Shown here in pieces: positions 1 to 33,562 of a stretch of DNA of 33,562 nt. Within the stretch, counting starts at the first letter, position 1. Every line of letters starts with the position of its first letter. Origin of the DNA: Actinomycetes bacterium (lineage in GTDB: Bacteria > Actinomycetota > Acidimicrobiia > Acidimicrobiales > SZUA-35); the NCBI GenBank assembly GCA_024280015.1, contig JAJRQY010000056.1, positions 1 to 33,562 on the forward strand, read 5' to 3'. Under the pieces are notes generated by a model. The model saw only the letters and a program-made list of their open reading frames with translations, did not search any database and was not told where the DNA came from. Both the position numbers and the translations under genes were made by a program.

Positions 1-110
1 ATTCGTGTTCTGGAGACGTTGTGCGCTTGCGAGCAACTCTAGGAATCCGCAGGATTCGTGTTCTGGAGACGTTGTGAGCTTGCGAGCAACTCTAGGAATC
101 CGCAGGATTC
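1..110. repeat. 53-bp tandem repeat with internal palindrome, two copies at the window edge
   Basis: Copy 1 (1-53) and copy 2 (54-106) differ at one base (position 24 C, position 77 A). The first four bases of a third unit follow at 107-110. Each unit ends in a palindrome GAATCC-GCA-GGATTC (43-57 and 96-110; the second extends to a 7-bp stem, 95-111). Each also holds an imperfect palindrome around TTGC-GA-GCAA. Copy 2 covers the last codons and stop of the minus-strand AhpD-like gene, so copy 1 is a duplicate of that gene's 3' end plus its trailer. The array may continue left of the window. Confidence 0.9.
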
Positions 111-679
111 CCCCGGGCCATTCCGTAGAACTCGTCGTTCGGCCGCATGGCGGTGAAGTTGGCCATGCGATTGCTCAGGCCAAAGAAGGCAGTAATGGCG
201 GCAATATCCCAGATGTCCTCGTCATCAAGTCCGAATCCTCGGAGTAACTCGAAGTCGGCGTCGTTGATCGAGCGAGCATCATTGGACACCTTCAAGGCGA
301 AGTCCAGCATGGCCTTCTGTCGATCGGTGATGTCAGCCTTGCGATAGTTGGTTGCCACCTGATCAGCGATGAGCGGGTTCTTGGCTCGAATTCGCAAGAT
401 TGCACCGTGGGCGACGACACAGTACTGACATCCATTATCGGCCGAAGTGGCAACAACGATCATCTCCTTGTCGGCCATAGTGAGGTTGCCCTCGCGGCCC
501 ATCAGCGCATCGTGATAGTCAAAGAAGGCCCGCATCTCCGCAGGTCTGTGGGCCATGGCCAAGAAGACGTTGGGAACGAAGCCCGACTTCTCTTGGATTG
601 CCAGGACCTTCTCGCGAATGTCCTCGGGGAGATCCTTGATTTTGGGTACCGGGAAGCGGCTGATGGGATAATCGGACAT
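92..679 (-). CDS. AhpD-like / carboxymuconolactone decarboxylase family protein (peroxidase-related)
   Basis: A 195-residue cytoplasmic protein of the AhpD-like all-helical family. The redox motif is visible as C84-x2-C87-x3-H91 (CQYCVVAH), with a glutamate (E72) twelve residues before the first Cys. That is the same spacing as the proton-relay Glu and Cys pair of mycobacterial AhpD. The family removes peroxides by a thiol-disulfide cycle; in this peroxidase-related subgroup the physiological substrate is generally unknown. The start is the ATG at 679, with an AAAGG about 12 bases upstream. It lies 81 bp downstream of the acuI-like gene on the same strand and is probably co-transcribed with it. 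The last codons and stop fall inside a 53-bp tandem repeat, so the C-terminal residues may be recent. Family assignment is firm; the exact reaction is not. Confidence 0.9.
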   Translation of the reverse strand: MSDYPISRFPVPKIKDLPEDIREKVLAIQEKSGFVPNVFLAMAHRPAEMRAFFDYHDALMGREGNLTMADKEMIVVATSADNGCQYCVVAHGAILRIRAKNPLIADQVATNYRKADITDRQKAMLDFALKVSNDARSINDADFELLRGFGLDDEDIWDIAAITAFFGLSNRMANFTAMRPNDEFYGMARGNPADS

Positions 680-760
680 GGCAGGACTATGCCTTTCTGA
701 AGCTCAATCTTCTCTCAAGCTCCATGTATTGGATCAGGGGTATCGAACTGGAGAGATGGC

Positions 761-1741
761 CTAGTTGTTGACGTCGACCACGACGCGGCCTCGGACCTGG
801 CCTGCTAATTGCTTCGCTGCCAACGGGATGACCTCATCCAGACCAACCTTGCTTGCCATTGTGGCCAAACGCTTGGGGTCCAGGTCACTGGCCAGACGGT
901 TCCATGCTTCAATCCTGCGAGGCTTGGGACAATTCACGCTGTCGGTTCCAGCCAGGGTGACACTGCGAAGGATAAAGGGCATAACGGTGGCCGGCAGGTC
1001 AAATCCTTGGGCCAGGCCACAGGCCGCAACGGCTCCTCCGTACTTGGTCGAGGCACAAACGTTGGCCAAGGTGTGGCTGCCAACAGTGTCGACCGCGCCA
1101 GCCCATCGTTCTTTGCCCATGGGACGACCAGGCTCGGACAACTCATTTCGGTCGATCAGGCCAGCCGCACCAAGCTCGGTGAAATAATCGGCCTCTTCAG
1201 GACGTCCGGTGGAGGCAATGACCTCATAGCCGAGCTTGGCCAAGATGGCGATGGCGACGCTACCGACACCACCTGCGGCCCCGGTCACCAGGATCTCCCC
1301 CTGGTCAGGGGTGACCCCGTTCTTCTCCAAATTGAGAACACAGAGCATGGCCGTATAGCCAGCAGTACCGATGACCATGGCCTGTTCTGTGGTGAAAGCG
1401 TCAGGAAGGGAAACCAACCAGTCGGCCTTCACCCGAGCCTTCTGGGCCAATCCGCCCCAATGACGTTCACCGACTCCCCAACCGTTGAGAACAACGGTGT
1501 CGCCAACGGAGTACTCGTCGCTGGAACTGGCTTCGATCGTGCCAGCAAGGTCGATTCCTGGCACCATCGGGAACGATCGAATGATCGGTGACGAGCCGGC
1601 AATGGCCATGCTGTCTTTGAAGTTGATGGTCGAATAGTCAATGGTGACGGTGACATCACCATCGGGTAAATCAGACTCTGGAACTTCTGCTGCCTCGGCC
1701 CGATAGTCATTGTCATCATTGCTGATGAGAATTGCCCGCAT
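761..1741 (-). CDS. acuI: Acryloyl-CoA reductase-like MDR oxidoreductase (AcuI/YhdH family)
   Basis: A 326-residue zinc-free medium-chain dehydrogenase/reductase. The N-terminal GroES-like domain contains NFKDSMAIAG (about residues 40-49) and PGIDLAGTI (about 61-69), both typical of the YhdH/AcuI branch. The Rossmann domain has the nucleotide motif GAAGGVGSVA followed by a basic patch (STGRPEE), which favours NADPH. Known AcuI enzymes reduce acryloyl-CoA to propionyl-CoA, in DMSP/acrylate catabolism or as detoxification. Length and motifs are full. The ATG at 1741 is preceded by a good ribosome site (GAGGG, about 4 bases upstream). It is probably first in a two-gene unit with the AhpD-like gene. 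No DMSP lyase or CoA ligase is visible nearby, so the acrylate role is inferred from family only; a general enoyl-CoA or quinone reductase role remains possible. Confidence 0.85.
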   Translation of the reverse strand: MRAILISNDDNDYRAEAAEVPESDLPDGDVTVTIDYSTINFKDSMAIAGSSPIIRSFPMVPGIDLAGTIEASSSDEYSVGDTVVLNGWGVGERHWGGLAQKARVKADWLVSLPDAFTTEQAMVIGTAGYTAMLCVLNLEKNGVTPDQGEILVTGAAGGVGSVAIAILAKLGYEVIASTGRPEEADYFTELGAAGLIDRNELSEPGRPMGKERWAGAVDTVGSHTLANVCASTKYGGAVAACGLAQGFDLPATVMPFILRSVTLAGTDSVNCPKPRRIEAWNRLASDLDPKRLATMASKVGLDEVIPLAAKQLAGQVRGRVVVDVNN

Positions 1742-1782
1742 GTTGCCCTCGCTTCACTCACGTTGATTGCCAATTGTTCGCA

Positions 1783-1805
1783 AGGCTCCCACCAGTTGGG
1801 AGCCT
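1783..1805 (-). terminator. Hairpin after the secreted propeller gene
   Basis: Perfect 9-bp arms AGGCTCCCA and TGGGAGCCT around a 5-base loop, in the 113-bp gap between the stop of the secreted protein gene (1855) and the acuI-like start (1741). The position 50 bp past the stop fits a transcription terminator. There is no clear T-run after it on either strand, so it could instead be an mRNA-end stabiliser or a leader hairpin of the acuI transcript. Confidence 0.55.
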
Positions 1806-1854
1806 CACAAACAATAGCTGAGGAGGGTTGAGAATCGTTAGCCGATCCAGATCG

Positions 1855-3759
1855 CTAGCCCGCCAGATCGGGTGTGCAATCAGTCGAAACCGACCACACC
1901 CCATTCGACTTGGCCTGCACACTGTAATGATGCGACGCACCAGCATTCAGCGTGTCGCTGAGTGATGTCGTCTGGGTCACACCACGCCAATACGTGTTGC
2001 CACCATCAACCGAGCGATACACCCGATAATCCGACGCACCAGCAACCGCATCCCACGTCACCGTCGCCGCCAAACCAGCAGCACTAGCCGAACAAACAGC
2101 AGGCGCCGGAGGTGGTTGTGGACCGGCAAGATTGATGGCTGGGTCACAAGTAATCGGTGCAGAGAACTGACCAACCGGGTACTTGGCCTTGACCCGATAG
2201 GTGTTGAGCGAGCCCTCCACCCCGGCTTCTTGGAATGTCGTTCCGGGAGCGGCAACCTTGCCGCGCCAGCTATGGCTTCCACTATTGTCGATCTCGCGTT
2301 CGACGATGACGTCGGTCGCTCCCTCGGGCTGATCGAAGGTCAGCACGATCTGATTGCCCGTTGGATTGCTCGCTGTGCAGGCGAGCGGAGCTGGGCCAGT
2401 TGGTAAGGGGTCAGGAATGGTGCCCGCTCCCCCTTCATCACAGAAACGAACAAGGTCTCGCGCGGATGTCTGGTTTCCTGGCGTACCAAACGTGTTGATA
2501 CCTCCAGTTAACCAAATACAGCCATCGGGGGTGCCGACAATGCCAAATCCGCCAGACTCGCCAGACATGAACGGATCGAAACCTTGGATGCGTTCCAATG
2601 TGACCACGTCGTAGGCGGCGATAGCGCTGATTTCTCCTGTCCATGTCCCGGTTGGAGTGGAGGAATGCATGATCAATTCCGTGTCCGAGAGGTGTGATCC
2701 CCAGCAATGACACGTGGCATAGATCCGGTTGCCGACCTGCTCGATTTCTTGGAACTCGCCACCCCAACGGCCCGGTGTCGGGTGATTCGTGTCGTAGTTG
2801 GTGTAGTGCATGTACTCCATGTCGAGGTTTGTCGCCTCATCCAGAATGAACAGCGCATGCTGTTCACCCCCGACCCAGACGTCGCCTTGGGCCGTGGCGA
2901 CCACGTCATACAGTCGGTAGTACTGGGTACAGTTAACACAGGTGTTGTAGCCAATGGTCGAACGATCGTGCAGGACGTCGCCGGTTGGGCTGACACCAGC
3001 AAAACCACGTGCTCCAGCATCACCATTCAGTTCGGTGAACCAACCCGCTAGATAGACTTCGGTGCTGGTGTGACTGGCCGACACTCCCCAAACACTGCCG
3101 TTTGGCGCCGGATCCCAGGCCCAATCAATAGCTCCGGTAACGGGGTTCATTCGGATGGCGTTGGTCACGGCTTGGGGACCATTTCCATCGGTTGCGGTGG
3201 TGAAGGTTCCGACGACGTAGAGCCAGCCATCATGTTCCAAACGGATATCGCGGACAACACCCGTTCCGCCATACACCCGCGAGTTCCATCCAGGCCAGAC
3301 CTCACCGGTGGTCGGATCGATCTTTTGTAGAGCTCCAATGGTTTGGCCCTCCCAGTCGCCGAACTCGCCGCCGACAAAGAGGCCGCCGTCCGAACTTGCT
3401 TCCAGTGCCAGTACCGTTCCATCCAGGGTCGGGGTCCACCAAGATTGGAATTCTTGGGTGGAGGCATCAAATGCTGCCAGCCATGGCTGGGTGATGGTTG
3501 TGCTGCCGTTCGTCACGTCACGGAACTTGCCGCCAGTGATCACTAGGCCCGAGCTGTACTCAACCGCAAAGCCCAGCGCGTCCCAACTTCCCATGGTGGC
3601 CGAGCCATTGTCGACAACAAGCCCCCATTCGGAGCTTGGTGGTTCGACCAGCTCGGCCTGAGCCGGTCCCGCCCCAACTAATGCGGTGGAAACCATTGCC
3701 ATGGTCGCCACCAACACACGAAAAATCCGTCGTCCACTCATACTGCTCATTCCGCTCAT
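1855..3759 (-). CDS. Secreted beta-propeller-like protein with two C-terminal Fn3-like modules
   Basis: About 634 residues from the ATG at 3759. In-frame ATGs at 3750 and 3741, and an upstream one at 3804, are possible; the chosen start gives a compact signal peptide (basic GRR, hydrophobic core, cleavage after AQA). The body repeats blades of the type VGGEF / VGTFT / DPTTGEVWPGW, as in extracellular delta-60 or YVGG-type propellers of actinobacteria. It carries Cys pairs (CVNC, CHCW) consistent with disulfides outside the cell. Two Fn3-like modules follow (roughly the last 190 residues), each with TWDAV- or TFDQPEG-type strands and paired Cys. There is no sorting signal or C-terminal TM, so it is predicted to be released. 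Binding or enzymatic activity is unknown. It is divergent from an ArsR regulator. Confidence 0.8.
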   Translation of the reverse strand: MSGMSSMSGRRIFRVLVATMAMVSTALVGAGPAQAELVEPPSSEWGLVVDNGSATMGSWDALGFAVEYSSGLVITGGKFRDVTNGSTTITQPWLAAFDASTQEFQSWWTPTLDGTVLALEASSDGGLFVGGEFGDWEGQTIGALQKIDPTTGEVWPGWNSRVYGGTGVVRDIRLEHDGWLYVVGTFTTATDGNGPQAVTNAIRMNPVTGAIDWAWDPAPNGSVWGVSASHTSTEVYLAGWFTELNGDAGARGFAGVSPTGDVLHDRSTIGYNTCVNCTQYYRLYDVVATAQGDVWVGGEQHALFILDEATNLDMEYMHYTNYDTNHPTPGRWGGEFQEIEQVGNRIYATCHCWGSHLSDTELIMHSSTPTGTWTGEISAIAAYDVVTLERIQGFDPFMSGESGGFGIVGTPDGCIWLTGGINTFGTPGNQTSARDLVRFCDEGGAGTIPDPLPTGPAPLACTASNPTGNQIVLTFDQPEGATDVIVEREIDNSGSHSWRGKVAAPGTTFQEAGVEGSLNTYRVKAKYPVGQFSAPITCDPAINLAGPQPPPAPAVCSASAAGLAATVTWDAVAGASDYRVYRSVDGGNTYWRGVTQTTSLSDTLNAGASHHYSVQAKSNGVWSVSTDCTPDLAG

Positions 3760-3814
3760 TCTGCCAACATAGATCCTCGGCGTCCTGCCTGAATGGGCGA
3801 ACAACCCCGAGAAC

Positions 3815-3832
3815 GTGGGTCCCGCGACCCAC
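3815..3832. promoter_or_regulatory. Inverted repeat in the arsR / secreted-protein divergent promoter region
   Basis: GTGGGTC-CCGC-GACCCAC, a perfect 7-bp inverted repeat with a 4-base centre. It lies in the 135-bp interval between the start of the secreted protein (3759, minus) and the ArsR start (3895, plus). It is the only long symmetric element there and so the best candidate operator for the ArsR protein. It could also be an RNA hairpin. Binding is inferred only from position and symmetry. Confidence 0.4.
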
Positions 3833-3894
3833 TCAGCGGGACCACACTAGACACCAGTTGGCCCGAAGCGTCCAGAAGCTGGCAAACTATCTCC

Positions 3895-4269
3895 ATGCCA
3901 ATCGAGACGAGCGACCCGAGCATGCCGTCACCAGATGAGGGTCCGGCCCTAGGAGAGCCGTGCTGTGAGCCCATCCTGGGCAGTGTCCTGACGGCTGAGG
4001 AGGCGGTCGAGCTGGCTGTCTTGTTGAAGGCCCTTGCCGACCCAGTCCGGCTTCGCCTAGTCAGTATTGTCGCTGGCTCGGGTGAGGCTTGCGCCTGTGA
4101 CTTCCCCAGTATTCTTGGCAAATCTCAGCCGACCGTCAGCCATCATCTCAGCTTGCTGGTTAATGCCGGAATTCTTGAGCGCGAGCAACGTGGCAAGTGG
4201 GCTTGGTTCAACGTGAACCCACGCCAAATGGAACTCATTCAAACGGCCATTGGGCCAGGTCTGTCCTAG
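3895..4269 (+). CDS. ArsR/SmtB family metal(loid)-responsive repressor
   Basis: A 124-residue winged-helix repressor. The core ALADPVRLRLVSIV leads to the metal-binding motif EACACDF (C66 and C68, the ArsR CxC signature in alpha-3). The recognition helix SQPTVSHHLSLL and the wing (REQRGKWAWFNV) follow. An N-terminal CC pair (C23-C24), common in actinobacterial arsenic regulators, may add a thiol ligand. The family releases DNA when As(III)/Sb(III) binds the Cys residues. The start is the ATG at 3895, without a strong ribosome site; an in-frame ATG at 3793 would add 34 residues with no family similarity. No arsenite pump, arsenate reductase or methyltransferase is visible in the window. The divergent partner is a secreted protein, so the regulated target is unclear. 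Confidence 0.88.
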   Translation: MPIETSDPSMPSPDEGPALGEPCCEPILGSVLTAEEAVELAVLLKALADPVRLRLVSIVAGSGEACACDFPSILGKSQPTVSHHLSLLVNAGILEREQRGKWAWFNVNPRQMELIQTAIGPGLS

Positions 4270-4287
4270 AACAACGAAACCCAACCG

Positions 4288-4331
4288 ACTGGAGTGCCAG
4301 CAGACCATTTGCGGCCTCCTGGCACTCCAGT
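4288..4331. terminator. Bidirectional hairpin between convergent arsR and surface-protein genes
   Basis: Perfect 13-bp arms ACTGGAGTGCCAG (4288-4300) and CTGGCACTCCAGT (4319-4331) enclose an 18-base loop. The hairpin sits in the 76-bp gap between the arsR stop (4269) and the surface-protein stop (4346). Position and symmetry fit a shared terminator for both strands. A U-run is absent, as is common in high-GC actinobacteria. Confidence 0.75.
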
Positions 4332-4345
4332 TGCGGTAGTAGGGA

Positions 4346-7300
4346 TTAGGCGACGGTGAGAGCCAGCTTGCGTCGACGACCAAGGAGAACTCCAGCGGTG
4401 CCAAGCAGCAGCAGCAGCAGCCCCGTGTTGACTATCCGACCCGAGTTTGAACCCGTCACGGCCAGCTGCGGTGGAACGTAGCCATAGTTGATGTCCAGCA
4501 GATTCTCACCCGGGGCCAGGCTCACGGCCACAACCAGATCACCGTTGCCATCCTTGGTGAACACATTCTTGTACTGCGACGGCACCGTGTTCGGCAACAA
4601 CACCAGGGTGTAGTCACCGGGCACCACATCGGTGAAGAGGTACTTGCCATTGGAGTCGGTCGTGGTAGTTGCAACGAGGACTCCAGCAGAATCACGCAGC
4701 TCAATCGAGACTCCCGCAATTCCAGCCTCACCAGGATCTACCTTGCCATCGCGGTCTGTATCGACCCAGACCGTTGACCCCACTGACGCACCTTGGACAA
4801 GGCCAATGTCAACATCTTTGTGTCCGCCATCAGGCAGGGTCACATTGACCGAATCTGGCGTAGAGGCAACCAGGCCCTCAGCGACCGTATTCTTGTTCAG
4901 GGTGACGGTGTAGTCACCTGCCGGCAGGTTCTCAAGCGACCATTGACCGTTGTCATCGGTCACCACGGTGTATGTCACGTCACCATCGGGGCCGTGCCAT
5001 ACAATGGTGACGGTGGCACCAGGGATACCAGTCTCGCCGGCATCCTGGATACCGTCACCATCGATGTCTGCCCACACACTGCGGCCAAGTGACGCAGTAC
5101 CAATGGGGCCAGTGGCGCGGTAGCCGAAGTCGGCAGTCTCGTGGAATGCTCCACCGGAAAGGCCAACGACTTCGGATGCGCTATCAGCGGTACCGGTTTC
5201 GTCATAGCTGGCAACCACCACGCCAGGCAAACCGTCGGTTACGGCGACGGCATAGTTCCCGTCGTGGAGATTGTCGAACAGGTAGGAACCATCGGCCGCA
5301 GTTGTGGTGGTGGTCACAACATCGTCGCCACCGCCAAGAACTCCGTCGGGTCCGTACCAGGTCAGGGTGACTTCAACGCCACCGAGCCCATTCTCTGCGG
5401 CATCCTGGACGCCATCGCCGTTCGTGTCCAGCCAGACATAGTTTCCAATACTGGAAGCCGCGACTTCGACCGAAACATTGTTGGACCGCAAGAACTGTTC
5501 CGCCGGCAAGGAGGTCGAGTCCAGAGTGAAGCGGTTGGTGTACAAATCACCGTCAGTGTTGTTGGAGGCATCAATGGTGTAGCTGGCCTTCATCCCTTGA
5601 CGGGGGTTGCCGTCTTGAGCAAGCGGATAGTTGGAGATGAACTTGACCGCAGTAGCTCCAGCGAAAGAGGTCGGACACGAAGGCGTACCAAAGGCTGCTT
5701 CCAAACACCAGTTGGAGGTGTTGTTGTCCGGGTCATAACCGACGGTCTCGGGAGCATCAGCGGTGTAGTACCAGGTTCCAATAGTGGCATGAGGGTCGCC
5801 GGCTCCGGGAACGGAATCATCCAGCCAGGTAATGCTTGGCTCACTTCGAAGTTCAAAGTTCCCGGTGTAGTTGGAGGCTGGAATTCGGGGTGAGTTTGAG
5901 CCAACACCGTCGCCGCTGCCGGACGTGAAGGAGAAGACGTCGATGACGGTTGGGGGATCAATCTCGAAGGTGGCGGCAAAGTTGGCCCAAGACAAGGAAT
6001 AAACCTGGTCCTGATCCAGCCCATCGAAGGAGGCATCCACGGCCTTGGATAGTTGCATGGAGCCGGTTTGCTGCAGGACTATGGTGTGCTCGTCGCTGCG
6101 CTCACTCAGAGCATTGACCACATTGTCGGCACCGATTTCTCCATAGTTGACCACCGATGTTCCGTCGGGGGCCAGCGAATTGGAGTCGGTGCAGATCACA
6201 ATTGGGGTGAAGACTGAGTTGGCTACCCGATCACCGAGGTTCCAGGTCAGGCGGGTGTAACCAGGGGCTACATTGCCGTCTCGGTCGGTGTTGGGTTCGA
6301 TGGTGTCGGGCGGCGTGCCGTCAGCGCGAGCAGCAGTACAGGTCGCGTTGTAGACGGAGTCCGGAGGTAGTACATCGACCACCTTGACGTTGAGGGCGGT
6401 GCCAGGAGGGGTGGCTGATGACTGCAAAGCAGGCAGGAGCTCCCACACGATCTCGTTGCCAGCAACCGTTGATCCGGTATTGCCAATGTCGGCGGCCGGA
6501 GTAATGCTGCGCTTCTCCAACCGGGCTCGCAGCCGCACCAGGGTGGCTCGGTCGCCATCAGCTGAAGCATTCTCAGGAGATGGCTGATAGTTCCGGCCGG
6601 TCCAGCCTTGGAAATAGGTGTCAGAGCGAACCATGGCGAAGTCGGCCATGACTGTTCCCTCGGGAATCACGGTTCCAGCATCAGGGCCGCCATTGAAGTT
6701 GTCCCGGGCAAGCAAGGGGACCACAAGCTGTAGCCGCTCGCCCGGAAGCAGTTGGATTCCGGGAAGAGGACGAGCACGTACCGCGTTCACGGCGTCAATA
6801 CCTCCGGGAACCGTCGTCGGGTCGGTATGCCAGCTAGCTGGCCCTCCAGCTGTACCGACATTTTCACAGCGCACGGCGCTTTGGGCGTCCCACGTACCAA
6901 GATAACGCGTGGTGGTATCGTCAAAGCCGCCCGAAATTGGGCTATCGCCAGCAAAATCGTAGTGGGCGTACTCCACCACGAAATCGGCAGGATCGATCCC
7001 GTTGCCGTTGCCAACATAGGCGAACTTGCCAGCAGTCGCTCCGGTATTACCAGCATCAGTGAGTTGCATGGTCGTGTTGTCAAACACGTCACAACTCTCA
7101 GGTTGGTCATGCGCCAGCGTGCCATTGTTGGTGTAGTACACAATCGAGGCGTGGGACTGGCCAGGCTCAAGCTCGCCATCGCCAGTCTGCCATCCGGCCT
7201 GGGAGGGCATCCAGGCAGTGCGGTTGCCAGCATCGTTAGCTCTACCAACCGCATACTTGGCGAAGGAGCCTCGAGTGGTCAATTGGAAGGTAGTTGGGCC

Positions 7301-8608
7301 AATGTCATTGTTGTCGGTCGGCTCATTGGCTGGCCCAAAGTTGGATGTTCCAGAAACACTGTCAGGGTCGAAGTTCTCGAAGACGTTGTAAAGGTGGATA
7401 GCTCCGACATCGTTAGTGGTGGTGTCTTCAATATCGATTGAGCGGAACGGCAGGAAGACCTGCACCCGATGGTTGATGACGTAGTAGGGGCCAGCCGAAA
7501 GATCGGTTCCGCCAATAGTTCGGGTTGGATATCGGGTGCCAGAGAGGTCCGCATTGTCAAGAGTAAAGGTATAACCAGCGGCGCCGCCGCCAGCATCGCG
7601 GGTATAGCTGCAATCTCCGGAGTCTTGCACATGTCCGGTTGGCGCATACGCGACGCCCGAACTGATGGAGTCACTTCCCCAAACCTCATCGCCCCAGCCC
7701 GAAGGATTGGGAGTGCAGCCAAGGATGAAGAACTCGAATCCTTCGGCTTCGGTGTATGGCGTGACGCCATCGGCATGCATGGCGCTAACGGTGTCATGGA
7801 AGCTGAAGGGCATTGCCAACGCTTCGATGCCAGAGACCCGGTCGGCGGCCAGGCGGATATTGAAGTAAGTGACGTAGCCGGGCTCTGGACCATTGCCAAT
7901 GTCGTGGTTGGCGACGTCCTGGTTGTGCCAACCACCCTTGGAAAGGTCATAGGCCGGAGCGGCAGAGATGGTTTCGAGGATGGCAGCTTCGGAGTCGGGT
8001 GTTGCTCGATCAGCGCCTTGGTCATCGCGGGCAAAAACCTCTTGCGTAGAGGTGAAGGACTGACCGTTCAGTGAAGTTCCGGCAACCTTGACTACCGAAG
8101 AGAATGACTTCTGCTGGCCTTCAGTAAAGACTCCGAGGTTGCAAACCAGAGTGAACGTGCCGTCGCCATTGTCTCGGATCTCTGAAGGCGGGGTCGTTCC
8201 CCCACCGCCAGCCGGGGTGCAAATTGCCGGCACGCCAACAAAGGCAACGTCGGCACTGGCGCTGGGGGCGATGGTTTGTTCCATCACAACATCAGCGAGC
8301 TCGGTGTCACCGGGAGCGAAATCGTCAGCCGTTACCGACCAGACATAGCTAACGGTGTCCTGCGAGCGAACAATGTGGTTGGAAGGCCCGCAGTCATCGC
8401 CGGGTGTCTCTCCGCTGGAACCACAGTTTCCGGTGGTATCGAACGGGGCAGAGCCATCGATCAAGCCAGGACCAAACGGGCCTAGATCCAGGTCGGGTGA
8501 GCCATCGCCAGGGGCAGCACCAGCACTACTGGTAAAGCTCAGCAGGGCAGCAACAAGTGCTACCACAAGAAGGGAACGAGACGTGCGATTCTTCATCTTT
8601 GTCATCAT
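4346..8608 (-). CDS. Large wall-anchored surface protein with SdrD B-like domains and LAVTG sorting signal
   Basis: About 1,420 residues from the ATG at 8608. Reading is open further up to 8782, but that extension (58 residues) does not look secreted. ATGs at 8605 and 8596 are alternatives. A signal peptide follows (KNRTSRS, hydrophobic LLVVALVAALLSF, cleavage near AGAA). A long N-terminal region of about 1,000 residues resembles DUF11/adhesin-type beta-sandwich stalks. Three SdrD B-like (Cna-B type) modules lie near 5452-4480, each opening with VW(L/A/V)D-(T/I)-(N/D)-GDG or DRDG, a Ca-binding-like Asp loop, and ending in DFGYR-, DIGL- or NYGYV-type strands. The C-terminus is LAVTG, then a Leu-rich TM segment and RRRK tail: a class E-like sortase signal. 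No sortase gene is in the window. Likely role: adhesion or envelope structure. Confidence 0.88.
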   Translation of the reverse strand: MMTKMKNRTSRSLLVVALVAALLSFTSSAGAAPGDGSPDLDLGPFGPGLIDGSAPFDTTGNCGSSGETPGDDCGPSNHIVRSQDTVSYVWSVTADDFAPGDTELADVVMEQTIAPSASADVAFVGVPAICTPAGGGGTTPPSEIRDNGDGTFTLVCNLGVFTEGQQKSFSSVVKVAGTSLNGQSFTSTQEVFARDDQGADRATPDSEAAILETISAAPAYDLSKGGWHNQDVANHDIGNGPEPGYVTYFNIRLAADRVSGIEALAMPFSFHDTVSAMHADGVTPYTEAEGFEFFILGCTPNPSGWGDEVWGSDSISSGVAYAPTGHVQDSGDCSYTRDAGGGAAGYTFTLDNADLSGTRYPTRTIGGTDLSAGPYYVINHRVQVFLPFRSIDIEDTTTNDVGAIHLYNVFENFDPDSVSGTSNFGPANEPTDNNDIGPTTFQLTTRGSFAKYAVGRANDAGNRTAWMPSQAGWQTGDGELEPGQSHASIVYYTNNGTLAHDQPESCDVFDNTTMQLTDAGNTGATAGKFAYVGNGNGIDPADFVVEYAHYDFAGDSPISGGFDDTTTRYLGTWDAQSAVRCENVGTAGGPASWHTDPTTVPGGIDAVNAVRARPLPGIQLLPGERLQLVVPLLARDNFNGGPDAGTVIPEGTVMADFAMVRSDTYFQGWTGRNYQPSPENASADGDRATLVRLRARLEKRSITPAADIGNTGSTVAGNEIVWELLPALQSSATPPGTALNVKVVDVLPPDSVYNATCTAARADGTPPDTIEPNTDRDGNVAPGYTRLTWNLGDRVANSVFTPIVICTDSNSLAPDGTSVVNYGEIGADNVVNALSERSDEHTIVLQQTGSMQLSKAVDASFDGLDQDQVYSLSWANFAATFEIDPPTVIDVFSFTSGSGDGVGSNSPRIPASNYTGNFELRSEPSITWLDDSVPGAGDPHATIGTWYYTADAPETVGYDPDNNTSNWCLEAAFGTPSCPTSFAGATAVKFISNYPLAQDGNPRQGMKASYTIDASNNTDGDLYTNRFTLDSTSLPAEQFLRSNNVSVEVAASSIGNYVWLDTNGDGVQDAAENGLGGVEVTLTWYGPDGVLGGGDDVVTTTTTAADGSYLFDNLHDGNYAVAVTDGLPGVVVASYDETGTADSASEVVGLSGGAFHETADFGYRATGPIGTASLGRSVWADIDGDGIQDAGETGIPGATVTIVWHGPDGDVTYTVVTDDNGQWSLENLPAGDYTVTLNKNTVAEGLVASTPDSVNVTLPDGGHKDVDIGLVQGASVGSTVWVDTDRDGKVDPGEAGIAGVSIELRDSAGVLVATTTTDSNGKYLFTDVVPGDYTLVLLPNTVPSQYKNVFTKDGNGDLVVAVSLAPGENLLDINYGYVPPQLAVTGSNSGRIVNTGLLLLLLGTAGVLLGRRRKLALTVA

Positions 8609-9043
8609 CTTTCGTGTCACCCGTGACCCACCGGCCACACATGTGATTTCATCGACCGCTACATCGACAGACTTAAGGACCAATCGGCCAAACTCACGAC
8701 TGTCCCACACCGTCACGAATCCACTACTGGAGTGTAATTCCAGTCCTGTCATTCTCCCACAAGCAACGACACTTTGCACCACTGTTCAGGCATTAGTATT
8801 TCCTTACGTCCGGTCACAACAGAATTCCCCGTAGGTAAAGGGATTGAGCGTTCTGCGCCAACAAGGATGTCGCCGTAAGGCTCATGCCTAGATTCTCTCC
8901 AATTGGCTCACGACTCGTCCGCCGAGGCCTTCGGCGCGGTCTCCACAAGCAGTTCCTGGCCGTTGAACTTGACCAGCAAATCGTCCTGGAATGATCACGC
9001 CGGGCGATGACTCTCGAGTGCGGAGCCTGGATAGTGTCAGAAG
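8609..9043. other. 435-bp region upstream of the surface-protein gene; no convincing gene
   Basis: It holds the presumed promoter/leader of the minus-strand surface protein and the upstream region of the plus-strand coiled-coil gene. Two symmetric elements are visible. ACTGGA-N7-TCCAGT (8726-8744) lies about 118 bp upstream of the surface-protein start. A small GTCAC-CC-GTGAC (8616-8627) is immediately upstream of its ATG. Two very short reading frames overlap at 8884-8994 (plus, 36 codons) and 8908-8979 (minus, TTG start, 24 codons). The minus frame has codon choice like the neighbouring genes, but neither is long enough to call. No RNA gene was recognised. Confidence 0.5.
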
Positions 9044-9838
9044 ATGCTCGCCCCGCTCATCACAGCGCTTGTTGCTGCCGTCGTTCTTCTCGCGATCCTC
9101 ATTCGGACTCGCAGGCACGCCGCTGAGTTACAACGAGAATCAGCGACGGCAATAGAGGAACTTGAGGCGGACGCCAGCCGAGACGCCCGAGAACGTTCCG
9201 AGATCGAAGCCCGCCACGACACGGCCACAGCATCAGTGAAGAGGCTTGAAACCGAGAACGAGCAACAGGAAAGACGGGTCAAGACCCTACAGACAAGCGC
9301 TGTCGAACTACGAGCCGCCAACCGGGAACTCAGCAGCCAGATCACCTTGCTTCAAGCCGACAACGAACGACTAGGCCAGGGCTTCTCCGATATCGAGCCT
9401 CAGACCTTATGGGAGCTGGAACTGCAACGATCCGAACGCACCTGGCGACATAGCGTCTCTGTTGCCCCGGAATCAACCGAAAGCCCCCTCCTCGACAGTG
9501 ATGATCTCCTCCGAACAGCAGTCGAGATCGAAGCAGCGGCCTTGAAGGAAGAGGCTGGTGCGTTCATCTCTGTCGATTGGCAAGCCGCTCCGGTCCAAGA
9601 TGCTGCTCGGGCACACCTGATCCTTCGATTGGCACAAGAGATGCTGGCCGAGGCGGCGAGAGAACCGATTCCCGTCTGCCTTGTCTCCAGTGGCACTGGC
9701 GCAGTCACCCTTTCCCTGGAGCCAGCCGAAGAAGGTGACAAGGGAATTGAGATTGACCTTCGGCCGCCAGACATTGCTGGCCAACTCATCGAGTTGACCG
9801 ACGGCCATCGAGCTCAGGTCACCATCAACTACTCCTGA
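9044..9838 (+). CDS. Membrane-anchored coiled-coil protein of unknown function
   Basis: A 264-residue protein. Residues about 3-20 form one hydrophobic segment (LITALVAAVVLLAILI) followed by RTRRH, giving a signal-anchor with the bulk in the cytoplasm by the positive-inside rule. Residues about 25-115 are a Glu/Arg/Ala-rich heptad region (coiled coil). The C-terminal part (about 140-264) is a predicted alpha/beta domain with a long helical stretch (AARAHLILRLAQEMLAEAARE) and a beta-rich end. I do not recognise the C-terminal domain. The topology recalls envelope- or division-associated scaffold proteins, but no specific family is supported. Its end overlaps the convergent MFS gene by 14 bp. 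The ATG at 9044 has no strong ribosome site. Confidence 0.7.
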   Translation: MLAPLITALVAAVVLLAILIRTRRHAAELQRESATAIEELEADASRDARERSEIEARHDTATASVKRLETENEQQERRVKTLQTSAVELRAANRELSSQITLLQADNERLGQGFSDIEPQTLWELELQRSERTWRHSVSVAPESTESPLLDSDDLLRTAVEIEAAALKEEAGAFISVDWQAAPVQDAARAHLILRLAQEMLAEAAREPIPVCLVSSGTGAVTLSLEPAEEGDKGIEIDLRPPDIAGQLIELTDGHRAQVTINYS

Positions 9839-11081
9839 GCCGATGGCCCGCTGGTGCTGATTCGAGCCGAGCCAGAGTCGACACCAATACTGCAGCGAAG
9901 ACTCCCGTTGCGCACATCACTATGAGGGCAGCATCAAGGCCAACTTGGCTGGCTAGCGCAGTGATTACAAGCGGAACCGCCATCCCGGGGTAGGCCAGCA
10001 GGTAGAACGTCGAGTCACAAGCCCCACGGGTCTCATCATCAGACATCTCCCCCAGGCGAGTGAGGCAGCCAGCCGTGAGTGTCCCCGATGAGGTGCCAAG
10101 AACGACGGCCGCAGGGAGAAGGAGCAACCAGTCACCGAGGAAATAGGCACCCGATCCGAGCAGGTAGCCAACAGCACCAAGACCAACCCCGATGGGGAGC
10201 GCCCGTCTGGATCCAACACGGTTGACCAGCGGCCGAGCCAAGACCCCGGACAAGGCCGTGAGCGTCCCAGCCACACCAGCGACAATCACCTTGGACGCAG
10301 ACAGACCCGATTCACCAATGGACTCACCCAATAGAACCGGGAACAGGGCAAAGGACGTAGAAGCAAACGCGAAGACCCAAAGAGCTGGAGGAATAATGGT
10401 CATCAGGAATGCTCTTCGCTGGGATGCTGGGACTCCAAAGGACAAACGAATGGGTGCCAGTGGCTCCACTCGTTTCACCGTCTCATGGGCTCGAACGAGC
10501 CAGGGAAGCAGCATCAGGGTGAAGACAACATGAACGACAAAAGGAGTAACCAGAGGACTCGGCAGGGTTTCAGCCAACAAGGCCGAGGTGATCGGACCGA
10601 ACCCGAACCCAACATAGGTCACCATGGTCAGGAGTACCGCCGCCCGCTGCTCGTTTCCTTTTCCGAGGAGTTCCTGGATCCAGGCTGCCCCAACCCCAAG
10701 CACACAGCCGCTCACCATGCCGAGCAGGGCCCGGCCTGAGAGCAATAGCCAGTAGCGGTCTCGTCCCAGAATGAGGATGAGCGATGATAGGGCCGACAGA
10801 AGAACGAATGGGGTCATGATTGCTCGACGTCCGTACCGATCCGAAAGCGGTCCAGCAACGAAAAGAGTCAGAAAAATACCGGCAACATACACAACGAAAA
10901 TCGCCATCGTCTGGCTGGGTGAGAGGTCCATTCGTTCTTGGTAGAGCACCAAGAACGGGGTAGAGACGTTGGTGCCATACGCCACGGCGAAGAGACCAAG
11001 AGCAACGGCACGAACATCTCGAGACCCCATTGCTTGTCCTGTTCTGGCCTGCTGTGTTCTGGCCTGCTGTGCCTCAGTCAC
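9825..11081 (-). CDS. MFS family transporter (drug-efflux type)
   Basis: A 418-residue, 12-TM major facilitator. The loop 2-3 motif A is clear (GPLSDRYGRR, about residues 77-86). A glycine-rich motif C-like helix 5 follows (TYVGFGFGPITSALL), which points to an exporter (proton antiport of small hydrophobic compounds). The start used is GTG at 11081, overlapping the upstream MarR stop by one base (TAGTG), a typical coupling. The alternative is ATG at 11030, which would drop a repetitive N-terminus (QQART twice). Co-transcription with a MarR regulator is the classic layout of a regulated efflux pump. The substrate cannot be read from sequence; an organic acid or CoA-pathway-related compound is possible given the divergent mutase operon. 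Confidence 0.88.
   Translation of the reverse strand: MTEAQQARTQQARTGQAMGSRDVRAVALGLFAVAYGTNVSTPFLVLYQERMDLSPSQTMAIFVVYVAGIFLTLFVAGPLSDRYGRRAIMTPFVLLSALSSLILILGRDRYWLLLSGRALLGMVSGCVLGVGAAWIQELLGKGNEQRAAVLLTMVTYVGFGFGPITSALLAETLPSPLVTPFVVHVVFTLMLLPWLVRAHETVKRVEPLAPIRLSFGVPASQRRAFLMTIIPPALWVFAFASTSFALFPVLLGESIGESGLSASKVIVAGVAGTLTALSGVLARPLVNRVGSRRALPIGVGLGAVGYLLGSGAYFLGDWLLLLPAAVVLGTSSGTLTAGCLTRLGEMSDDETRGACDSTFYLLAYPGMAVPLVITALASQVGLDAALIVMCATGVFAAVLVSTLARLESAPAGHRLRSS
11041..11070. repeat. 15-bp tandem duplication at the MFS N-terminus / MarR-MFS junction
   Basis: The unit GTTCTGGCCTGCTGT occurs twice without mismatch (11041-11055, 11056-11070). Read on the minus strand in the MFS frame it encodes QQART twice, so the unit length keeps the frame. 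This suggests that translation passes through it, in favour of the GTG start at 11081. Confidence 0.85.
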
Positions 11082-11599
11082 TAGGGAACGTCACCCGCGG
11101 ATCGACGTACCTCAACCAAGACATCGGTGATTCTGATAACTGGCTCAGGATCAACCTGGCCCAGACCGAAACGGATGGACTCCATCGCGTCTGTCGCCTT
11201 CTCCAAGCGACTCATGCCCTCGCCGGTGATCTTGGCCAGGGTGGCTCGTCTGTCACTGGGGTGAGGAACACGCTCCACTAAGCCATCGGCTTCCAACCGG
11301 TCGATGGTGTTGGTGACGCTCGTTGGGTGAACCTGCAGCCGCTCGCCCATCTTGCCGAGCGGCAGAGCTCCCTCCCGGGAAAAGCTGATGAGAGCGAGCG
11401 CCTCGTATCGGGAGAAGGTCAGTTCAAAGGGCAGCAAGGCTTGGTTGATCCGGCTAAGCACGATCTGGTGGGCCCGAGTGATGGATGTGGCCGCCGCCAT
11501 GGCATCGGATTCAGCCCAACCCCGCTTGTCCCAGTTCCGCTTGGCCTCAGCGATCAGATCGACAGGTTGGGTCACGAGCGCTATCTTAGTTCTTACCAT
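11081..11599 (-). CDS. MarR family transcriptional regulator
   Basis: A 172-residue winged-helix regulator from the ATG at 11599. A TTG at 11614 is possible upstream, and a GTG at 11575 would give an N-terminus closer to my recollection of related actinobacterial MarRs. The MarR core is visible: dimer helices around ITRAHQIVLSRINQAL; LTFSRYEALALISF; recognition helix QVHPTSVTNTIDRLEADGLV; and wing PHPSDRRATLAKIT with the conserved D-R-R. MarR proteins repress until a phenolic, acyl-CoA or other small ligand binds. It is translationally coupled to the MFS gene and divergent from the acyl-CoA mutase operon, with about 50 bp between starts, so it probably controls the exporter and perhaps the mutase genes too. 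Confidence 0.88.
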   Translation of the reverse strand: MVRTKIALVTQPVDLIAEAKRNWDKRGWAESDAMAAATSITRAHQIVLSRINQALLPFELTFSRYEALALISFSREGALPLGKMGERLQVHPTSVTNTIDRLEADGLVERVPHPSDRRATLAKITGEGMSRLEKATDAMESIRFGLGQVDPEPVIRITDVLVEVRRSAGDVP

Positions 11600-11625
11600 T
11601 AGTCGGATGTCCAACTATCTGACGT

Positions 11626-11637
11626 CAAAGATCTTTG
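11626..11637. promoter_or_regulatory. 12-bp perfect palindrome in the MarR / mutase divergent interval
   Basis: CAAAGATCTTTG lies between the MarR start and the mutase ATG at 11649, immediately upstream of and touching the mutase ribosome site (GGAGGA at 11637-11642). MarR operators are typically 16-20 bp palindromes overlapping promoters, so this is a candidate. A 12-bp palindrome alone is weak evidence. Confidence 0.35.
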
Positions 11638-11648
11638 GAGGAGCCCTC

Positions 11649-13313
11649 ATGGCTGACAACGCTGTTCACCCGGAGAGCAAGCAAACTGCTAACCCTGACA
11701 GGGCTCGGTGGCAAAAAACCTATGATGAAGCGCGGCTTCGTGATGCTGATTGGGAAACCATGTCTGGCGTCCCTGTCGACCCCGTCTACGGCGATGCGCC
11801 CTATCCAGGGCGATACCCCTATACGCGTGGTGTCTACAACTCCATGTACCGGTCTCGCCTCTGGACCATGCGAATGTTCGCCGGATTTGGCACGGCCGAA
11901 GACACCAACATGCGGTTCAAGGACATCCTGAACAATGGTGGAGGCGGACTTTCAACTGCCTTTGACATGCCAACCCTGATGGGACACGACTCCGACCACG
12001 ATTGGTCCATCGGCGAGGTCGGCAGGTGCGGTGTCGCCATCGACACCCTGGCCGACATGAGAGATCTTTTCGCCGACATTGACGTCGGCGGTGTTTCTAC
12101 CTCGATGACCATCAACGGCCCAGCCAACATCATCATGGCCATGTACATCGCCAACGCCGAGGAAACCGGGACAACACGGGCAAACCTGGCCGGAACAATC
12201 CAGAACGATCTGCTCAAGGAATATCAGGCTCAGAAGGAGTACATCTTCCCTCCAAGGCCATCCATGCGTCTGGTCACCGATCTGATCCGTTTCACCTCGG
12301 CCGAGATGCCCAAGTGGCACCCAGTCTCGGTATCTGGCTACCACATCCGCGAGGCAGGCAGCACCGCGGCCCAAGAGCTGGCCTACACCCTGGCCAACGG
12401 ATTCGCTTATGTCGAGGCCGCCATCGCCGCCGGTATCGACGTCGATGACTTCGCTCCCCGACTGAGCTTCTTCTTCAATAGCCACAGCGACTTCTTCGAA
12501 GAGATCGGAAAGTTTCGGGCAGCTCGCCGAATCTGGGCCACCTGGATGAAGGAACGCTACGGCGCCAAGGACGAGCGCTCGATGCTGTGCCGGTTCCACA
12601 CCCAAACCGCTGGCGTCTCGCTCACGGCACAACAACCCGAAATCAATATCGCCCGCGTCGCCATCCAGGCCATGGCCGGGGTACTTGGCGGCACCCAAAG
12701 CCTGCACACTGACGCCTTCGATGAAGCTATGGCGCTGCCAACCGAAGACGCCGCTCGTATTGCTCTTCGAACCCAGCAGATCGTGGCCCATGAAACCGGA
12801 GTGACCTCGGTTGCAGATCCCCTCGGTGGTTCCCACTATGTGGAGTGGATGACCGATGAGATGGAGCGTCAAGCTGAAGCCATCTTTGCCCATCTTGATC
12901 AGCTGGGGCAGGGCTCGATCCTCGAAGGGGTTTTTGCTGGAATTGACAACAGTTACTTCACCAGCGAGATCGCCAATGCCGCGTATCGGTTTGAGCAACA
13001 AATTAATGCCGGTCGCCGCATCGTGGTTGGCGTGAACCAGTTCACCGACGGCGACTCCGATGAGCAGAGTCTGTTGCGTATTGACTCCACCGTGGAGGAC
13101 TACCAACTCAAGCGGCTGGCAAACGCCAAGCATGATCGAGACAGCGACAGGGTCCGAACGTCCTTAGCCGACCTGGTGGCAGCAGCCGAAGAACCAACAA
13201 CCAACACCATGCCCGCCACCATCGCCGCTGTTCAAGCCATGGCAACCGAAGGCGAAATTGTCGAAGCCCTACGAGGTGTATTCGGCACCTATGTTGAGAA
13301 AGCAACCATGTAG
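11649..13313 (+). CDS. icmA: Coenzyme-B12-dependent acyl-CoA mutase, large subunit (isobutyryl-CoA mutase type)
   Basis: A 554-residue TIM-barrel catalytic subunit of the methylmalonyl-CoA mutase superfamily without its own B12 domain. The start is the ATG at 11649 with a strong GGAGGA 7-8 bases upstream; reading is open further upstream but antisense to marR. Conserved segments include LSTAFDMPTLMG, SVSGYHIREAG (H232, the cobalt-facing His region) and FHTQTAGVSLTAQQP. The specificity residues are informative. Phe77 (TMRMFAGF) replaces the MCM Tyr89, and Gln195 (YQAQKEY) replaces the MCM Arg207, as in IcmA (Phe80/Gln198). Ala104 sits where 2-hydroxyisobutyryl-CoA mutase has Asp117. This supports isobutyryl-CoA/n-butyryl-CoA interconversion. 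It is first in an operon with the B12 subunit and a MeaB GTPase. A related substrate such as pivalyl-CoA is not excluded. Confidence 0.88.
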   Translation: MADNAVHPESKQTANPDRARWQKTYDEARLRDADWETMSGVPVDPVYGDAPYPGRYPYTRGVYNSMYRSRLWTMRMFAGFGTAEDTNMRFKDILNNGGGGLSTAFDMPTLMGHDSDHDWSIGEVGRCGVAIDTLADMRDLFADIDVGGVSTSMTINGPANIIMAMYIANAEETGTTRANLAGTIQNDLLKEYQAQKEYIFPPRPSMRLVTDLIRFTSAEMPKWHPVSVSGYHIREAGSTAAQELAYTLANGFAYVEAAIAAGIDVDDFAPRLSFFFNSHSDFFEEIGKFRAARRIWATWMKERYGAKDERSMLCRFHTQTAGVSLTAQQPEINIARVAIQAMAGVLGGTQSLHTDAFDEAMALPTEDAARIALRTQQIVAHETGVTSVADPLGGSHYVEWMTDEMERQAEAIFAHLDQLGQGSILEGVFAGIDNSYFTSEIANAAYRFEQQINAGRRIVVGVNQFTDGDSDEQSLLRIDSTVEDYQLKRLANAKHDRDSDRVRTSLADLVAAAEEPTTNTMPATIAAVQAMATEGEIVEALRGVFGTYVEKATM

Positions 13314-13370
13314 TTGAGAAGCGACCGTGTAGTTGAGAAGCGACCGTGTAGATGAGAAAGCGACCGTGTA
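13293..13370 (+). repeat. Four 19-20-bp tandem repeats bridging the mutase subunit genes
   Basis: Units at 13293-13312, 13313-13331, 13332-13350 and 13351-13370 share the core G(T/A)TGAGAA(A)GC-ACC-TGTA, and a partial fifth unit begins at 13371. Unit 1 is the coding end of the large subunit (ending VEKATM, stop). Every unit junction recreates a TAG followed by TTG or ATG. Unit 4 forms a 7-codon mini-ORF (ATG 13352) whose TGA overlaps the ATG of the small-subunit gene at 13372. Confidence 0.9.
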
Positions 13371-13371
13371 G

Positions 13372-13827
13372 ATGAGCGAATCAACAAGTACAGGCGAGAC
13401 TGACCCGGCGATCGCAGCCGCAGCCGCCTATGGGCCGATGCGGGTCATCCTGGCCAAGGTTGGCTATGACGGACACGATCGCGGGGTGAAGATTGTGGCC
13501 AGGACCTTGCGCGATGCCGGCTTTGAGGTTATCTATCTTGGTCTCCGCCAAACCACCCAAGATATTGTCTCTGCTGCCCAGCAAGAAGACGCCGATGCCA
13601 TTGGCCTGTCGCTTCACAATGCTGGCCACATGACGTTGGCTCCCCGCATGGTCCAAGCTCTGCGCGACGCTGACCTTGACATCCCCGTCGTGGTCGGTGG
13701 CATTGTTCCCGACGATGACATCCAGCCTCTCCTCGACAAGGGGATCGCGGCAATACTCACTCCAGGGGCCTCCTCACAAGAGGTCGTCGGTGCCGTACGA
13801 GATGCCATCCTGGCCGCGGACTCGTGA
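13372..13827 (+). CDS. icmB: Acyl-CoA mutase small subunit, cobalamin-binding
   Basis: A 151-residue B12-binding Rossmann-like domain. The cobalamin motif DxHxxG is intact (D33-G-H35-D-R-G38), so His35 is the lower axial cobalt ligand. SLHNAGH and VVVGGIVPDDD line the nucleotide-tail pocket as in IcmB, HcmB and the C-terminal part of MutB. The first 20 residues are an Ala/Thr-rich linker. Size matches free-standing IcmB/HcmB subunits that pair with a 550-residue large subunit. The ATG at 13372 has no clear ribosome site. It is preceded by stop-start repeats and a mini-ORF that may deliver ribosomes by coupling. Its GTGA end overlaps the MeaB-type GTPase start by 4 bp. Confidence 0.9.
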   Translation: MSESTSTGETDPAIAAAAAYGPMRVILAKVGYDGHDRGVKIVARTLRDAGFEVIYLGLRQTTQDIVSAAQQEDADAIGLSLHNAGHMTLAPRMVQALRDADLDIPVVVGGIVPDDDIQPLLDKGIAAILTPGASSQEVVGAVRDAILAADS

Positions 13828-14798
13828 GCCTTCGCGGCCTCACCCCAGCAGAAGTTCTCGACAAGGCGCTTGCCGGAGACCGCCATGCCATTGGCCGGCT
13901 GCTCACCCTGGTCGAACGGGGAGGCGGTCCGGCAGATGAGGTCGCCTCGCTCACCCACGCCCTTGGCCAGGACGCCACCGTGATTGGCATTACCGGCCCG
14001 CCCGGTGCTGGCAAGTCAACTCTGGTCGGCCAGCTCATCAAGGAAGCAACCAAGAACGGAGCTCGGCCAGCCATCCTGGCTGTGGACCCATCCTCCCCCC
14101 TGAGTGGCGGGGCCATCCTCGGCGACCGGATCCGCATGGATGATCCAGACTCTGACTCCTTCATCCGTTCCATCGCAACTCGCGGCCACTCCGGCGGCCT
14201 CGCCCTGGCGGTTCCCGGCGCGGTCCGGGTCTTTGACGCCTGTGGCTTTGATCCGATCATCATCGAAACTGTTGGCGTTGGCCAGGTTGAGGTCGATGTG
14301 ACCGCCACCGCCGACACCACCATTGTTGTTATGAACCCCGGGACGGGAGATGCCGTCCAGGCCAACAAGGCTGGCCTGCTCGAAGTGGCCGACATCTTCG
14401 TGGTCAACAAGGCTGACCGACCGGGCGCAAACGAGGTTCGTGGTGATCTCCAGATCATGCTGGACCTCAGTCATATGACCGGTCGCGAGGAGGCGTGGGG
14501 GCGGCGCCCTCCAGTGATCATGCTCAAGAGTCTGGAAGGCGTTGGGTTTGATGAGCTTTGGCAAGAAATCCAAACCCATCGTGGATTCTTGGATGAAGGT
14601 GACAAACGCTCGAGTCGTCAACTGCTGCGGCAAGAAGCTGAGGTCGAGGCTCGTTTGGAGCAGATCCTGCATCTCGCTGCCGGTGACGTCATGAAGTCAG
14701 CAGCGGGCACACAGATCATGGCCGAGCTAAACAGCTTTGACCTTGCTCCCGCTACTGCCGCTCAACGGCTTGCCGCTCTCCTACTGGAAGCGAGCTGA
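13824..14798 (+). CDS. meaB: MeaB/ArgK-type G-protein chaperone of the B12 mutase
   Basis: A 324-residue P-loop GTPase of the SIMIBI class. Walker A is GPPGAGKS (residues 58-65). Further motifs are AVDPSSPLSGGAILGDRIRM (switch region), ETVGVGQVEVDV (the MeaB switch/DxxG-equivalent segment) and NKAD (guanine specificity). The helical C-terminal dimerisation region (about 260-324) is complete. MeaB proteins gate loading of adenosylcobalamin and help remove inactivated cofactor from the mutase. The GTG start at 13824 overlaps the small-subunit stop. The three-gene order large-small-GTPase supports a dedicated chaperone. The family name ArgK (arginine/ornithine transport kinase) is historical and not supported here. 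Confidence 0.93.
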   Translation: MSLRGLTPAEVLDKALAGDRHAIGRLLTLVERGGGPADEVASLTHALGQDATVIGITGPPGAGKSTLVGQLIKEATKNGARPAILAVDPSSPLSGGAILGDRIRMDDPDSDSFIRSIATRGHSGGLALAVPGAVRVFDACGFDPIIIETVGVGQVEVDVTATADTTIVVMNPGTGDAVQANKAGLLEVADIFVVNKADRPGANEVRGDLQIMLDLSHMTGREEAWGRRPPVIMLKSLEGVGFDELWQEIQTHRGFLDEGDKRSSRQLLRQEAEVEARLEQILHLAAGDVMKSAAGTQIMAELNSFDLAPATAAQRLAALLLEAS

Positions 14799-14802
14799 CA
14801 AC

Positions 14803-14827
14803 AAGGTCGGAACGAAACAACGACCTT
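14803..14827 (+). terminator. Hairpin after the mutase operon
   Basis: AAGGTCG (14803-14809) and CGACCTT (14821-14827) form a 7-bp stem with an 11-base loop, starting five bases after the meaB stop. There is no T-run. The rest of the 147-bp gap to the lipoprotein gene shows no gene or other clear signal apart from the downstream ribosome site. Confidence 0.4.
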
Positions 14828-14945
14828 ATGCGTTACTAACTCGCGGCACCGAGTGCAAGCTGAAGATTGTGACATTCGTCCAGACACTCAGTTTCACCCA
14901 ACGCTTTGCCGATAGACAACAGCAAGAAACTGGAGGGAACCCAGA

Positions 14946-15548
14946 ATGAACAAGTACCTAGCAATTGGCGTCGCCACACTTATCCCCGTCACGACCGGGT
15001 GCGGGGCAATCATCGACAAGGCAGCCGAACGGGCCACCGAGGAAGTTCTCGAAGAAGTCATCGCGGGAGACAGCGGTGCCAGCGTCGAGATCAATGCCGA
15101 TGATGGCCAAATGATCATCACCGGCGAAGACGGCGAAGTCATCGAGTTCAATGCCGATGAAGACGAGGGAACTGTCCAAATCACGGATGGAGACGGAGAA
15201 ACCTTGTTCACCACCGGCGAGGACATTGTCGAAGGCTGGCCCTCAGAGTTTCCCATTCCGTCCGGACTCACCGTCGCCACCAGTTCCAAGATTGCCGACC
15301 CCGATTCCGGAACCACTGCCTATTCCATCTTCTTTGAAGGTAACGGCGACTTCGACCAGGTCTTGGCCGAGTTCGAGTCGGCCCTGGATGGGCGCGAGCC
15401 CTCAAGTGACATAACCCAAAGCTCAGACGGTGAGAAGTTCACCTCTCGAACCTATGAACTGGGGGATGAACTCATCGTCAATATCCTCTTGACCCAAGAA
15501 GATGATGGTGTTGCTGGCTCGTACTCCATCATTGGCTACAAGGAATAG
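14946..15548 (+). CDS. Small acidic lipoprotein of unknown function
   Basis: 200 residues. The start ATG at 14946 is fixed by a strong GGAGGG 8 bases upstream. A short signal peptide leads to Cys19 in a VTTGC lipobox, which is permissive but not ideal (no Leu at -3). Residues about 45-95 are very acidic with repeated D/E-D-G-E motifs (ADDGQ, EDGEV, DGDGET) that look like a beta-strand repeat or Ca-binding-like linker. The C-terminal part (about 98-200) forms one compact domain starting at WPSEFPIP; I recall similar sequences in actinobacterial lipoproteins but cannot name a function. It is convergent with hyuB, with a 17-bp gap and no terminator visible. Confidence 0.75.
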   Translation: MNKYLAIGVATLIPVTTGCGAIIDKAAERATEEVLEEVIAGDSGASVEINADDGQMIITGEDGEVIEFNADEDEGTVQITDGDGETLFTTGEDIVEGWPSEFPIPSGLTVATSSKIADPDSGTTAYSIFFEGNGDFDQVLAEFESALDGREPSSDITQSSDGEKFTSRTYELGDELIVNILLTQEDDGVAGSYSIIGYKE

Positions 15549-15565
15549 CTCGGCGACCGTCCTTG

Positions 15566-17281
15566 CTACCGACCGGACTCATCAACAGTTCCGTCACGAA
15601 GAACAACGACGCCATACTCATCGCGAGCTGACTCAGCCGATATCAGGCCGTCGGCCAAGTCAGCAGCCACGGTTTGGGCCGGTCGTTGGTGAGGATCCCC
15701 AAGTCCAGCACCGCCAGGCATGGCTAACAGCAAGCGGTCATAGGCGGGAATCGACTGCTGTCCCTTTGATCGCAGCACCTGGCCAGATGCTAACTCCACG
15801 CTGCCCTTGGAACCGTCAAGCCCACCGTGGCGGCCACGAGGAGCGTTCTGAACACGTTCGAACATGGCCAACACATCAAAGGGAGCTCCCCCGTCACCGG
15901 CAAGTTCGATGACCTGGCCGAGCCCGCCCCGATAGTGGCCTGCTCCGCCGGAGTCTTCACGAAGTTCCTTGCGCCAGAACACGATGGGCACGATCGACTC
16001 GGTTGCTTCAACGGGAACACCCCGAACTCCACTGGGGAAACCGGTGGCACTGAGTCCATCCTTGGTTGGCCTGGCCCCTGCTCCCCCACTATTGAAATGG
16101 GTCATCTCGAACTCTGGCACATCTCCCTCGTAGTCCGTGTCGGTTGAGACCGAGGGACCACTGCGGAGCTGGATGTTCCAGAGCGAAGAAGAGCCCTCGG
16201 CTTGCACCCCTCCCTCGACAACTTGATCAAGGCAACCCAGGATCGTGTCAGGTAAGAGGTGGCCAATGATGTGCCTGGCCGCCACGGCGTAGGGTCGGGG
16301 CGCGTTGAGGATGCAGCCAACGGGCGCACTGAAGGTGAAGGGCTCGATCGATCCATAGTTATTGGGGATCTCGGGGGCAACGACGGCTTTGATTCCGTAG
16401 GTGGTGTAGGCCTTGGTGTAGTTGAGAACGACATTGATGCCATAGCTGGAAGCTGGCGAGGTTCCCGCATAGTCAATATGGATATTGTCCTTGCTGATGG
16501 TTAGGGCAGCAGCCAGGGTGACTGGCTTGTCGTAGCCGTCCATGGTTAGCTCGTTATGAAAGGTCCCATGGTCCAGTTCGTTGATCCTATCCAGGGTTGC
16601 TTGGCGAGATCGATCGATGACGAAGTTGGCTAACTCATCGAGGTCGCTGATGTCGAACTCTTCCATCATCGAGACCAGACGATTGGCAGCGATGTCATTG
16701 GCGGCGGCGAAGGAGTAGATGTCACCGATGACTTGGTCCGATTCTCGGACGTTCATCCGAACGATCTCCAACAAGGTCTCGTTGGCAACGCCTTCGGTGA
16801 ACAGGTGAAGGATCGGGATGTTGAGGCCTTCTTCATAGACCTGGCGGCCATCGGGGCTAAACCCTCGTCCGCCAATATCAACCACATGGCACGTGTTGGC
16901 CACAATGGCGACAGCGACTCCATCGAAGAAGACGGGGGTAGCGACGGTGATGTCGTGCTGATGTCCAGAAGCCAACCACGGATCATTGGTGATGTAGACG
17001 TCGCCGGGAAGCATCTGCTCCATTGGATACTTCTCGACGAAGTGCACCACGCAGGCAGCCAGGGCGTTGATGTGGCCGGGGGTACCAGTGATGGCTTGGG
17101 CCAGCATGCGACCTTCGCCGTCAAACACCGCGGCAGCAAGGTCACCGGCTTCTCGGACGCTGGTGGAGAAGGCCGTCCGGATCAGGGTCTGGGCTTGCTC
17201 TTCAACCACGGCAATCAGGCGGTTCCACATCACATGAAGATGGATTTGGGCCAGGGCACTGCTGGAGCCTGTCGAAGTCAT
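15566..17281 (-). CDS. hyuB: Hydantoinase B / 5-oxoprolinase beta-domain family protein
   Basis: A 571-residue HyuB-type subunit. The N-terminal REAGDLAAAVFDGEGRMLAQ and the TNDPWLASGHQHD motif (about residues 98-110, metal/active-site region) are characteristic of the family. So are the glycine-rich YRGGLGQV and MPGGAGLGDP segments near the C-terminus. HyuB partners with HyuA in ATP-dependent amide hydrolysis or carboxylation: N-methylhydantoin, 5-oxoproline, caprolactam, or acetophenone in relatives. The start is the ATG at 17281, overlapping the hyuA stop by 4 bp (ATGA), with AAGGGAG upstream inside hyuA. It is last in the five-gene minus-strand operon. Length is normal. The substrate cannot be decided from sequence. 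Confidence 0.92.
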   Translation of the reverse strand: MTSTGSSSALAQIHLHVMWNRLIAVVEEQAQTLIRTAFSTSVREAGDLAAAVFDGEGRMLAQAITGTPGHINALAACVVHFVEKYPMEQMLPGDVYITNDPWLASGHQHDITVATPVFFDGVAVAIVANTCHVVDIGGRGFSPDGRQVYEEGLNIPILHLFTEGVANETLLEIVRMNVRESDQVIGDIYSFAAANDIAANRLVSMMEEFDISDLDELANFVIDRSRQATLDRINELDHGTFHNELTMDGYDKPVTLAAALTISKDNIHIDYAGTSPASSYGINVVLNYTKAYTTYGIKAVVAPEIPNNYGSIEPFTFSAPVGCILNAPRPYAVAARHIIGHLLPDTILGCLDQVVEGGVQAEGSSSLWNIQLRSGPSVSTDTDYEGDVPEFEMTHFNSGGAGARPTKDGLSATGFPSGVRGVPVEATESIVPIVFWRKELREDSGGAGHYRGGLGQVIELAGDGGAPFDVLAMFERVQNAPRGRHGGLDGSKGSVELASGQVLRSKGQQSIPAYDRLLLAMPGGAGLGDPHQRPAQTVAADLADGLISAESARDEYGVVVLRDGTVDESGR

Positions 17282-19443
17282 TGGGATGCTCCCTTGTCGA
17301 GGTTGGCAGTTTCTAGGATGAGATGACCGTCGGGGTGAACATGAGCGACATAACGAGAGGTGATGACCGTGGCGGTGTTGGTTTCAACGACGACGGCGGG
17401 ACCAGGAATAACGGACCCCGGTTCGAGCGCAGTTCGTTCATAGACCGGAGCATCAACAGTTTCACCGGTTGAAGACTCGACCAGGCGACGAGTCCCGGCC
17501 ACCGTTACTTTCGGTGGCGGCTGGCTTGCATCACGGGGAACGGCGTCGGGTATCGCTTCGGGTTCGGTGCCAATGGTCAGAACCCAGCTCAGGATCTCGA
17601 TTTCCAGATTGGGAATGGAGCGCTCATACAACCGGTGATAGGAAGCTAGGAACGCCTCGGTTAATGCACCGGGGGTGTCGACGTCGAAACGGACAGCCTC
17701 GATCTTGATTGGCAGCTCAACCCCAACCTCATGACCCTGGCCGACATAGCGCATATAGGCCAGGCGAGTTTCCACCAGCGGGCGCCCGGCAGCACCGGGG
17801 ATGACAACGGCATTGGCCTCGACGCGCATCCCCTCCAGAAGCCGGTTGCAAGCGTTGGCGTCGAGTTCGCTCAGCCTCTGGTGGAAGCTTCGAGTGACTT
17901 CGTAGGCAACCGGCGCCCGAAGGAAACCGAGGGCAGAACCAACGCCAGCTCCAGGCGGGATGATCACCCTGTTCATGTCGAGCTTCTCGCCGATGCGAGC
18001 GGCATGCAACGGCGCGGCTCCGCCAAAGGCAATCAACGTCCGAGCCTCAACTACTTCACCTGACTCAATGGCGTGCACTCTGGCCGCGTTTGCCATGTTC
18101 TCGTCAACCATTTCGGCAACACCAAGCGCCGATTCGGTGGCATCCAACCCAAGCTTGGAACCAACAGCGTTGACCATTGCTTCCTCCGCTGCTGGACGGT
18201 TCAGGGTCATGGTGCCACCGGCGAAATTGTCCGGGTCGATCCGACCAAGCACAACATCAGCGTCGGTGACAGTTGGCTCGGTCCCTCCCTGGCCATAGGC
18301 CGCCGGGCCAGGCTCGGATCCGGCGCTTTCGGGTCCAACAGCAATTCGCCCCAGGGCATCAACATGGGCGATCGACCCACCACCAGCACCGATCTCGACC
18401 ATCTCGATGACCGGGATTCGTAGTGGGAGGCCGCTGCCTTTCATGAACCGGTAGATCCGAGCTACCTCGAAGTTCCGAGAGGTGTGAGGCATGCCATCGT
18501 CTATCAAGCACAGTTTGGCCGTCGTCCCTCCCATGTCATAGGAAACAACCTCATCGAGGCCGAGCTGCCTAGCGATGTGGCCAGCAAAGATTGCTCCTCC
18601 GGCTGGTCCAGATTCGACCAACCTCACCGGGAAGCGGCGGGCGGTTTCCAGAGTCGTAATGCCACCGCCGGACAACATCAAGAAGAGCGGGCAGTGGATC
18701 CCAACACGATGCAACTCTGATTCGAGTCGAGCAAGGTGACTGCTGATGAGCGGTTGCACATAGGCATTGGCGCAGGTGGTGGAAATCCGCTCGTACTCCC
18801 GCATCTCCGGAGACACCTCACTAGAGATGGAGATCTCGACATCGGGAAGGAGCTTGGCCAAGATGTCCCGAGTCTGGATCTCGTGACTGTCATTCACATA
18901 GCTATGGAGGAAGCCGATCGCCAGGCTCTGTACTTCAGCCTCTATCAGAATCGGGACGGTGGCGGCGACCGCTTCCACATCCAGATCCAGGAGGACTTCG
19001 CCTCGGACGTTCATCCGCTCCGGAATCGGCAGCCTGAGTCGTCGGGGGACCAAGGGTTCGGGAAGATCAATGTTGAGGTCGTACTGCTCGTAGCGACTCT
19101 CGTTACGAATGGCCAGGGTGTCTCGAAACCCCTCGGTGGTGATCAAAGCAATCGGGGCACCCTTGCGCTCAATCAACATATTGGTCGCCAGCGTTGTTCC
19201 GTACACCATGGTGCTGACCTGGTCGGCTGCAACTCCTGCACGATCCAAGACCTCGGCGATGCCGGAAATGACACCACGCTCTGGTGCATCATGAGTGGTA
19301 AGAGTCTTGACCACTGTCGAACGAGCTTGGGAACCGCGGCCTTGTTCCAACGCAATATCGGTAAAAGTTCCGCCAATATCGACGGCGAGGCGAGTCTCGG
19401 AAGTGGCAGCTTGGTCTGAGTTTGGGGACATGGTTGCTCTCAC
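17278..19443 (-). CDS. hyuA: Hydantoinase A / 5-oxoprolinase alpha-domain family protein
   Basis: A 721-residue ATP-binding subunit with the actin-like fold. The phosphate-1 loop is VDIGGTFTDI (residues 21-30). YGTTLATNMLIERKGA follows (about 81-96). The second nucleotide loop is YDMGGTTAK (302-310, Asp303), preceded by VESGPAGGAIFA. The C-terminal Hydantoinase_A domain is complete (ARIGEKLDMNRVIIPPGAG). It activates the amide carbonyl with ATP for HyuB. The start is GTG at 19443, overlapping the LysR stop by 4 bp; an ATG at 19431 is an alternative. The order LysR-hyuA-hyuB with end overlaps implies translational coupling and a stable A/B complex. Confidence 0.93.
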   Translation of the reverse strand: MRATMSPNSDQAATSETRLAVDIGGTFTDIALEQGRGSQARSTVVKTLTTHDAPERGVISGIAEVLDRAGVAADQVSTMVYGTTLATNMLIERKGAPIALITTEGFRDTLAIRNESRYEQYDLNIDLPEPLVPRRLRLPIPERMNVRGEVLLDLDVEAVAATVPILIEAEVQSLAIGFLHSYVNDSHEIQTRDILAKLLPDVEISISSEVSPEMREYERISTTCANAYVQPLISSHLARLESELHRVGIHCPLFLMLSGGGITTLETARRFPVRLVESGPAGGAIFAGHIARQLGLDEVVSYDMGGTTAKLCLIDDGMPHTSRNFEVARIYRFMKGSGLPLRIPVIEMVEIGAGGGSIAHVDALGRIAVGPESAGSEPGPAAYGQGGTEPTVTDADVVLGRIDPDNFAGGTMTLNRPAAEEAMVNAVGSKLGLDATESALGVAEMVDENMANAARVHAIESGEVVEARTLIAFGGAAPLHAARIGEKLDMNRVIIPPGAGVGSALGFLRAPVAYEVTRSFHQRLSELDANACNRLLEGMRVEANAVVIPGAAGRPLVETRLAYMRYVGQGHEVGVELPIKIEAVRFDVDTPGALTEAFLASYHRLYERSIPNLEIEILSWVLTIGTEPEAIPDAVPRDASQPPPKVTVAGTRRLVESSTGETVDAPVYERTALEPGSVIPGPAVVVETNTATVITSRYVAHVHPDGHLILETANLDKGASQ

Positions 19444-20366
19444 ACGTTGGAGATGAATGTTGGGGACGACTCTTGAGCGGATAGCTGGAGCTGGTTGAGC
19501 ACTTCTTGTTCAATCGGGCGGGCCGCAGAAGAGGTCCTGGTGATGGCAAGAACTTCGCGATTGATTGGATCGCCAGCTACTGGCCGAATGGCAACACCTG
19601 GCGGTGGTGACGAAGTGGAGAATGGGGGATGCAACGCGACTCCAAATCCATCGGCAACATAGTGCTGCATCAGGAAGATGTCATCAGTCTCCCACCGAAT
19701 GTTGGGTTCAAAGCCTGCTTGGCGACAACAGTTACGAACCGTATTGCTGTAGGCAACAAATGCTGGTGAACAGATCCATGATGCTTCGGAAAGTTCGGAC
19801 AATTCCAATGGCCCCTCTGGCAAGTTCATGGACTCAGGAACGAAGAGTTGCATGGTTTCATGGCCCAACGATGTTGCTGTCAGCCCGTTGGGAACAAGCC
19901 ATGGCTCATCATCAAAGACATCAACGACCGCAAGGTCAACCTGCTGACTTTGGAGTTGATGGATGCTCGTGTCTGGGTCCTGATCGATCACTGACATCTG
20001 TAACTGTGGGTGGGTGTGCTGCAACATACGGACGGCATGTCGCACCAGGGAAAGGGCGGCGGTTGGGATTGAGGAAACTCGGTAAGCCCCAGAGGTAACA
20101 GCAAGCTGTTCCTCCATCATCGCCCCGGCGCTCTCCAAGGACCGAACCATCTGACCTGCTCGATCGGCAAGGGACTGCCCAGTAGAAGTAAGAGCAACCC
20201 CTCGTCCTTGGGCTTGGAGCAGTTCAGTTCCTACCGTTTCTTCCAGACTCGCGATCTGTTGGGACACCGCAGACGGGGTAACACCAAGATGGTGGGCCGC
20301 CGCCGCCATGGATCCGTGCTGAGAAACAAGCCAGAGGGAGCGCATTCGTTCGAAGTTGAGTTCCAT
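19440..20366 (-). CDS. LysR family transcriptional regulator embedded in the hyu operon
   Basis: 308 residues from the ATG at 20366; the reading frame is open further upstream, but that part overlaps the oxidase gene and lacks family similarity. The N-terminal winged helix reads MRSLWLVSQHGSMAAAAHHLGVTPSAVSQQIASLE, the standard LysR recognition region. A linker helix and a two-lobe ligand domain (about 90-300, with SSIPTAALSLV and IAPVAGDP-like strands) follow. It is unusual to find LysR as a middle gene transcribed with its presumed targets; most are divergent. It lies 28 bp after the oxidase stop and overlaps hyuA. The likely operator is the palindrome at 22482-22504, upstream of the first gene. 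The effector is presumably the pathway substrate or an intermediate. Confidence 0.9.
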   Translation of the reverse strand: MELNFERMRSLWLVSQHGSMAAAAHHLGVTPSAVSQQIASLEETVGTELLQAQGRGVALTSTGQSLADRAGQMVRSLESAGAMMEEQLAVTSGAYRVSSIPTAALSLVRHAVRMLQHTHPQLQMSVIDQDPDTSIHQLQSQQVDLAVVDVFDDEPWLVPNGLTATSLGHETMQLFVPESMNLPEGPLELSELSEASWICSPAFVAYSNTVRNCCRQAGFEPNIRWETDDIFLMQHYVADGFGVALHPPFSTSSPPPGVAIRPVAGDPINREVLAITRTSSAARPIEQEVLNQLQLSAQESSPTFISNV

Positions 20367-20394
20367 AGTGATTACTTGTCCGATCCCTGTCTCA

Positions 20395-21612
20395 TCAGAT
20401 GATGTTGACTTCCAGGACTGGCTCATTGCGCAGTACACGCTCATAGCCAAGAGGCGAGAGATCAAGGGTCTGGTAGGAACCGTGCACGATCAGCTCGGCC
20501 AGCCCTCGGCCAACCGCGGCGGCCTGCTGGAGGCCATGGCCACTGAAGCCGCTACAGAAGTAGAACTCATCAACCGGGGTCGAGCCAACGACCATATTGT
20601 GATCCAGTGTGTTGTAGGCGTAGTGACCAGCCCACGATGATGTGAGGCTGATCTGATCGAATTGTGGAATCCGATTGGCCAACGATGGCCAAATGATCTC
20701 CTCAAATTCGCTGGTCCGAACCCGCAGGTCGTCGGGGTCAACGGCAACATCAGTAGGGGGAACCGTGCCCGCCAGGTATTGGGCACCTTCACGTCGAACG
20801 TGAACGCCAGTGGTGTCGATGGTGAGCGGGAACACCTGATCAATCGGTGTGCGGCAATCGAAGACGAAGGTGCTTCGAATTCGGGGTTCGACCGGCAGAT
20901 CAAGGCCAACCATGGCTGCCACTTCGTTGGCCCGCGGTCCGGCGCAGTTGATGACCCGTTGGCAACTGATGGTCTCCCCCGAGGCCAACTGGACTTCCTT
21001 CATGGATCCGGCGCCTTGACTAATTCCTGTTGCCTTGTCAACAATGTAGGTCGCACCATTGGCCCGTGCTCTCTGGCGAAAACCGTTCATGAAGGCCCAC
21101 GGGTCCAGGGTTCCTTCTCGGGCCCCGAGGCTGGCAGAAACTAAGCCGTCGGCATTTAGATAGGGAAATGCTGCTTCAAGTTCTGTTGGATCCAATAGTC
21201 GGACATCAGCACCACAAGACTTCTGCACTTCATGGCTGGCTTGATACCCGGCCAGCCGCTGTTGGTCGATGAGGAAGAGGTAGCCAGTGTCCCGGAATCC
21301 AAGGTCGGGAGCTTCCCCCTCAACCTGCACACGATCAAACCAGTCATCAACGAAATCCAGCCCGAATTGTGAGACCGACACATTCAGGGGGGTCGAGAAT
21401 TGCTGGCGAAAACTTCCGCCAGAACGAGGTGTCGACGCCTTCTCATAGGTTGGATCTGGCTCGATGACGCACACGGTCTCGTCGTAGTCTGGGTGTTCAG
21501 TGAGGAAGTAGGCGGCAGCACTTCCCATGACAGCACCGCCGATGATGATGGTGTCAACGTGTCGCTGACTGTGTTGCTGACTGATTGGTTGGCTGCGTTG
21601 CTGACTACTCAT
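20395..21612 (-). CDS. FAD-dependent amine/amino-acid oxidoreductase (DAO / sarcosine oxidase-like)
   Basis: 405 residues from the ATG at 21612. An N-terminal tail of four SQxx repeats (residues 3-18) precedes the FAD dinucleotide fold TIIIGGAVMGSAAAYFL, where the third position of GxGxxG is Ala, as seen in many DAO relatives. RSGGSFRQQFSTP and the C-terminal FCSGFSGHGLQQAAAVGRGLAELI close the FAD site. The family oxidises N-methyl or secondary amino acids (sarcosine, dimethylglycine, N-methylproline) to imines, or acts as a membrane-linked dehydrogenase. It starts 10 bp after the SDR stop. In an operon with HyuAB, the natural reading is oxidation of an amino acid released from a cyclic amide such as a hydantoin. 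The exact substrate is unknown. Confidence 0.9.
   Translation of the reverse strand: MSSQQRSQPISQQHSQRHVDTIIIGGAVMGSAAAYFLTEHPDYDETVCVIEPDPTYEKASTPRSGGSFRQQFSTPLNVSVSQFGLDFVDDWFDRVQVEGEAPDLGFRDTGYLFLIDQQRLAGYQASHEVQKSCGADVRLLDPTELEAAFPYLNADGLVSASLGAREGTLDPWAFMNGFRQRARANGATYIVDKATGISQGAGSMKEVQLASGETISCQRVINCAGPRANEVAAMVGLDLPVEPRIRSTFVFDCRTPIDQVFPLTIDTTGVHVRREGAQYLAGTVPPTDVAVDPDDLRVRTSEFEEIIWPSLANRIPQFDQISLTSSWAGHYAYNTLDHNMVVGSTPVDEFYFCSGFSGHGLQQAAAVGRGLAELIVHGSYQTLDLSPLGYERVLRNEPVLEVNII
21559..21606 (-). repeat. Four degenerate 12-bp tandem repeats at the oxidase N-terminus
   Basis: Four 12-bp units, of which three end in GCTGACT on the plus strand, encode SQQR, SQPI, SQQH and SQRH directly after the initiator Met-Ser. 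The unit is a multiple of three. The repeat makes a flexible polar tail in front of the FAD fold and lies at the SDR-oxidase junction. Confidence 0.8.
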
Positions 21613-21622
21613 GGCACGACGC

Positions 21623-22441
21623 TCAGGCGAGTCGTCCGACCTTGGGAAAGTCTTTGGGTGGCATGATGTCAACGGTGGCCGAGCGCTGCTGGGCCAACAT
21701 GCCACCGTCTACTCGCAACACGTCTCCTGACACATAGCTGGCATCATCGCTGGCCAGGAATACCGCCGGTCCGGCCATGTCGGATGGCTCACCAATGCGG
21801 CTCATTGGAACGTTCTCGCCGCGCAGGATTCGGTCTTGCAGATCTAGTCCCATGGTGTCAATGGATCCCGGCATCAAGGCATTGACCCGGATGCCGTAGG
21901 GCCCAAGGTCAAGCGCTAGTGCCCGCGTGAAGGCCTCAATACCCCCCTTGGAGGCGTCATATGAGGTGAACGCTCGATGTGCCCTGGTTGCCCCACCCGA
22001 CGACATATTGATGATGACGCCTTCACCAGCTTCGACCATGATCTTGGCCACCCGGTGGCAGGTCAGGAACGTTCCAGTGAGGTTGACGTCGATGATGCGA
22101 CGCCACCAGGCTTCATCCGCTTCAAGGAAGTGCAGCATTGGCGAGACCAGGCCAGCATTGTTCAACAAGATGTCGATCTTGCCGTAGGTCTCCATGGTGA
22201 GATCGACCATGGCCCCGACCTGTTCAGCATTAGAAACATCGGCGGGACCAGCCAGTGCTGTTTGCCCGTTGGCCACAATGTCGGCCGCTACCGATTGGGC
22301 TGTCTTGGTGTCGACGTCATTAACAACAACGCTCGCTCCCTCGGCAGCGAAACGTCGGGCGATCGCTTCTCCAATACCTTTTCCAGCTCCGGTCACAATG
22401 GCGACCTTGCCTGCCAGACGGGGTGAAGGTGCTATTTCCAT
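21623..22441 (-). CDS. Short-chain dehydrogenase/reductase (classical SDR)
   Basis: A 272-residue Rossmann-fold oxidoreductase. The cofactor motif TGAGKGIG (residues 17-24) and an Asp at the end of beta-2 (NDVD) favour NAD(H) over NADP. NNAG is at 94-97, Asn120 is the catalytic Asn, Ser147/148 the catalytic Ser, and the Tyr161-x3-Lys165 pair is in SYDASKGG. The C-terminal VSGDVLRVDGG is standard for the FabG-like branch. The last 20 residues (SATVDIMPPKDFPKVGRLA) extend beyond the usual end. The ATG at 22441 is preceded by AGGA at 7-8 bases. It is the first gene of the minus-strand SDR-oxidase-LysR-hyuA-hyuB operon and presumably oxidises or reduces a hydroxy/keto intermediate of the same pathway. 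Confidence 0.93.
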   Translation of the reverse strand: MEIAPSPRLAGKVAIVTGAGKGIGEAIARRFAAEGASVVVNDVDTKTAQSVAADIVANGQTALAGPADVSNAEQVGAMVDLTMETYGKIDILLNNAGLVSPMLHFLEADEAWWRRIIDVNLTGTFLTCHRVAKIMVEAGEGVIINMSSGGATRAHRAFTSYDASKGGIEAFTRALALDLGPYGIRVNALMPGSIDTMGLDLQDRILRGENVPMSRIGEPSDMAGPAVFLASDDASYVSGDVLRVDGGMLAQQRSATVDIMPPKDFPKVGRLA

Positions 22442-22481
22442 CGGTTCATCCTCATTACTCGTGCTAATGTTCTTGCGTTGT

Positions 22482-22504
22482 ATTCATTAGACCTGTTAAT
22501 GAAT
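22482..22504. promoter_or_regulatory. 23-bp palindrome in the divergent promoter of the hyu operon and kinase gene
   Basis: ATTCATTA-GACCTGT-TAATGAAT has perfect 8-bp arms. It lies in the 111-bp interval between the SDR start (22441, minus) and the kinase start (22553, plus), 40 bp from the former and 48 bp from the latter. It is AT-rich against a GC-rich background and offers T-N11-A spacing typical of LysR sites. Candidate operator for the operon's own LysR protein. Confidence 0.6.
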
Positions 22505-22552
22505 GACTCTAGCAGGTGACCGAGCCACACTCACCTGACTACTCTCTTGGCC

Positions 22553-24184
22553 ATGCCGCCGCCACCCTCCCGGATACCTGGTGATCCGTCGCGCCTCGAC
22601 TCAGAGCGAGTAGACACACCATCCAACGAAGCACGTTCCACCATCATGACCTGGGAGGCCGATGTCGCCCAGCAACGGTTTACCAAACTGATCGGGAACC
22701 ACTTCGATACTTGGGGATTCACTAAGGAGGAATGGCTGTCCCCCGGCTTCTGGACCTCCCGCATCCATCCGGAGGACTTCCCCAATGTTGCCGAAGCTTG
22801 CGGGACAGCGATTACCAAGCAGGTGGACAAGCACTTCGAATGCCGAATGACCACGGCTGAGGGAACGGTGATGTGGTTCGATGGACTCGTCGGGCCCATT
22901 ATTGAACACGGAATGACCGTAGGGTTACGAGGTTCCCTGGCCGATACCACCAATCGAGCGCTTCGCGGCAGCAAGGAGTCGAAGATCCAACAGATGGATG
23001 CCGTTGGGCGACTGGCTGGCGGCGTAGCCCATGACTTCAACAACCTGTTGACCGTCATCAAGACCTACAGCGATCTCATCGCCTTTGGTGCTGACTCATC
23101 CGATCCAAACACCCGCTATGTCCACGCCATTCGAATAGCCGTTGACCGAGCGGTGGCGCTAACCGATCAGCTCCTCCTGTTCAGCACCCAATCGGTCGGA
23201 TCAAAATCGACCGTTGACCTCAATTCGGTGCTGCTTGGCGTGGACTCCACTCTCAGGTCAATGGTCGGCAATGTCGCCGACCTGACCATTGATCTTGACC
23301 CAAAACTAAGGATCCTTCGCGGTGATCAGGGAAGCCTCGAACAGGTCATCGTGAACCTTGCTCGAAACTCATGTGATGCCATTCACCGACTTGACAGTGG
23401 TGATGGTGGCAGCCATTGCAACGAGACGCCACTTGAGGGATCCCAACCAGTTGGCCGGATCACCCTGCGAACCAGGAATACGCTCCTCGTAGCCGACGCA
23501 GCCGAGGTTCAGGCCGACGGCCTAGAACCCGGCGAATACGTTGAACTGCTTTGCATCGATGACGGGGGTGGCATGAGACCCGATGTTTTGGTTCGAGCCT
23601 TTGAGCCTTTCTTCAGTACCAACGACATTGGCCATGGTCAAGGGATCGGCCTCACCGTGGTCTATGGCATTGTCCAACAATTGAATGGCTCGGTCTCCAT
23701 ACAAAGCGAGGAGGGTAAGGGAACGACCGTCCGAGTGCTTCTTCCGTTGGCCAGGCTGGATCCAGATCAAGAACCCAGCCCTATCAAAGACCAGCCGTCA
23801 CGAGGGACTGAGACTGTCCTGGTAGTCGAGGACGACAGCGACACTCGACATGCGGAAGAGCTCATCCTCTCTCGGCTCGGGTACCGAGTCTTGGTCGCAA
23901 GCGATCCTCTCGAAGCCCTTGCCATTGTTGACGAACATGAAGACATCATCCACCTTCTCATCACCGATGTTGAGATGCCGGTCATGTTTGGCCAGGAATT
24001 GGCGAGACAGGTCCGCCCCAGACTTCCAGGCCTTCGAGTGCTCTTCACCAGCGGTTATTCCGCTCAAGCATTAGAAACTGAACTGCTGGGTGAGCACTTC
24101 TTGGCCAAGCCATTTGCCTTGTCGACTCTTGCCAGTTCCGTTCGAGCTGTATTGGATACTCCAGCCGCCAATGTGTCAGGCTGA
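22553..24184 (+). CDS. Soluble hybrid histidine kinase with PAS-like input and C-terminal receiver
   Basis: 543 residues from the ATG at 22553; a TTG at 22547 is possible. No transmembrane segment or signal peptide is seen, so it is a cytoplasmic sensor. Order: PAS-like fold (about 35-135, with WGFTKEEWL, IHPEDFP and LRGSLADTT). The dimerisation/phosphoacceptor helix has His160 in GGVAHDFNNLL. The HATPase domain has N-box NLARNSCDA (Asn272), G1 DDGGGM and G2 GHGQGIGL. A receiver domain (about 420-535) has acidic pocket EDD, phosphoacceptor Asp472 in LITDVEMP, the SGYS switch and Lys519 in AKPF. The N-box change from the usual A-RDA to S-CDA is mild. There is no DNA-binding output, so a partner is needed. 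It is divergent from the hyu operon and 4 bp upstream of a thioesterase gene. Confidence 0.92.
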   Translation: MPPPPSRIPGDPSRLDSERVDTPSNEARSTIMTWEADVAQQRFTKLIGNHFDTWGFTKEEWLSPGFWTSRIHPEDFPNVAEACGTAITKQVDKHFECRMTTAEGTVMWFDGLVGPIIEHGMTVGLRGSLADTTNRALRGSKESKIQQMDAVGRLAGGVAHDFNNLLTVIKTYSDLIAFGADSSDPNTRYVHAIRIAVDRAVALTDQLLLFSTQSVGSKSTVDLNSVLLGVDSTLRSMVGNVADLTIDLDPKLRILRGDQGSLEQVIVNLARNSCDAIHRLDSGDGGSHCNETPLEGSQPVGRITLRTRNTLLVADAAEVQADGLEPGEYVELLCIDDGGGMRPDVLVRAFEPFFSTNDIGHGQGIGLTVVYGIVQQLNGSVSIQSEEGKGTTVRVLLPLARLDPDQEPSPIKDQPSRGTETVLVVEDDSDTRHAEELILSRLGYRVLVASDPLEALAIVDEHEDIIHLLITDVEMPVMFGQELARQVRPRLPGLRVLFTSGYSAQALETELLGEHFLAKPFALSTLASSVRAVLDTPAANVSG

Positions 24185-24188
24185 GGAC

Positions 24189-24596
24189 ATGACGTCTGAG
24201 TATGGTGAGTTCGCGCTCAAGAGCTTCCTCGACATGCGAATGGATGATGAAACATCCCTTGAGCCCGGAAGAGGAGTGGCCAGAATTGAGATCGGTCCCA
24301 ATCACCTCAACCCGAACGGAGTTGTCCACGGCGGGGTCATGTTCACCATGGTCGATACTGCCATGGGCAAGGCAACAATGAGTGTGTTGGACGAGGGCCA
24401 GTTCTGTGCATCGGTTGAGGTACAGCTGCGGTTCATTCGCCCAGTAGCTGAGGGGCCGATTGCGGCCACCGCGACCGTGCTCAAACGGGGCCGTTCCATT
24501 GTTCATCTGGAGGCTCAGGTCCTTGGGGCCGATGATCGTTTGATCGCTACCGCCAACGGCACCTTCACCGTCATCTCCTTCCAGCCACCAAGCTGA
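24189..24596 (+). CDS. PaaI-type hotdog-fold acyl-CoA thioesterase
   Basis: 135 residues. The ATG at 24189 follows the kinase stop by 4 bp, with GAGGA immediately upstream; an ATG at 24171 inside the kinase gene would add six residues. The hotdog core is clear: N-PNGVVHGGVMFTMVDTAMG (HGG motif with central helix), then ASVEVQLRFIRPV and ATATVLKRGRSIVHLEAQV strands. The catalytic Asp/Asn is expected in the DTAMG segment. The family hydrolyses aryl- or acyl-CoA thioesters and acts in the cytoplasm as a tetramer. The coupling with a histidine kinase is unusual and may simply be operon convenience. The acyl-CoA specificity is not readable. Confidence 0.88.
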   Translation: MTSEYGEFALKSFLDMRMDDETSLEPGRGVARIEIGPNHLNPNGVVHGGVMFTMVDTAMGKATMSVLDEGQFCASVEVQLRFIRPVAEGPIAATATVLKRGRSIVHLEAQVLGADDRLIATANGTFTVISFQPPS

Positions 24597-24643
24597 ACAG
24601 ACCTGACCCCCAAATGCCGCTGCTTTGCGTCAGACTGGGCTCC

Positions 24644-25747
24644 ATGACATGGCGCGGCGGGCAGAACTCGAGTCTTCTTCAACTCACGGCTGCCTTCGCC
24701 ATCGCGTCAATACTGGCAGCTGCCTGCACAGGACAGGCCGAGCAGACACCAGCCAGCGATGAGGGCACCGACAAGGCTGCTTCCTCTACGGTTTCCAGCT
24801 CTACGGTTTCGAGGCTGATAAGCACAACGACCCTCGAGAGGACACTGGGCCCCGCAGACCCCGAAGCCGAAGCTAAACCGACACCCGAGGAGCCAGGGCA
24901 GACCCCCAACCTGACTGCCTTCGCCACCACCGTTGGTGCCGAGACTGTGGTCGCTCAGGTGCAGTCAACACTGTACGTCTACCAGGATGGCCATCGATCC
25001 TCCCTACACCTTGGCCCTATGGTCTGGGCATGGTCCGATGGGGACTTCATCTATCAGACTTCCGCCGAGGGTGGCTTCACCTTCTTTTCCAGTGCCTCTC
25101 TCTTGAATGGCACCGTGGTCTGTGAAACCGATCTCCCAATGCATCACGCAACCGAACGCAACGACGGAACCTATGTCATGGCCGTGACCGAACAAGAGGC
25201 AGTCACCTTCGACAATCTGGAGGGTCAAGACACATACCCCGTACCGGCATTCGCCGTTGATTGCCAGACGGGCGACAGCCAAGCAATCGACCCATTCATG
25301 ACCTATGGCATTGGTGAGACGGGCTACGGCTTCGTCAAACGAGTGGCGGGCCGAGAGTTCACCGGACTGGGCGACAACGAAGGCAACGCTGACATGGTGA
25401 ACGAACAGGACATCTCGTTGAACGGGGACGACTACGCCGGCTATCACACCTTCAGCCCCGATGGCTCCATGGTGGCCTACGGCGACTTCACCAACAGCGG
25501 AAGCCCTCACTACACAACCACGGTCAGAACGCGAGACACCAACTCGGGTGAATTGCTATGGGAGAAGAGGCTCGACATGGCCTTTTCTGGCCTTCATTTC
25601 TTCGACGACCATCTTCTGGTCGAACTCATTGATCCCGCAGAAGCCGGACTGATGCCCAGCGACTCGGTCGTTGTTCTTGACCGTTCGACCGGAGCCGAAG
25701 TTGTATCCGCCAGCCTCGACTTCGAGCTTCTCTATGTCGGCATGTAG
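24644..25747 (+). CDS. Lipoprotein with WD/TolB-like repeat fold, unknown function
   Basis: 367 residues from the ATG at 24644, which gives a typical 27-residue signal peptide ending in an LAAAC lipobox (Cys28). An ATG at 24614 would add ten residues. After the lipidated Cys comes a Ser/Thr/Pro/Glu-rich linker of about 70 residues, then a beta-rich domain with repeated strand pairs (YVYQDG, VWAWSDGDFIYQT, YHTFSPDGSMVAYGDF, VVVLDRSTGAEVV). These resemble six- or seven-bladed propellers of the TolB/PQQ type. It is presumably exposed outside the cytoplasmic membrane. I cannot assign a ligand. It is 17-47 bp downstream of the thioesterase on the same strand and next to another lipoprotein gene. 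Confidence 0.75.
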   Translation: MTWRGGQNSSLLQLTAAFAIASILAAACTGQAEQTPASDEGTDKAASSTVSSSTVSRLISTTTLERTLGPADPEAEAKPTPEEPGQTPNLTAFATTVGAETVVAQVQSTLYVYQDGHRSSLHLGPMVWAWSDGDFIYQTSAEGGFTFFSSASLLNGTVVCETDLPMHHATERNDGTYVMAVTEQEAVTFDNLEGQDTYPVPAFAVDCQTGDSQAIDPFMTYGIGETGYGFVKRVAGREFTGLGDNEGNADMVNEQDISLNGDDYAGYHTFSPDGSMVAYGDFTNSGSPHYTTTVRTRDTNSGELLWEKRLDMAFSGLHFFDDHLLVELIDPAEAGLMPSDSVVVLDRSTGAEVVSASLDFELLYVGM

Positions 25748-25835
25748 CGTCATGGTCCACTCACGCTCAAATTGAGAACACTTATGCACCAGCATGCGTC
25801 GCCGACAAGAAACCCAACCAATTAGCGAGGGAACC

Positions 25836-26747
25836 GTGACAACAGAGACCGCGACAGCAGAGGCCGTGTCAATACATACTGCGACAGGCCATCCCAAGCC
25901 GAGGCGAAAGCGACGACTTGCCCTGCTCCTTGCCCTGTCAATGACAACCGCCGCATGTGGATCCTCAACGGCATCTCTCGACGAGACACCAGAATCCTCC
26001 GAGTCCGATGTCGGTTCCGAACTTGAAACCTCGGCTACTACCGATGGCGGGTTATCGTCTGAGTCAACAGAAAGCTCAACTACATCAACAGAGGCGACCG
26101 AGTCAACAACCACTACGGCCTCGACTGCACCCGAAGAAGTCGGCGAGGCGCTGGACTTCTTCCCACCAATCGGAACGGTGTTCTCGGTCGTTGGTGTTCG
26201 CTGGGACGATGATCTCAACTTCCGCTCGGCCCCAGGTACCTCAAATCCAGTGTTGGACAATGTCACATCCATCGATGTCGGCCACACCATTACTGGCCTC
26301 GGCCAAGCCTGGCAATTCACTGACTCCATCTGGTGGAAGGTCAACGTTGACGGAACCGAAGCTTGGGCCAGCCAGCGTTTTCTTGCCGCACCGGGACAGA
26401 CCGATGACATCTTTGACGAAGTTGCGGCTGAGCTTGGAGTTTTGAAAGCAGTCGACATGGAAGACCTAGCCGACATGGTCGCTGGCACGCGCCACGCCGG
26501 AGACCCCGCGCCTCGGGTCATCATCGTTGCAGAGCCTCTGGCGTTCGAAGGAGTCGGTGCGTTCATCACCATCGACATCCTCGACTTCGGTGACGACGCG
26601 CTCAAGGGAGAGCGGCTCGAGATCACGGCCGCGCTTGTTTACGAGGATGAGGAATCCGATGAGCCGATCGTGGATTTTGTGGTCCTAGAGGGTGTGCAGC
26701 GAACCATTCTTTGCGGACGCGGAGTCAGTGAGGGACTCTGTCTCTAA
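25836..26747 (+). CDS. SH3b-domain lipoprotein
   Basis: 303 residues from GTG at 25836, which has GAGGG 4-5 bases upstream; an ATG at 25794 would add 14 residues without a ribosome site. An unusually long n-region with RRKRR precedes the hydrophobic core and MTTAAC lipobox (Cys41). A Ser/Thr/Glu-rich linker of about 60 residues follows. An SH3b-like domain (about 117-185) has the signature LNFRSAPGT, then TITGLGQAWQ and WWKVNVDGTEAWAS, as in bacterial wall-binding SH3 modules. The C-terminal domain (190-303) is unrecognised and ends with CGRGVSEGLC, whose two Cys could form a disulfide. Probable role: envelope or peptidoglycan association. Its stop overlaps the convergent decarboxylase gene by 3 bp. 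Confidence 0.78.
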   Translation: MTTETATAEAVSIHTATGHPKPRRKRRLALLLALSMTTAACGSSTASLDETPESSESDVGSELETSATTDGGLSSESTESSTTSTEATESTTTTASTAPEEVGEALDFFPPIGTVFSVVGVRWDDDLNFRSAPGTSNPVLDNVTSIDVGHTITGLGQAWQFTDSIWWKVNVDGTEAWASQRFLAAPGQTDDIFDEVAAELGVLKAVDMEDLADMVAGTRHAGDPAPRVIIVAEPLAFEGVGAFITIDILDFGDDALKGERLEITAALVYEDEESDEPIVDFVVLEGVQRTILCGRGVSEGLCL

Positions 26748-28129
26748 GGGATCTCGTCATCTGACTCGACTGGACTTGGGGCCGACCCAATCAGTTCGAG
26801 GACCGCGTCCAGGTCATCGTCCTTAGTACGGGGACTAAGAAACGCCAGACGAAGCACAAACTTGCCGTGGATCTCACTGCTGGACAAGAACACACGACCG
26901 CTGTTGTTGATGTAGTCGAAGAGGAACTTGCTGTCCGCATCGCCGTGGATTGATTGGAAGACGACCACACTCAGATCGGGTTGACCAACGGTCCGGATCC
27001 GTTCCAGCTGGTCCAGTTCTCGCTGGGCGCGCTCGGCCAAGTTGAGCATTCGGTCCAGCTCGGAGCGGAAGGCCCCGACCCCGTGCAAATGCAAACCAAG
27101 CCACACCGGTAGACCGCGGAACGGGCGGGTTAGTTCTGGGCCCAGGGCGAAGAAGTGGGGCAGTCCTTCGACATCAACGACGTCTTGCATGTAGGACCCA
27201 ACCCCAGCATTGGCCTCCACCAGCGTGTCCCCATCCTTCACTAGAAGGCCGCCAATACCAAAGGGCATAAAGAGGCTCTTGTGGGCATCAATGGTGATCG
27301 AATCGAACTGCTCAATCCCACCAAGCCGAGCCCTGCCCCGCTCGGTCAGCTGGAAGAATCCTCCGTAGGCGGCATCGGCATGACTCCACGCCCCGTGCGC
27401 GGCCGCAATGTCGACGACTTCTTGCAGGGGATCAATGGTTCCCGAGTCAGTTGTTCCGGCCGAGGCGACAATGGCCAATGGTTTCAAGCCAGCGGCGAGG
27501 TCAGCCTCAATTGCTAACTCCAACTGATCAATGTCCATCCGCAGTTGTTGATCAGCACCAATAATCCGGACTCGGTCATCGGCAATGCCAGCCAGGCGGG
27601 CAGCCTTGTTCACCGAATGATGAGCCTGGACTGAGACATAGACGACACCGTCTCTGAAGTCATTCCCGAACCGGGTTCTGGCGGCAACGATGGCGGTCAG
27701 ATTGGCTATCGAACCACCAGATAGGAGAACACCTGCCGCCTTTGGACCCAAGCCGAAGAGCTTCAGAATCCAGTCGATAACCCCCTGCTCAATGGCCACC
27801 GCTCCCGTGCTGGCATGGTTACCGCCGGTATAGCGATTCAATCCGGCGGCAATGAACTCGCCAACTGCGCCGCTATAGATTCCACAATTGGGGATGTACC
27901 CGAGAAAAGACCCCGCCGCCGAATCAGCACCGACGTTGCTGGCCTCGGCAATCGTGGCCAGGAGCCCATCGAGCGGCAATCCATCTTCAGGCGGCGCCTG
28001 GCGAAATCGACTGAGAGTCGCCGAATCCGCCATCGGGTAGGAGGCCGGAGCGTCGGGCAGAGACGAAAGAAACTCATCAAGAAAGCGGACAGCTTCTTGA
28101 CCAAGGTCAACACGCTGTTCACTGGTCAT
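26744..28129 (-). CDS. PLP-dependent group II amino-acid decarboxylase family protein
   Basis: 461 residues from the ATG at 28129; reading is open to 28318, but the extra 63 residues do not resemble the family. Group II (DDC/GAD/AADC-type) signatures: LLSGGSIANLTAIVAAR (cofactor phosphate site), AHHSVNKAARLAG (the ring-stacking His), GTTDSGTIDPL, HADAAYGGFF (Asp252, pyridine nitrogen) and TIDAHKSLFMPFG with Schiff-base Lys284. Such enzymes decarboxylate aromatic or acidic amino acids, or act as aldehyde synthases. The substrate-loop sequence does not match textbook tryptophan, tyrosine or glutamate enzymes closely enough to choose. It is divergent from the molybdenum-hydroxylase operon across a 212-bp regulatory interval, so a shared pathway is possible. 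Confidence 0.88.
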   Translation of the reverse strand: MTSEQRVDLGQEAVRFLDEFLSSLPDAPASYPMADSATLSRFRQAPPEDGLPLDGLLATIAEASNVGADSAAGSFLGYIPNCGIYSGAVGEFIAAGLNRYTGGNHASTGAVAIEQGVIDWILKLFGLGPKAAGVLLSGGSIANLTAIVAARTRFGNDFRDGVVYVSVQAHHSVNKAARLAGIADDRVRIIGADQQLRMDIDQLELAIEADLAAGLKPLAIVASAGTTDSGTIDPLQEVVDIAAAHGAWSHADAAYGGFFQLTERGRARLGGIEQFDSITIDAHKSLFMPFGIGGLLVKDGDTLVEANAGVGSYMQDVVDVEGLPHFFALGPELTRPFRGLPVWLGLHLHGVGAFRSELDRMLNLAERAQRELDQLERIRTVGQPDLSVVVFQSIHGDADSKFLFDYINNSGRVFLSSSEIHGKFVLRLAFLSPRTKDDDLDAVLELIGSAPSPVESDDEIP

Positions 28130-28241
28130 TTCCAAGGAAAGATCGTTCACTGGGCGACTGTACCGGTCAGTCGAATCGGTGGCAGGATCCGTTGCTGAAA
28201 TACAGCACCAATATTCATGACAGGATCCAGTACTTCGGTCA

Positions 28242-28289
28242 GCAATCTGAAACACTGGCAATCTCGCATACTGGCAATCTGGAAACAAT
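28242..28289. promoter_or_regulatory. Three 16-bp direct repeats in the decarboxylase / Mo-hydroxylase divergent interval
   Basis: GCAATCT begins at 28242, 28258 and 28274, exactly 16 bp apart. The spacer between copies ends in A-ACTG in the first two units. The array lies 53 bp before the plus-strand hydroxylase ATG and about 113 bp from the minus-strand decarboxylase ATG. Regular spacing of an identical heptamer suggests repeated binding sites (iterons) for a regulator, which is not encoded next to it. Confidence 0.55.
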
Positions 28290-28341
28290 GCTGACTCGGC
28301 CGGACCGCTGAGCATCAATACGGCGAAAAGAGGAACGAATC

Positions 28342-30621
28342 ATGACGACGACTGAGATACCCCGCTTCGTCCGAGCCGATGGCCCGGACAAGGTGACGGG
28401 TTCTGGGCGCTACACCGCCGACCTGACCCTCACTGGCATGCTGGCTGCCAAGTTCAAGTATTCAGGTATCTCCCACGGGCGAATCACCAGGCTGGACGTG
28501 ACGGCGGCCAGGGAAATGGCTGGCGTGCTTGCCGTCCTGACCGATGCCGACGTACCAGACGTTCACTACGACCCGCAGATCAAGGACCGGACCTTGTTCG
28601 CCCGCGACATCGTGCGCTTTGAGGGTGAGATCGTGGCCGCTGTTGCCGCTCTCACACCCGAGATTGCCGAAGCCGCCGTCGCCGCCATCATTGTTGAGTA
28701 CGAAGAACTCACTCCCATCCTCGATCCGGAAGCGGCCATGGACAAAAGCTCTCCTCTGGTGCATGAGGATTGGGAATCCTACGAAGCAGGAAGTTGGCTG
28801 GTCCGGTCGGGCAACACTGCCTCGTTCTCATCCTTGGAGCGTGGTGACGTTGATGCTGGCCTCGCCGAAGCTGACCAGATTATCTCCAGTCGCTATGTTG
28901 CCGATGGGTCTCACGCTGCGCCAATCGAGCCTCGGGCCGTTGTGGCCCAGTGGGAAGGTAACAAGGTCACCATCTGGACCTCGACCCAGGTTCCCTTCGA
29001 TGCTCGAGCCGGAGTGTGCGAAACCCTGCAACTGCCAACCAACCGGGTCCGGGTCATCGTGCCTCATCTCGGTGGCGGTTTTGGCGGCAAGTGCGGCTTC
29101 CACTTCGAGGCCCACGTTGCTGCCCTTGCCAGAACAGCCGGGCGCCCGGTGCGATTGGTCTTCAGCCGCGAAGAAGAGTTCACCATCCCTGACCGTCGCC
29201 GTGAAGGAATCGTGGTTGAACTCACCACCGGCGTACGCAAGGACGGGTCCATCACTGCCCGCAAAGCCAATGTCGTTATCGACTGCGGGGCCTACATTGC
29301 CGACACCGCCTTCTTCCCTCAACTAGCGGCAATGCACGCGGTTGGGCCATACCTAGTCCCCAACCTGATGGTCGAATCCCAGATCGTCTACACCAATCAT
29401 CAGCCATCCGGATCGGTTCGGGCCCCCACTGCACCTCAGGTTTGTTGGGCCCTGGAGTCACACATTGACGAGGTGGCCAAAGCAATCAACATGGACCCCG
29501 TCAAGTTCCGACTCAAGAACGCCGTCGACACCGGCATGGTCGGGCCCCTCGGTCAAACCTATGAAGAGATCGGCCTACGACGCTGCATCCAGCAAGCAAC
29601 CGAAGCCGCCGGTTACGGACAAGAGCTACCGGAGAACGAAGCAATTGGTGTTGCCATTGGTTGGTGGCCAAGCTTCGCTTCGGCGTCTGGCTCCTACGTG
29701 AAGCTTGATGATGACGGTGCAGGCCAGATCATCACCGGCGCCCAAGAATGCGGCACCGGCGCGGTCATGACCCTGCGCCAATTGGCTGCTGACGAACTCG
29801 GCATGAAACCCGAAGACTTCGAGATCATCTACCAGGACACCGCCACTGGCCCCTATGACATGGGGGCCACCGGTTCCCAAACCCTGCTCAACAACGGCCG
29901 AGCAGTGGTCGAGGCTTCACAACAAATCGCCGAGCAACTACGGGAGCTGGCCGCTGACCGCTTGGAAGCTGCGCCGGCCGACATTGTGCTGGCTGATGGC
30001 AAGGCTCAGGTTGCGGGCTCGCCGGAGTCTGCAGTACCCCTTTCCAAACTGGCCGCCATCGCCGGAAGCGGCAAGTTGCTGCTGGGCCACGGCTCTGGTT
30101 CTCCCCCAGTAGCCCCACCCATTGTTGGAGCGAATTGCGTCGGCGATCAGGGCATGGCGTCGTGGGTCGGCCCACAATTCTCTTGCCACGCCGTTCGGCT
30201 TCGATTGGATCCGGAAACGGGAGTCACCCGAGTCATTAGTGTGCATGCCGATCACGACTCTGGAACCATCATCAACCCGATGGGGGCGCATGGCCAGGTC
30301 GAAGGAGCCATCATCATGGGCATTGGCCAGGCCCTGACCGAGGGCACTCGATATGACGAGACCGGCAAGCAGATGAACACGAGCTTGCTGGAATACAAGC
30401 TGCAAACCGCAGCCGACTCCCCTTCCATCCACACCCAGTTCGTTGAAGTCTTCACCGAGAATGCTGGACCCCATGGGGCGAAGGGGCTGGCGGAGGCACC
30501 GAACATCGCCACCGCTGCCGCGGTCGCCAACGGACTGGCCAAGCTGATTGGATCACCGATGAGACAGCTACCAATGACGGCCGAACGAGTATGGGACACG
30601 ATCTCTGAAGGCGGGTCGTGA
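28342..30621 (+). CDS. Xanthine-dehydrogenase-family molybdopterin-binding (large) subunit
   Basis: A 759-residue Mo subunit. The start ATG at 28342 has GAGGAA 6 bases upstream. The N-terminal Ald_Xan_dh_C-type domain (about 15-130) is followed by the molybdopterin domain: GGGFGGK (244-250), the substrate-side loop GSVRAPTAPQ (about 357-366), TGAQECGTGA, MGATGSQT, and the catalytic Glu718 in KGLAEAP. Where CoxL of CO dehydrogenase carries AYRCSFR, this protein has SVRAPTAPQ. CO oxidation is therefore not supported; hydroxylation of an aldehyde, N-heterocycle or aromatic CoA ester is more likely. It is first in a tight operon with FAD and 2Fe-2S subunits; gene order L-M-S differs from the classical cox M-S-L order. 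Confidence 0.93.
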   Translation: MTTTEIPRFVRADGPDKVTGSGRYTADLTLTGMLAAKFKYSGISHGRITRLDVTAAREMAGVLAVLTDADVPDVHYDPQIKDRTLFARDIVRFEGEIVAAVAALTPEIAEAAVAAIIVEYEELTPILDPEAAMDKSSPLVHEDWESYEAGSWLVRSGNTASFSSLERGDVDAGLAEADQIISSRYVADGSHAAPIEPRAVVAQWEGNKVTIWTSTQVPFDARAGVCETLQLPTNRVRVIVPHLGGGFGGKCGFHFEAHVAALARTAGRPVRLVFSREEEFTIPDRRREGIVVELTTGVRKDGSITARKANVVIDCGAYIADTAFFPQLAAMHAVGPYLVPNLMVESQIVYTNHQPSGSVRAPTAPQVCWALESHIDEVAKAINMDPVKFRLKNAVDTGMVGPLGQTYEEIGLRRCIQQATEAAGYGQELPENEAIGVAIGWWPSFASASGSYVKLDDDGAGQIITGAQECGTGAVMTLRQLAADELGMKPEDFEIIYQDTATGPYDMGATGSQTLLNNGRAVVEASQQIAEQLRELAADRLEAAPADIVLADGKAQVAGSPESAVPLSKLAAIAGSGKLLLGHGSGSPPVAPPIVGANCVGDQGMASWVGPQFSCHAVRLRLDPETGVTRVISVHADHDSGTIINPMGAHGQVEGAIIMGIGQALTEGTRYDETGKQMNTSLLEYKLQTAADSPSIHTQFVEVFTENAGPHGAKGLAEAPNIATAAAVANGLAKLIGSPMRQLPMTAERVWDTISEGGS

Positions 30622-31583
30622 GAATGACGACTCATCTACTGGTCGCGACCACTCTTGACGAAGCCTTGGCAGCCATGGCCAACGGTGCTCGACCTATTGC
30701 CGGAGGTACCGATCTGGTGGTTGGCGCTCGAGTCGGAAAGGCCCCACTCCCTACCGAGTTAGTTGCCATCGACCGGCTTGATGAGCTGGACATCGTTGGA
30801 ATGGTTCCCGGCGGATCAGATGACCCAACACCGCTTCTCTTTGTTGGGGCCATGGTCAGCCACGCCACCATCATGAATCATCCACTACTTGCCGCCAGCT
30901 ACAGCGGCTTAGCTGATGCCAGTGCGTTGGTCGGTTCTCCCTCAACCCGCAATGTTGGCACCATCGGCGGAAACGTGATGAACGCATCACCGGCCATGGA
31001 TACCGGCGCACCATTGCTGGCGATGGGCGCAATGGCGGTGTTGCAGTCCGTGTCGGGGTCTCGAACTGTGCCGCTGGCTGAACTGTGGACCGGTCCGGGA
31101 ACCACATCTGCTGGGCCCGACGAGCTATGTGTCGCCATCCTGATTCCCCGGCGAATGGGGGAAGAAGGCAGTGCCTATGTACGGCTTGAATACCGCCGGG
31201 CTATGGAGATTGCCGTTGTTGGCGCCGGTGCTGCGGTGACCTTGAATGATGACGGCACGGTGGCCAAGGCTGCGGTTGCCCTCACCGCGGTTGGGCCCAC
31301 CATCTTGGCCTTGACGGGTTTGGAGGAACTCCTGATCGGTACTCCATTGGATGATTTATCATTGTCAGCAGTGGCAATGTTGGCCTCGGAGCAGGCCTCA
31401 CCAATTTCAGATCTTCGGGCCAGCGACAAGTACCGTCGCCACACCGTTGGCGTCATGGCAAAGAGGGCGCTGGAAGCAGCAGGAAGGCGGGCGGCCGGGG
31501 AGACGATCGCAATCCCGGTGAACCGAGCCGAAGGCATCGGGGCGGCACGAAACGCGGCGGCACAAAACGGAGCGGCGAAATGA
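30618..31583 (+). CDS. FAD-binding (medium) subunit of the molybdenum hydroxylase
   Basis: 321 residues from GTG at 30618, overlapping the large-subunit stop by 4 bp (GTGA); an ATG at 30624 is an equally good start. FAD motifs are clear: PIAGGTDLVVGAR (about 26-38, pyrophosphate loop) and TRNVGTIGGNVMNASPAMDT (about 112-131, the second FAD loop). A CO_deh_flav_C domain (about 190-295) with YRRAMEIAVVGAGAAV follows. It passes electrons from the 2Fe-2S centres to the final acceptor. The C-terminal tail is a 3x5-residue Ala/Asn-rich repeat encoded by 15-bp tandem units, beyond the normal domain end. Confidence 0.92.
   Translation: MRMTTHLLVATTLDEALAAMANGARPIAGGTDLVVGARVGKAPLPTELVAIDRLDELDIVGMVPGGSDDPTPLLFVGAMVSHATIMNHPLLAASYSGLADASALVGSPSTRNVGTIGGNVMNASPAMDTGAPLLAMGAMAVLQSVSGSRTVPLAELWTGPGTTSAGPDELCVAILIPRRMGEEGSAYVRLEYRRAMEIAVVGAGAAVTLNDDGTVAKAAVALTAVGPTILALTGLEELLIGTPLDDLSLSAVAMLASEQASPISDLRASDKYRRHTVGVMAKRALEAAGRRAAGETIAIPVNRAEGIGAARNAAAQNGAAK
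31539..31583 (+). repeat. Three degenerate 15-bp tandem repeats at the FAD-subunit C-terminus
   Basis: Units 31539-31553, 31554-31568 and 31569-31583 share G-GGCGGCAC-AAAC; the third is diverged and ends in the stop codon. They encode GAARN, AAAQN and GAAK. The last unit contains the ATGA overlap with the 2Fe-2S subunit gene. Confidence 0.85.
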
Positions 31584-32089
31584 GCAATCAAGAAACGAGC
31601 AAGAGCGTGTTCCTGAACGTGAATGGGGTCAGCTATCCCGTGACCATCGATGGTGGACGCAATCTCTTGAGCGTCTTACGTGGCGAGATCGGCCTCACCG
31701 GAACCAAGGAAGGTTGTGATGATTGTGAGTGCGGGGCCTGCATGGTCTTGGTGGATGGCCAACCGGTCAACTCCTGCTCCTACCTAGCGGCGCAAACTCA
31801 GGGCCGAGAGATCACAACCATCGAAGGCGTCGCCCCCAGTCCAGAGGAAATGGATCCCCTGCAAACCAACATCTTGGAGGCCGGAGGAGTGCAATGTGGT
31901 TTCTGCACACCCGGAATGATCCTGTCGGCTAGGGCGCTGTTGGAACGGACCCCCCATCCCTCCGAGGAAGAGGTTCGAATCGGCCTCTCCGGCAATCTCT
32001 GTCGCTGTACCGGCTACGCCAGAATCGTCGAGGCCGTGCAACGAACGGCAGCGGGAGCGAAAACGGCCACGGGAGATACAGGCCAATGA
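31580..32089 (+). CDS. 2Fe-2S (small) subunit of the molybdenum hydroxylase
   Basis: 169 residues. The plant-type ferredoxin domain holds the first cluster with C46-x4-C51-x2-C54 and C66. An extra Cys49 lies inside the loop (GCDDCECGAC) where relatives usually have Gly, Glu or Gln. The helical domain holds the second cluster (CGFCTPG and CRCTGY). The ATG at 31580 overlaps the FAD-subunit stop (ATGA) and has no need of its own ribosome site. The C-terminal Ala/Thr/Gly tail is again repeat-like. It relays electrons between Mo and FAD. Its stop overlaps the AlaX start by 4 bp. Confidence 0.93.
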   Translation: MSNQETSKSVFLNVNGVSYPVTIDGGRNLLSVLRGEIGLTGTKEGCDDCECGACMVLVDGQPVNSCSYLAAQTQGREITTIEGVAPSPEEMDPLQTNILEAGGVQCGFCTPGMILSARALLERTPHPSEEEVRIGLSGNLCRCTGYARIVEAVQRTAAGAKTATGDTGQ

Positions 32090-32838
32090 CCGATCTGCTC
32101 TTCCTTCATGACGCGTATCGAAACGAGTTCGAGGCGGTGGTCACCGAGGTGGGTGAGTCTACTTCTGACCGGGTCGAGATTGCCCTGGACCAGACCTGCT
32201 TCTATCCAACGGGTGGGGGCCAGCCGCATGACACTGGCACGCTCATGATCGAGGGAACTAGCCATGAGGTCAGCAAGGTTCGAAAGTCTGGCGACCTGGT
32301 TTGGCACACCATCAGCTTTCCTGAGAACAAGACCGACCTGTCCGGCCAATCACCATCGATCGGCGACAAGGTCACAGCCAAGGTCGACTGGGAACGCCGC
32401 CACCAACTCATGCGGACCCATACCGCCATGCACATCTTGTGTGGAGTGATCTGGAATGAATACGGCAAGGCGGTTACCGGAGGAAACATGGAACCGCTCA
32501 GTGCCAGGATGGACTTCGAGTTCGATCCGTTGCCCGAAGGTTTTGGTCAGCGTGTTCAGGATCTGGTCAACGAGGAGATCGCCAAGAACCTTCCCATCGA
32601 GGTCTCCTTCTTGCCCCGAGACACCGCACTGGCCGATGATGACCTGATCCGGACCAAGGTCAATCTCATCCCCGACTTCGTGACCGAGATCCGGGTGGTC
32701 GATATTGTGGGGCTCGACAAGCAAGCCGACGGTGGAACCCATGTGCGGGCAACCGGCGAGGTCGGCACTTTTGAAGTGGTGAAAACCCAATCCAAGGGCA
32801 AGGGCAACAAGCGAGTCCGAATCGCCCTTCACGACTAG
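32086..32838 (+). CDS. AlaX-type alanyl-tRNA editing protein
   Basis: 250 residues, matching the AlaX-M class (AlaRS beta-barrel plus editing domain, no glycine-rich C-Ala). FYPTGGGQPHDTG (about 39-51) marks the N-terminal barrel. RTHTAMHIL supplies the zinc HxxxH (His112, His116). The second zinc motif, normally CxxxH, reads D215-GGTH219, so Asp replaces Cys. I recall Asp at this place in some bacterial AlaX proteins but cannot check it. AlaX hydrolyses Ser-tRNA(Ala) or Gly-tRNA(Ala) mischarged by AlaRS. It is coupled by ATGA to a molybdenum-hydroxylase operon, an unexpected context. A role in hydrolysing another thioester- or ester-linked product of that pathway is conceivable but speculative. 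Confidence 0.88.
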   Translation: MTDLLFLHDAYRNEFEAVVTEVGESTSDRVEIALDQTCFYPTGGGQPHDTGTLMIEGTSHEVSKVRKSGDLVWHTISFPENKTDLSGQSPSIGDKVTAKVDWERRHQLMRTHTAMHILCGVIWNEYGKAVTGGNMEPLSARMDFEFDPLPEGFGQRVQDLVNEEIAKNLPIEVSFLPRDTALADDDLIRTKVNLIPDFVTEIRVVDIVGLDKQADGGTHVRATGEVGTFEVVKTQSKGKGNKRVRIALHD

Positions 32839-32849
32839 CAGGATCACCA

Positions 32850-33407
32850 ATGAATTCTCCGGCGGCAAGAGATCGTTCGTCCCTTTTCCCACTCCTCTAT
32901 CAGTCCACCGCAGGGACCTTCTTGGTTCTAGTGACGACTGGGGTATTCCTGTTCTTCTTCTATCAGCCTTCGGCGGCAGCATCCTGGGGCGACCTGTACG
33001 ACATCTCTGATACTGGCTCAATCAGCCAGACCGTCCAGATAGTGCATCGCTGGTCCAGCTTCTTGCTGGTCCTCCTAGGTCTGGGAACAGCGATGGCTGG
33101 TCTGGCCCAACGGGGCTTGTCGCTCGGGCGTCGCTTGGGGCTCCTGACCCTCCCCGTCTTGGCTGGGGCTGGTTTGTTCTCTGGCCTTCTTCTTCCTTGG
33201 GAGCAGATGGCTCTCTATGCGGTAGAGGTGGGGACAAACATGCAGGGCTACCTCGTTGTCTTCGACGACAGGGTGAAATTCTTCCTCGGCGACCAGGGTG
33301 TAACCGGTACCGGATCCATGGCATGGTATCTGGGGGCCCACCTCGCCATCAGCCTGCTCATAGCCCTGGTCCTCGCTCTCGCCAGAGCGGTGACTACGCG
33401 TACGTAA
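32850..33407 (+). CDS. Small cytochrome-b-like membrane protein with a single haem-ligand pair
   Basis: 185 residues, with a ribosome site AGGA about 7 bases before the ATG at 32850. Four hydrophobic segments are visible (about 18-38, 63-85, 96-115, 158-180). The second to fourth align with helices B-D of cytochrome b. His66 (QIVHRW) matches the first His of helix B, GLLLPWEQMAL matches the conserved LPWGQMS turn, and His164 (GAHLAI) matches the first His of helix D; His66-His164 spacing is 98, against 99 in bovine cytochrome b. The second His of each helix (14 residues later) is Thr80 and Ala178, so only one b-type haem (the bL-like site) can be ligated. It is 11 bp after alaX and may be the membrane acceptor for the hydroxylase. 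Function is inferred. Confidence 0.7.
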   Translation: MNSPAARDRSSLFPLLYQSTAGTFLVLVTTGVFLFFFYQPSAAASWGDLYDISDTGSISQTVQIVHRWSSFLLVLLGLGTAMAGLAQRGLSLGRRLGLLTLPVLAGAGLFSGLLLPWEQMALYAVEVGTNMQGYLVVFDDRVKFFLGDQGVTGTGSMAWYLGAHLAISLLIALVLALARAVTTRT

Positions 33408-33562
33408 TGCAGTTGAGGACCCACTAGCAGGATGCGGAAAATCGGGGCTTGTGGCCCGAGGAAATAATCGATGGGCCCGATCAACCGTTCCTGCGGGACT
33501 ATCTAGGTCCCGGTTCGGACCATACTGCCCGGCCCGGGCACAATAACCCCCGAGCCACGACC
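33408..33562. other. Right-edge 155-bp stretch without a gene
   Basis: No reading frame of useful length starts here. It has small inverted repeats: TCGGG/CCCGA (33442-33459), GGTCC/GGACC (33506-33521) and TGCCCGG-C-CCGGGCA (33526-33540). These may terminate the hydroxylase operon or belong to the promoter of a gene beyond the window. An ACTAGCAGGAT copy at 33423-33433 repeats the sequence in front of the cytochrome-like gene (32834-32844). Confidence 0.5.

Follow-up and report, generated by a model that had tools for sequence, protein, structure and literature searches.

A family of short cytochrome b6-like proteins predicted to keep only the outer haem site

Cytochrome b is a two-haem wire across the membrane. 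The locus analysed here raises the question of what a relative with a single pair of haem ligands could be, and with which partner it might exchange electrons. The window is the whole of contig G000:C86, 33,562 nt long, and it ends 155 nt past the stop codon of the gene in question, so that the operon may run on beyond it. The gene follows those of a molybdenum hydroxylase. A preliminary description had read its product as a reduced, single-haem module that could take electrons from this cytoplasmic enzyme. The genes concerned are the following:

28342..30621, forward strand: molybdopterin subunit of the Mo-hydroxylase (PF02738, PF20256, PF01315)
30618..31583, forward strand: FAD subunit of the Mo-hydroxylase (PF00941, PF03450)
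31580..32089, forward strand: 2Fe-2S subunit of the Mo-hydroxylase (PF01799, PF00111)
32086..32838, forward strand: AlaX-like alanyl-tRNA editing protein, 11 nt upstream of the monohaem gene (PF07973, PF01411)
32850..33407, forward strand: predicted monohaem cytochrome-b-like protein, 185 aa (open reading frame translation, Pfam, PDB sequence match)

The three Mo-hydroxylase genes and the AlaX-like gene overlap by 4 nt, and the monohaem gene follows after the 11-nt gap. With the Mo-hydroxylase and AlaX genes as its neighbours, the gene has no Rieske or subunit IV gene beside it, and the remaining parts of a Qo site (PEWY/ef loop, Rieske) are not encoded there. Elsewhere in the window, positions 15566-21705 encode hydantoinase A and B, close to which lie genes for a LysR-type regulator and a DAO-type oxidoreductase.

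On sequence grounds, the window protein is a relative of cytochrome b6. It passes the curated Pfam cut-off of PF00033 (Cytochrome_B) narrowly, with 27.5 bits against 27.2, and its best PDB sequence match is the cytochrome b6 chain 6rqf_I (E 1.5e-9, residues 12-177). Helices B to D, which the preliminary description had recognised, are covered by this match, and helix A can now be added to them; the LPW-EQM turn is present at residues 115-120, and the protein does end right after helix D. This ending is not the unusual part, because cytochrome b6 chains in the PDB, at 215 aa, are short as well. A weak match of residues 22-77 to DUF4405 (PF14358; 23.8 bits, below the 26.7 cut-off) is not specific, as full b6 paralogues score 25.7 and 24.1 bits with the same profile. 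The NCBIfam models NF040969 (ExtP) and NF002990 (cytochrome b6) give sub-threshold scores of 61.7 and 51.2 bits, and their cut-offs of 290 and 325 bits rule out membership in either. AF2 models of the window protein are of low confidence, with a mean pLDDT of 55.9 in both runs and a pTM of 0.34 with 13 b6 relatives and 0.32 alone; Foldseek with the low-confidence model of the 13-relative run returned no match at E < 0.001. The same genome also carries two full two-haem b6 paralogues, L002 on contig C96 and L003 on C3, which are 42% and 31% identical to the window protein over the shared part. They have two His pairs each, whereas the window protein has one, and they adjoin Rieske-, subunit-IV- and ferredoxin-like genes (read by eye), which the window gene does not.

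The window protein contains only two histidines, H66 and H164. As the preliminary description stated, they are the first His of helix B and the first His of helix D. The positions that matter for haem binding, with counts over the 15 family members described below, are these:

33045..33047, forward strand: codon of His66 in helix B, predicted outer-haem (bL) ligand, invariant in 15/15 (translation, alignment)
33087..33089, forward strand: Thr80, at the position of the inner-haem ligand of helix B in two-haem relatives, His in 0/15 (alignment)
33192..33209, forward strand: LPWEQM turn, residues 115-120, end of helix C and start of the C-D surface loop (translation, alignment)
33339..33341, forward strand: codon of His164 in helix D, predicted outer-haem (bL) ligand, invariant in 15/15 (translation, alignment)
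33381..33386, forward strand: Ala178-Arg179, at the position of the inner-haem ligand of helix D in two-haem relatives, His in 0/15 (alignment)

Thr80 and Ala178 indeed stand 14 residues after the two histidines, as had been noted; the lost ligand position of helix D is nevertheless better placed at Arg179 (neither it nor Ala178 is His), because 42 of the 43 other homologues examined have the spacing HX14H in this helix, with the second ligand 15 residues after the first. Those 42 homologues keep both ligand pairs, and the 43rd is frame-broken and shows the helix-B pair. In the family, the two bis-His sites of b6-type proteins (HX13H in helix B, HX14H in helix D) are reduced to one pair in 15/15, with both first histidines kept in every member and no His at the inner-haem positions of either helix, by alignment as well as by ungapped counting. 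This 15/15 pattern is a definition rather than a test, since members were picked by their ligand pattern, and the weight of the evidence thus rests on other conservation. Among 150 fully filled columns of the 15 members (mean pairwise identity 0.27), P40, H66, G133 and H164 are invariant, and the chance of two pre-named columns falling in this set of four is 5e-4.

The family of short relatives comprises at least 15 intact genes in at least 14 genomes of one class, the window gene included, and thus at least 14 relatives. A contig scan with the window protein alone found no relative. A scan with a three-member alignment kept 80 of 518 loci, of which 13 served as b6 references, 8 in the fifteen-member tree; the b6 relatives from the contig scan come mostly from Acidimicrobiia and Acidimicrobiales MAGs, an origin that sets the window's genome within this group or close to it. 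From 39 genomes of the same taxonomic family, searches with the window protein and a three-row profile recovered an intact short protein each in G000, G001 and G014, and a decayed copy in G026. The class sample of 129 genomes added G469 and G052 among the matches listed. With a five-row profile and matches listed down to about E 3e-12, the order sample of 198 genomes added at least G041, G229, G135, G043 (two genes), G066, G054, G187, G199 and G061, and it holds at least 13 intact genes in at least 12 genomes. In the phylum sample of 149 genomes, a member was seen in the window's own genome only, among the matches examined; the lower-scoring matches examined there were two-haem or, in two cases (L174, L176), frame-broken. 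Matches in G048, G116 and G157 proved to be b6 cut by contig ends and were rejected, and those in G154 and G074, also cut by contig ends, stand outside the member count. Three copies are decayed: L148 3375-3995 (G026), in which the helix-B His has become Arg and the frame is lost; L185 120-752 (G104), with three stops; and L203 at about 6559-6927 (G205), which retains the C-terminal half only.

These counts are lower bounds. The best full b6 outscored the left-out short member in 18/18 profile trials (3 + 15), so that score-ranked lists hide short members in the 298-, 129- and 198-genome samples; in these samples, high-scoring frames of more than about 250 aa were mostly counted as two-haem by length, and open-frame length is an unreliable filter because the frames of some members approach 300 aa. 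Ten of the 15 members pass the PF00033 cut-off, and those of G066, G054, G187, G199 and G061 are unmatched, while a five-member family profile matches PDB cytochrome b6 at E 5e-21. Searching 397 genomes at the DNA level for GTNM plus an Arg or Gln codon beginning with C gave G000, G001 and one chance match in G007; G014, in which the Arg codon has A as its first base, escaped this pattern, which therefore says nothing about absence. In the trees, the short proteins fall on one side of a branch that separates them from two-haem b6, with support of 98/94 for five members and 100/99 for fifteen. A single origin of the short family is therefore likely from these trees, not proved, because the family branches are long and the five-member tree carries a joined-long-branch warning.

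Which of the two haem sites has been kept? We take H198 and H212 of Rhodobacter cytochrome b to be the first and the second His of helix D. According to the accessible part of PMC4807273, H198 ligates bL and H212 ligates bH, which means that the family would have kept the outer (bL) site and lost the inner (bH) one. The rest of the protein is consistent with this assignment. The b6 crop was divided halfway along each helix. At well-conserved columns, with the ligands left out, the fraction identical to the b6 consensus is 0.27-0.58 in the outer half and 0.06-0.24 in the inner half, in the same direction in 15/15 members. P values for this contrast run from 0.039 (G469) to 5e-8 (one of the G043 genes) and are only a guide, because columns are not independent. 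Seven diverged two-haem controls gave outer/inner ratios of 0.71-1.28, computed with the helix-D column excluded at +14 instead of +15 (the 15 members were computed with the correct column), and the lone control with P < 0.05 leans the opposite way. All 22 fully filled columns in which at least 11 of 15 residues are identical lie in the outer half as defined here. Two glycines, which we presume to be haem neighbours, behave likewise in helix A, where the one by the outer haem is kept in 14/15 and its inner-haem counterpart in 2/15; the presumed inner-haem Gly of helix C is G in 3/15, at a position made ambiguous by indels.

As read from the alignments, b6-like sequence is retained mainly in the outer half of the bundle and in the C-D surface loop. 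The family shares with cytochrome b6 (PF00033; 6rqf_I, 1vf5_A) helices A-D, the first His of helices B and D, the Gly of helices A and C near the outer haem, the YxP and LPW(D/E)Q turns and the C-D loop; unlike cytochrome b6, it has no inner-haem ligands, mostly no inner-haem Gly in helix A (the 2/15 above) and no b6-like inner loops. In mycobacterial complex III, as described in the accessible part of PMC8523172, the QP-site entrance near heme bL and the Rieske cluster is built by helices C and F together with the cd1 helix. The monohaem family has kept the end of helix C and the C-D loop, a loop that lies at the Qo (QP) pocket in complex III.

The loop charges point in the same direction. 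Summed over the 15 members, K+R against D+E is 50/21 in the N-terminus, 36/5 in the B-C loop and 43/10 in the C-terminus, and 21/32 in the A-B and 41/65 in the C-D loop; single members vary, for example G041, in which the A-B loop is net positive. These charges follow the positive-inside rule and thus place the His pair outside, as in cytochrome b, and they suggest a protein of four helices with both ends inside. From the ligands, a single b haem held by two His is predicted close to the outer face. Taking these lines together, we consider with strong confidence, at a probability of about 0.85, that the window protein and its relatives are monohaem, outer-side (bL-only) derivatives of two-haem cytochrome b6.

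We propose, with moderate confidence and at slightly better than even odds, that the job of such a protein is that of a one-electron relay at the outer face. One bis-His b haem would sit near this face beside half of a quinol pocket, with no electron wire across the membrane, and electrons would both come and go on the outer side, because there is no known path inward without bH. The electron source may be menaquinol or a semiquinone, or a neighbouring bL haem of a cytochrome b complex, and the exchange may be with an outer-side partner, for example a periplasmic acceptor. As no gene recurs among the neighbours of the relatives, the partner is to be sought in the respiratory core with greater likelihood than in the Mo-hydroxylase. 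For each relative, two to six neighbouring ORFs were chosen for Pfam, the downstream side of G001 lying beyond the contig end. No Rieske or subunit IV gene is among these ORFs, and their assignments are as follows:

G001: PIN domain, SDR
G014: isochorismatase, HrpB
G469: AMP ligase, luciferase-like
G052: ABC ATPase and aminotransferase V (read as SufC/SufS-like), glycogen-debranching-type enzyme
G041: amidohydrolase, aldehyde dehydrogenase
G229: DUF488, CbtA
G135: member L195 4832-5431, with two ABC-transporter genes between nuoD and nuoE/nuoF
G043: sigma factor, M23 peptidase and EF-Ts for one gene; SMC and MoxR for the other
G066: TyrRS, MPG
G054: MscS-type
G187: GNAT
G199: NuoEF-like and formate-dehydrogenase-like genes
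G061: threonine dehydratase

In the G199 genome, the formate-dehydrogenase-like set at L201 264-4538 has an unusual order: a molybdopterin part comes first and a NuoE-F fusion second, followed by a gene of its own for the Fe-S N-terminal part.

The idea with which the locus was first described, that the window protein accepts electrons at the membrane from the adjacent cytoplasmic Mo-hydroxylase and passes them on to quinone, draws on the tight packing of the window genes on one strand, with their 4-nt overlaps and the 11-nt gap. It could also draw on the G135 member between nuoD and nuoE/F and on the G199 member, about 0.7 kb past a group of formate-dehydrogenase-like genes that includes a molybdopterin subunit; these two cases, uncorrected for background frequency, speak to some extent for a link to soluble dehydrogenases. 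However, the adjacency is not conserved: among the two to six selected neighbours of each relative, a xanthine-oxidase-type Mo-hydroxylase gene was found in 0/14. The gene that directly adjoins the window gene is alaX, and we know of no redox role for AlaX. Furthermore, the haem site that was kept is the outer one, by loop charges and by the ligand assignment of PMC4807273 (its accessible part), and this makes it hard to see how a cytoplasmic hydroxylase would pass electrons to it directly. The single-haem, reduced cytochrome b of the preliminary description has thus stood, now with 15 members that share the same ligands, while the cytoplasmic hydroxylase as its electron source has gained no support; a tie to the neighbouring molybdenum enzyme is probably absent, and we regard this acceptor role as very unlikely. 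It is even harder to believe that the gene is a functionless, decaying copy of cytochrome b6 or an assembly error, which we consider very improbable. The distribution is sporadic and there are decayed copies in G026, G104 and G205, so that a patchy family with three decayed copies probably has a dispensable function; nevertheless, 15 reading frames from 14 genomes are intact and have both His in common, at a mean identity of 27%, and in several members the GC pattern of the codons is of the coding type.

The main alternative to the outer-face relay is a sensor, in which the single haem would report the state of the quinone pool or of oxygen to a regulatory partner. A patchy and dispensable distribution is what sensors often have, and the frames of G061, G054 and G199 run ahead of helix A (in G061 by up to ~125 aa, with starts not fixed); the extension in G061 (L202 10334-11287) resembles a membrane anti-sigma factor by eye, with no Pfam match at E 0.01. 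In most members, however, no clear extra domain is visible by eye (starts again not fixed), the single sigma-factor gene among the neighbours scanned lies two genes from a G043 member on the opposite strand, and a plain sensor would not need the outer-side pocket surface that has been kept. We judge a sensor unlikely. A more specific possibility, which we hold to be somewhat less probable still, is that the protein works on a full cytochrome b complex as a natural bH-less protomer or accessory subunit, exchanging electrons from bL to bL and acting as a brake or bypass. There is a precedent for such exchange: in the accessible part of PMC4330944, bL-bL transfer between monomers is shown in cross-inactivated bc1 hybrids, with electrons crossing from bL to bL where one half carries the bH knockout (H212N). 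The lack of a recurring neighbour gene would be expected for a partner of a core complex, and a full two-haem cytochrome b is present in 14/14 member genomes (PF00033). The 20 longer cytochrome b frames of these genomes all have both pairs (17 by motif script, 3 by reading; a large fusion protein excluded). However, full cytochrome b is common in these lineages, where the profile matched at least 114 of the 129 class-sample genomes, so the co-occurrence says little. A b6-type full frame occurs in 12/14 genomes, and in G041 and G229 the only long cytochrome b is bc1-type, which, judging from these assemblies, rules out a fixed b6 partner in those two genomes; if a cytochrome b complex is the partner, it is not always of the b6 type.

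Returning to the outer-face relay, one way to picture it is as natural 'half cytochromes b', in which the outer haem and half of a quinol-oxidation pocket, in or beside a respiratory cytochrome b complex, would shuttle electrons one at a time between quinol and an acceptor on the outer side, with no transfer across the membrane, as a built-in bypass or brake of the Q-cycle; this picture is speculative, and we would give it rather long odds. Within the terms used, no description of natural monohaem cytochrome b6 proteins was found in the open-access literature. The engineered Rhodobacter H212N mutant has in common with the family that bL is kept and the bH/Qi branch is disabled (PMC4330944 and PMC4807273, in their accessible parts); it is a point mutant made in the laboratory in a full bc1 complex, whereas the family consists of natural, short and separate proteins. 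A family that has probably lost the inner haem and stays intact in scattered lineages would be the natural counterpart of the bH-knockouts engineered for the study of the Q-cycle, and may make it possible to study the outer haem and half a Qo pocket on their own. For annotation, the profile name 'Cytochrome_B' can cover proteins without the ligands of the Q-cycle.

Elsewhere in the window's genome, L146 (G000:C67, reverse strand 1991-4510) encodes a protein of ~840 aa that, by eye, joins a two-haem cytochrome b-like part to 4Fe-4S motifs and a C-terminal CxxCH motif of the cytochrome c type. Proteins similar to this fusion, again with motifs read by eye, are L147, L149 and L150.
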